Source: Ziziphus jujuba (lineage: Eukaryota > Streptophyta > Magnoliopsida > Rosales > Rhamnaceae). Taken from it: a stretch of DNA of 64,000 bases. Shown here in pieces: positions 1 through 64,000 of this stretch. The stretch is from NCBI RefSeq assembly GCF_031755915.1, contig NC_083383.1, forward strand, positions 26,576,501 to 26,640,500, given 5' to 3'. Numbering within the stretch: the first letter of the stretch is position 1; every line of letters starts with the position of its first letter. The notes under the pieces are model-generated. The model searched no databases, was not told the origin of the DNA, and saw only the letters and a list, made by a program, of their open reading frames with translations. The translations under genes were made by a program, and so were the position numbers.

Positions 1-639
1 TTACCAAAGGCTTAAAATTTCTTAGGTGTAATTGGCTACTTATAGATTGCTTTAGATATTGATTGAAATGGGCTCGCATATTTCAGAAAGCCATTATTAT
101 TACAGAAACTATACCTAAAGTTTGCTTGGCTCCTGAAATTCACCTGCCCACTTCAACCAATATCTCAAAATCTCTAATCTGCTATTCATATCTGTAAAAG
201 CTTTCAAATAATATTTTAAACATTTTGAAATTGTTCAAGAGAGTTTGATAGAAAATATTGGGAAAAAAATAGAATACTTTATATAATATGATATTAGGAA
301 AAATGATCACTTGTAATATAGGCTCTGAATTAAGTTACAAAGGATAATATAAGAATAAACAAAAGGTTAATCTAGAAAAGCAAATTAGCGGACATAAAAT
401 AACAATTTTTTACACTTAACAGACCAAATTTAATTTTCAGGTGGTTAGTCTTGTAAGTTCGGCCTTAAGCTTCCCAAATGCTTATTGCTTTTACAAGCAA
501 TGAAATCATGATTAACTTGTTAGATTTTTGAATGTATTTGTCTGTTAGAATAAATATCAGCTGGTTGTCACAGCTATTCTTTCTTAAATCTGTCTAAAAT
601 ATACATATTTCAATAATATGGTTGTGGAATTTTTGACAG

Positions 640-1214
640 AATTTCATGCTTTCTGCGTGGATTCTTGGCTTACAACATGGAGGACCTTTTGCCCAGTTTG
701 CAAGCGTGATGCAAGAACTAACATAGGTGATCCAACAGCTTCGGAATCCACACCATTGCTCTCATCCAATGCTGGTTCTATTGCTTCATCCTCCGTAGTA
801 TCGTCATTGAGATCTTCGTTAGCATCATCATCAGCCATACAAATAGCTCCAGCAACATCACGTTCACCTTCAGTTTCTCGTCCTTACTCTCTTGCTAGCA
901 CTCCTTATGTGCAGCAGTCTCTTAGGTCCTATCACCAATTGCCTTCCTTGAGTGCGAGCAGAAGTTCAGTAGATCTCCAGAATGCATCTTCGCAAAGATC
1001 TCATGCCCCCCATTTGGTTTCCGGCCACTCCTTGGGTTACCCTTCTTTATCGTCCCTTAACTCCAGATACTTGTATCCATATATTCCAAGCCCTAGCAAT
1101 GCCTCACCGAGCTTTGTCAGTTCTTCGAGCCATCACCACAACCCGCTGCATTGTAGTGAGTCAGCTGCGAGTTTTTCTCCTTTTGCTTCAGCTCAATCTC
1201 TTCCAGAATGCTGA
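640..1214 (+). CDS. RMR-type (PA-TM-RING) vacuolar sorting receptor-like protein, last exon
   Basis: Only the last exon is in the window; bases 1-639 look like the preceding intron, ending in the acceptor AG at 638-639. The exon supplies the second half of a RING-H2 finger (FHAFCVDSW followed by CPVCKRDART), then a Ser-rich tail of about 170 residues containing ESTPLLSS and many S/P/H runs, with stop TGA at 1212-1214. This RING half plus the long Ser-rich C-terminus is typical of plant RMR (ReMembR-H2) proteins. These are type I membrane proteins with a luminal PA domain, one TM helix and a cytosolic RING-H2, linked to sorting to protein storage vacuoles and autophagy-related trafficking. The PA and TM parts must lie upstream of base 1. 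A generic PA-TM-RING E3 ligase is the alternative. The splice phase (one base of the Lys codon in the earlier exon) is inferred. Confidence 0.85.
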
Positions 1215-1613
1215 TTCAAAATATAGAATGTGATGTGATTCACTTTGTCACAGTCGGTAAGTAGAAGGTGAAACTTGACATGTTTTAGACCACCTCTGGT
1301 TTATACCACATGTTCCCTGGTTTCATCTGATGCAGTTGCTTGCTTATGGAGTTTGATATGAAATACGACCTGTTGCCAACTGGATTGTACATTGTAGCTT
1401 TAAAATTGTCATTGATTTTGATTTTCCAGTGATCTCTGTGCGTCTTACATCCGATGTATATTAAGTAATGTCAAAAAGTTACAGAATTTGATGTTGCTGC
1501 TTTGAATTTTTTCAAAATTTATATCGTCGTTGACTTTGGTGCATATAGTGTTACTAACATGACTGCTATTTGTATTGGAGTATAGTTTTTTCAATTTTTA
1601 CTTTATGTTTATG

Positions 1614-1619
1614 AATAAA
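1614..1619 (+). terminator. Probable polyadenylation signal of the RMR-like gene
   Basis: AATAAA lies 400 bases after the stop codon, in a T-rich stretch typical of a plant 3' UTR. Bases 1215 to about 1640 are read as the 3' UTR. The exact cleavage site cannot be seen. Confidence 0.45.
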
Positions 1620-1640
1620 GACTTCTCATTCTTCCTCTTC

Positions 1641-3270
1641 TGGTTTTCGTTCCAAAGGGGGTATTTTTTGCTGCAAAGGAAAAATAAGAGCATTTCCATT
1701 AAAAATATGGATGGTTAAAATTAATATATTATAAGAGCAATAGACATTATTTAAAAAAAATAAATAAATAAACCTTCAACGTAACATTTAGAATGAATGT
1801 CAAGTTGATATGGATTATATCTTTTTCAAATTAATTACTTTAATAGGTTCTTTCTAACATGGAAAATTTTTTTTTTAAAGCAAAATTTTCTTTACAAAGT
1901 TAATTTTTTTGAAAAAGAAAAATAAAATAAAATATGTGATTAATTAATAATTATCAATAATCTTTTCTTATACTATAATTGAGAATAATTTTTAAATTGA
2001 TTGTATATCTATACCAATATTACTGTATATAACACATAGATATCAATTTACATTCTCCATTAAAGATGTTTTAAAAGTACTAAACTATGAAACAACCAAA
2101 GACATTAGGTTATATAAAGGTTTTGCCGTTTGGTTGGTGTCATTCTTGAAGGAAATCCAGGATTAATCTAAGACAAAATTATAAGTGTGAAAAAAGTTTT
2201 AATTAAGAAATATGTGAGTTGGGAGCAAAACCTAAATTATTAAAGTATTGTCAATACAGTTGCTAAATTGACCATAAAAAGTTGGTGTCTAAAATTGATA
2301 AACCAATCAGTGTCAGTTGTTTGTAGTATATTACGTACAACTACATTATTGTTTATGGCAATTTTACCTAAATTTTTAAAACACATAAAAATTTTATATT
2401 GCATTTCAAGGGAAAAAAATAAAAATTCTGCTTTGCCTTTAATATTTCAACATTTTTATATTTTATCCTTATATGGACTTAGCATAATATCCCCCAAAAT
2501 ATTTTAACATAATTTTTAACTACTAAATCATATGAATAAAAATGAAACAAAATTTTCATTATTATTATACTCTGTTCGGAAAATCAAAATATTTATTTTA
2601 CGTATATTTTAATAGTTTAAAAAATGAGAATCATTCTATATGCATTTTAATAGTTAAAAAGTTTAGGGGTTAAAGATTTTGAATTGATATTGCAACGTTG
2701 ATAAATATTAATAGACATTGCTGCTAAATTGGATACTACAAGAGTAAAATGTAAAATTACTAAAACCAATAGAAAAAGCACCAAATAGAAAACCCTTTTT
2801 AAAAATATGCAAGCCGAAAACCGTTTAAAAAAAACAATAATGCTAGAAAAATAAAAAAATTTCAGCAAAATTCTTAATTAAATAACATAGTATTTGATAT
2901 GATCATTTATTATTGGATGGAAATTAATAATATTTTTTTATTATAGAAGATAAAAATCAATAAAAAAATACCAACTCATTAGCAATCAAAATTTTAATTT
3001 ATAAATTTGATAAGAGTAAAATTACTTTTAAAAAATACAACGCTAAACACTATAGTCATGTTTGGTGAGTGGACTGGACAAAACCGGAATGGAATTAAAA
3101 TAATCCCAAACTCACGTTTGGTGCAAGCGTTACAGGGGATCCTCATATCCGGGATAGGAAAAATCCATCCAAATAGAGTAGTCTTCTTCTCCGCGTGGAA
3201 ATCCAATCACCAAAAACCAATAGAAAAAGCACCAAACAGAACCCTGTGGGGGATGTAAACCGAAGCAACC
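1641..3270. other. AT-rich intergenic region between the RMR-like gene and ATG10
   Basis: No credible coding signal: the short ORFs here are lysine/phenylalanine/isoleucine-rich products of AT-rich DNA. The only structure is a repeated 24-mer (2762-2785 and 3213-3236) and a more GC-rich patch at about 3055-3200. That patch has phrases such as TGTTTGGTG, GGACTGG and CCGGGATAGG that resemble Harbinger subterminal DNA elsewhere in the window. The last 200 bases should hold the ATG10 promoter and 5' UTR. Confidence 0.5.
2762..3236 (+). repeat. Dispersed direct repeat (24-mer) flanking the block just upstream of ATG10
   Basis: An identical 24-base string (starting AAAACCAATAG and ending CACCAAA) is at 2762-2785 and 3213-3236, and similarity continues a few bases further (AGAAAACCC versus AGAACCC). 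The second copy ends 34 bases before the ATG10 start codon. The roughly 430 bases between them may be an insertion or part of a duplicated 5' flank. Confidence 0.7.
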
Positions 3271-5284
3271 ATGGATGTTTCTTCATGGGATGGAACACTC
3301 TCGCCTCATGAATTCTCCATTGCTGCTCGCACTCTTGCCCATGAATGGAAAAGATTCAATCCAGCTTTCCCTCCATGGACATGGGTTCCTAGTCAAAATC
3401 GTCTTGGTCTTGCTTCTCATAATGTTTGTTACTTGGTCTCTGTACCTCTGTGACAAAAAGCAATTTTTTTTTTTTTTCTTTTCATGTGGAAATAAATCTC
3501 AATATTTTCTTTCTCTCTCTCAGGTTGATGGATACTTAACACTGGAGAAGCTCTGCATTCATGGAGGTCCAAGTGAAATCCATATGCCTTCTCAGGTTTC
3601 AATGGTGGATTGTCAGTTCTTCTAAGAGCTAGTTTTTTGTTTTTGCCTTTTGGGTTTTTCCAAAAGTAATAACTTAGGTAACTTTATTACAGGAAGAAAA
3701 GGTTTATGAGGAAATATACACTGAAAAAGAGGAACTTTCTGATAATGCCACTCTGGTGTGTACAATATTACAAGTGCTTTAATTGTTTTAGTTGGGTTTG
3801 TTTTACTCAAATCTTGGAGCGTGATTGTATTGTATCCTTAATACATTTTTCATTCTCTTTTTTGTTTGCAAGGTTGAGAGCAATAGCTGTGAATTGCATT
3901 TTTATGATTTCCATATAGTGTACAGTGCTGCATATCGGGTTCCTGTGCTATATTTCCGTGTCTACAGCATTGGTATGCTAATCTCTTTGAGTCTGTAGAA
4001 CTTGGGTAGCTTGTTCTTCATATTTGGTTAAAGATTATTTTGAACTTGGATTGTGTGTGAACGTGATTGGTTTATTCTGGTTAAGTAAACATGGGCATAT
4101 TTTTTTTTATTTATATGCTAATTTATCCGTGTCCAGCAATTGAGGTGGTAATAGTTTGTACTTCTATGCTTTATAGATGGACAACCTTTGGTGTTGGATG
4201 AATTGAAAGACCTTCCTGCGTGCTCAGAAAAGTTGCTGCTGGAATCAAAATGGACATTTATAACCCAAGAGGTGCATTTCTCTTATCCTTTTTTTGTCAT
4301 TTGTTTGATTCTGTTTCTCTTCGTAGTTTTAGATGCAGTGAAGTTAGATACATATCTCTTTGTAACAGCTTCCTTCAATGTAAAGCTTATGTTGCAAATA
4401 GGAAGATTAAGCAGCATGGATTCAAATTCTGAGTGATTCCACCGTGGCTCTGACTTTTAGCGTTCTCGATTCATATAGGATACTCATGTAGTTAACATTA
4501 CAACAAGTGCCAAAGAAAAGTGCGTTTATGCTTTAAAACAATACTCATCAACAATGGAATAGGTTTTATCATATGACAGTAGCTGATGTGTAACAAAAGA
4601 AGCTTTACTTGTATATACAAACACGAGAAAGAGATGTATTTTCCATTTCAATGGGATTACTTTGATGAAACTTAATACCATATATCTGCTTTGTGATCAA
4701 TTTTATGATATTTTCTAAAATCTGGAAAGCTGGGTTAAAAACATTTTAAACTTGTAAGTTCCATTGGGGTACTTCTTTCATGTCACCAATTTGATAACCA
4801 AAGCAGGCCAACATCATTTCAACTTAGTAGGTGATTTCTTTTTTTATAGAAAACTGTGTGCTCCAACCATTTTTTGAATAATGGGTTCCTTAGATCACTG
4901 GTCACATTGTGAAGGATCTTTCTAATTGCTGTTAGTTTTGGATGGTATGCATGTTTATTTCTTGCTAAACTTGTCATGTGCAGTCAAATATATTTTTAAG
5001 AGATGCATATTTTATGAAACTGTAATTGTGCTTTTTATCAATTTTAGGAGCATCCACACTTGAACAGACCATGGTACATGCTACATCCATGTGGAACAAG
5101 CGAGTGGATGAAGCTGCTTTTCAGCAGTGACGCTTCTCTGGCCAAAAAGGGAGTAGTTGTTGAACTATACCTTGTTTCGTGGCTCTCAGTTGTTGGGCAA
5201 GTGGTTGGCCTTACCATCCCATTTGAATTACTTAATTGTCTCAAATCATCGTTGTTAAGTTGCTGCAAACAAGATGCTGGATAA
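3271..5284 (+). CDS. ATG10: ATG10, E2-like enzyme that conjugates ATG12 to ATG5
   Basis: Six exons: 3271-3423, 3524-3595, 3693-3755, 3873-3972, 4177-4271 and 5048-5284 (stop TAA), giving 239 residues; the plant family is usually about 225. ATG10 accepts ATG12 from the E1 ATG7 and attaches it to ATG5 in the cytosol, a step needed for autophagosome expansion. The strongest evidence is the last exon, where HPHLNRPWYMLHPC carries the catalytic Cys (about C176) in the family's HPC motif, followed by GTSEWMKLL and a conserved WLSVVGQVVGL strand. VDGYLTLE and YRVPVLYFRVYS are also typical of the E2-like fold. The start ATG gives the normal N-terminus. The exon 1 donor (AAT|GTTTGT) is the least certain junction; all other junctions are in phase with good GT/AG. 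The gene looks intact and ends 273 bases before the convergent methyltransferase gene. Confidence 0.93.
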
Positions 5285-5557
5285 CAAACTGCTTTGAATG
5301 GATAAAACATCTTCTTGGAGCAGCGGTTTCTCAGATTGTTCAAATATTGCTTATACATTACAACCGGCTGTCACATTCTTCTATCTAATTTTGTCGGTGG
5401 ATGGACCCTTCTGTCACTTTATACTCTGTAAATACACTGCAATAAGATCGAGGATATAACCAAGAAACAGAGATGCAATAAGTTCCCCTCACCCAAAATT
5501 TCATGTCCAAAGTCTACCTGGAAATGTAATAGATTTCCCCATAGCTAACATTGATAA
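5285..5557. other. Convergent 3' UTR region of ATG10 and the TlyA-like gene
   Basis: This short spacer must hold both 3' UTRs and polyadenylation sites. No other feature was seen. Confidence 0.4.
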
Positions 5558-8500
5558 TCAGTCTGCAGTTTGCTCAGCTTTCCTAACAAAATGAACAAGG
5601 AATTCTATATTACCCTCTGCACCCTTGAGAGGAGACTCTATCCATCCTTTGCAGCAGAATCCAAAATTCTCTACACCCTTTATAATCTTTTCAAGAACCT
5701 GCACAATAGAATCCTATAATATCATAAATTTATTTCATCAATTTACAAGCCAAAAAAGTTAAAAGTAGAAGCATGAAGGTGCAAATTAATAAAGTGTTTG
5801 CTTGATGCTCAAATTAGTTTTAATTGAAAAACTAAAACTCATAGGCATCCATGAGTCATTTGATGCAAATATAAACATGTTTAAATGGAGAAAAAATGGA
5901 GTCAATTTGCTTGTTTAGTCCTATCAAATGCCTTATTTGAGGAAATATGAGGGCAAGTAAATCATATTTGCAACCTAAGCATCTGAAATTTCCTACTGAA
6001 CATTAGTAAAGTAACAAATTTAGGAAAATGTAAATTTGACTTCGATAATCATGTTGCAATATTGCGAAGCAGTTCGGCCTAATCAGATAAAACAGTTGAA
6101 GGCTTCATATACTCATTCAATGAGGATAAATAACAGTATTTGTGGATGAGAAGCTCTAAAAAAGATGCATAAAATCATTGTTTCCTCACAGGTGTTGTGC
6201 TGAATGAATGATTAGAAAATAACAATAAAAAATAGAAGCAAGTACATACCTCTTGGTGAACGAGTGGATCTCTTACAATCCCACCACCACCAACCTACAA
6301 CAAAAATGGAACGCTAAATTTATGAATAAATGCTCTTGTACGTAATGAAGTATGGTGACCTTTCGCTTGTTTCTAAAATATGACCATGCATACATAAGAA
6401 CCCATTATAGACAAAAGTAATATATCATTTGAATCTTTTGTACCTTAAAAATGTAATACAAGTTATTATAAAAAGTTGAGTTAGAAGAAACTCCAAGATA
6501 GAGACCAATTAAGATCTCACTAACCTTTATGGAAGTATTACATCTAGTAAGGATTCCTTACACCAGAATTGCATAAACACATGCAAAGAATATTATAAGT
6601 CACTCGAAACATAAGAGAAAGAGACTGCTTATCCCACACATATGTAAAAGTTAAAGTGGATGATAGTAAGTGTAAAACTCATATTAGTTTTATCTTAATC
6701 CACCAATAATAGAAGGGTAAGCTATACTAAGTTGCTATGTTTCTAACATTCCTCCTTTGTTGGATAAAAAGTAGAAGGGTAAGGAATCCTCTATATTTCT
6801 TAAGAGAATTTGCTTAAAAAAATTTAAGCTTCTTACCTGTGATCTGCGAGCTTCAAATTGAGGTTTAACCAAAGTAATTAATGTTGCCTCATCATTCATT
6901 ACTTTTACTACAGCAGGCATGACCTGATTCCAAAATAAATAAAGAAATAAAGAAATAAAGATCATAACAGAGGGGAATGGTATGCAAGTTTGATCAGCAT
7001 TGCAAAAGCTTGAAATAGATAATAACGACAATGATAAGTTCTCCAAATCTTTATGTCTCCTAGCATTTTCATTTTTTCTTAATCTTTCTTGGTGGTGCGA
7101 GGAGGGAGGGGGATAGTTCTATAACATCAAAAAATGCGATCAAAGAAGTAAGAATCCTTCAAATATAAATAATCTAACGGAGGATTATATAATTATAACC
7201 ATAAAATTTCTTCTGAAGTCCCATGTTCAATCCTGGGCTAAGCAAAAAAACGAAATCCTTGCAATTTTTCAGAAACTTTGCAAAAATGAAGGGAGAAATT
7301 GAAATCAATAAACAGATAGCAACAATTAAAGCTACCATTTTTTGAAGGCTTACCAAAAGAATAGAGATGAATGAAAGGTCCAGAGTCACCAAATCAACTT
7401 TTTGAGGGAGTGCAGAAAGGTATCTTAAATTTGTCCGTTCTATAACACAGACTCGTTCATCTCGTCGAATTTTGTCTGCCACCTAATGAAAGTATGATTC
7501 ATAAGCAACAGAGAAGCACAATAATAAGCAATGCAAAGTAGACCATGGAACTTCATCTGGTATGCTTCCCTATCTGTGCAAGTATAAAAGCAGCATCTAT
7601 GTAGGAAAAGATGAGGTTTAAATATACACATAACCTAATTCAAGTAATAGGTGTTTTACCTGCCCATAACCTACGTCAACTCCATAAACAAGTGATGCAC
7701 CATACTGAAGCAAACAGTCAGTAAATCCTCCTGTGGACAACCCTGAATCAAGAGCTACTTTTCCAGAAACATCAATGTCCAACTTTTCAATGGCAGCTTC
7801 TAACTTGTGTCCCGCTCTGAATGAATGAATGAACAGCATAAAAATATTAATATTACTAGTCTCATCAATATTAATGTGGAAATCAGACTTCACAGAACAA
7901 AAGTTCATGGATTGTTATAAGAAGTAATCACCTACATACATATTTTGGGATTTCAGCCATTATCTCTACAACAGCTTTATCTGAGATAGGTGTTCCAGCT
8001 TTGTTGACCACCTTTCCATCCACAAATACTTTGCCTGCATTACTAGATCTGTCAGAGACAGAAAACATAAATGCAGATGGAGGATTTTTTACTCCATGTC
8101 TTTGGATGTGCTATTTGTCACTGATGGTAAACACCAATAACAGGGCAGCTTATATAACAACCATCAAATGGTATTCATCTTACACCCTCTCAGAAGTGGG
8201 ACCACCACCACAGGTAGCCACATCGCTGATACCTCATCACCAGTACTAACAAATAATATTTTTTAAATCCGTATCAATCAGAACATAGCCTTAGCTAATG
8301 AGAGTGCTTAGTATTGTGAAAGACAAAATCTAAACAGAAAAAAAACAAAATCAGAAAACAAAACAATCAAAGTCTAGTGTTATGTATAGCTGAAAACTGT
8401 AGACAACTCGACAATATATGCGTATTTTCCCTTCCACTGTTTGATAATCAATCAAATAGCTCACCTTGTAATATCCATGACTGTATGAATGTCCGGCTGT

Positions 8501-9269
8501 ATTGTTGAAACCTTTCCACGCATATCTCATCAAGCCTCCTTTTCCTGAAACTTTCAATAGTCAGACACAAACACAATTCAATCAAAGATAATACAATCTT
8601 AACATAAATGGGTTATGTATAGAAACAGTGATTATTGCGCGCCTTCATATGTTTACTTACACAACCCATTTGCTACAAATGGTTTTTCCAGTTCAGTTTT
8701 CTATACATCATTTATAAGCCTTACAGAAAAATGCTCATCTCAGCTCAAACTTTCAAAATACAAGACCATCTGATGCATTTTCTACTAGAACGATAAAAAC
8801 TTGAACATAGGCCACAAAAACCTTACTTCTTGGATGCTTGAACTTTTGCCAACTTCACAACGGCAAAGCTTCTACAGGGACTACGCATCTGGGCTCCAAC
8901 CCATCTCACTGGAAACAGAAACATAACAAAAAATAATCAAACTGTTAGAGCAAAAAGCGGAAATTTTTGTGAGAGACATGACATTAAGGAATAAGGGGTT
9001 TCAATTTTGAACCCCATTTGGCCAATTTCCATCCAGGACTCCATCAATACCTGGAAACCCAGGAGGCCAACAGGTGTTTGTGAAAATTCCTAACCGAGTC
9101 TTTTTCAAAGTTACATACGACAAACCATAAAACAGATAAAGAGAAGGAAGAGATACACACCGGAGAGCTTATTAAAGTAGGAAAGAGAATAAGAAAAGTA
9201 AGTTGAGCTGGTAATGGAACTGCGCGAGATGATGATGTCGTTGGGAAGCTTCAGAAGCCGTAGAGCCAT
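5558..9269 (-). CDS. TlyA-like rRNA (2'-O) methyltransferase with S4 domain, organelle-targeted
   Basis: Nine exons on the minus strand: 9161-9269, 8827-8908, 8465-8544, 7932-8034, 7660-7816, 7354-7482, 6837-6923, 6250-6294 and 5558-5698 (stop TGA), all in phase, 310 residues. Residues 1 to about 60 are Ser/Arg-rich and poor in acidic residues, like a transit peptide. An S4 RNA-binding domain follows (about 64-120, KRRLDEIC...SRTFIQSWILQGKVFVDG). Then comes an FtsJ/RrmJ-type Rossmann fold with the SAM-binding loop LDSGLSTGGFTD at D148, LDLSFIS at D212 and VKPQFEARR at K240. This is the bacterial TlyA/YqxC 'hemolysin A' family, which methylates 16S/23S rRNA riboses. The plant member is expected to act on plastid or mitochondrial rRNA; target and organelle are inferred. 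The old 'hemolysin' label is misleading, and this is not a toxin gene. The gene appears intact. Confidence 0.92.
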
Positions 9270-9458
9270 TGTTGGCCAGCAAACGACAACAATTATCTTC
9301 TGAGCCTCAGCCTTTCCTCACAGGCTGTGTTTCGGAGAGCTGAGTAATTTATTTATTTATTTATTTTTCCATCTTTTACGACACTGTGTCGTTTCAAATG
9401 ATAATTTTCTTAACAAAATATAATGCCACTCTGCCCTCTTTTTGCATAATGAAATGAA
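9270..9458. promoter_or_regulatory. 5' UTR / promoter side of the TlyA-like gene, up to a Harbinger end
   Basis: Contains an (ATTT)n-like run near 9345-9370. Bases about 9430-9458 (GCCACTCTGCCCTCTTTT and following) match the reverse complement of about 38370-38400 at roughly 29 of 34 positions. This places the insertion site of the next unit inside a copy of the repeat at 37292-38430. No clear TATA box was assigned. Confidence 0.4.
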
Positions 9459-9771
9459 GGGGGTGTTTGTTACTTGGGACTGGCAGGACCGGATAGGTTA
9501 TAGTCCCAATTTGGTGTTTGGGAAGGAAAATGGAGGACGGGACACACTTATTCCGTTAATCAAATTATCCGAAACGAAGGGGACAAAACTGACCCACCAA
9601 AACACCTGGGTCACTTTTGTCCTGCCCTCTTTCGATGCTTTCAACCTCTCAGCCTCTCACACAAAGTTGCTTCTGCCGGATCGTTCGCCACTTCTTTTCG
9701 GTTTGAAGCCACAATTCTTAACCTCGAAGACGTTTCCTACCAGCATGCCTTTCTCAACATGAAGCAAAGCA

Positions 9772-11604
9772 ATGCGCAACTTCAACATCTCCATTATCGC
9801 ATTGCTTGAATCCCACCACAAAAGTTGCCATAATATCCTTCATATTCTCAGTTCTGCCATTGTTTCCGGCCATTTCTCCGGCGACCCCTTTGTGTCTAGC
9901 AAACTCCTCCTTCACTCTCACTCCGACGCCGATGATGATGATGATGATGAAGCGGCTTTCGCATTCTCTAAGGCCCTTTTCTTTCACATACAGAACCTAA
10001 ATATCTTCGCCTGGAATTTCATATTCAAGGCCTATTCTCGGAGCTCTTCACCTCAAGAATTGCTCTCTCTTACAATCTCATGCGACGCTGCGATTCTCCT
10101 TTGTTTCCCGACAGCTATTCTTTCCCTTTCCTACTCAAAGCTTGTGGGCGTTGCTTGTTTCCTCAAAAGGGTCAAGAGCTTCATTGCTTGAGCTTCAAAC
10201 TTGGATTTGAGCTCGATGTCTTCGTTCAGAATGGGCTCATTTCCATGTACTCTCTGTGTGGTCTTATGGAGGAAGCTCGAAGAGTTTTCAATTTGCTTCC
10301 GGTTTTTGTTCGCGACGTGGTGTCTTGGAATAGCATCCTTTCTGGGTATTTACAGTGCGAGCGCAATGCGGATTCCTTGAAGGTGTTTGTGGAAATGATG
10401 GAGGATGGTTCGGTGTGGCCTGCTCAGGTGACTTTTGTGGGTGTTCTGACTGCTTGTGCTAGGATTGGATTTCTTGATTTAGGGTGGAAAATCCATGGAT
10501 TAGTTTTAGGAAGTGGACTGGAATTGAATGTCTTCTTGGGTTCATCTTTGATCGATATGTATGCTAAGTGCGGGAAGATGGAGGATGCGAGAAAAGTTTT
10601 CGACGGTATTTCTAACAGAAATGTGGTCTGTTGGATTTCCATGATAGTGGGTTATGCTCAGTCAGATTCATTCAAGGAGGCGATTGAATTGTTCAGAGAG
10701 ATGCAATTACGTGGGGTTGAAGCAGATGCGGCAACAGTTGGCAGTGTTGTATCGGCATGCGGGAATTTAGGGGCATTAAGCCATGGTAGATGGGTGCATA
10801 GCTATTCTGAAAGGTGGGGTTCTTTGATGAGCCTCTCAGTGAAGACTTCTTTGATTGATATGCACTCAAAATGTGGAGATATAGAAAGGGCCCTCCAGAT
10901 TTTCCATGAATTGTCTAACAAAGATGTTATTTCTTGGACTGCTGTGGTTACTGGTCTAACCCTGAATGGGGAGTCCAGGAGGGCTTTGCACTTGTTTTCA
11001 CAAATGGCAATGTCAAGGGATGTCATGCCAAACGAGGTCACTTTTCTGGGAGTATTGTCGGCTTGTAGCCATGGTGGATTTGTAGAATTGGGTTTTGTCT
11101 ATTTCAATGCCATGTCTCAAAGTTGAGCTCACTCCTCGCATAGAACACTATGGTTGTATGGTTGATCTTCTTGGTCGTGCCAATCTTTTAATCGAGGCAG
11201 AAAAGTTTATCAGGGAAATGCCAATTCAACCTGACACAGTTATATGGAGATCCCTGCTCTTTGCATGTAAGACTCACCAGAATATAGAATTGGCAGAGTT
11301 TGCTATGAAGAAAATAGAGGAATTGGAACCAAGGAGATTGGGGGTGCATATTTTGTTGTCAAATATCTATGCTTCAGCATCAAGGTGGAAAGATGTGAAT
11401 AAGTTGAGAAGAGATATGGCTCTCCATGGAAAGCCAAAGCAACCTGGTTGCTCATTTATAGAATTAGAGGGTCTTGTTCATGAATTCTTTGCCGCAGATT
11501 GTTCACATTGCCAAATTGATTCCATATGCAAGACCGTTTATGGAATTAATAAAGTTATACGATTTGAAACATTAGACTTTGATATCTTAAATTGTCAGCA
11601 ATAG
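9772..11604 (+). pseudogene. PLS-class PPR protein (E-type), intronless, with two frameshifts
   Basis: Three consecutive ORFs in different frames make one pentatricopeptide-repeat protein of about 605 residues: 9772 to about 10070, about 10070-11120, and about 11118-11604 (stop TAG). Typical P, L and S motifs recur (DVVSWNSILSGY, NVFLGSSLIDMYAKCG, DVISWTAVVTGL, NEVTFLGVLSACSHGG). The C-terminus has the E/E+ signature (RIEHYGCMVDLLGRA, MPIQPDTVIWRSLLFACK, LLSNIYAS..W) without DYW. Such proteins act in RNA editing or processing in mitochondria or plastids. The first break, in CTCTCTCTTAC near 10070, needs one extra base. The second, near 11118-11124 (TCTCAAAGTTGA), needs two more A's or one fewer base. 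Both lie in short repeats, so assembly error is possible, but two breaks favour a pseudogene. The N-terminus also seems to lack the usual QIH-like segment. A run of Asp (GAT repeats, 9933-9951) is unusual. It sits inside Harbinger-type ends. Confidence 0.8.
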
Positions 11605-12639
11605 TGAGATGATCTTCAAAATTGAGTTCTATTGGATCTTTACAATTACTAGATGATTGTTTTGGAACTAATTTTGTTATCAATATGATCTCACTTGAAA
11701 TTGAAGGATGAAATAATTGTTAGTGGAAAGTTGAGTACAGAAAATCCCCATGGAATGCAAGTGTCACTGGTAGAAATGGAATTATGATAACCCCAGTGGA
11801 AACTATGGTTCAGGTCTCATGCTCATATGAGACGAAAACAATGTTCTGGAAGTCTAGAGAGACATTGACTGGCCACATATGTGTGTCTTGTATTGTAGCT
11901 GTGGTCTAAAGCACTGGAGCTGAAGGGAATAGCAAAGTTTGGCTATGGCCTTGGACTCCAGAAATTTGTCATATTGAGTGCTCAAGTGAGATTGGATTGG
12001 CTAGCAGTTTGGGATGATTGATGAAGAAACCAGAATAAAGAATTTGATATACTAAAGGTATGTATAAAAATTTTACTTCTGTGGAATGGTTATTTAGTTT
12101 ACAAACATAAAGAACAAAATAAGTTACATTGGCCAGTGTGATTAGTTTAGAAGTACTTGCTTTAGGAGATACAAAGACTTGAAAGAATCATATTTTTGTT
12201 CACCAAAGAATATACAAATAGAGAACAAACACCAATCCAGCAGGTGCCCTGCCTGCCGCTCACTATTAGTCCATAAACATTAACAACAACAAAAAAGTGA
12301 TGGGGTGAGGGGTTATTCAAGGGATTCTGTTCTTACTAACATTTTCATTAAGCATTTGACATATTGCAAAAGATTTAACAGTAAAAATAAAGGGCAAAAT
12401 ACATACGACTTTAGTCCTTGCTTGACCATGAGCTAAAAAATGGTATTATGATGTGAATCTATTAGAAGTCAGAAATAGTAATATAAACTGAATAAAATAA
12501 TTGCAGGATGAAAAATAGAAATTGCAATGACCTTCAATAGATAAGCTGAAATTTGTACAATAGAAGTAGTAAAAAAATTATATTAAAATTGTACACTTTT
12601 GAAAGTAAGATTATAAAATAAAAACTATAATTATAAAAT
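11605..12639. other. Non-coding DNA downstream of the PPR sequence
   Basis: No coding or repeat structure recognised. The first few hundred bases may be the PPR 3' UTR. Around 12610-12640 the sequence turns into the AT-rich inner border of a Harbinger 3' end (ATTATAAAATAATCCAATCC), as seen near 36460 in element 2. Confidence 0.4.
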
Positions 12640-13032
12640 AATCCAATCCAATCCGATCCTGCACCAAACATTGGACAACTAGTCCAACATTCAGTCCAGA
12701 GCTATACCAAACACAGTACTGCACTATTCGATCCTGTCCGATCCTGTCCGATCTGAACCTATCATGTCCGATCCTGTTCGATCCGGACCTATCCTGCATA
12801 CCAAATGCCTTAGTGTCAAAGTCCCCTTTATGGGTAGCTATTTAAACTTTAAAGGGGGCATTTGGTACGCCGGATAGGTCCGAATTGGACAGGATCAGAC
12901 ATGATCGGATAAGATTGGACAGGATAATTAGTGCAATACTATGTTTGGCATAGTTCCAGACTGAATGATGGACTAATTGTACCATGTTTGGTGCGGAATC
13001 GGACTGGATATGACTATTTTGTAATTATATTT
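12640..13032. repeat. Head-to-head inverted pair of Harbinger 3' subterminal regions
   Basis: Bases 12640-12812 (+ orientation, 3' end of element X) and 12854-13032 (- orientation, 3' end of element 1) are inverted copies of about 175 bases, separated by about 41 bases of target repeat. Both contain several copies of a decamer like TCCTGTCCGA or its complement, plus paired phrases GGAC..CTAGTCC and CATTCAGTC(C/T). Such clustered subterminal motifs are the expected binding sites for the Harbinger Myb-like protein or transposase. Confidence 0.75.
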
Positions 13033-13545
13033 TTAATTTAAAAAAAATAAAAATTTTAAAAGTTAAATTTATATGAAAAAAAAATTATTACATCTAATTA
13101 AAGTTGTACATTTATATATTTATATATTTATATATACATGCAAAATATACAAAATTTGTTGTATACACCCACAAATAATATTAATATATAACTTTAGAAA
13201 TAGCTTAAAATTAACTTAAAACATAGTATGCCATAAATAACAATTAATTAAAAATAAATATATTTTAATGGTATGCATAAGACAATTGAATATTTTTTCA
13301 ACCCATAAATTACATAAATATATTGTTTCCAAAACCAATAAAAATAAAATTTTAGTATGGTAAATCATAAATAACAATTATTCACAAATAAAGAAATAAT
13401 TAACAGTATATGTAATTAAGAACTTGTTGATAATATAAGAATATCCATATCCAAATTATACGTATATGTATATAAATTTCACATGTAGCAATTCAAATAA
13501 CAAGTACTACATAAATATAAATATATTGGATTTTACAAGGATAAT

Positions 13546-13863
13546 TTACTTATAAAACAAATAAGTAAATACACTTGTTGATAGCAATCCAAATAAAAAA
13601 CCTACTATAAAACCATTACGCCATTCATTGTTCAATTGAGCATGTGTATGTGCGGTGGTATTTCGTATTAGATTTGCGTCATTATGATTCCGCATCCGTT
13701 GTTCTACATACTCAACATATGCAATTTTAGCTTCTTGGGTTGTATTATATGCTTGATATAAATTATCTCTAAATCCTTGCACTTGTTGATGACATTCAGG
13801 CCAAGAATTATATATCCCTGGTTCTCTACCTTTAAACACAACATAAACTCTTCTCTTTGCCAT
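13546..13863 (-). CDS. Harbinger third ORF: RNase H1-N/viroplasmin-like domain plus C-terminal membrane helix (105 aa)
   Basis: An open frame of 105 codons, 252 bases downstream of the Myb-gene stop and on the same strand. Residues about 5-50 (RRVYVVFKGREPGIY, NSWPECHQQVQGF, then an EAKIAY helix) fit the small Cauli_VI domain found at the N-terminus of RNase H1 and in caulimovirus viroplasmin. The Trp of the SW motif, which stacks on nucleic acid in human RNase H1, is kept (W21), but the FKKF lysine pair corresponds to YQAY. Residues 51-84 are polar and Asn-rich. Residues 85-104 (GFIVGFLFGLLSTSVFTYLF) form one hydrophobic helix ending in Lys, like a tail anchor. A potential splice acceptor (ATATGCAG|GAA) lies 9 bases before the ATG and is conserved in element 2, so the ORF may be the last exon of a spliced transcript. 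Function unknown; RNA or RNA:DNA binding at a membrane is inference only. Confidence 0.8.
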   Translation of the reverse strand: MAKRRVYVVFKGREPGIYNSWPECHQQVQGFRDNLYQAYNTTQEAKIAYVEYVEQRMRNHNDANLIRNTTAHTHAQLNNEWRNGFIVGFLFGLLSTSVFTYLFYK

Positions 13864-14115
13864 TTAATATTCCTGCATATAAGAATACATTATAATATAA
13901 TATAGTAATACAATTAAAAAATCAATAAATCAACTCAATCACGCGCATATGAATATTCTAAAACATAACACATAATCATAAAATTATCCTTACATGCAAA
14001 TTTAGAAACAAACATCCACCACCATACAACAAGTTCATAAGTTTCAAACCTAATTGTTCATAATTATCATCCTCCCATACATAAACAGAAATATGTAGTC
14101 CACTACTTTACTAAA

Positions 14116-15071
14116 TTAGTTATTCAAAAAGTCACGAGCATATGCAATCTTCCCCGCATCCATTTTAATAACCTTAAAAACCTCTATATTCGATGGATCC
14201 GATCTCATTACCTTAGAGATTTTGAGGTTATCACTGGCCTCAAATCCTAACCTGTCAAGCTCCATAGCTAAATATTGTGGATAATAAGCCTCGGATTTTT
14301 CCAACTTTGCAGCCAATTTATCAAATAATTTCTCTGCTGCATTGCCTAACCCGGCTACAATGTCATCGTCCTTCGATCTAGATTTTCGTTTACCTCTTGT
14401 TTGGACTTGTGTATATGGTTCACTACCTCCTCGATTCACAGACATTGGAGAATCGACATTATCAATTGGTTCATTTGCAGTGTCCAGATTTATTTCATTT
14501 ATCATATCAATTGGAGTTTGTGCTCCATGTCCGGTTGTCCGATCCTTCCCAAAAATATTAGCAAGCTTCTTATAAATAGGAAAAGATTTTCCTCTCCAAC
14601 CTTTTGTACTTGGGGCACTCTAAAATACAAAAAGCCAACGTTTAGCGAAGAAAAATTAAATGCTAGATAACAAACTAAAATTGAAATTAACATATATTTT
14701 CAAATAATATTCAAAACCTGCACATATGCTTGCCAAACTTCTTCACTGTCAACCTCCACACATTTAAGAGAGTCATTCCATCCAAATCCACTTTTGTTCA
14801 GCATGTCATATATTATACCATATTGCTTCTTCCACTTTCTCATCTTTGACTCAATATGTGGATTGGCTCGCAGTCTCGAATTAGGACACAGATCAGATAG
14901 TCGCCTCTCAATCATAGTAAGTGTGCCAGGCTTAAATGACCCTGTATCACAACATTGCCCACTAGCTACAGCTTCATCTAAGATAATCAGTAAAGCTTCT
15001 TCCACTCGTTGAGTCCATGTACGCCTAGAGTCACCACCCCTATTATCGTTACTGCTACCTCCAGCTTCCAT
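14116..15071 (-). CDS. Harbinger Myb/SANT-like accessory protein (285 aa)
   Basis: Two exons, 14718-15071 and 14116-14619, in phase with a GT-AG intron, give 285 residues with no stop. Residues about 19-112 form the trihelix-type Myb/SANT-like domain (Myb_DNA-bind_3): TWTQRVEEALLIILDEAV, SFKPGTLTMIERRL, KWKKQYGIIYDML, GFGWND. This is the usual second protein of plant PIF/Harbinger elements, which binds the element ends and brings the transposase into the nucleus. Residues about 119-285 hold WRGKSFPIYKKLANIFGKDR, a nuclear-localisation-like GKRKSRSK, and a C-terminal helical part (AAEKLFDKLAAKLEKSE). Unlike the transposase next to it, this gene has no visible lesion. The start was chosen as the first ATG before the Gly/Ser/Asn-rich leader and TWTQ; the matching position in element 2 is also ATG. 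Confidence 0.88.
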
Positions 15072-15247
15072 TGCTATTTATGTAAAAATTCCATGATTCC
15101 AAAAATACCATAAAAATATGAATTTAATAACAAATAATAAAAATCTCATACGTTATATTTAATATAATGTAGTCTTCATACAAAAGATGCAACAAACACC
15201 ATAAAATTAAACAGTTACAAAATTATATAAATCATAACAATCAACTA

Positions 15248-16576
15248 TTAACCACGACGACTTCTCCATTCATCAAACATATGCCTAGCTAACTCATTTC
15301 TCCAATTAGTCCATTGATCCGAAGAACCAATTGATCCAATAATATCTTCATCCCCACTTATGTCAGCATCGTTACTCATATCAAACTCAGCTTCTCCAGG
15401 ATCAAGTGCCATTTCTCTCCTAATAAGATTATGTATCAAACAACATGCAGTAATTATCTTAATTTGGGTTGAAATTGGATAGAACGATGGACTTCTTAAA
15501 ATTGCCTATCGCATTTTTAGAACCCCAAAACATCTTTCTATTATATTTCTAGCAGATGCATGCTTCATATTGAAATACTCTTCATGATTTGCAGGTGCAC
15601 AACCATCTCTCCATTCAGAAAGATGATATTTTGTTCCCCTATATGGTGCAAGAAATCCTTCACCATTAGTGTAACCAGCATCCACTAAATAATAATAACC
15701 TAACACAGAAAAATGGCTCCTATTAGATAACGTAATGTTAGTCCACTACAATATAAACTTTAAGAATTGCTCTTACCGGTGGGTACTTTTAATCCATTTG
15801 GCCTACTTAATGCATCTCGAAGTACTCTTGAGTCTGAAGCGGAACCTTCCATATTTGGGTTACATACACCTAAGACATTTGTGGTTATCTCACCCTTCCT
15901 GGTTCGATATCTCGGCTTATCGATTTCGGGTACATTAACCTTAATATAAGTTCCATCTAATGCTCCCAAACAATTCTAGGTCACAAACAAAATTAGTTAC
16001 ATAAGATATTGCCACATATATCTACGAATTAAATAAAGTAACCAAATTAATTGATTAACATACCTTAAATATTTTCCATTTATCATCCGAATAATTATCT
16101 GACACAGGTTCAGGATGCCTCAACAATGTCCCATGTAAACATAACACTCCATTCAACACTGAATTGAAATATCTACTGACTGTTTCCCCCGATCTATTGA
16201 ATCTAGTGATAATTGTACGGTTCTTTGTATGATGAGCAATTATATGCAAAAATATGCACACTTGCTCTTCCAATGTAACAGTACCATCTCTTTTAACATA
16301 TCCATCATGGCGTAATAACTGACATAAAATACCAAATGTTCTCCTATCCATCCTAAGTTGACTAATACAGTTAACATCATTGTCCAACAAACTAGTTACA
16401 AAAGACGAACGCAACTCTGCAGTCCTATTTATTCGATTCCTAACACCTCTATCATTTCTCAATCGCATTGCTACATACATGTACATAAACCCGACAACTA
16501 TAAAGCATGTACAAAAATATTCTAATGCCTTATCATTTGGAAGCATCAATAATGCAGCTAATTTTCTTCTATCCAT
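15248..16576 (-). pseudogene. PIF/Harbinger DDE transposase (DDE_Tnp_4), one nonsense codon and a short deletion
   Basis: Three exons on the minus strand (16064-16576, 15777-15975, 15248-15699), in phase, 387 codons. The N-terminal helix-turn-helix-like part has RMDRRTFGILCQLL and EQVCIFLHIIAHH. The catalytic DDE residues are all present: D in [11 protein letters not shown] in YYLVDAGYTNGEG, E in NIIERCFGVLK. Two lesions are visible. TAG at 15506-15508 replaces the Trp codon of the KxRW motif (element 2 keeps TGG there). The segment between CNPNM and [10 protein letters not shown] lacks about 9 residues that the family normally has (the LPGW region). The TAG is one G-to-A change from TGG and could be recent. 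The start ATG (MDRRKL) corresponds to MERRKV in element 2; the open frame extends upstream but is a poly-Phe run. Confidence 0.9.
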
Positions 16577-16841
16577 ATTCACTACAAAAAAGAAAAAATA
16601 AAAAAAACAATAAAAACAAAACAAACATAACATTTTAATGTACAAAAAAATTATAATTTACAAAAATATATCTTGGATGAAAATTAGTAAGACTTCTAAT
16701 AATTATAGTAAAAGTAATAATCCCGAGTACAACTAAATATTCAAATAAATATATTACATTAATCAAAATGACAGATGAACATTAATCAAAGAACTAATAA
16801 ATTTTTTTTAATTTTTGGCTAAAAAAAATAATCCCCATTTC

Positions 16842-17048
16842 AATGCCAAGGAATGCTTAACCACCGAAGAAAGGGATCATGTGGAAGCACATGAGGCTGT
16901 TGGAGAAAACAAATTCGATTCAAAAGGGGAGGACAAATTAAAAGAGAAGGATAGAAAGAGGAAACATGTGAAGCACCGAGATTGGGGAGAAAGAGATAAG
17001 GAAAGAAATGATCGTAGGAGCAGTGTGTTGTATAATATATATGGCTAG
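16842..17048 (+). pseudogene. Highly charged ORF fragment inside the 5' region of element 1, possibly captured host exon
   Basis: On the strand opposite to the transposon genes, a frame of about 70 codons is rich in Glu, Lys, Arg and Asp (EERDHVEAHEAVGENKF, KEKDRKRKHVKHRDWGERDK) and ends after SSVLYNIYG. Its base composition and codon choice differ from the AT-rich DNA around it. The composition recalls the charged tails of splicing-related proteins, but I could not identify the source gene. No convincing splice sites or partner exons were seen. It could be an exon captured by the transposon. Confidence 0.35.
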
Positions 17049-19268
17049 TATAAAATTAACATTGATGCTATTAGATCGAATGTGGAGGAATTAATAGTCA
17101 CCAAGCTAAAAAAAAAAAGAAAATATTTGTCTGGCCAAATAGCATCGATCCAGAACTAACATATTAAACAAGGAACATATATATGCATAATCCACGGAAG
17201 AAACTACAGTTTATTCTTCACATATAAGGTTATCATATCCCATATGATTTGTTTGAAAACATTGGTGAAAGAATGTATATTATGCAGCTAGAAAACTATA
17301 TTCACTCACAGACCTCACTTTATAATTATATTATCTGCCTTTGTTTTTTTATCATTAATGTTAGCTAGAGATTTTAAAATACAAAACAGATTTTCCAGCT
17401 GCTATTATTCACTAAGGATAATTCATACACCTTGCTTTCGGAATAAAAAATATACAAATATGGTAACCATGTCTTTGAAGCTAGTGCAGAGCAGAGCTAG
17501 GAATGTCCCCAGGAGGGGGTCATATGTTATAAATATAAATACTTAGAAATTGTGGGATAAATATATATTTATGCTTTTAAAAAAACAAAAAATTAATGAA
17601 CATTATAAATAAAAGAAATGTTAATTGAATTTTTACAATAATTTTATATGAAAGAACATTTGGATGATACGTTTTTTAGAACATCATACAAATTTTTCAT
17701 TATTTGGATGGATTATTAAGATATAAATAATAATGTTACAGGATGTATTTATCTTAGATAAACGAAAGATTTCTAGATCTAATTTTATCTTTCTCTGTTT
17801 CTCTAGCATGATGTGGCTACACTTATTTTTATTTTCCATATTAAATTTAAAAGCAATGCATTCAAAGGATAAATTGCAGTAAACTAATAACATAAAAAAA
17901 AAAAACAGTACAGTCTAATCAATGAATGTTAAAAAGAGAAAGAAAAATATGTTAGAAATACATTGACAATCATATCTGTAGGTTGATAGCTGCATACCTC
18001 AACTTTAGATAACGACTTTTGTTGGCTAATTGATTTCCAAGTTCACTCAACTCTGATACAGAATCAGCATTCACAGCCTACGCATAGAAGGACAAGTCCA
18101 ACATTAACAATGTATAAACTTGACATGACTGTACACTAAGCATTGTACATATGGAAGAAGAAATAAAATTGCAGAAAAAAACAATGGCAGATGGAAGGAG
18201 AAGAAGAAGGACGAAGATGAAGAATGAAGAAGGAGAAATTTTTTCTACAAATATATATTAGCAGATTGAAGAAGAAGAAGAAATAAAATGGCAAAAAAAA
18301 TAAAATGGAGGCCTTCTTCAACAATATGTATTAGCAGATTGAAGAAGAACATATATATGCATAAACACTAGAATATTCATATGTATCGGTAATCTGCTCT
18401 TATACTTCAAGTAAAAGCAACCCCTTTCAAGAGTAGAGATTCTATTAGAAAAGTTCCCTGATGAGTATAGATTCTTTTGACAAGTTCCATCAAGTGTAAT
18501 GATAAAAACAAAATAAGATTACATGTAGGACCGATTCTGAGGAGAGGGAGAGATTGGGGTAAAGGTCCATGGCAAGGAAAATACCACAATTTCATTGCAG
18601 CTGGATCCCACCAACTACTTGAAAATCTTAAATAAGGCCCTTACCACTTTATAGACCGCCATACTTAAATTAAGATAGTGTAACTGCTAACTTTCATCCA
18701 ACAAGATGAAACAAAGTTCCAAATATCACACTAAAGTCTGATCCAATCTAGTCTACGCTGTTCTAAACATGTATGGATAAATTCACACACATGATCCAAT
18801 TCAACGTTAAATACGTGAAGCCTATATACATGGATACACATAATGAGGGTATACGGAAAAGACAAAAGATGATAATAAGGCATAAAATTAGACTCTATGT
18901 AAACCATATATATATATATATATATTAAAGAAAAAATCATAATGCCATGTCGAAATTTTGTCGTAAAAACTCTCTAACAAAAATTTAGGCCCTTTTTAAG
19001 TCATCATTATTTCGTTTGTGAAAAATAAATCCGCATTTAATTTCTCAAAACATCAAATTCACCTACCATAACCAAACCACCATGCAGGGCAATTAAAAGA
19101 CATCACCATAATAATAATAATAATAATAATATTCGCAAAATGAAGGCTCAACAGCTAAATTGTAAAGCACCCAGAATCAAAAACCATACATTTAACATGA
19201 CATCAACTCTAAATTCCAACAATAACAGCCATTGCCATTGCCATCGCAGCCATAAGACAAAAATTGTC
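17049..19268. other. AT-rich non-coding 5' region of element 1
   Basis: No coding signal. It holds an outlying diverged copy of the GAA-rich repeat (about 18150-18350) and a (TA)n run near 18907-18926. It lies between the transposase start and the 5' end of the element, so it may include 5' UTR introns. Confidence 0.4.
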
Positions 19269-19780
19269 CTACCAGATTGAAGAAGAAGAAGAAATAAAAT
19301 GGCAAAAAAAAAAAAAAAAAACAATGCCAGATCGAAGGAGAACAGAGAACGAAGAAGAAGAAGACGAAGAATAAGAAATTTTTTCTACACATTTGTACTC
19401 CCAGATTGAAGAAGAAGAAGAAATAAAATGGCAAAAAAAAAAAAAAACAATGCCAGATCGAAGGAGAACAGAGAACAAAGAAGAAGAAGAAGAAGAATAA
19501 GAAATTTTTTCTACACATTTGTACTCCCAGGTTGAAGAAGAAGAAGAAATAAAATGGCAAAAAAAAAAAAAAAAAAACAATGCCAGATTGAAGGAGAAGA
19601 AGAACGAAGAAGAAGAAGAAGAAGAAGAAATTTTATCTATAGTGCCCTACCAGATTGAAGAAGAAGAAGAAATAAAATGGCAAAAAAAAAAAAAAACAAA
19701 ACAATGCCAGATCGAAGAGAAGAACGAAGAAGAAGATATTTTTTCCTCCAGATTTGTACTACCAGATCGAAAATAAAATT
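19269..19780. repeat. GAA-rich minisatellite, about four units of about 125 bp
   Basis: Units begin near 19271, 19400, 19527 and 19649 with CAGATTGAAGAAGAAGAAG, then AATAAAATGGC, a poly-A run, AATGCCAGATCGAAGGAGAA, another GAA run and GAAATTTTTTCTACA. The long ORFs on both strands here, rich in Phe/Ser or Glu/Lys, are by-products of the repeat. A GAA-rich tail continues to about 20040. Confidence 0.85.
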
Positions 19781-20040
19781 GCAGACAAAAACAAATTGCC
19801 AGATCGAAGAACAAGACAAACGAAGAAGAAAAATATGGCCCGAAGGAAATAAATGAAAAACGAAGAAGAAGAACAATGTAGATGAAGAAGAAGAAGAACG
19901 AGAACAGAGAAGAAGAAAAAGAAAAAGTCTTTTCTGGCAGATCAAAAAAGAGGAATATGGGCAGATCTAATAAAAAAGAAATAAACTGAAACATGAAGAA
20001 GAAGAAGCAGACAAACAATAAGAAGAGAAAGAAGAAGGCA

Positions 20041-20284
20041 AACTCACAGATTCAAGAAGAAGAACACTAGAGCTTGATCTGGGCAGAGGCACGCGAGAGA
20101 CACCAGCAACGCCTTCGATGAGCTCCGGACAGAAACTTGACCTAGGGGGAAGGACGGGTCAGCTTAATCCTCCTCTCGGGGGATTATTTTACTGTAGCGG
20201 CTAACTTATCCGCTTCTTCATTTGTTCCTTCCAAACACCGGATTGGGACACAATCCTATCCAATCCGGTGAAACAAACACGCCC
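20041..20284 (-). repeat. 5' terminal region of Harbinger element 1
   Basis: Read on the minus strand from 20284: GGGCGTGTTTGTTTCACCGG, then ATTGTGTCCCAATCCGGTGTTTGGAAGG in two blocks, then a GC-richer stretch. The order of boxes matches 9459 on and 30005 on. It should hold the promoter for the transposon genes. Confidence 0.7.
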
Positions 20285-20287
20285 TAA

Positions 20288-21255
20288 GAGGGTAACAATA
20301 AATCTATGAGAGCATCTCATGCGTTTTGATGGGCACGATCTTCACAATGAGACAGGCATAAAGCATACTAGTATTCAAAACACATATGCAATCATAATAG
20401 GAGTATAGGTTTCAAGAAGGAAGAAAAAATTTAAGAACTCATGTTTTAAACAAAAGGATGACGATATTATTAGTTTTCTGATAATAAAAAACAAAGGAAA
20501 CCTCTCCTTATGAAGACTGAGAAGGAGGAAAATGACAAACTAGCCTAACGTAGAGGAATATGCTTTTACGACCCATAAATACATCACTAAACTGAGGAAT
20601 TTGCTTTTACAACTCATACACACATTATTAAGCTGAGGAATTTGCTTTGTACGTAAAACATTTTAACAAAAGAATGAGTACCAAAGCTATTCTGTGACAG
20701 GGATAAGATGTAATTGGTGTAATTTTCAGAGTCAATGGAGGAATCATATAGATTGGCCCACCAAGGTTTGGTAGGTGATTCTTACATATGAGGAAGCGAG
20801 TCAATCTCTATATTATGAGGGTAAGTCATTTGGATTTGTTCATGTTCTTATGAATCCTAAGAATCTTGGAAAGCATTTAGAAAATCTTGTTCCATGGAGA
20901 TCTCCATTGGTGTGAGATCTAGTTGTGGAATTGTTAGAAGACTTGAAACTCTTGAAACAACCTTTTCATCTGACATGTCACCAGCTTGTGTGGTAATTAT
21001 ATCATCTTAAGGAGGATTATAGTTGTTAAGTTTGTAAACAAACTTCGCTAATGCTGCCTTGATTGTATATGAAGTGTCTCAAAAAGTTGTGTTCCATTCA
21101 AAAGCAGTATTTTGGGACCAAAATAGGTTTGGCAATGTGGTTACAGAAATATGGCATGTTTACCATGAAAATGGATGTGACCTTTTGAGCATATTCTATA
21201 TAAATTTTCCAAAAGTTATTTTCCCCTATTATCCTTCGACATGTTTTATCCAATA
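20288..21255. repeat. Copy of the repeat module also at 37292-38430, split by Harbinger insertions
   Basis: The reverse complement of this stretch aligns through most of its length with about 37430-38320, including the CATAAGG/TATAAGG box, AAATCTTGTTCCATGGA, and the coding-like stretch WDQNR..NVV.EIW.VY.ENG (plus strand at 21108-21180). The module's continuation lies on the other side of element 1 (12813-12852) and probably left of 9459. It abuts pararetroviral DNA at about 21256. I could not assign the coding-like frame to a known protein. Confidence 0.6.
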
Positions 21256-21387
21256 GGAAATATTTTATCCTTTGGCACAAATAAAGAGAAGTTCTTATTG
21301 AAGTTCCTTGTAGTTTAGAGGTACTTTTTAGGACAATGAATATAATTTCGGCATTTGTACAAAAGCATTGAACTGGTTATGGAATTT

Positions 21388-21491
21388 AAATCCTTTGGGA
21401 AGGATTTATAGCTTTCTTGCTTCGGAACATACATCCATATTTAAATCCTTTGGGAAGGATTTATAGTTTTCTTGCTTGGGAACATACATCC
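21388..21491. repeat. 52-bp tandem duplication inside pararetrovirus copy A
   Basis: ATTTAAATCCTTTGGGAAGG and the following 30 bases, through CTTGCTT(C/G)GGAACATACATCCA, occur twice back to back with two or three differences. Copy B has a single version near 27850-27900. Confidence 0.85.
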
Positions 21492-21929
21492 ATCCCAACA
21501 AGGATGTCTTTCATTAGAAGTCAAAAACCTAGAACCTTTGTCCATATAATATAGTTAAAAAAGAACTTGACTTTAATTAGGGTTTAGTAGTAAAGTCTGA
21601 CCTTATCCTCTGCACCTTGAAACTATTCCTTATGAGGAACCCAAAATTGTTTCGAAAGAATATTTGGATTCATCATGGTTTTGTGGGCCCTGTGTCCATA
21701 TACACAATGACTTCAATTAGTGTTGCATATTTTTTGTAGGACTTGCATTTAGACCTTTGGTGTTGGTATCATACTCATGCTGAATGCTTTCTTAATAGAT
21801 CTATCTTTTACTAGTGTAGCCATGAATGTAACAAGCTCTTCTTCTTCTTTCCTTGTGTATTCTATGATGGCAAAAATAGTATCCTCATCTTACTCACTAT
21901 GTTATGAGAATACTAATTCTAGGTCTACT

Positions 21930-22620
21930 TGTTGTTTGTACATATCTACTTCATCAATCTATAATTGCTTCAGAAGATTAACTACTTTCTTCTTTTTGTT
22001 AGGACATTTTCTAGCATAATGTCTTTTTAGGACACAAAGAAAAAAGCAATTTGTCTTTTGTATGCCTTTTTTGAATTTCTTTCTGAAGTACCTTAATTTT
22101 TTCTTTTTCCCAAATTGATATTTCCTTGGTGTACCTTAAAAATGCTACTCTTTCTTCCTTTTGCCATCACAATTATTCTTACATATTGATTTGTACAGAG
22201 GTTGCCTTTTCATCAAATTTTTGGAAGTAATGGTGTTGCTCCCATAGCTTATCAAAAGTGGTTAATGTCATTTTGTGGATTTTGCATAACGTAATTTGTG
22301 ACATTTTTATCTTTGCAACAGATATGGATACCATGAGATAGCTGAGGTTTTCTGGGCCAAGGAACTACCTTGGTTATGCATATTAAATTCAACACCTTCA
22401 TCTTTTCATCTTCCGACAGTATAATTACCACAAGTTTTATTTGGTTCGGAGTTTGGTGTGTTGTTGAGGATTATGCAATTATGAGTTGAGATGTAAGCTT
22501 GTTCTATTTCTGGGTTGGTATCATATGATGTAGAATTAGAGTAATTTGTTGTTGATTCAATATTCGATTCTGATGAACTTGCTAGGGTCATAATGGTCAC
22601 CTGATGGGTTATAGCCAGGG
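21930..22620 (-). pseudogene. Pararetroviral coat-protein-like relic with zinc knuckle (copy A)
   Basis: The minus-strand frame around 22110-21960 reads a basic stretch followed by a Cys/His cluster (C-x3-C…HYARKCPN) and then KKKK, the arrangement of the caulimovirid coat protein C-terminus. The spacing deviates from the normal C-x2-C-x4-H-x4-C. The matching site in copy B is at 27256-27300. The frame is interrupted and cannot give a full protein. Confidence 0.6.
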
Positions 22621-23464
22621 TTGGCAGAGGACAGGTAGGTGATGAAGGTTCTAGAGATTTTGGGGGAATAGTTTTGGCAGTGATGTTGAAATGGAGGAAG
22701 AAGGGATCGATTTGGATGGATTTAATGGTAAAGACTTCTTGAAAATTTCATGAGTTATCTTGAAAACAATAGAGAAATGTGTAGGACTGAAAAATGAAAA
22801 ATTGTTTGGCCCTTGAAGATCATCATCTATCTACTTGAGTCTACAATTCGGATCCCTAATCTTCTTTTCTTTGGCTGAGAATTCTTATTCAAAAGTCTTT
22901 TGACCAATTATTGTTTTAAGCCATTGATTTAGAGTTGTAATTGAAGAGATAAGCCTGTTCTTTAGTTATTGTATCTCTTGAGAGAGTTCCTTAATTCTAG
23001 CATCAATAAATGTCACCTGTGTGACCACCTTTTCTAATTTATTATCAATTCATCGAAGGATTGAATTTCGAGCTTTGGCATTCATAGTTTGCTAATTTAA
23101 AACTGCATCAGATTAAGCGATGGGAGATGGGATCTCATCGGCTTGGATTTTTCTTAGTTGAATGAAATGTCTGAATGGCACATTGTATGTAGGATGCTCT
23201 TACCTTTTCAAGGTTGAAAATTCTTCATCATAAGCTTGGGATGAAGAAGAAAAATCAAGCATTGATTGGGTTGAGGTACACGAAACCCTTCTGCTTTAGG
23301 ATTAACAATCTTTTTCTATAAGTAGGTGGAGATTTGGAGATTTGGCAAGTCCAACCCAGGAGAATCTGGATAATCTTAAGAGTATGGACTTCTTGGCTTA
23401 TAAAGGCTATGACTTTTTCTTTTTGGAGAGTCTTGATGGTAGCTACATTTATTTTTGCACATCT

Positions 23465-24450
23465 TTAGAGCAACATCCCATAAGAAATGCCCTTTTTAAT
23501 GGCTGATGTAAACATTTTTCCCATTAGATTCAAAGTATTTGACAGGGAGCTGATTTGAAGAGGAATCTGAATAGTAGTCTGTCTGAATTGGGCTGACGAC
23601 CATTGTCTAAAACAAAGTAGATACTGAATTTTGCAAAAAGGATTTAGGCTTATTAAAATTGGTTTTAATAAATCCATCTTTTCTAGATAAATGTTGAATC
23701 CATGATTATTAAGGGTTGCTTGCTGATAAAGCTTTTCATAATTGGTGATCCATGCGAGAGTTATTATTTTCTCAAAGTCTTGCATAGAGATCCTTATAGG
23801 AAATTGTGTTATACACGCTCCTTTTTCACTATTTGTGTTGACAAAGATAGGATCCAAAGATAATTCTGGGATCTTAAGATTTACAGCATAGTTTTGAAGT
23901 CTATACATCAACTGGAATTGAAGAATTGAAGCATATGTGTTTGAAATCTAGTCTGCACTTGAGAGCTACAATTGAATCTTCAAAAGGTTTGAAAGATTAA
24001 TGTCGTTCGTAGGGATATTGAAGATGAGATAAAAAGTGATAACGATATTTTCTGGATTTAGAGTAGATAAGATAGCTCCAATTATAACATGCTCATAGTG
24101 AACAAAGGTATGGTTTAAAAGAGCAATCCTTAGTGTGATACGAAGATCAAGTCTGCCATGTAAGGAGAGAACTATCTTTACAGCCTAAAAATGGATATGG
24201 GTATATCCTTTATTTACCCAACTAGAAATTAGTTGCTGAGGTATATGTAGATTAATGTATTGCTTTTGGAAAGAAGCATGGATAAGGTGATTGTCCATTT
24301 TTGAAGATTGGACATATTCCTTAATGAAATCAGTCAGAAACTTGATTAAGGTTTTAAGAACTTTGAAAGCAAACTGTTTCTTTTAGAAGATCCCATAAAG
24401 ATTGAGAGAGATATAGTAGTAGGTGAAAATATATAGAATAGTGGTCCCTA
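23465..24450 (-). pseudogene. Pararetroviral movement-protein-like relic (copy A)
   Basis: The longest intact stretch of copy A (23465-23911, 148 codons, with MYRLQNYAVNLKIP). Upstream, at about 24260-23920, the frame reads GYTHIHF and ALLNHTFVHYEH, which fit the caulimovirid movement-protein core, but it is broken by stops (TAG after HIHF, TAG and TAG near LSSAD). The order movement, then coat, then RT matches Caulimoviridae. Confidence 0.65.
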
Positions 24451-24789
24451 TTGCTAGAAATAAATTTTCTTAAATAAAGGAGAAGATTGCTCGATCTATT
24501 TTTATGTTGCATTCTCCGAACATTATGTTCTTGGATTAATGATTAGTTTCTATACTTTTACTAATATGAATAGAGAAGAAATGATAGGCTCATTACATTA
24601 GAAAAAGCTAGGGAGCTTCCCCCATACATTTGGGCTCATATTAATATTCTACCAGATAATCTAATTTTTTGGAACTTAAACGAGGTAAACAAATACGATG
24701 AGGTTCTTGGTTATCCATGGAGATATTCTTCCTTACTCAACATCACTATATTATAAAATAAGAAAACTTACTAGGATATTTAGATTAGT

Positions 24790-25340
24790 CCTTATAAAAG
24801 ATCTTAGTCTTCTAAATCTTTTAAATATTCAATTCCAACTCTTAGGTGCAGACCAGATCTCGAGTGCGTATGTCGAACCTCTTTAATACTGGTTAGCGTA
24901 TAGACTCCAAAATCATATGGTAAATCTCAAAATCTTAGGATTGTCTTCTAATCCTCTTTTTATCAACATTGGTTGTGAAGGAGTGTGTATAACATAATTT
25001 TCTAGAAGAATTTCTAGAGAAGACTTCAAGAAACTAATACCTTTCACATGGATCACTAATTATGAGAAGCTTCATAAGCAGGCCAAACCCTTCGTAACTA
25101 TAAGTCCAACACTTGTCAAAGGATGAAACGGATTTTTTGAAACCAATTTTTATAAGCCTAGATCCACTTCTCAAAATTCAGTGTCCATTTTGTTCTAGAT
25201 AATGGTATTCAACCCAATTCATATAGACTATTATTCAGATTCCTCTTCAAAATAACTCCCCATCAAATATTAGCGTGATGGAAAAAATGTTTACATCAGT
25301 CATTATAAAAGATATTTCTAATGGGACATTACTTTAAAGA
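24790..25340 (+). pseudogene. Pararetroviral movement-protein-like relic (copy B)
   Basis: Parallel to copy A: LNLLNIQFQLLGADQIS, then a broken frame matching RLQNHMVNLKILGL and EKLHKQA. It is interrupted by stops and small indels. Confidence 0.55.
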
Positions 25341-26199
25341 TGTGCAAAAACAAATGTAGTTGTCATCAAGACTTTCGAAAATGGAGAAATTGTAACCCTT
25401 GCAAGCCAATAAGGTCATACTTTGCAGATGATCAAGATTCTCCATGGATTGGACCACGCTAAACCTTCTAACCTCCACGTACTTATATGAAAGGATTGCA
25501 AATCTTAAAGCATAAAGGTCTTGTGAACCTCAACCCAATCAATACATGATATTTTTTTCTTCATCCCAAGATTATGATGAAGAACTTCCAGTCTTGGAAA
25601 GGTAAGAGCATCTTATATACAAGGTGCAATCCAAACTTTTCATTCAACTAAGAGAGATCCAAGTCAATGGGATCCCATCTCCTATCTTTTAGACTGATGA
25701 AGTTCTAACCTGGCAAACTATAAATACCAAATTTAAAATTAAAACTTCCGACAAACTGATACTAAATTGGAATAGGTGGTCACACAGGTAGCATTAATTG
25801 ATGCCAAAATTGAGGGAATTTCTAGAAAGATACAATAATTGTGGGACATGTTTATCTTTTCAGTTATAATTATTGATCCATATCTTAGGATAATAATAGC
25901 TCAAAAGACATTTGAAAGCCAAAGAAAAAGAGATGAAGATCTCGAAAGAGATTAAGGATTTGAAAGCCAAACTTAAGCATATAGATGACGATCTCGAAAG
26001 GCCATTAAATTCTTCATTTTCAATCCTTTAATTCCTCCATCTCGCTATAGATTTCTCTACTGTTTTCAAGATAACTTATGAAATTTGCAATAAATCTTTA
26101 CCACAATATCCATCCAAATTGACCATTTCTTTCTTCACTTAAGCACCACAGCTAAAAGTGTTCCGCTAAAAATCTTCAGAATCATTGTCACCTACTAAT

Positions 26200-27340
26200 C
26201 CTTCGTTAACCCTGGCTATAACCTATCAGATGACAACTATGGCCCTGGAAAGTTCATCAAAATCCAATACTGAATCAATAACAAATTACTTTGACTCCAG
26301 ATCAGATGATACTAACTTAAAGATGGAACAAGTAAACATCATGACTTTCATGATGATGTAATCTGTCACGACACACAAAACTCCTAACCAAACAGAACCT
26401 GTGATCTCTAAACCATTGAAAGATGAAAAAAATGAAGGTGTTGGATCTAATATACACAATCAAGGTGATTCCTTCATCCATAAAACCTTGGTTGGCCTGT
26501 TGTTCACTTTCAATGACTTTTATCCTTTTTTATGGAAGAATAAGATGCATAAATTTGAAGTTTGGATCAACAACCAAATAAACAGTCCTAGTGCAACTTT
26601 AGTTCAAGTTTTGACAAAATTCGTATCTAGATTCACTAGCTCTCTAAGGGAATGGTTTCAAAAGCTGGGTGAATATTGCCAATCCAGTTCATTCAAGTTC
26701 CAAATGCTAGTGACGCATTAAGGACTATATACATAGAGTTTATAGAAGATAACAATCTTCTAGCAGCATAGACACAACATGAATTTTCCACAATGAAATA
26801 TTATTCTCTTAAAACAAAGGATATTGAAAGCCATTAAAAAAGGATATGAACAAGATATTACATGATCAATGGCACCAATGATCCGAATCTCAGGCAGATT
26901 TATATAACTTTTCTTCCAGAAGAGTTACAACTTAAAATTCAAAGACCCATATCTGTTACAAAGATGCAAATATCATAAATTATGCCAGATCAAATCTACC
27001 AAATGGCATTAATTGCTCTTGATAAGTTGTGTAAGTAACAACATTACTTCTAAAATTTGAAAAGGCAACCTCTATACAAATCGGTTTGCAAAAGATAAGA
27101 ATTACACATTGAATGCCCCTAGGATAATTGTGATGGCAAAGGCGAGGAGTATCATTTCCAAGATACACCAAGGAAATATCAATTTGAGAAAAAGAAAAAA
27201 ATTTAGGTACTTTGGAAAGAAATCCAAAAAAGGTATACAAAAGATAGATGGCTAATTTGTTGTGGTCTGAGAGGACACTATGCTACAAGATGTCCTAATA
27301 GAAAGAAGAAAGCTTTGATCTTCTGGAGTAGCTACAGATT
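26200..27340 (+). pseudogene. Pararetroviral coat-protein-like relic with zinc knuckle (copy B)
   Basis: A 106-codon open piece (26401-26721) is followed by broken frames. A basic KK-rich region leads into CCGLRGHYATRCPNRKK at about 27256-27306, a degraded CCHC knuckle. The first Cys of the canonical C-x2-C is not in place. Confidence 0.6.
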
Positions 27341-27663
27341 GATGAAGCAGACATGCATAAACAATAAGTAGAGCTAGAATCATTATTCTCAAAACAGAGT
27401 GAGTAAAATGAGGATACTATTTTTTCCATCATAAAGGACATAGGCAATGAAGAAGAAGAGGTTTGTCACATTCATAGCTACACTAGTAAAAAATATATCT
27501 ATTTAGAAAGCATTCAGCATGAGTATGATACCTACACCAAATGTCCAATTGCAAGTCCTGACAAAAAAATATGCAATATGAATTAAAGTTATTACATTTA
27601 TGGACATAAGAGCCCATAAAACCATGATGAATCCAGGCATTATTTTGAAACAATTTTGAGTTC

Positions 27664-27737
27664 CTCAAATGAATGGTTTAAAGCTACAGATGATAATGAA
27701 CTCAAATGAATGGTTTAAAGCTACAGATGATAAGCTC
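27664..27737. repeat. 37-bp tandem duplication in copy B
   Basis: CTCAAATGAATGGTTTAAAG and the next 14 bases occur at 27664 and again at 27701 with no visible difference over about 34 bases. Confidence 0.9.
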
Positions 27738-27849
27738 TTTGCTACAGGCTTGATTCGTAAACACCCAATTGGAATCAAATTCATTCTTAAATGTGTTATA
27801 CAGACAAGGGTTTTAGGCACTTGATTTCTAGACAAAGAAATCCTCATTG

Positions 27850-28790
27850 TGATGGATGTATACTCTCGTAGCTTTCCTAAAGGATTTAAGTTCCATAATT
27901 ATTTCAAAGCCTTTGTACAGATGCCAAAATTATATTTATTATCCCAAAAGGCACCCCCAAATTACAAGGAACTTTAATAAAAACTCCTCTCCATTTGTGT
28001 TGAGGATCATGCTTGCTTTAAACATCCTCATCCCCATGGAAAAATGAGACATTCTTTATTCATCTACCTTTCAAGCTCAATGATGATGCCAACCCTACAA
28101 GAGCCTCCTATCCATGGATGGCCCATTCAGATTTAGTCTTGCTAGAAAGGAATGCTTTATACTTCTCAAACATGGATTAATCAAGCTAACGAGATCAGAT
28201 TAAGCTTGCCAGGTTTCCTATGTGGAAGAAAAGAAAAGATTAGTCATTGATTACAAACCACTGATTCAATTTCTTAAAGATGACAAATTCTTCTACCCAA
28301 AATTAATTCTTTATTTTTCCATCTCTATCAAGCCCATGTATTTTCAAAATTTGATCTAAAAATAAGTTTCTAACAAATTAGGATTCATTCCTTAGACAGT
28401 CATAAAATGGAATTCTGCAATTTCTATGTCCAATACTAATGGATTATCCTCCATTTTCTGCGAAAAGTAGCCCCTTTCAAAAGGCTTTGACTAGCATATT
28501 TAAGCCTATTCTCCAGAGTGCTTTCATTTGTAAAGATGATATCTTGCTCTTCTTGGAAACCCATGAAGCTTATAGAACATTATAAGTATAATTTTATGAG
28601 TTTGTCCAAAAGCATAGGATCATGTTATTTGAAAGAAAAAGTAGATTAGCCAAGTCCTGGATCGACTTTCTAGGAATGCTTTTCAACCAAGGAAGCTATA
28701 AACTGGGACCACATGTCACTGAAGAATTATTGTCTTTTCTTGACTCCGATTTATTAGTAAAGTAGATTTTATGATTTTATAGTTACTTAG
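27850..28790 (+). pseudogene. Pararetroviral protease/reverse transcriptase relic
   Basis: RT motifs survive in several frames: KRLVIDYKPL (about 28236), FSKFDLK (about 28339), and KDDILLF at about 28534-28554, where the catalytic YIDD/YVDD box has lost its aromatic residue. The frame is broken repeatedly, so no enzyme can be made. Confidence 0.75.
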
Positions 28791-28999
28791 AATAATAAAC
28801 TATGTCAGAAACTTTATTTTGAACGTTTCTCTCCATGTTAGCCACTTGTCCAAACTTTAAAAGAAAAAAAAATTTGTCCACCACGAAGAAAGGACCAAAC
28901 TTAGGTAGTCAGAAACCTTACATAGATAGTAAAAAAATCCCTTCCTCTCAAGATTACAAGCATAGGAAAAAGAACTTAGTAGACAGATGTAAGTGATTT

Positions 29000-29400
29000 G
29001 CATTGAGATGCTATTGTAATTTACAAAGATTGAAGGATATCATTGTTATTGTGGCCAGATTAGTGGACAATTTAAGTTATCTGAGCAGCATTACTACACG
29101 ATTTACAAAGAAATTTTAGATGTGAATTATGGAATCCAAAAGTTTGAATTCCACTTGATTGGATATAGATTTCTTATACAAATGGAAAATTTATCATTCC
29201 CAAGGATTTTGAAATTCAAAAATAATATTTGCCCAATCTTCAATTGTTAAGATTGATGGATTGGTTTGCAAAGTATGATTTTGAAGTATCGCATATAAAG
29301 AGGTATCATAATGTCTTGGTGGATATGCTATCTAGAAAACCTAAGTCCATTAATATCTTATCCAGGTTGGCTACATTTCTTTTGATCCTCATAGCTCAAT
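29000..29400 (+). pseudogene. Pararetroviral RNase H relic
   Basis: FEVSHIKRYHNVLVDMLSRKP (29280-29343) is the typical C-terminal end of a plant retroelement RNase H domain. An upstream frame (YKEILDVNYGIQKFEFHL, about 29107-29160) fits the same domain. They are separated by a stop and indels. Confidence 0.7.
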
Positions 29401-29788
29401 CATCCAGTTCTCCTCCTAAAGCTTTCAGCCAAAAGCTTTTTGGTCTAGGTCTCACCAACCATTCAGCTCTCAAGCATATCGAGCATTTTGCTAGAGGCCA
29501 TTATTTTCTTTCCTTGCAAAAATCCTACAAAGATCCAATACAACAGACTTGGTCTGTGATCCGGCTTTACCTTTTTTCCTACCATACAATCTTAACCCAA
29601 AGGCCACTTTCAGTGAAGATGATATATGGTTTTATGATGTGCCATTGTTCTGTACACCATACCTCTATTCTCCAACCCTATTGATATTCTTAAATGTCTA
29701 TAGGATGACTCTAAGGTTGATTTCCTAGTTTGAACCTTTCTAGAATCATTTTAATCCATAACCTGTTGAATAAAACAAGTTGAAAATA

Positions 29789-29915
29789 TAATGGGATATT
29801 GGCAACCAAGCACCTCGAAATTTATCGAAGTTGATACATTGCATCCTAACCTTTTTTTCTGGCATTTTGCACCCCAAACTTCCTTTTTACTTGCACCGTT
29901 GGATCTTCCATTAAA
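29789..29915 (+). repeat. Dispersed repeat, inverted partner at 37292-37420
   Basis: GATATTGGCAACCAAGCA through CTTTTTACTTGCACCGTTGG aligns with the reverse complement of 37292-37420 (TATTGGCAGCCAAGCATCCC … CTTTTTACTTGCACCGTTGG). No protein assigned. Confidence 0.75.
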
Positions 29916-30249
29916 AATACATAACGCAATGATCGGGTGCTTCGTACATGCTCATCAAACGAGGGGTAGATAAGGTAATTTCACTATTCTTAATTTAGAA
30001 ATTAGGGTTTGTTTGGTACATGGGATTGGCCAGGATTGGACGAGACTGTGTCCCATTCTGATGTTTGGTTTGTCATTTTGAGAGCGGGACAAGCTTAAAC
30101 TAAACAATAAATTTATCCCAATCGATTGGGACTCATCTAACCTGTCTCCCCTCGGGTCATTTTTGTCCTAAACTCAAACGAAGCCCTAGTCTGTTCTCTC
30201 GCTGAAGCAGATCGTTGGCTCGTGGTGCAAAATCGAAGGAAAAATCACA

Positions 30250-32223
30250 TCTGCATCTCTGTGAGTATGTTTTCTTCTCTACATCTCTGTATCTATTTTC
30301 TTCTTCCTATGTTGTGACCTTTCTTCTTATCCTTTGAAGCCCATCTTACTCGATCTGGAAGGCTTCGATTTGTTAAAAGTGAACCCTAGATTTGCAAGGA
30401 CCTAGGCAAGTGTCATCTTCCTCTCTATTGATGTTGTTGTGGGTGTGGATTTGAAATCCAATTTTCATCTGTCGCCAACATCTCTTAAAAAAAAATACTT
30501 AAAATTTTTACCAAGATCATTTATTTTTTTCTTTGTGTTTGGGAATTTTTTTTTACAATTTGTGTTTTCTTTTGGGTTGGGCAATTTTTATATTCGTTTG
30601 GTTTGGGCCTTGTTCTTCTTCTTCTTATTTCATTGTAGACAAGGCTGTTCATTGCAGAAGATCGAAGGAGCTCGTCGGACATCTGCATCTCTCGGACAAA
30701 GAAACATGGTCGGTGAGTGGTTCTTACCCTCCATCTCTGCATCTCATATGTTTTCTTTTTCTTCCTTTTATATCGTGACCTTTCTTCATGTCCTTTGTTG
30801 AACCGAAAGCCGATCTTACTTGATTTGGAATTAGGCTTCAATTTGCAAGTAAATCCCGTAGTTGAAACCTAATTTTCTTGTTAGAGTTATAGGTTTTAAC
30901 TTAATGTATTGCATTTTTTTTTTTTAATTTGGTCTTGTGTGTCTGAAGTATGTGAAATGGTTCTAACTTTGTTGTGATCTTCTATGTGCGCTTTTGATTT
31001 GGGTCATTTTGATTTTTTGTTATCATTTGGTGTTGATTTCACTTTGGGTTAGTGTGGTATCTTGAGATTGATTTGAATTTGGAGTGTTCTATGTTGGTTC
31101 TATGTTTAGATATTGGAATGTCATTGCATTTCTTTTTGGGTGAATTTCATTAGCACTACAATTAAACCAGAGAAGAGGTAAAATTTATGCCTAATCTCTA
31201 CTACTTTCATTTTTGGGTACAAAATCAAACTCGCTGAAGGCAGAAAAGGATGAAAAACTAGTGGATAATTTATTTTGTACATCTTTTTGAGTATTGATGT
31301 TTATAGTAGTTGAGAAGGAAGGGAGTAAACTGAGTTTAGAAGGTGAAAACTTGAACAAAGACAGGCCCTTCTCATTAGGCAAAACCATGCAACTTAGCTA
31401 AACTAAGCTAGTGAATAAGCATTACGTGAGCATTGTGTGTATGCATGAATTATGTCATAAATTGTGTTTCTCCCAGCCAAGCATGGATAACCCCAATTGC
31501 ATGCTGTTTAGCCTTTTGAGAAGCTTTTTTCAGTGATAGTATAGCAAATTTTACTCTGTTTGTTGCTATGACAAAAGAAGTGCAAACATGATTAACTTCA
31601 ACATCCAAAGACAATTCAATTATTGTTGTCATCTATGTATGTGGGGTGGCTACTCCGAGCCTAATGTCTTGACAGAGAGAGTATAATATAACAACAAATA
31701 ATATGGTTTAGCAACTTCCCAGAAGGTTTTCCAGAAGGTATAAAATGTTTAAGCTTTCATTGCCACACTGTAATATAGTTTGTTTATATTGTTCAATGAA
31801 ATGATAGGGTGATAGAATGGTTCTTAGAAGTCGGTCTTTTTGATAAAATATTGTAGGTGCTTATAATATTCCAGCGGCTTTGTAATTGTTGTATTTGATG
31901 GAAATACAGAAAATAATATGTGAAACTTCGCTGGATGGATTCTATATTTCTTAATATCTATTTGATACAAAATATTGCTGGTGGTTGGTTTCTCATCTTT
32001 GATTACCCCTCTTTTTTTATGCAAGTTTGTTCATCCTTTTTCCTTCATTTTGATGTATGCGCTTAATATTTGTAAATGATGAGAGTAATCCAATGTCTAG
32101 TTGGGGTGCAATTTGATATGCAGTCTGGCCAAGAAGAATAACGTTTTTTTTTTTTTTCAATTTGATTTATTTTAAAATTTGTCAAGATAATAAATACCGG
32201 ATTTTATCTTTTCTTTTTTGTAG
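30250..32223. other. Non-coding 5' region of element 2
   Basis: T-rich sequence with two exon-like patches near 30180-30262 and 30640-30708 (each ending in CATCTCT or GGTCG before GTGAG), which may be 5' UTR exons of the transposon transcript. The ORFs seen here are Phe-rich by-products of the T runs. Confidence 0.35.
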
Positions 32224-32331
32224 GTTTTCTTGGACCCTATTGAGTACAAATTGGAGAGTTCTGTTGCAGTTTATCAGCAGCTGACAAGCAAGGATTTTGG
32301 TTTGGAGGACTTGTTAGAGGATGTTTTGTGA
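32224..32331 (+). pseudogene. Exon-like ORF segment in the 5' region of element 2, possibly captured
   Basis: After a T-rich tract and TTTTTTGTAG acceptor, an open stretch reads VFLDPIEYKLESSVAVYQQL, then TSKDFGLEDLLEDVL and a stop. The acidic/amphipathic composition is protein-like and unlike the flanking AT-rich DNA. Source protein not recognised, and no upstream partner exon was found. Confidence 0.3.
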
Positions 32332-33042
32332 TGGATGTTCTATTTTCTGGCCGTACCGAATGTTCATGTTATTGCTTGATTTGGTTTTTATATTTTTGAG
32401 ATAATATTGTCCTCTTAATTCGAGTGTTGAAGCCACTTTATTAGTTTCGGTCATGAGGCATACACGTCTGTTTGGTTTTATCTTATCTCTCTTGGCAAAA
32501 TATACATGATTTAGTTGAATAATTTAATGTCTTCAACCAAAACAAACTCTTTTTTGCAAAGTATCTGGACATACTAATATGTTGACCTAATATAACTAAT
32601 TCCATGTTTTCTAAAAGTTCCCCTCTCACACATAATCAAACACAGTTTTCTGTACTGACTTGATCCACTTTATTGAAATGAGGTTATGAAATTGAAATAA
32701 ATCTATTTAAAAAATGTAATAAAAAAAAGAATATAAAATACGTATTAAATTTAACAATAACAAAATATATATTTGATTAAAAATGAACAAATGTTAAAAA
32801 AAAATAATAAGTTGAACATAAATTAAATAAATATTAAATAAATATTTTTTATGTTAATTTTAATTCTACCACATTGCCATAATCAAATAAACAAAAAAGT
32901 ACATTAATGATTCTGTTTCTTTATCTTTTCTTAGTCCCAGAGATAATTTTTCCTATTTCATCCAAAATAAATTATGTATGTTAAATTTAATGTGCTTTCT
33001 ATTTATTTGTTCTATTTTTTATTTTGTTTTTTTGTAGTACAT

Positions 33043-34352
33043 ATGGAGCGAAGAAAAGTCACTGCATTCTTTTTGCTTCTAAATGATTCACAATTAGAGT
33101 CTTTTTGTACGGCTTTTATGTTGCTTTTGCTTATGTATATGTACTGCACATATATAAGGCAACATGTTAGAGGTTACAGGAATCAATTACCTAGGAATGC
33201 AGAATTGCGTATGTCTTTTCTAAATAGTCTATTAGATAACTGATGTTAATTGTATTAGTCAGCTTAGGATGGTTAGGAGAACATTTGATACTTTGTGTTA
33301 GTTATTACAAGAGGATGGATATGTTAAAAGTGATGGCATTGTTATATTGGAAGAGCAAGTGTGTATATTTTTGCACATAATTGCTCATCATACAAAAAGC
33401 CGTACAATTATCATTAGATTTTTTAGATCGGGAGAGACGATAAGTTGATATTTCAATTACGTGTTGCATGGAGTACTGCGCTTACGTAAGATTTTGTTGA
33501 GACATCCAGAACCTGTATCAGATACTTGTTTAAATGATAGATGGAAAGTATTTAAGATATGTTTATGGAATAGCTTGGTTATTAATATTATAGTTCAATT
33601 ATTTGTAACATTATCTGATGTTTGTAACTTTGTTAATGACGAAGAATTGTTTGGGAGCTTAAATGGAACTTATATTAAGGTGAATGTACCAGAAATCGAT
33701 AAGCTAAGATATCGAACAAGAAATGGTGAGATTGTATTACCTGTTGGGAAGGTTCCACTTCGGATTTAAGAGTACTCCGAGATGCATTAAATAGGCAAAA
33801 TGGGTTAAAAGTACCAACTAGTAAGACTAATTCTCAAATTTTACATTGTAGTAGCCAACATTGCATATACTAATAGGATATATGTTTTTGCTTTTTCAGT
33901 TTGTTATTACTTAGTGCATACTGGATACACTAATGGTGAAGGGTTTCTTGCAACATATAGAGGAATAAGATATCACCTTTCTGAGTGGAGAGAAGGTTGT
34001 GCACCCATAAATCATGAAGAGTATTTAAACATGAAGCATGTATCTACTAGGAATGTCATAGAAAGATGCTTTAGGGTTCTTAAAAAGCGGTGGACAATTT
34101 TAAGAAGTCCATCTTTCTATCCTATTGCAACACAAATCAAGATCATTACCGCTTGTTGCCTTATATATAATCTTATTAGAAGAGAAATGATAATTGATCC
34201 TGGGAAAGTTGAGTTTGATAGGAGTGAAGATGTTGACATTAGTACCGAGGATGACATTATAGGATCGATTTCTTCCTCGGACCAATGGACTCACTGGAGA
34301 GATGATTTAGCTAAGTAAATATTTAATGAGTGGAGAGGTTGTTGTGGTCATT
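33043..34352 (+). pseudogene. PIF/Harbinger transposase relic of element 2
   Basis: Parallel to 15248-16576 in three exons (33043-33556, 33645-33820, from about 33903). Visible breaks: a one-base insertion at about 33241 (GATAACTGATG), TAG and TGA replacing Gln and Arg codons near 33298 and 33446, the first donor changed from GT to AT at 33557, loss of the segment between RNGEI and VLP, and one missing G just after it (about 33750). The first catalytic Asp is Asn (GSLNGTYIKV) and the second is His (YYLVHTGYTNGEG); the Glu in NVIERCF is kept. The KxRW Trp is intact here. Several stops are C-to-T type (CAA/CAG to TAA/TAG, CGA to TGA), as expected for methylated, silenced transposon DNA. Confidence 0.9.
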
Positions 34353-34540
34353 AGTGGTCGATTGTTGTCCTTAATGCTCTTGTAACTGTTTTATTTTACA
34401 CTGTTTGTTAAACATCTTGGATCATTTGTATGAAAACCAATTTATATTTTGTGCCATTGTTGTTATCCGTGAATGATTTTTGCTTACTTGCTTGCTGTTA
34501 TTATATTGTTGAAATTATAAAAATTTGTATTTCGATAGCA

Positions 34541-35463
34541 ATGGAAGTTAGAGGTAGCAGTCACGATATCCGTGGGTTGAATCTACACGTACATGGATTA
34601 AAGGGGAGGAAGATGCTTTGCTGCTTATTTTAGATGAGGTTGTAGCTAGTAGGCAGTGGTATGACACAGGATCATTCAAGCCTAGCACAATTAATATGAT
34701 TGAAAGGCGATTGTCTGAGATATGTCCTAATTCAGGGTTGCGAGCAATCCACACATTGAGTCAAAGATGAAAAAGTGGAAGAAACAATACGGTGTAATAT
34801 ATGATATGCTAAACAAAAGTGCTTCGAATGGAATGACTCTCTTAAATATGTGGAAGTTGATAGTGACGAAGTTTTGAAAGCATATGTGCAAGTTTTGAAA
34901 CTTTGGATATCTTCTTTCATTGAATTTTTTAACTTGATATATGAAGTTATGTTTTTCTATCCTTTATAATTAAAAGTTTATTTTTTTTATTTTAGAGTAA
35001 TCCAAGTGCAAAGGCATGGAGAGGTAAACCGTTTCCGATGTATGAGAAGCTTACTAATATTTTTGGACAGGATCGGGCAACAGGACATGGAGCACAAACT
35101 CCGATTGATATGGTTAATGATTTGAATTTGGAAAGTGGAAATGAACAATTTAATGATGTGTGTTCTCCAATGTCTGTGAATGAAATACATAGTGAACCTT
35201 CCACCCGACCCAAATCAAGAGGTAAGAGAAAATTTGGATTGAAGGATGATGACATTGTAAGCGGGTTTGGCAATGTAGCAGAGAAATTGTTTGATAAATT
35301 GGCTGCAAAGTTAGATAAATCTGAAGCCAATTATCCACAATACTTAGCTATGGAGCTTGACAGGTTAGGCTTCTCTGTTGATTGCAATCTTGAAATCTCT
35401 AAGGTAATGAGAAAATTATTAGAACGGATACGGGCAAGATTGAATTTGATAGAAAATTTTTAA
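34541..35463 (+). pseudogene. Myb/SANT-like accessory gene relic of element 2
   Basis: Exon 1 (34541-34891) starts with MEVRGSSHD, matching element 1's MEAGGSSND. It shifts frame soon after (about 34577), after which TRTWIKGEEDALLLILDEVV can be read. Further one-base losses lie near 34745 and 34825. The CAA|GT donor and the TTTTAG|AGT acceptor (34996) of the intron are kept. Exon 2 stays open from 34996 (ending 35463), but its last part is shortened and frame-shifted after SKVMR. No functional protein expected. Confidence 0.88.
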
Positions 35464-35763
35464 ATTACTAAGTATCGTTGTGGATCATATATTTAAGACT
35501 ATGTATGAGGGGATGATAATTATGAACACTTGGATTTGAATTTTATGGACATATGTTGTGTGTTTATGGATATATGTGGTATGGTAATGGATGTTGGTAT
35601 CTAATTATGCATGTAAAGATACTTTTATAAAGCATGTATTATGTTTTAGTGTATTAATATGCACTTGATTGATTTAGTTAATTGTTATTTTGTTTGGTTA
35701 TATTATTATATTATTATATTATTATATTATGTTATCATTTATTATAATATGCAGGAACATTGA

Positions 35764-36081
35764 ATGGCAAGGAGAAGAATTTATGTTGTGTTTAATGTTA
35801 GACAACCAATGATATATAATTCTTGGTCTGAATGTCATCAATAAGTGTAAGAATTTAAGGATAATTTATATCAAGCCTATAATACAACTGAAGAAGCTGA
35901 AATAGCATATGCTGAGTATGTAGAACAAATTATGAGGAATCTAAATGAGGTAAATCCAATACAAAATATCACCACATATACACGTGCCAACTTGAACAAT
36001 GATTGGCGTAATGGTTTTATAATCGGCTATTTGTTTGGATTACTATCAATGGGTGTATTTACCTATTTGGCATATAAGTAG
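35764..36081 (+). pseudogene. Third ORF of element 2 (homologue of 13546-13863), two nonsense codons, no indels
   Basis: ATG at 35764 to TAG at 36079-36081 is 318 bases, exactly the length of the element 1 copy. About two thirds of residues are identical by eye. YNTTEEAEIAYAEYVEQ and NNDWRNGFIIGYLFGLLS are kept, as is the C-terminal hydrophobic helix ending TYLAYK. Codons 27 and 29 are TAA where element 1 has Gln codons (CAA/CAG), C-to-T type changes. The GIY of the Cauli_VI-like domain reads MIY. ATATGCAG|GAAC just before the ATG repeats the acceptor-like sequence of element 1. Confidence 0.85.
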
Positions 36082-36597
36082 ATTATCGGTGTAAAATCAA
36101 ATATATACATTTGTATGCGGACAAGTATGTGAAATCATAGTTATCAACAAGTTCTTAATTAAATATGATGTTAACTTTATTTATTTGTATATATGATTTA
36201 ACATATTATAATATCATTTTAATTGGTTTTGAAAATCATGTATTAACGTAATTTGTGGGTGTAAAAAAAAATTACAATTACAAAATTTCATTAATTTTCA
36301 TTTATTTTTAAATTATAAATTAATATAGTTTGTGGATGTAAAAAATTAAATTTTATATGTAAATACAAATATATTAATTTACAATATTAATTAAGTATAT
36401 ATATTATTTTTATTGTAATTAGAAATAGAATTTAAAAATTTTTCACTTAAAAAAAATAAAAAAAATTATAAAATAGTCCAATCCGACACCAAACATAGAA
36501 CAACTAGTCCACCATTCAGTCCGGAACTATACCAAACACAAGACTGCATTATTCTAGTCTGTCCAATCCGAACCTGTTCTGTGTACCAAACACACCC

Positions 36598-37291
36598 TTA
36601 GGATTTCATTTGAGAAATTTTTTCATTGAAACCCCTTCTTCTTTTTCTTCCTTCCACACCCATGTCTATTCTCTTTCATTCCTCACCTTTTTTCACTTCT
36701 CACATGCTCTTTCAAATCCAAAACCCCTTCTTTTTATTTTTTTTCTTCTTCTTCCAAATCACCACTCTCAGTAACACCAACAATTTCAAAGCTATAAGGG
36801 AATGAAGTTCTCTCTCTCTTCTTTCTCCGTATTTGTCTTCTTCTTCTTCTTTTTTTGGTGTACTCTCTCTTTCTCTAACTCTCTTTGTCTCTTTCTCTGT
36901 CTTCTTTTTTTTTTTGGTGGTGTCTCTCTTTCTCCGTAACTCTCTCTGTCTCTCTTTATCTCTGCTCTTTCTCTGTCTTCTTTTTATTTTTATTTTTTAG
37001 ATACTCTCTTTTTCTCTGTTAATCTCTCTGTCTGTCTCTGTCTCTGTCTCTCCTCTTTGTTTATCTCTTTTTTTTTTTTTTTTTTGTACTCTCTCTTTCT
37101 CTGTAACTCTCTCTATCTATCTCCTCTCTCAAACTTATATTTTAGGAGCTCCATTTTAGCAATGGATCAAAGCTTTTTTCTCCTTAATTTTTTTCCTCCA
37201 CATTTCCTGAATTCCAAACAAAGCCCCAAAATTATAAAATTATCTGACCTTCCCTCATTTGAAGAGCACGTGTGAGACACTGATCATTTCA
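36598..37291. repeat. Pyrimidine-rich spacer with degenerate CT minisatellite
   Basis: From about 36800 to 37130 the plus strand repeats phrases like CTCTCTTTCTCTGTAACTCTCTCTGTCTCT with TTCTTTTTTTTT spacers, roughly every 60-70 bases. It lies between element 2 and the 37292 repeat module. No coding content; the Phe/Leu/Ser ORF at 37057 is a by-product. Confidence 0.6.
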
Positions 37292-38430
37292 TTATGCATT
37301 TTTAACAGAAGCACCAACGGTGCAAGTAAAAAGGAAATTTGGGATGCGAAATGTCAAAAAACAAAATTTATGGTGCAATGTGTCAATTTTGATAAAGTTT
37401 GGGATGCTTGGCTGCCAATATACCAAATATAATAAAGAAAATAACCTTTTCAAAATATTTATAGAAGATGCTCTATTTTCATTATAAACAGGCCATATTT
37501 CTACAGCCACATTATCAATCTGTTTTGGTCCCAAAATATCGTTTTTGAATCGACCACAACTTTTGAGACTTTTTCTTCTACAGTCAAAGTAGCATTAGTT
37601 AAGTTTAGTTAAGTTTGTTTGCGAGCTTAACAACTATGATCCTCCTTCCTAGGATGATATAATTACTATAAAAGTTGCTGACATACCAAATGAAAGGGCT
37701 GTTCTAAGAGTTCCAAATCTTCTTATAATTCCACAACCAATGGAAGTTTCCATGGAACAAGATTTTCTATATGCTTTCCAAAATTCTCAGGACCTATATA
37801 AACATGAATAGATCCAAGTGACTCACCATCGTGATATAGAGATAGATTCACTTCCGTAGATGCAAGAATCACCTACCAACCTTGATGGCCAATCTATATG
37901 AATCCTCCATCGACTCTAAAGATAACACCAATTACAATTTTGTCCCTGTCATAGAATAGCTTTGGTACTTGTTCTCTTGTACAAAATGTTTTTATGTATA
38001 AAGTAGATTCCTTTGCTTAGTAATGTGTGTACAAGTTGTATAAGTAGATTCCTTTACTTTAGGCTGATTTGCTATTTTCCTCTTCCTTAGTCTTTATAAG
38101 GAAAGGTTTCCTTTATTTTCGATCATCAGAAAATTAATAATGTTTTAAACCTTCCAACATGAGTTTTCAAAATTTCTTTCTTCTCGATAGCCTATACCCT
38201 TATTATCATCTCATATGTGCTTTGAATGCTAGTTCTAGCCTACTTTATTATAAGGATCTTGCCTATCAAAAAGCACATAAAACTCTCCTAGATCTGCTGT
38301 TACATTCATATAGTTTAAATGGCTAACCATAAAGGTGGCTTTGAAACAAGGGAATGCCTTGGTCATAAGTTGGTTTGTCATTTCACTTTGAAAAGAGGGC
38401 AGGAGTGGCTACTTGCCCAAATAATAATAA
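37292..38430. repeat. Uninterrupted copy of the repeat module that hosts two Harbinger insertions elsewhere
   Basis: Aligns in reverse complement with 20288-21255, then with 12813-12852 (about 38318-38355) and with about 9430-9458 (about 38370-38400), so it shows the target before insertion of element 1 and of unit X. 37292-37420 also has an inverted partner at 29789-29915. A minus-strand coding-like stretch (IDNVAVEIWPVYNENR, about 37526-37480) matches the one at 21108-21180. TCTTTATAAGG at about 38090-38100 looks like a TATA box. It occurs beside pararetroviral DNA, so it may be part of that element or just its old neighbour. Confidence 0.6.
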
Positions 38431-38994
38431 AGAAAATAGGCAAGCAAATGTTGTCTCTAAATTTGTTTTCTTAGTGATAGAACTAAGAATATTTGAAATA
38501 TAATAAGTGTATTAAATTAATTTAACTCATATAATATTGCTATAGATTTTGACCAATATATAATTTAATATAATTCTTATCTTGTTGTTATTGTTTATTT
38601 TATTATGCTAATAAGTTATATATTTTATAAAAGTTATTTTATAGTAATCGTGTTTAATATTGTTTAGAAGATGTCATGAACTGACACTCTTTTATGCTAT
38701 TTATTATTATTATTGTCCTGATTTGAAGATATAAAAATTCAAGATTATTTACCAGAGAATGCTACCCAAAGAGAAGGAAATAAAAAGGTAATAGAATAAC
38801 AAACAAACAAAAAAAAAAAGGTAAAAGGAAAACTCTTTTGACATGCCCAGCTGCAGAGGGTATGCAAAAGGTTCATCCTTAGTAGGAGTTCAATATTATA
38901 TGTTCAACCAAGTAGACAAAAATGTAGGAGCTTTCCAAAAATACTGATTGGATATGCATAGCAGATTTTATAGGTATAGACCTGATTTTATAGG

Positions 38995-39875
38995 CAGTGT
39001 TGTTAAAAATGGACGATTCACAATATAAATTATCCGATTTGTATCGAGATGGATGTCAAATGATACAAATCGTTTGTTTGAATCAATTTGCAAGTCAATT
39101 TCATATTTCACCCAATTGATTTGCATGATTGATTGAATTGTCAATTTAAAACTTTCTGATTTTGTTTGTAATTGTAAAATACTTTAAAAAAAATCTATTT
39201 GAGAAATAGTGAAGAAAACAATGATGATCCAAAAGTAAGTGAAGAGATGGAAAAGAGAAGAAAATGATAATAATTTATTGAAAAAATAGAAAAGAAGATG
39301 ATGTAGAGGCAGAGATAAGACGAAAATGATAATGGTAGAGATGAAGAAAATTTATCATTTGTCTTATTTATTTTTTTTAATTTTTTATTAGTTAAAGAGA
39401 TGAAACAATAAATTGACAAGATGGGAGATAAAGAACAAATAAAATAATAAAAAATTTATTATCATGTCATTTCATTTTTTTTTAATATTCATTGGTTAAA
39501 GAAATAAAACAATAAATTAATAAGACAGAAATTCACATGCAAGTGAATAAAAATATTTATTTTTTATTATTTATTAAGATGTGATACTATATATATTCTT
39601 TCAAGGCCATGTGGAAATCCAATAACAATCTTTTTTATTATCACGATTTATTATTGTTATTATTACTATTTTTCGAAGAATTTTAATTCAATTTTAGATA
39701 TATTAGTATTATAAATAATACAAATTTTGAATATTATTTCCGATTTGATTTGATATGTTTTCTTTTATAATATATTATTCCGATTCAAAATTTTACGATA
39801 CACATTACATTTTGATATTCGTTTTACAATTTTAACAAAACAATTTACGCTTCAATTCACGATTTGACAACATTG
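38995..39875. mobile_element. hAT-like non-autonomous element (MITE), about 0.88 kb
   Basis: Flanked by an 8-base direct duplication TTTATAGG (38987-38994 and 39876-39883). Left end CAGTGTTGTTAAAAATGG, complement of right end CAATGTTGTCAAATCGTG: imperfect terminal inverted repeats of the hAT type (CAGTGTTGTCAAA). The inside is AT-rich with no transposase. Confidence 0.8.
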
Positions 39876-40274
39876 TTTATAGGTATAATCCTGAATGATA
39901 CTTTATGCCAATTTTCTTTTTTCTAAATTTCATAGCAAAACCCAAACATGCCCCAAGTAATGCATCCTTCTTTCCTAAACTTGAAACATAAAGAGTAAAT
40001 GAATGTGCTCAAAAGTTACAATTTTCCCAATTAGCTCCTTCACAAGGACCGAGGGGAGGACGTTGAAGGGTGTATATTATAGCGACCTCAATTTTGATAG
40101 CAATGGCAATGGGTATCAGCCCCAGTCAAAGATTCTTTCATTTTCTTTTCCACTTGAAAACGTGCAGGGCGTGCTGATAAAGTTGTTGAATAAGCCCGAT
40201 GGCTGCGACACTCTCATCCCCCAACACTTTCAATATTCTTGAACAAACATTATAAGACCATAAATCAATCGGAT
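39876..40274. other. 3' flank of the NIPA gene
   Basis: Nothing coding recognised on either strand. The part from 40274 down to about 40000 is probably the NIPA 3' UTR; the 79-codon plus-strand ORF there has no family features. Confidence 0.4.
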
Positions 40275-43200
40275 TTATTCGGATGCTTTCGAGGATTCTT
40301 GTCCCCGAAGAGGCATAGCTTCAATGCCAAATCCATCCTCTATTGTGTGCTTTGAGCCACGGAATGAATGTGATGATGGTGATGAAACTGCATATTTAAA
40401 ATGTTCATATTGTTAATCCATCGCTGAGGAGTTGAAAAGAGAGGAATACAAACCCGGGAAGAAAGTGTTGGAAAACCCACCTTCAGCCATGTCTTTAGTT
40501 TTGTGTAGAAGAAACGTTCCAGAAAGAATTGTCACAAACCCACACATCTCCGTCATAATTTGAGTGGCATTTTGTCGATCCCAGTCCTATACAAAGAGAA
40601 ATATTTTGTTGAGAACATTATGCCATATTTTCACAGGTTGAGAAAGAGAGCTTCATAACTCACAACAGAACTATAAAGAATATAACATGTGATAAATCAA
40701 TCAGATCACTTGTATTAAACAGTAAGATTTAGAGAGTGCCTATCATTAGGATACCTTGAACATGATTACACTAGCCAAAATGGTGAAAGATGTAAACATC
40801 ACATAGTATATGGGTGATACAACAGCCGTATTGAATGTATCAAGAGCCTGCAAGCACAAGAGACAGAAATCTTGTTTTATAAAGTAAATCCAACAACAAA
40901 ACCTAGCATTAAGACAGAAATACAGCCAACTCAAAGAGTTTAAATGTTAATTATCCCCCTTTCAGTTTATAAGACATACTATGTGAAATAAAAGAGGCCT
41001 TTTTTATATATGCATCTCATTTCAATGTACCATATAAAAGCAAAAAAAACCTCACAGGGGGGATTCTCCTCTCTTCTTCATACTAGTTACAACTTCAGTG
41101 TTGTGAACAAAATGCAAATTCCAAGAGGATGAAAGAATCCTCTAAATCTTGAACATAAAACATCAATTAAAGAAAAATTAAATTGCAAAAATATTTTTCC
41201 AGCTCAGTTCAAACAATAAGGTTGTAACTTTGAACTCTTTCGATATGGAAGCTTACAATGACGTCTAAATTTTGAGTTGACCCAAAAGTACTAAAAATCT
41301 TGAAATCTATCTTCACTAAGCATACTACTTCACTACCAATAGAATTGACCATAAACTAATAGCAAGTGCTTGTATAAAAACGCTTATATTGGGATTTAAT
41401 GCTCAACAAAATCGCAATTAAACGAGGATGACGATGATTAAATAGATCAGAATTTGCCAAGTTCCAATATTCATTTTCCACTTTCATAGCAACATTGATT
41501 GCTCTTGGAAGGATTGCACATTATACCATGCTCATCCTTGGTCCACCTAAACAATTATAAACCAAATTAGATTCAAGCTTGGTTTACCAGGATATGGTAA
41601 CACCCACTAGTTTCATGAAAACCACTTGGAATGAGCTACTTTTAATAAATACACAATGGTTCTGAAAAGCTCCCCAAATCGGTAATTACCTTGTTCAAGT
41701 AATTCATTTGAGTGATCACACAGGCAAGCACAACCATGGTGAACACCCATGTCTGGGGATAAACTAACTGATTCATTCCCGAGAATGTTAGCTTTAGAGC
41801 AATTCCAAGTGCTTTAACACTCATGACCTGTTGAACAGGTTAACAGAAATTAAAACTATACAAGGACAAAAGAATAGCAAAACACATATACAGAAAGTTA
41901 TATAAATAAGGAAAGAACTCATTACATACCGACAGAGAACCAACTAGTGAACAAACCCCAATGTAGACCATAACATGTGTCTGCCCGTACTGTGGTATAA
42001 AATGGATTATGACTATTATAACTGCTGCTATCACAAATGCCGCATACAAAAGAAAAGCTGAAAGGAAAACATAAAATTCAAAATTAAAATTTGACAACGT
42101 GTCATAAAAAATGCAACCCCAGAAAAAAAAAAAAAAAAAGATAAATAATAATATAAGATTTGCAGCAATATCAACTCATAGTGCAGAAATAACTAAACAT
42201 GTTCTCTTTAGACTAGTGCCACCATGAAGACACTCAGATAGTATTGCCCAGAACTTTCCCTGGAACTGTGGAAATTTAAGCTTCTAACCTTTCATAGTAA
42301 CTAAATTATCAAATATATTAGGATAAATATTCATCCAAACCAGATGACACATTACTGAAGTTGATAAATAGGGGTTTGTGTACTATTTAAATTCTTCAAG
42401 AAGTTCAGAATATCTGAACTGCTTACAATAAATCCATATCTCAAGCAGACTTGTACTTATACTCTTCTAGCTAGTTTATCTTATATTTTAAAACAGAATA
42501 CAGAAACCAGTCACATTGAGAGCTCTTAATAGTACTTTCATTTCTAAAAAGAAATGAATAAAAGGAAGAGCTAGTTACCTGGTTCTGTTGCCAGGTCCCA
42601 TACTTCCTTCACGGACTCAATTTCACGCTCTTGAGGAGCATGTAGAACAATTGATGTTGAACCCACAACACATAAAACACAACCAAGAACCCCAAAAACA
42701 TGTAGCTTCTCATTTAATATAATATGGGCGAGTGCAGCACTGCAAGGGAATACCATATTAACAGATAAAATCAATATGTAGATTAGAAAAATACATGTAT
42801 ATACACATCCACATAGAGTTGTTCTAATATGCATACATTCTAAGACATATAACTGCAAAATGATTTAGTTTCCTATTCTCCATCTCTCTCTCTCTCCCTC
42901 TCTCTAGTACTGCATCTATGTACTACTCTCTCCGTTTTAGAATATGATTACTGACCATCTGGGTGTCTCCCTCCAGTTGCTCTTTATTCTTTATGTTTCT
43001 CCCTATTATCTCCATGTGTCTGTCCCTATTGTTTCACCTTCTTCCCTTGCCGTTATTTCTTTCAGGCTAAGCTCCAAAATCACTGCCTCTCTTACTTACA
43101 TACCCATACTTCCTCTAACAACAAGCTCTTTATCGATTTTACCAATCGTCCATTTCTGTCTTGATATTATAACCACAACAAGATTTTTTTTCTTTTTTTT

Positions 43201-45558
43201 TTTTTCTTTTTTTTCCTTTTCCATTGATTAAGAATAAATATGAAGTCTGAATTACTCACCATCTATACTTATAATCTAGGCCTGAAATCTAACTTTAAAA
43301 TAATGGTCAATTAATATATATTAGGGACCAAGAATGCGTATAAACCCAGTTTGTCCATTTCTTGTTCTATCCAAACAACCTCTTCAAATCCTTTCAATCT
43401 TAGCCTCAAAAGAAAAGTGGGTATTGTTTCAAGGCATTCTATCATATGCTAACCTAAATCTTGCTAATTCCATAACCAAACACCTTCTCTTTTTGGTATC
43501 TTATTTTTGACTTACACAAATGAAGGACTGACCTTTGGAACTAAAATGGCAAGAGAGTAGAAAAGAGATGAAGTAAAAGAGAGAGGGAGAGAGAGGGAGA
43601 GAAACAGAGGATAGCAGCAAAGAATAAACTGAACTTACTTTAAGGCTATTTGTGTCTTAGAAGGCAAGGTGACAGTAGAATAAATTAACTTAGAAAGAAA
43701 GTCACTTGTTAAACTAGACAGTCATTTTTTATAGTATGAGCAGCTTTGCTTAATGGAACAATTCCCTATATATATATATATATATATAAAATAGATAACT
43801 TTTCTTTACCTGATAATTATACTCAATGCGCCAAGAGGAGTGACTAGTATAGCCGGCGCAAACGCATAAGCTGCAAAGTTTGCAATTTCCCCTACAATCA
43901 CTGCCACAGTAGTTGCACACATTAGAAAACGCACATTGTTACCAACATGTGTTACACACTTTTGATATTGAAAATAATCATATTCGCTATATACACAGAA
44001 TACACATACATCCATTTTGTGTATGATTGCATGTTACATCTATCAGAAGAAAGAAATTCCATGATTTGGAAAATGGTTAAAGAATGTAAAAGGAAAAGAA
44101 AATAATCAAACAAGTTTATGCAACTTAACTAAGCCTTTAAACCTTCTAATGGATATATCTACAGAGCTCTATTTTCCAAACACATAACTTAGACAAACAG
44201 ATATTTTATCCTTTCTATTACTAGAAAATAACTTTAAATTAGTGTTAAAGTAATCATTGATTTCTCTTTGAATATTAATTGCACATGACTCTTCTGTATA
44301 TTAAACTAATGAATGTGTTCTCATTCTTTGTTTCCTTTGGATAAGTTATTTATTTTTTGAATATACTCTCTTTGATATGTTCTAGACTCACATTCATAGA
44401 GTTGGGAGAATGTTGGAGTGCATAAGAATTATTTCTTTTTGATTCTTTGATTAATTCATCCATCAAGAATAAAATTATAAGTTCCCTTTGCCATGCTCAA
44501 TGAACAATGTAAAATAACTAGTATATACATAAAACATAACAAGCCAAAAGGAACTTACTTGTTATCATGCCAACCCACCAAAGTGGCTCAAACAGATAAG
44601 AATAACCTCCAACGCCTGAAATGAGATAAAGCAACAAAAATTCGTAACCACAAATTGAAATGGAACAAATAATGCTCAGTAAAAAAACAATAGCAAAAGA
44701 TAGCATAACCATAGTGCATGAAAAACTAGTCCATAAGGCATAAGAACAGTTCATCTTCTAAAGTTTCCCATCCTCTATTCTATTCTCTTCTATTACTTCT
44801 ATGGGTATAATGCAGATAAAAGGAGAAATACAAGCAAAAATTGCACTCTCCACGATCAATACACAGAAGAGTACGATGGACCAGACACCTGGCAATTTCA
44901 TGCCCATATGCTTGAAAGTGCTGTATTAACCCACCAAATAATGGATTTCATTGTATCAAAAATATAAAAAGAATACTTCAGAAACAAATGATTCACAGAT
45001 CATAACTAAAACCACAATCAAGCTTGCAGAAACTATAGTCCTCACCTGTCACATTACAGAATTAAACCTTTAACAAAAATGCATTTTCGTTCCATAAATC
45101 CAAAATAATGTGGTTGGGGGAGTGGAGAAAAATTAGAACAAACATATTTTCAAAACTAACCCATTTCCTAACCACCAAAAACCCCTAACATCAAACAAAC
45201 AAAACCCAACAAAACGCTTTAGACAAAATTCAGATGAGAAACCAAAAATCAATTTATGCTGTTTCAAACCATCATCAACTCTAGTAAAAACCAACCCACT
45301 AAAGTGTGTATAAAGAAAATGACGCCCAATTCAGAATCCAAAGCAGACTAATAAAACCCAAATTGAAATTTAAAAATGGTAAATACCTGCCCTGACCCCA
45401 GAAGCCCCAGCTTTTTTTAAACCCTTCTTTTTAACAATAAAACTGGCCCCAATAAAGAAACTTGAAGACAAAGCCAAAATCAATCCCTTGATGTTATCAG
45501 AGGACATTCCTTTATAAGAGTCGGTCCAGCTTTCTGCACCAACCCCTCCATCCGCCAT
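40275..45558 (-). CDS. NIPA-type magnesium transporter (DMT superfamily), 352 aa
   Basis: Nine exons on the minus strand: 45387-45558, 44559-44615, 43810-43900, 42579-42739, 41930-42057, 41690-41827, 40755-40847, 40481-40586 and 40275-40387 (stop TAA), all in phase, 352 residues. Conserved NIPA blocks in order: [150 protein letters not shown] and WDRQNATQIMTEMCGF. About nine hydrophobic helices are visible. The family moves Mg2+ across early-endosome and plasma membranes in animals; transport by the plant member is inferred. The Ser/His/Arg-rich cytosolic tail is the usual variable end. Gene intact; upstream DNA has two long poly-A runs. Confidence 0.95.
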
Positions 45559-45766
45559 GGCTGAAACCTTGCCAAATCCTCAGAAAAAGTCACAAAAAAA
45601 GAGGTTCCCATTCCACATGATGATCCATGCAAGAAAATAACCTCAAAAATACCATAACCCAAATTCCTGTTCCCTTCTTCTTTTTCTTCTTCTTCTACTT
45701 CTTCTTCTTCTTCAAAATTACCCAGAAAAATACAGAGTACCCAGTACTCCTTCAACGTGTAAAAAC

Positions 45767-45799
<33 letters not shown>

Positions 45800-47293
45800 A
45801 GCAAGTAAATTTACCAAAGAAATGCCTACGACCTTGTTTGGGATCTTAAAATATTTTTCTTTGTTTTGCTTTTTTCTGATGATGAAGAAGATCGCAAAGA
45901 GAGTTGCAGAGCAAGAGAAAGAGATGGTAACGGAAGATGTGGTTTTTGGTGTGGTAGATCGGAAAAGCACAGGAAAATGACCCCAAAAAAAAAAAAAAAA
46001 AAAAAAAAAACAAAACAAAACAAAAAATACAAAAATCTGGAGAAAAAGAAAGAAACTGAATTTTTGTTCACTTTTACAAGCCTAAACTTTATAGTTTTGT
46101 GTGTTTCTTCTACGCAAATAAATAAATAAATATAATAAAAATATTTTGCTAAATTTATAAAGTAGGGCCTCTAATTTATTTTTTTTAAGGATATACCATT
46201 TTATATTTGAAAATTATAGATTTATCAACTTGCCTTTATTTTTAAATTTTTTCTTTATTTTTTTTTTCCATTTCATCAAAAAGGCATATCAAGAACATTT
46301 AATAGCATAATGATTTTGATGAAAATTATTCAATGAAACAGATATATATTTATTTAAAATAGTTAGCTAAATGAACCATTTCCTTCAATAAAAGTAATTG
46401 TATTAAAGTTTTTTACTTGTTACATTGTTAGAGACACACCAAAAACTATAAATTCACAATTATTATATATTATATATATGTATATATATACATATATATT
46501 TTGGTAACACTGCCTTTTAGATTTTTACACTTTAGCATTTTGATTTCTAAATTGCAAAATTGATCAATATATCATTTAAAAATCACATAAAAAAAATAAT
46601 TGATATGGTTTTGGGTGCTTTAAAGGGTAAATTAATAATTCATATGCAAACAAAAATGGTAAATTATAAAATATTTAGGGTCTATACTGCAAATAATCTA
46701 TTTATATGGGAAAAAAAAAGTTTTTACTTTATTAATTTTTTTTTTAATGGAAAATAGAAAGGCTGTGTTTGGGTGAAGATGAGTTGGTGCTTTGGGATTT
46801 CTCTCTGTCTGACAGAGACAGAGCCAGAGCCAGCACAAGGAGTCATGGCTTTGTCTTCATTGGGTCTTCTCCGCTACGAGAATTCTGTTTTTGTTTTTTC
46901 AAAAATAGTTTTTTACTTTCTTTTTTTTCATTGTTGTTCAACTAATTATGAACACTGTTATTTTAATTGAAGGAAAATTCAAACTTTGAAAATAATTATA
47001 TATTTTTTATTTAGTAAAAAATTACTTTTGGGATTACATATTAAATATAGTCTTATACATTTTTTTAGCTTATTTTCTTTGGAAATTCAATGTCATCAGA
47101 TTTCAAATTTGACACATTAACCTAATTTTTGACAATTGGTTGATTTGGACAATTGGTTAGAGAAATATTGTTTTTAGAATTATAATTTTTCTTTATTTAA
47201 CCTAAACAAACAGAATTATTATTGGTGATGATGGGTTTGATTATAGAGGGGTAATTATGATTTAGAAAAAAAGGATTTTTGCATATTCTTATT

Positions 47294-47296
<3 letters not shown>

Positions 47297-47331
<35 letters not shown>
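47297..47331. repeat. (AG)n microsatellite, about 17 units
   Basis: Perfect AG dinucleotide run after ATTTAT. Confidence 0.98.
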
Positions 47332-47335
<4 letters not shown>

Positions 47336-48229
47336 ACCTCAAGATTTACACATATCAGTGTCATTATATTATTTTTTCTTTTTTCTTTTTAATTTAGCTT
47401 TTTTTCCTGGTTTTTTAAAGAGACATTTCATTGAGACATTGACCAAGAAAAAGATAACCTCAAGGTTTATACCATTGGTCGCCCCTGAAGGAGCCTCTCC
47501 CAGCCAAACAATTTCACCAAATAACAATTAGTTCCTGCAGTTTATAAATGTTTTGTTTTATACTTTTTTTCAATGCTAATTTAAACTTAAAATCATTGTC
47601 TAAGAAAGGATATCCCTGAAAAGCACAATAATAAAAAGGTTGAAAAGCCATAAAGATAGAACATAATTCTTTCTTCCTCTTATCTGGTGACAGAAGTGAA
47701 AAAAAAAAAAAATTAATTGCTAATTTACCATTTTAACCATTTTTATTGTTTATGAATTGTATTTTATGAACCACCAAATTTTTCATTGTCACTTTTTCCT
47801 CACTCCTTTTTTCTCTCCAATTCTTATCAAATAAACAATAATGCCTTGTTTGAAAAGTTTTAAATTTTTTAGGAAAATTGATTTTCAAAAGTTCAGTTTT
47901 CGACTGATTAATTTTTTAGGAGTATTTTAAAAGTAGTGCTCTTTCTTAATATTTTATTAATATTAAAAAATTAAAACTTAAAAATAATTAAGTTTTATGT
48001 TACAAATTAAAGATAAATTTATCTTTTTAGAATATTCATATAATTAGTTTTCAAAAAACTTTCAAAACAATACAACGGTCCATAAACTTCCTTTTTTCTC
48101 ATTCCCACCCTACCAAATAAAGTAACAAAATAAGGGCATTGCCCATATCCATCACTTAGCCTTGGTTTAATAACTTGTTAAGGATTCTTTAGACAAGTCC
48201 TTGTACTATCTTAGGCTAATTGTTGTGTA

Positions 48230-48262
<33 letters not shown>

Positions 48263-48336
48263 CAAATTTTGGTTGAAATTTGATAAGGCTCCTTGTTAAA
48301 GCCCACCTTTGACTTTTATGATTAGTCTCATCCTTT

Positions 48337-48424
48337 AAAGTTTTCTGTAAGGAGATCTCAAACATGCTTTACTTAATGTTAAAGTTTTCTGTAAGGAGAT
48401 CTCAAACATGCTTTACTTAATGTT
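48337..48424. repeat. 44-bp perfect tandem duplication
   Basis: AAAGTTTTCTGTAAGGAGAT and the next 24 bases (through ACTTAATGTT) occur twice with no differences (48337-48380 and 48381-48424), indicating a recent duplication. Confidence 0.97.
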
Positions 48425-49780
48425 CAATCTTCACTCCTAACCTAAATATTGTACCATCTTCATCTTGGTACTCTATTTTATTTATTTATTTATTTATGGT
48501 AATTCATCTTGGCACTCTATTGTTTGCTAGCTTTGTTGAAATCCATGGGAAGGTGGTAGCCACTTAAGTACAAAAGCATAGGGTCATGGTTTTGCTTAAA
48601 GAAGCATAGGGGCATGTTATGCCCATATGATCATGTCTTATATAGCCCTTTTGAAGCATAAATGAAATACAAAAAGATACATATCAAAAAACAAAATCCA
48701 TGACAAGTATAGATCTTCTTGTACTTTTGCTTTTCATTTTCCTTCTAGAGATTTATTCATTCAATTTTTTTTTAAAAAAAATTTACTTGTATCTAGAAGA
48801 GCTGATAAATAAATAGTGATGGTGAATAATATTTTTGTCATATTGCATGTAAGGAGAAACTGCCACATGGAACATATGTGTGGTACTGTAATTAATGATG
48901 CTTGAGAGCCTAACCTTATTATTTTATTTTTTTGGGTATTATTTTCTGTAATGTTAATCTTATCCATAAACTCTCTTTCATGTGCAATTTCTCTCCCCTT
49001 CAAACTCCCAACACCCTCTAATTCAAAGAGTAATAGCGCTGGACTCTTTACTTTGTTGGTAAAGTTTTTTCCTCTTACCTTCTGATATTGGTTTCTTATT
49101 TATTTATTTATTATTTATATATGGCTTTGTGTTTGACAATTGTGAATACAAACTCTATTATTTTTCTTTTCTTTGACAGTGTTGAAGGCTTTGGGCTGTT
49201 CTTGACAATGGTGATCGCGAAATTCCTCCATAACCAAGACTAAATTATTCAATAACTAAATGTTAGCCTCTTCCACCCATTAAGACTCTACCCATTAACA
49301 CTTTTTTTATTTTATTTTATTATTATTTTTGGCTTCCACAACCCATTAGCATTCTTGTTTTGATTTTATGCTCTAACATACATGATTTATGAATGCTTAT
49401 CTATTCTCTTGATCCTGCTTTAGACTCTTTTTTTTTTTTTTTTGGTGAGATTGGACATGTGGGGTTTCAATCTTGAGAGCTTTTGCCTAGGAATTATTAG
49501 CCCCAAGGGGACTATTCTAAAATCACCCTATGACCATGGATATAAGGGAAGTAATGCTTCCCAAAGTGGAGATCCACAAGGGCAATGCAATTTGGCCATA
49601 TCAAAAAATAACACATACAAAATAAAATCTTCTATACAAAGATGTAGATCTTCTTTGCCCTATTTTTCAATTTTCAATTTCCATTTTGTTGACCATAAAG
49701 ATGGATATTTTATATCTCCATTTAGTCCCTTTAGTAACAGGATAAGAAAATGGAGATTGAAAATTCTAATACTATTGGAA

Positions 49781-49814
<34 letters not shown>
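49781..49814. repeat. (AAT)n microsatellite, 11 units
   Basis: Perfect AAT run, translated in one frame as an Asn run in a spurious ORF. Confidence 0.98.
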
Positions 49815-50033
49815 GTAAATCTAGAAAGAAAGTGTGGAGAAAAAAAATCAGAAAAGTAAAGATCCACTTTTGCAATAACATTTTGCCATTAAATGCTTTA
49901 TAACTTGCTATACGGAGTCACCCTATTTATTTATTATGCAAGACTATACCTTTAGCCTACTAATTTTTCAAACTTACCAAACATGTAACTACCATATCTC
50001 TGTTTATATATATATATATATAAATTTTTGATC

Positions 50034-50069
<36 letters not shown>

Positions 50070-50134
50070 AGCCATGCATGCAATCTGATTGATTGAATTC
50101 AATTATTGATTCAGAGGGAGTTATAAAAGAAAAG

Positions 50135-51083
50135 ATGTCTACAATGAGGGAATTAGAAAATAATAAAAAGAAGAAAACAATAATAGAGGCCAAGGATATT
50201 TCTTGGCAGGAGAAAAAATGTCTTGCAGATCAACAAGAGGATGCTCTCTACGAAGATATACAAAATCTCACAACATGGGTATGTCTTTCTTTCTTTCTTT
50301 TATTTTTATTTATATATATTTTTTATTTTTTGGGGTACGTTTTGGATCCTTTATATAAAAGTTAGGTAGAAGCATATAAAATCCATATGAAATGAACATA
50401 GATGGATAAATAATATAAGGAACGAGTAATGTTGCTAAACAATTTTTTTTTTTTTCCCTCAATAAACTTTTATGCTATGTAAAAATAAATTAGCATCCTA
50501 TTTTTATTTTTTTTTCCCCCTTCATATCTTTCCTTTTACCCCGTATACATGAACATAATGTGCAATCTGTAGGCATAACTAAGTTTGGGAAAAAAAAATG
50601 TTAAAATTTAAGTCAAAAAATGGAGCTTTACCTAATCTTTGCTTAGGAGATCAATGTTCTCTCTCTATGTAGATATGTATGTATATGCAAGTGGATAGTA
50701 ATTTTGGAATGCCATATTTTCAGACCAATATGATAGATTCCATGAATGATAAACAATTGAAGGACTATCTAGAAAATAGACCAGAGGAGTTAAAGACAAC
50801 CAAGATCCCGAAGACCAATCCTCATCATAATCTAAAGCACAAAGTATGGTTTTTGGCTTTTTCCCCCCCATTATATATAATATGTATATAATATGATAAT
50901 TATAGTTTACATCTGGTTTCGTTGAAGAATATTAACTAATGGTGTGTTTTGAGTGAAAAAAAATAAAATTAACTAATGATGATGATAATATTGCAGAAGG
51001 TTGGGAAATCAAAATCCTCCACTTCTAGTGGAATTATGGCTTCAGTATGGAAGTTCCACAAGGAAGATGATGATCAACACTAG
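50135..51083 (+). CDS. Unrecognised small gene, three exons, 133 aa
   Basis: Model: exons 50135-50278, 50673-50843 and 50997-51083 (stop TAG). All junctions are phase 0 with GT donors and AG acceptors (TGG|GTATG, TATGTAG|ATATG, AAA|GTATG, TTGCAG|AAG). The product is charged and looks soluble: MSTMRELENNKKKKTIIEAK, DISWQEKKCLADQQEDALYE, DIQNLTTW, then DSNFGMPYFQTNMIDSMNDK, LKDYLENRPEELKTTKIPKT, and a tail of KSKSSTSSG and MASVWKFHKEDDD. No TM helix, signal peptide or known motif was found, and I do not recognise the family. The frame is open upstream to 50093 without an ATG, and TTCAG|AGGG at 50112 could be an acceptor, so a further 5' exon is possible. Support is coding-like composition and in-phase splice sites only. 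It converges on FUT13. Confidence 0.5.
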
Positions 51084-51536
51084 TAGATACTAGTGAAGCT
51101 ATCAAATTAAGTGTTGAATCTTCAACTTCATTTTTCATACACTATTTGGACAAAATAACTATGGTGTAAGTACACATATTAATTATATAGTTCATGAAGT
51201 TGACCTGCCTTAGACTTTGGTAAATTGAAGAAATAAAACATATATTTGAAGCATAGTAAATATGGCAGACAAACATTTCTGATAATAAATTGAAGAAAGA
51301 TTTAGGAATGATAAAAAGTGAAACTCTAAAGGAGACTTGAGATATGGATTTTCGTTTGATCAGAGTGAAAAATCTGACAATTCTCAACTGTATAATCCAC
51401 CCAGAGTTCATTAGTTTCTTTATACAGTAAGTTGCTCTTTCCTGTGTACACCTTTAGATATAGGATATAAAATGCTAATCCTGGAAACACTAAAATGAGA
51501 AAGAATCAAAATTAAATGTAACAAACTTATATATTA
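51084..51536. other. Convergent 3' flanks of the unrecognised gene and FUT13
   Basis: Presumably both 3' UTRs. Only short ORFs; no repeats or RNA structure recognised. Confidence 0.4.
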
Positions 51537-54500
51537 CTAAGCTCTTGCATTTCTCCCACCTCTTCTGCTGACCTCCTTACACAATCTGCATGGCAATGTA
51601 TCAAGGCTTGCTGAACGGGTCTTTCCATAGTTTCCTAATACACCACATCTTCTCCATGCATGGTACTCTGCATAGGCGACTGGATCATTAGCTAGGGCTT
51701 TGACATAGGAAGCCAATTCCTCCACGGAGCTGAATTTTGTCCCATCAATGATCGAATGTGGAGGGATAAAGTCCCAGACGTTAGGTGCACCAAAGTATAT
51801 AGGAACTGCACCGGAGTCTAATGCATAAAATAGTTTCTCCGTAACATAACTTTCTGTCATTGTGTTCTCAATCGCGAGGACAAACTTATAGTAAGACATG
51901 GCACAATGTAAATGATCCCACCATTTTGGGATCATATTGGCATCGTTGGCACACTTGGGATAGAAAGAAATGGCCATGTCTCGGGCGCCAACATTGTTTA
52001 AGCACCTACCAAATGAATGATGAGGCAGCAAGCTCAGAAGCTTCTTGGCAAGCTGATTTCTTTGAGGAAGACAACGTGACGATGACCAATAAACGAGCGT
52101 ATCCTTCAAACAAAATCACACATAAAGTTACAACTACTTGAACATATTGCCCAACTACTTGTACATATTGCCAGCATCATTTGGTTGGTGAATAGATCAA
52201 AGGAAATTAGAAAAAGATTACCAAAAATGAAAGAGAACCAGATATTTACATTGTTCTTATAGGAAGAAACATGATAATTTCGACCATTATGAAACAGTCC
52301 ACCAGCATAGGTAACTTGTACATCATCTTTGGCATGATAACTAATGAAAATATCCTCAAGACCGGATCGCTTCCTGCCAGCCTCAAGATCCATGTATACA
52401 CGAAGTGGATCTCCATCGCGTCTCTAACAAGCAAGAAGGGAAATATGTCAGCAAAACAGTATAAGAAGTAAAGAATGAACACTCAAGGGAAACAATTTTG
52501 GATTAATATAAAATGGAAGCTGAAAATGCAGAATTATAATTGAGAAAACCAATTGAGGATAACCATCAGACAAAAAATGCAGTCTTGGCTTATCCACACT
52601 GTACAAGTATAATTAGAAGATATAAATCTGTATTTCTAGAACATAACGTCTATTTTTACCAAGATGACAAATGGTCATCATTCATTTGTAGCTTGGACGA
52701 TTTTCTTGCAATATTATTATATCCTACATACGATGGATTCGCTACTAATTTTATATTATAACTATCCATAAATACGATGGCCATGATCCAAAGCAATAAC
52801 ATTATATTAATTGAAGTTTCCTTAGCAACATGGAACTCCTCTGATGGATTGGTCCTGGTTTCAACTTAAATGGAATAAACAATTGAATCCCCAGGTGCAT
52901 TGACTCACAAAGCAAAATAAATAACTAAAATTATCAACTATAAATATGACCTAGATTTTCTTAGGAAAGTATCAATATATAAAGGGAAAATGACTTTGAT
53001 CAAGCTCTGCAAGTAAGACAGTTCATATCAATTCACTCCAAATATAAGATGAATAACCGTAATTCCCATCAAATCTAATCATACCAAGACAATGCCAATG
53101 AATCAACAAATATACATACAGGTACATATATATATATATGTGCAAGGAAACAACAAGCAGATCTGTTAAGACCATCTACAGAAAGTAAGTAAAGATCGAT
53201 GGGCTTGTAAAATTTAGAATTTATTTCAAGGGGAAATAATTATAGCTAGGTTTGCGGCACTGATTAGAGTGTGAAAATTCATTTTTGGATTCTTTTGTGG
53301 CTGTGAACTGTATCTATGAATTATATCTGAAAAGGATAATAACTAGAAAAGAAGAAATTTGAAACGAAGGAAAAACTCCTAAAACACATAGAACTCCTTG
53401 AACTCTTTGAAGTCAACCTAAGTAATGGAACATAAACTTCTAACACTGGATTTTATAAAACTCCGTCGTTTCCCTACAAAGTAAAATGGCTTTAGACTCA
53501 AATCAAGAAATGAAATAATCTAAAGGGTCCTAGTCACCATAAATTGAAACTATAGATGTAAATCTTGATGGATTAATTCCAACTGGGAAATAAGAACAAA
53601 AGTAAGAGTGAAATGCACCACCTGTTCTATATCATGTTTATTTGGAGCATGTTAGCATGCCGAGGAGTGAGGATAACAAGCCAATTATTTTTTAATTTTT
53701 AATTATCTTCATTTTGGGGGTGGAAGTAATGGGGGAAAATTGTCATTAAATAGGTAAAACTGGTTATGCAATATTCATATTTAAAAAAAGGAAGCATCTT
53801 TAAAATGCACAAGATGTGAACCGACCTTCCCACACAATCTTGTCATATGGAAACTAATCACTTATAAGTGTAGTGGAAGAAGATTATCAATTTACTTTGA
53901 GCTCTTAACCTCTTAGATTTCTAGCCATTTGCTCTTCACACCTCATTCAAACAAACAAGAAAGAATGAAAAGGAAAAGTTCACCTGTACGGTTATTCTTC
54001 TGTATGTCATTACCATGTCCAAACAAACAAATAGAACTAAAAGGAAAAAAAATCACTTCTATTCTATGGTTATTCTTCTATCTTGTTATTTCGTATGCTT
54101 TCCCTAATAAAGATACCAGATTTTAAGGATTTGCTAATTGCAGCATAAGAGAATCGATAATGTTCCACTGCATGCCTTTCAAATCATAGATTACTAAGAA
54201 CATTAACATATCCTGGTAAATCATGGTCTAGATAAAATAAATTTCTACAACATGCTTCTAATAAGCTTACTAATTGCCTTTGATTTTCAGCTAAATCTCA
54301 TGTATTCTGCAGTACAAACATACTAACCTTCATAAACTAAATTAAACTACAGATCTTCCAGTTTGTCCAACTCTACGGTATTGAAAAATCTTCCAAAAAT
54401 AACAATAATAATAAAAGCAAATTATGGCCAACCTGAAGTGGAGGTGTAGTGGTCTCAAATAACAGGGCCTCAGGCTTGTCAGCAAGAACAGGAGATTTAG

Positions 54501-54942
54501 TCCACAAACAGCTCAACCCACAAGGACACGAATACAAATTATCCAAATTATCAGGAATCCAAGTCCAACCTTTCACCAAAACACTAACATGATTGAGCTT
54601 CAACTCCCCAACACCACCACAATCACCACCATCTTCTTGCAAAGAAGAAGACCCGTTTGACCGGTGGTTGTTCTGGTTCTGGATCAACCCCCTGTGTTTC
54701 TCTCTAAACCAAGCACAGCCCACTTGGGAATCCCATTTCTTAAAGGCACCGACCAAATCAATAAACGGGTCAGGCGGCGATTTGCCAACAGAAAGAGTGA
54801 GATCGTTAATGGCGGCTGCGGTGGTGGGTCTGAATGAGGGGGGTGCAGAAGGGAATTCGAGAAAGCCAGAAAAGAAGAGGATCAAGAAAGCGAAGCTGAA
54901 CATAAAGACGACGGTGAAGGTGTTGATGGACTTCAATGGCAT
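51537..54942 (-). CDS. FUT13: Alpha-1,4-fucosyltransferase (GT10), Golgi, 416 aa
   Basis: Three exons: 54433-54942, 52250-52423 and 51537-52103 (stop at 51537-51539), all phase 0, 416 residues (Arabidopsis FUT13 about 401). It adds fucose in alpha-1,4 linkage to GlcNAc to make Lewis-a epitopes on complex N-glycans in the Golgi. Topology is type II: a short cytosolic N-terminus, one TM anchor (about residues 8-27, FTVVFMFSFAFLILFFSGFL), a Pro/Ser-rich stem and a luminal catalytic part. The GT10 donor-binding signature is complete: FVLAIENTMTESYVTEKLFY (about 302-321, E307/N308, YVTEK 314-318), then GAVPIYFGAPNV. The C-terminal PCRLC is a Cys-x2-Cys typical of plant family members. Intron 1 is about 2 kb. 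The 5' UTR has CT/GA tracts (54990-55035). Confidence 0.95.
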
Positions 54943-55563
54943 GGTGGGTCGGAAATGGCAACTGGGTCTAAGTCTATCCCTTTTTTCTTTTCTTTCTCTC
55001 TCTACATTAGAGAGAGAGAAAACAGAGAGAAAACGGTCAATGGATCTGATGCATGGGAATAGTGAGCAAAAGTTTTGGGCTTAAGACTGAAAACACAGAA
55101 TGAATCTGACTTGCGGATTCTCTACCGTCTTTCCAAGTAATCAAACAACAGCACGAAAATTGTCTTCGTTTTTCTCTCTCCCCCTCTCTGTGCCTCTGTG
55201 TGTGTTGTGGCTGCTATTAATGGTGGAGACATTTTAACATACAACTTAAAGAAGACGTAACGGAGGAGAAAAACAAGCCAGTTAACATTAATGAATGATT
55301 TTTCTTTTATGCGTTTTTGATAAGTCAAAATTTTTTTATTTTTTTTAACATACATATTTAATTTTATACTGATTTTTTTTTTTAATTTTCTTTAGTAGTA
55401 CATATAATTTTATTATTATTTTTTGTTAATGTATAATGGACTTATGGCTGAGGATAATAGTTAGCAAATCGCATGTAATTTGTGTGATAAATTATCAAAA
55501 TTCAATTATGTAATTTGGCATCGATATCAAGTGAGGTTGTATGCATGTTTTTTAATAAAATGG

Positions 55564-55600
<37 letters not shown>

Positions 55601-56770
55601 CTATATATATATATATATATATGTTGTTTCCGTCAAAGAACACTAAAAGTCTTAGTGGCTAGAAAGATATTTTAAATAATTAGCTTTATATTTTATGTTT
55701 AAGTCATGCCGCCTTGTAAAAGCAAGCGGAACTTAATTACATAAAACTTTTGTAGCATTGTTAACTAGCATTTGAAAAAACAATAAATAATTAATTTACA
55801 TAATATTCAATTTTAAAATGTTCAAAAATAAAACACTTTTTTTTTTTTGAAAGAACAATATTATAATAAATATGTCACACCTTTTCTAGAAAAGACAATA
55901 CAATACGTAATGCGTATATTTATTAATTAACAAAATGGAAGAGTCAACCCCATTTTAGCCTTTTTTAAGTGATTGAATAAAAGTTTCCAATGATCTTGAA
56001 ACACACTGTTTCCTTATGCATAAATTTTCTTTTTTTAGGCGCCATGCATTGATCCGTGATAAAAATGGGAATGAAATCATAAAGTAAAAAAACATCCAAA
56101 CATTTTAAAGCACAGAAGAGCACATAAATACACCTATAAAACGATGATTTCAAGTCTGAATCCTCTAATCCGATATTAAAACAAAAATAAATAAAGAAAA
56201 AATGAACACATAAATATATGAACCAATATTAAATAATTTAAACGAATTAATGCAACGTGGGAAACACCCTTCTAATCACACACAGAGACTTACAGATTTC
56301 CCATAAAACATGTTTCACACAGAGAGATCCTAGCCAGAAGCTGGAAAAATCAAACAGCAAAAAAATACATGTTTTACAGCTTTCAGTTCCTTCTGTCCAC
56401 AGGCTCAACACAAAATGACCATAACAAGTTTCTCAAAAGTAAATTAAAAAAAATAAAATAAAATAAAAAATAAAATAAAAAAAAAGAGAGAAACAAACAG
56501 CAAACACAGTCGAAATGCTTGTCGAAAAGCTCTAAGTATCGGGTACAAATTCTATATATCCAGGAAGTGAATTTGTACTCTGTTTTGCATGTAAAATGAA
56601 GAATCGCCAAGTTTATATGAATTCTCTGGGCTCTACCTCAAAAGTGAAACAAAAATGAAATGTGAGGTGGCTATAGTGAAATTTTCCAAAATAGAGATGC
56701 ATTTGTGAAAAAATATTCAAAATGAATGGGGTCAAAGTGATATTTACCCTGAAATTTTTTGGTAGGCATT
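54943..56770. other. Intergenic region between FUT13 and the RNF170-like gene
   Basis: The part next to 54943 holds the FUT13 5' UTR and promoter with GA/CT runs. 55567-55622 is a (CT)n-(TA)n compound microsatellite. The part before 56770 is the RNF170-like 3' UTR side. No genes seen. Confidence 0.5.
55567..55622. repeat. Compound (CT)n(TA)n microsatellite
   Basis: About 15 CT units, then ATATCTA and about 11 TA units. Confidence 0.98.
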
Positions 56771-59700
56771 TTAAGTTTGTGATGAACCACCGTGGCGATA
56801 GTGGAGTACCGAACGATAAATTGCAGCAATATGAAAGAAGAAGATGAGCACTATAAGGAAATCATCCAAGAGACCAACTATGCCCAATATTCCTGCGTTA
56901 AAAAGCCATTGTAAAGAATGCCAATTACCAAAACAAGCCTCATATAAATATAATCCAACAAATAGAACGTACAAGGCATAAGATAGTAAGGTACCTTCTG
57001 GAATGATGTCCACTGGACTCAGCACGTAGACAAGACTTAGTGCCGTCTGTTATGAAAGAGAATCCGTAAATGCATGAAAAGTACTTTATAACAAAAAAAG
57101 TGCACCATACACTTTGGCATGCAGCCACAGAACGAAAAAGAATATACATAATCATCTAATGTCAAGAAAGAAGACCTTTCAACTTATTATAAAATTGGAA
57201 AAGAGATATAGCATCTCTGGTTTATCAGCTCATATTAGTCCTTTAACAATCCTAGTCATTTCCAACCAAATAACAGCACGGTATGGTGCCTAAAGTGATG
57301 TGCAAGTGCTGCTTGATACATTTGCCACTATTACCAATTTGCAAATGGGGCATCATACAAACTTAAGGCGTAATTCCACAGAAGCTTTTATATGTAGACA
57401 AATTTACAGGCAAAGGAGGAATTGCATACATCACTCTTGAAAATTTAATCCTTTTTAAACACCTTCCCTTCTCCCTATGTTTCTCAGTTATTATAAAACT
57501 TAAATTTAGTACATGGCCATGTACTGCTTCCTGCAGTCCACAAGAAACCTATAAAGAAAATTGAAGAAGCAATAAATTAATAAATAAGACAATAATAAGG
57601 ATTTTATTGTTTACGCATTTGAGTATTTTCAGAATTAAGGAGCTGAATTAAACAATCCTGCAATCGGTAGAGGCTCAGACCAGTCTGTTCTGTATCATTC
57701 CTCCACATTCCATGCTATCAGTTCAATAAACTCCATACACCACATAATCACTACAAATGCTTTATGTGCTATGACCAAGACAAACATTACTTGATTACAT
57801 ACTTCTTTTGCCTTGGCAATTGGCTTAGCTGTTAAGAAGGCAGTGAAGCTAAGAAAAGATTTAAACTCAAATTTTACAACCCCATTCCCCTCACCCTCAC
57901 CCCAAAATTTCCTGCTTTCTTTTGAATGTCTTGTTCTCCAACAAAATGAATGTACCCATAGTTCATCCTGTTGCATTCATTACTTCCTGAACCATTCCCA
58001 CATTAGAGTACATATGATTATTCTGGTTCAAATAGTACTGTATACACTTATCTTTTGATAATGCATATTCTTTAAGATTTACTTACAGAGATTTGTTAAT
58101 CTTCCTGATATGGCCTGGCCCACTTAATTCTAAAGTTTCAAATAAGACATTCCTAAAAGCATTCAAAGGACAAAATGGTCATAAAAAGTGGTGCTAGTGC
58201 TAGATAAGTTGCGTAGTCACCCAACATGTGGACTGGTCCTTCCTTTTCTCAGAAACAAGCCTATTGGTCAATTGGGGCGGCAGCCAAAAAGAAACTAAAT
58301 CTCCAAATAGATTTTTAATAGAAAGTGGCTAATGTAGGACCATGAACTCAAATATCAATTAAGGTTCAGGCCACTCAATGGTTTTCACTTTATCAACAAA
58401 TACAACAAACATACGATATGCATAAGTAGGAACATCCGAAAGACAACATACTTCCTAGATGTAAGATGCAAGAGTTATCGACTATTTAAGATAATCTAAT
58501 TGTTCTTCTGGAAAAGTTCCTAAAGTTGATAAAAAGAAATATGTCAACTCTCTAAAAGCCCATGTAAATTCTAGACAAAGAAAATGAGTGATGCGATATA
58601 TGATCAGGATGATAATTATAACAACATTTAATTTAGAAACATACCAGCAAGATTTGAGCACATTTGAATACATAGTTGTGAGTTGTGACATTTACTTAAC
58701 TGCAATATAGACACGAGCCCTGATGAAAAGTGGAAGAGATCTCCGAGGATCTAATAGTTCTCGCCACAGCCTGCGTAGCAGAAAAGGGAGATCTTGCATT
58801 CTCTACAGGAGGGGGGGAGAGAACCATGTCAATTTTTACTAGAACATAAATGCAACAGAAACATGGAAGAAGTAATATTTCATGCAAACCAATGGTCTCA
58901 TATACATAACTAAAAGACACAATCATCTCATAGCAGACATATTCCCCCCCCCCCCAATAGAATTCTAGTCTTTAAAAATCAATCGACAATGGTTAACAGT
59001 AAATGCAGTCAGAATAAAGGAAACTTATCAGACACGTTCCCTAATGACTAAATGCTCTTAAAAAGCCATCATGATAATCTTGATACAGTATATAAAAAAT
59101 ACAGAGCAAAGAAAGTGAAAAACAACCTATATTTCTGTATAACTAAAATCAAATTACAATAAGATCTCACTAAAAAAATACTACAGTATGTTAATTGAAA
59201 AAAAAAAAAAAAAATTCTGATAAAGAGAAACTAAATGAAACAAACCCAACTTAACATGTATCATCAAGCTTCACTGTTAGATTTAGGTCTCGCTGACCTA
59301 TATAAGCAATTAACATAACCATGCATGGACCTTCACAGTGAAAGTTACCCGTTACATTGATTTCCTTTCATTTGATTCACTCTGTGTAAAATACTGCATG
59401 TAAATATTCTAGTTTTTATTGCTTTGCTTTGGCTTTCTTCTTTCCATACAGATACCAAGTATTTTCAATACATAAGTTAGGCCATGAAATGTGATATGGC
59501 GAGTAACCTTGCTCAGACTTTGAATGAAATGGTTTGCCTTCTTCAGCTCTGTTGTTCACTTAATCACTTATGCTGTCATACATTCGCTCATTCATTTATT
59601 CTCTTAAACACTAATATGCATTTGACAAATACACTCATGTCCATTGTGACATCAACTAAAGAGGTATGAAACTATAATTATTGACACTAGTTAAACACAA

Positions 59701-61618
59701 ATATGCATTTGACAAATACACTCATATCCATTGTGACATCAACTAAAGAGGTATGAAACTATAATTATGGACACTATATTTCCCATGATGAGAGTATGAG
59801 TATGATTTATGGACCACTTATGCACATCCCCCTCCATCAACATGATTATAAAACATCCTTTACAACAACTTCATGCTTAAATCCTACATGCATCTGGCTG
59901 TCAAAATAATATTCAAGGTGCCCTCAATCTCCATAAGCAAGCAGCAAATTATAGAGAAAAATAATTAGCAAAAAAATTCCCCGATCATACTAAAATTGCC
60001 TTCGTCATTGCTAACCTACTAATTGAATTGGTATAACATAATACAGAAACTATATTACCTGAATGATGCTACAGGAATGCCCAGAAAACATACGATTGTA
60101 TGTTTCTATCTTTCTTAGAACCTCAGCAACATCATGGTTATCACGCTGTCTTACTGATGTCTCACTTGGAACCAAAAGAGTAATTTGACGACGACACAAG
60201 GGACATTTACATGGCTGAAGTGCTGAACCATGTTGCCAAACAAGCATAATACAATTTCCTGAGTAAAGGCACAAAGGATGCATTATTTGGCAGCTTGGAC
60301 AAAAATTCAGAAAATCAGTAAACAAATTTAGAAAATATGTGATGAGATACACTATTTATATGTTCGTCTAAAGTAACATGATAAGGATAAAAATGCAAAA
60401 CTGCCATCATTATACTCCTACAATGCTATATCTGATCCTTTATCCTCAAAGCTCAAACTACAAGTGTGAGCAGAAGAGAGAATAAAATGCAAACTATGAA
60501 ATTTACCAGCCGCCAGTCACATTGTTGCATTGCAAAAGATAAGGACAAACTCATAATTCAAAACTGTTTCGACATCCAGGTACGTGAAAACCAAACTTAT
60601 CCAAGGCAGCAACTGACTAAAACGTTGTTATTAATTTACCACATATATATACTAGTACTAGCATATAACATTTTCTAACACAATTATAGCTGGGAAGTTA
60701 GTCATACTTTAAGGCCTTGACAATAGATAGCGTCTTTATAGTTAAAAGTCCACCTCAAAAAAGCCTTGAAGTGGAAGTCAATCATATAATTACCCCTTTT
60801 TTTTAACTAAAAGGGTAGGTATTATACTTTGCTTGACTTTAAGGTCCCTAAAATTATGCTCAGGATTGAAGAGGCCATTGAGAAAATTGCTCAGAAGGAA
60901 AGGCAGCGTAGAAGGTTGAAACAACCAGTTCATTTTGGTAACTATTGAAACAAAAAACTTGATGAAACATATAAATGAGATATCATACTAATAACTCATT
61001 CCAAGAGACATCGCAAGAAAATTACTTATATTTCCAGATAGAGCATACGCTAACCACAGCATTTTATCCTTTATGGACATTTTGAAGCAAAATAGTTCTC
61101 CAAATCTCCATTCAGCAACAATTATAGGACTAGCAACAGTCTTGTAAAAACCCCAAAAATCCACCTCCAACTCAATTTTCTTTCAAAACCCAAAATTGGT
61201 CCCAAAAAAAAAAAAAAAAAAATGTAACAGCAAAAACCAGCAACTTAAAATTTTGCACTATTGAACAAAGATTATCAGATAGCAGTTTCAAAAACCCATC
61301 TAGTATATTTACCCAAAAAAAAAAAAAAAAAAGATCTAGCATTCATAAGTAGTAAAGCAATGGCATCAAAGAACCAAACCAACCAAACGAATCTTTCTAA
61401 TCAGTTTCAACTATGCCTTTAAAGCTCCGATTTTTCCAAGAAGGGTCGGTTTTGATTTAAAGTTCCATATAAAAATGCATACAAGAATCGAAATCAAACA
61501 GAGAGAGAGAAAGAGAGAAACCGCAAAACCAGTGAGAGCAATTGGCCTGACAGGGGACGTTGAAGTCATCATGGCAGACCGTACAGCAATCGTTCTCCGG
61601 AGGTCCGTCCGTCCCCAT
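56771..61618 (-). CDS. RNF170-like RING-HC E3 ubiquitin ligase, 190 aa
   Basis: Five exons: 61522-61618, 60059-60258, 58701-58802, 56995-57046 and 56771-56892 (stop TAA), all in phase, 190 residues. An N-terminal C3HC4 RING (C12, C15, C27, H29, C32, C35, C51, C54: CCTVCHDDF, ANCSHWFCGNC, PCKCPLC) is followed by QRMQDLPFLLRRLWREL and a C-terminal DUF1232 region with two hydrophobic helices (SLVYVLSPVDIIPEG and GIVGLLDDFLIVLIFFFHIA), ending YRHGGSSQT. Human RNF170 is an ER-membrane E3 that acts on IP3 receptors; the plant substrate is unknown. The start ATG (MGTDGPPEND) is the first in frame near the RING; the frame continues a short way upstream without ATG. The exon 3 donor GCA|GTTAAG is unusual but gives the only in-phase join. 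Gene intact. Confidence 0.93.
59604..59777. repeat. 87-bp tandem duplication in an RNF170-like gene intron
   Basis: TTAAACACTAATATGCATTT at 59604 recurs as TTAAACACAAATATGCATTT at 59691. The two 87-base units differ at only about four places. It lies in the intron between exons 2 and 3. Confidence 0.92.
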
Positions 61619-62081
61619 TTTTCTTGCACTTCTGTCCAAGCAAAATCCCTCTCTCTCTTGTTTGGTTTTAAAAAAAATTAATTAATTAAAAAAATTAACA
61701 CAACCCAAAATTAATTAATTAAAAAAGATACACCTGTAGAATGGATGACGTGTCCAACTGTCTTAAAATTATTTTATTTTTATTTTTTGACAACGAATAT
61801 ATAGAACAGAAAACAAAAAGGAAAATTTTTTAATTTGATTATTTATTTATTTTTTTGGGTTTTTGCAATTGAATTGAAAAGAGAATTATCGAAGAGAGAC
61901 CAGGGTTTTAGCGAGGTTTACTGCTTTACCTCTTCTTCTTCTTCTTCTTCTTCTTCTTCATACAATCTATCTTTAGGGTTTTCTGATTTTTCAACCATAT
62001 ATATATATATATATACACACATAGTTCCTCTTCTGCAACCTAACAAATGACCTGACCAAACTGAGCTCTTCCCATTTTCAA
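61619..62081. promoter_or_regulatory. Shared head-to-head promoter region of the RNF170-like and maturase genes
   Basis: The two start codons are 463 bases apart on opposite strands. The interval contains an inverted AATTAATTAATT-like pair (61676-61720), a (TTC)n tract (61931-61960) and a (TA)n run (about 61999-62014) just before the maturase ATG. No canonical TATA box could be assigned. Confidence 0.5.
61931..61960. repeat. (TTC)n microsatellite in the maturase 5' leader
   Basis: About ten TTC/CTT units; pyrimidine tracts of this kind are common in plant 5' UTRs. Confidence 0.95.
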
Positions 62082-64000
62082 ATGCATCGCCGTCTTGCCA
62101 TTTTCACCCACCGGAGTCTCAAAAGCTTCAATTTTTTCGAACCCACAGGTTTCAATCTCCAAAACCCTCGAACCAATGGAGAGTTCGCTACCTTCACTTT
62201 CTTTCGCTTGCATTCCTTCACCCCTCTGCACCGACGCGTTCCCGATCCCGAAGACCCCTCCACCCTTATGAAGGAAGATGGGGTATCGGTTTGTTCTCAA
62301 ATGTGGATTGAGAATTTCCGGCAATCCGATCGGATCGTAACCAATTTGGCGTCTTATCTACGTCGATTGGAGTTGTGGGTATTGGCTTACCAGAAGGTTT
62401 GTGCCGACGAGATGGGCGCGTATATGCCGCGGAGTATGATCCAGAGGTCTGCAATGGAGGACCTTTTGGCACTTCGGAACGCGGTATTGGATAACAGGTT
62501 CAAGTGGGGAGCAAGGTTAGAGTTCTTTATCAAATCTCCTAAAGATACGACTGAGTATGAATCATTGTCCAAGAGGAAAATCAAGACCCTTTTGACCACA
62601 ACTCAACCAGCCCCATTTCAAGATAGGATTGTTCAGGAAGTTTTGCTTATGATTTTGGAGCCTATATATGAAGCTCGGTTTTCGCAGAAGTCGTTTGCAT
62701 TTAGGCCTGGAAGGAATGCACATACAGTGTTGAGGGTAATTAGGAGGAATTTTGCGGGCTATTTATGGTATATAAAAGGGGATTTGAGCACAATTTTGGA
62801 TGGAATGAAGGTGGGGTTGGTTATAAATGCTTTAATGAGGGATGTGAGGGATAAGAAAGTGATTGATTTGGTGAAATCTGCGTTGGTTACGCCGGTCATC
62901 ACTACGCAGGATGATGGTAGAGAGAAGAAGAAAAAGAAGAAAAGGAAGTATCAGAAGAAGAGAGTATTGGCGGAGGATGAGCCGAAGCCGGACCCGTATT
63001 GGTTAGAAACATTCTTTGGGTTTGCCCCTGAGGAAGCAGAGAAGCTTCCTTCTTGGGGCCATTGTGGGATACTAAGTCCCCTCTTGGCTAATGTTTGTTT
63101 GGACGAACTGGACAGGTGGATGGAAGGAAAGATTAAAGAGTTTTATCGACCTTCCAAGAGTGATGTGATTTGGAATAGCCCTGAAGGGGAAGCAGAACAG
63201 GGAAATACATCTTGGCCTGAATTTGTGCCAACAAGTGGACCCGATAAGACCAGGAAGATGGATTATGTACGATATGGGGGACACATTTTGATTGGTGTTA
63301 GGGGACCTAGGGCAGATGCAGCAACATTGAGAAAGCAATTGATTGAGTTTTGTGATCAGAAGTACATGCTCAAGCTAGATAATGAGAGCCTACCTATAGA
63401 ACACATAACAAAGGGCATAATGTTTCTTGATCATGTGTTGTGTCGCAGAGTTGTGTACCCAACTCTTCGCTACACTGCTACTGGTGGTAAGATCATTAGT
63501 GAGAAGGGTGTAGGAACCCTTTTATCAGTTACTGCAAGCTTGAAACAATGCGTCAAGCAGTTTAGGAAGTTGAGCTTTCTAAAAGGGGATAGAGATCCAG
63601 ATCCACAGCCTTGTTTTCGGATGTTTCACGCTACTCAAGCTCACACTAATGCACAAATGAACAAGTTTTTGTCCACAATGGTTGAGTGGTATAGATATGC
63701 AGATAATCGGAAAAAAATTGTGAACTTTTGCTCGTACATCATTAGGGGTTCGCTTGCAAAGCTTTATGCAGCAAAATACAAGCTTCGTTCTCGGGCAAAA
63801 GTGTACAAGATTGGTGCGCGGAATCTGAGCCGTCCTTTGAAGGAGAAAAAGGGTCAATCACCTGAGTACCATAATTTGTTGAGAATGGGTCTTGCTGAGT
63901 CAATCGATGGGCTTCAGTACACCAGGATGTCTCTTGTACCTGAAACTGATTATTCCCCTTTCCCAAGTAACTGGAGACCAAGTCATGAGAAAGCATTGCT
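62082..64000 (+). CDS. nMAT2: Nuclear-encoded group II intron maturase (nMAT1/nMAT2 type), 5' part
   Basis: An intronless open frame runs from ATG at 62082 to the window end: 639 codons, against about 735 for nMAT2 and 711 for nMAT1. nMAT2 is my best match; nMAT1 is possible. These proteins are imported into mitochondria and help splice group II introns in organellar transcripts. The N-terminus (MHRRLAIFTHRSLKSFNFFE) is Arg/Ser/Phe-rich like a presequence. The RT-like domain has SFAFRPGRNAHT (from about residue 205), GDLST at about 233-237 in place of the metal-binding DIKG-type box, and SPLLANVCLDELD. The catalytic YADD box reads YGGH (residues 398-401), so RT activity is not expected. A Lys/Arg-rich insert (KKKKKKRKYQKKRV, about 281-295) is present. 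The maturase X domain follows (about residue 440 on: TGGKIISEKG, FCSYIIRGSLAKLYAAKYKL). No endonuclease domain seen before the window ends. Confidence 0.9.
   Translation, partial: MHRRLAIFTHRSLKSFNFFEPTGFNLQNPRTNGEFATFTFFRLHSFTPLHRRVPDPEDPSTLMKEDGVSVCSQMWIENFRQSDRIVTNLASYLRRLELWVLAYQKVCADEMGAYMPRSMIQRSAMEDLLALRNAVLDNRFKWGARLEFFIKSPKDTTEYESLSKRKIKTLLTTTQPAPFQDRIVQEVLLMILEPIYEARFSQKSFAFRPGRNAHTVLRVIRRNFAGYLWYIKGDLSTILDGMKVGLVINALMRDVRDKKVIDLVKSALVTPVITTQDDGREKKKKKKRKYQKKRVLAEDEPKPDPYWLETFFGFAPEEAEKLPSWGHCGILSPLLANVCLDELDRWMEGKIKEFYRPSKSDVIWNSPEGEAEQGNTSWPEFVPTSGPDKTRKMDYVRYGGHILIGVRGPRADAATLRKQLIEFCDQKYMLKLDNESLPIEHITKGIMFLDHVLCRRVVYPTLRYTATGGKIISEKGVGTLLSVTASLKQCVKQFRKLSFLKGDRDPDPQPCFRMFHATQAHTNAQMNKFLSTMVEWYRYADNRKKIVNFCSYIIRGSLAKLYAAKYKLRSRAKVYKIGARNLSRPLKEKKGQSPEYHNLLRMGLAESIDGLQYTRMSLVPETDYSPFPSNWRPSHEKAL

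Follow-up and report, generated by a model that had tools for sequence, protein, structure and literature searches.

PIF/Harbinger DNA transposons are described, in the accessible parts of four reports, as mostly or only two-gene elements (PMC4482050, PMC2213677, PMC2836001, PMC9179366). The text available for Medicago MtPH-A6 gives a DDE transposase gene with two introns, followed in one direction by a Myb/SANT-type gene (PMC2213677). For Ping/Pong in yeast, the available part of the report states that the activity of the native proteins was very poor and that an export-signal mutant did better (PMC2836001). Additional genes are on record in the Harbinger superfamily: according to an excerpted source, HarbingerS carries a SET methyltransferase and PHISTA a TET/JBP dioxygenase (PMC12730594). 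The same source also mentions Vandal elements, which carry a gene regulating their own silencing. None of the titles and abstracts among the matches listed in our literature search, which lie mostly outside subscription papers and outside Repbase Reports, reports a third Harbinger gene with a Cauli_VI domain.

Two PIF/Harbinger elements with a third gene

The window, a stretch of 64,000 nucleotides of Ziziphus jujuba (contig NC_083383.1, positions 26,576,501 to 26,640,500), contains two elements on opposite strands that resemble MtPH-A6 in having a two-intron DDE transposase gene followed in the same direction by a Myb/SANT-type gene (Table 1). Two features of PIF/Harbinger elements, a DDE_Tnp_4-type transposase and a Myb/SANT-like second protein, were detected by Pfam. 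Unlike Ping/Pong and MtPH-A6, however, these elements carry a third gene, ORF3, after the Myb gene. The preliminary description had reported this third ORF in the same place and orientation in both elements, intact in the first and interrupted by two nonsense codons but no indel in the second, and each of these points is borne out.

Table 1. Features of the two elements in the window.
Feature	Position	Strand	Remarks
ORF3 of element 1 (P0001)	13546..13863	minus	105 aa, ATG to TAA
RNase H1 N-terminal / hybrid-binding-like domain of ORF3	13714..13851	minus	residues 5-50
C-terminal hydrophobic helix of ORF3, with GxxxGxxxG	13555..13614	minus	hydropathy and predicted helix
Possible leader intron of ORF3	13873..13993	minus	GTAAGG ... 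TATATGCAG; inferred
Myb/SANT gene of element 1	14116..15071	minus	Myb_DNA-bind_3 E 2.1e-9, first part
DDE transposase gene of element 1	15250..16576	minus	three exons by inspection
3' terminal inverted repeat region of element 1	12854..12913	minus	GGGGGCATTTGGTA...
ORF3 of element 2	35764..36081	plus	same frame, nonsense codons 27 and 29, no indel
Degraded Myb/SANT gene of element 2	34541..35470	plus	
Degraded DDE transposase gene of element 2	33043..34318	plus	DDE_Tnp_4 E 5.6e-7 for 34031-34318
3' end of element 2	36573..36600	plus	TIR ends 36597, then TTA

The genes of element 1 run in one direction in the order transposase, Myb/SANT, ORF3, the last lying between the Myb/SANT gene and a Harbinger-type terminal repeat. 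Inspection of splice signals places the transposase exons at 16576-16064, 15975-15777 and 15699-about 15250, with one in-frame stop in exon 3. DDE_Tnp_4 matches the exon 3 piece (E 4.1e-7) and, below the curated cut-off, the exon 2 piece (E 0.0019); the exon 1 ORF had no family match in the Pfam search, nor did the second part of the Myb/SANT gene, which by inspection has one intron at about 14620-14717.

Only a 3' terminal inverted repeat (TIR) was found in each element, and no 5' TIR in either. That of element 2 conforms to the pattern G(N)5GTT, with TTA after it, whereas that of element 1 has no exact fit and is bordered by TTTAAA, with no clean TWA; a TTA thus adjoins the 3' TIR in element 2 only. 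Element 1 (12913-16635, minus) aligns with element 2 (32983-36568, plus) at 74% identity. Since the match ends no more than about 60 bases from where the 3' TIRs terminate, the two copies look like separate insertions.

Several further repeats were observed. At 12611-12809, approximately 45 bases from the 3' end of element 1, the 3' terminal region of the element recurs in inverted and partly diverged form; this copy terminates in ACCAAATGCC, then TTA, and forms with the element end a near-palindrome (12611-13043, 76%). Harbinger-like terminal sequences at 9459, 20284 (minus) and 30005 are probably the ends of other elements or MITEs; the search pattern was modelled on 30005, which hence has 0 mismatches, with 3 at 9459 and 2 at 20284, and it matched nothing in 100 shuffles. 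A large imperfect inverted repeat spans 21276-28000 (22345-24000 against 26488-24804, 74%; 21603-22327 against 27696-26947, 78%), and near element 2 a second pair, 20292-21223 and 37437-38303, is 73% identical over 950 columns. In addition, 29792-29981 matches 37425-37237, and 59604-59776 is an 86-base tandem duplication with 96.5% identity.

ORF3 encodes an RNase H1-N-like domain and a likely tail anchor

A Pfam search matched residues 6-46 of the ORF3 product to Cauli_VI (PF01693) with an E value of 1.2e-15 and 57.9 bits, against a curated cut-off of 21 bits. The protein also matches the PDB entries for the RNase H1 domain of yeast (1qhk, E 4.3e-9) and human (3bsu, 0.0021), and its predicted fold agrees with the beta-beta-alpha-beta-alpha arrangement of 3BSU. 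The homology proposed in the preliminary description is therefore supported, and the absence of a significant score, the first outcome that it named as refuting, did not arise. Also supported is the C-terminal hydrophobic helix, which hydropathy places at residues 84-103 (best window 85-103), two residues before the end of the protein. By hydropathy there is one hydrophobic segment near the C-terminus and none at the N-terminus, the pattern of a tail-anchored protein. No catalytic RNase H domain was found in ORF3: the frame stops after the anchor, Cauli_VI is the sole Pfam model to pass, and the NCBIfam RNase H model aligns over positions 1-70 of 211 only, with 65 of the 320 bits required.

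A GT...AG pair upstream of the start codon is common to both copies (13993-13873; 35613-35754), which suggests that the 5' leader of ORF3 contains an intron. Downstream, a 20-base exact match between the copies (13413-13432, minus, and 36142-36161, plus) stands amid diverged AT-rich DNA.

Comparison of the two copies

The ORF3 copies are identical at 267 of 318 bases, with 51 differences and no gap; both stops in element 2 are CAA to TAA changes, at Q27 and Q29. At 84.0%, ORF3 identity can be set beside that of the transposase exons (77.7, 84.4 and 82.2%) and the Myb exons (83.6 and 79.5%). Transposase intron 1 (60.5%), the Myb intron (59.3%) and the transposase-Myb spacer (64.6%) are lower; the surroundings of transposase intron 2 stand at 74.7%, the Myb-ORF3 spacer at 78.7%, the 3' flank at 75.1% and the TIR region at 74.3%. 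From these segment identities ORF3 resembles the coding sequence of the element in its conservation, although the adjoining non-coding DNA is also fairly well kept.

The preliminary description read long-lasting selection from the two copies, a reading that these by themselves do not support. Pairwise dN/dS for ORF3 is 0.71 (bootstrap 0.39-1.41; Nei-Gojobori, one pair of copies). In the same pair the three transposase exons give 0.45, 0.32 and 0.30, and the Myb gene 0.27 and 0.47 in its two parts. Any codon that is a stop in one or other copy was excluded from these values, as were those that a gap touches (transposase exons 1, 9 and 0; Myb parts 5 and 10). A dN/dS near 1, an outcome named in the preliminary description as refuting, lies within the bootstrap range for ORF3, with the point estimate below it. 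By region, dN/dS is 0.93 (0.30-4.31) for residues 1-50, 1.25 (0.45-4.82) for residues 51-80 and 0.29 (0.07-0.84) for the anchor, residues 81-105, and the changes are evenly spread over the codon positions (16, 16, 18). The evidence for constraint is thus weaker for ORF3 than for the transposase exons or Myb parts, and two copies alone do not allow selection to be read.

The absence of indels had been contrasted with several in the element's other genes. In one MAFFT alignment, a gap-free ORF3 is unexpected if gaps occur as often as in the non-coding parts (24 gaps in 1174 aligned bases; 6.5 expected, P about 0.0015). With the frequency seen in the other genes it is not (9 gaps in 1994; 1.44 expected, P about 0.24), and transposase exon 3 is likewise free of indels. 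Of the 31 residue differences between the ORF3 copies, two of which are stops, 14 seem to have arisen in element 1 and 16 in element 2, with 1 left undecided. Among the relatives, 50 positions have a conservation of at least 80%; element 1 deviates at 11 of them and element 2 at 8. Given these departures, and the stop in transposase exon 3 of element 1, neither ORF3-bearing copy need be functional now.

Relatives of ORF3 share a domain, a variable linker and an anchor

Searches of a protein collection returned 2 proteins at E up to 0.001, 6 at 0.01 and 13 at 0.1, so that the protein is conserved beyond the window. We aligned ORF3 (P0001) with 11 of the 13 relatives, leaving out P0013, which has another architecture and aligns by its domain alone, and P0014, a 51-residue anchor half that was counted for GxxxG and hydropathy only. 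Six of the 11 relatives (P0002, P0004, P0005, P0006, P0008 and P0009) are full-length, with 106-115 residues and 44-78% identity. The contigs that carry the relatives are short, the longest of 1709 bases. Cauli_VI matched 10 of the 12 aligned members; the two without a match are presumably P0010 and P0011, whose sequence begins within the domain.

At the level of sequence the family has a common plan of domain, variable linker and C-terminal anchor. The domain is more conserved than the linker in 6/6 pairs compared, and the anchor in 5/6, the exception being P0001-P0002 (anchor 17/24, linker 22/30); between P0001 and P0004, for instance, identity is 31/46 in the domain, 6/30 in the linker and 10/24 in the anchor. 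A hydrophobic 19-mer was present in all ten sequences that reach the anchor (mean hydropathy 1.56-2.92; 1.85 in the element 2 copy), and GxxxG in 11/11 including element 2, with the third glycine of GxxxGxxxG retained in 6 of 9 aligned members. Within the domain, the equivalent of human W43 is kept in 9/10 and the F58 position is an aromatic Y in 12/12. The lysine pair of human RNase H1, correctly said earlier to be replaced in ORF3, is replaced across the family, with K59 kept in 1/12 and K60 in 0/12. A gene in a MAG labelled Saccharicrinis (L001:10001-10156 and on), which looks on inspection like an RNase H carrying this N-terminal domain, has K-G at the lysine-pair position.

Frame, length and the pattern of conservation by domain are all preserved in full-length relatives of 44-52% identity, so an ORF3-type protein is functional somewhere. 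The main support for function comes from frames that stay intact at below 50% identity, with the two ends retained and the linker free to vary, which is the mark of protein-level selection.

Possible function of ORF3

ORF3 looks like a real helper gene of the transposon, and we infer that it belongs to a whole PIF/Harbinger lineage, not merely to these two copies. In our preferred reading, to which we give a probability of about 0.45, it is the third gene of that lineage and encodes a tail-anchored duplex binder that shields element RNA from silencing. The protein would expose its hybrid-binding-like N-terminal domain, on the variable linker, toward the cytosol or nucleoplasm, while its single C-terminal glycine-zipper helix would insert into the ER or nuclear envelope. 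The helices may self-associate through GxxxG and pack into patches, and the conserved aromatic face may bind A-form duplexes (dsRNA or RNA:DNA) involving transcripts of the element itself. The most likely role of such a multivalent membrane patch would be to keep element RNA or duplexes from the silencing machinery, so that the element persists. Since better studied Harbinger elements manage with two proteins, ORF3 is probably dispensable for cut-and-paste chemistry, and we favour protection from silencing over a role in chemistry because the two Ping/Pong proteins suffice in plants and, weakly, in yeast. That a Harbinger lineage encodes a membrane-anchored, self-associating binder of duplex RNA or hybrids that sequesters element RNA at the ER or nuclear envelope is, taken as a whole, a doubtful proposition; if true, a DNA transposon would possess an anti-silencing device acting via membranes, not chromatin.

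The protein could instead serve transposition itself, as a nuclear-envelope anchor for the transposase-Myb-DNA complex or for R-loops. It might, for instance, help in target-site choice or hold excised DNA near repair, and its domain would have switched from hybrids to protein or B-form DNA. That both lysines are lost and the aromatic face is kept agrees with such a change of ligand, and ORF3 accompanies transposase and Myb in both copies. However, nothing in the data points to nuclear-envelope targeting, and in the accessible text Ping/Pong ORF1 and transposase are enough in rice, Arabidopsis and, weakly, yeast (PMC2836001), which makes this reading rather unlikely.

We regard as similarly improbable that ORF3 is a functionless hitch-hiker, derived by capture of a host gene for a membrane protein that contains an RNase H1-N domain. 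Transposons do take up such domains, as the part of the report available shows for capE (pfam01693) of the fungal Helitron HELPO1.3 (PMC4289320), the pairwise dN/dS is compatible with 1, and relatives P0004-P0009 could be host genes. Against capture, ORF3 has persisted in both copies with a DNA identity like that of transposase and Myb, and the constancy of the full-length relatives described above argues the same way. A decayed RNase H1 fragment or a chance ORF without product would accommodate the stops in element 2 ORF3 and in the element 1 transposase, but is very improbable given the strength of the Cauli_VI match, and is largely contradicted by a family of short proteins with their own C-terminal anchor and with no catalytic RNase H domain found in any of the 12 members scanned.

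Comparison with known systems

The hybrid-binding domain of RNase H1 (human 3BSU, yeast 1QHK) is like ORF3 in sequence match, predicted fold and aromatic positions. ORF3 differs in that it is transposon-encoded, has no catalytic domain, has K59/K60 replaced and is fused to a likely membrane anchor. Caulimovirus P6/TAV (viroplasmin) has the Pfam domain in common with ORF3, a likeness by description, but has 520 residues in several domains and resides in cytosol and nucleus, and the available part of the source names no tail anchor of the ORF3 kind for it (PMC7102451). The capE protein resembles ORF3 as a PF01693 protein on a DNA transposon; its carrier is a fungal Helitron, and in the accessible text it is described as a captured gene (PMC4289320).

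A conserved third protein combining a nucleic-acid-binding fold with a membrane anchor would bring a membrane aspect to DNA-transposon biology, and small unnamed Cauli_VI proteins would gain a likely origin and a testable role. As far as the excerpted source goes, the elements described here share with HarbingerS and PHISTA the presence of an extra gene in a DNA transposon of the same superfamily. Those elements have oomycete or fungal hosts, their extra genes encode chromatin- or DNA-modifying enzymes, and the third proteins of the TET-bearing families have no Myb/SANT domain; the ORF3 product, in contrast, is non-enzymatic and hybrid-binding-like, with an anchor. Extra genes in Harbinger were thus already known; one that joins a Cauli_VI domain to an anchor appears to be new, judged by the titles and abstracts among the matches listed.
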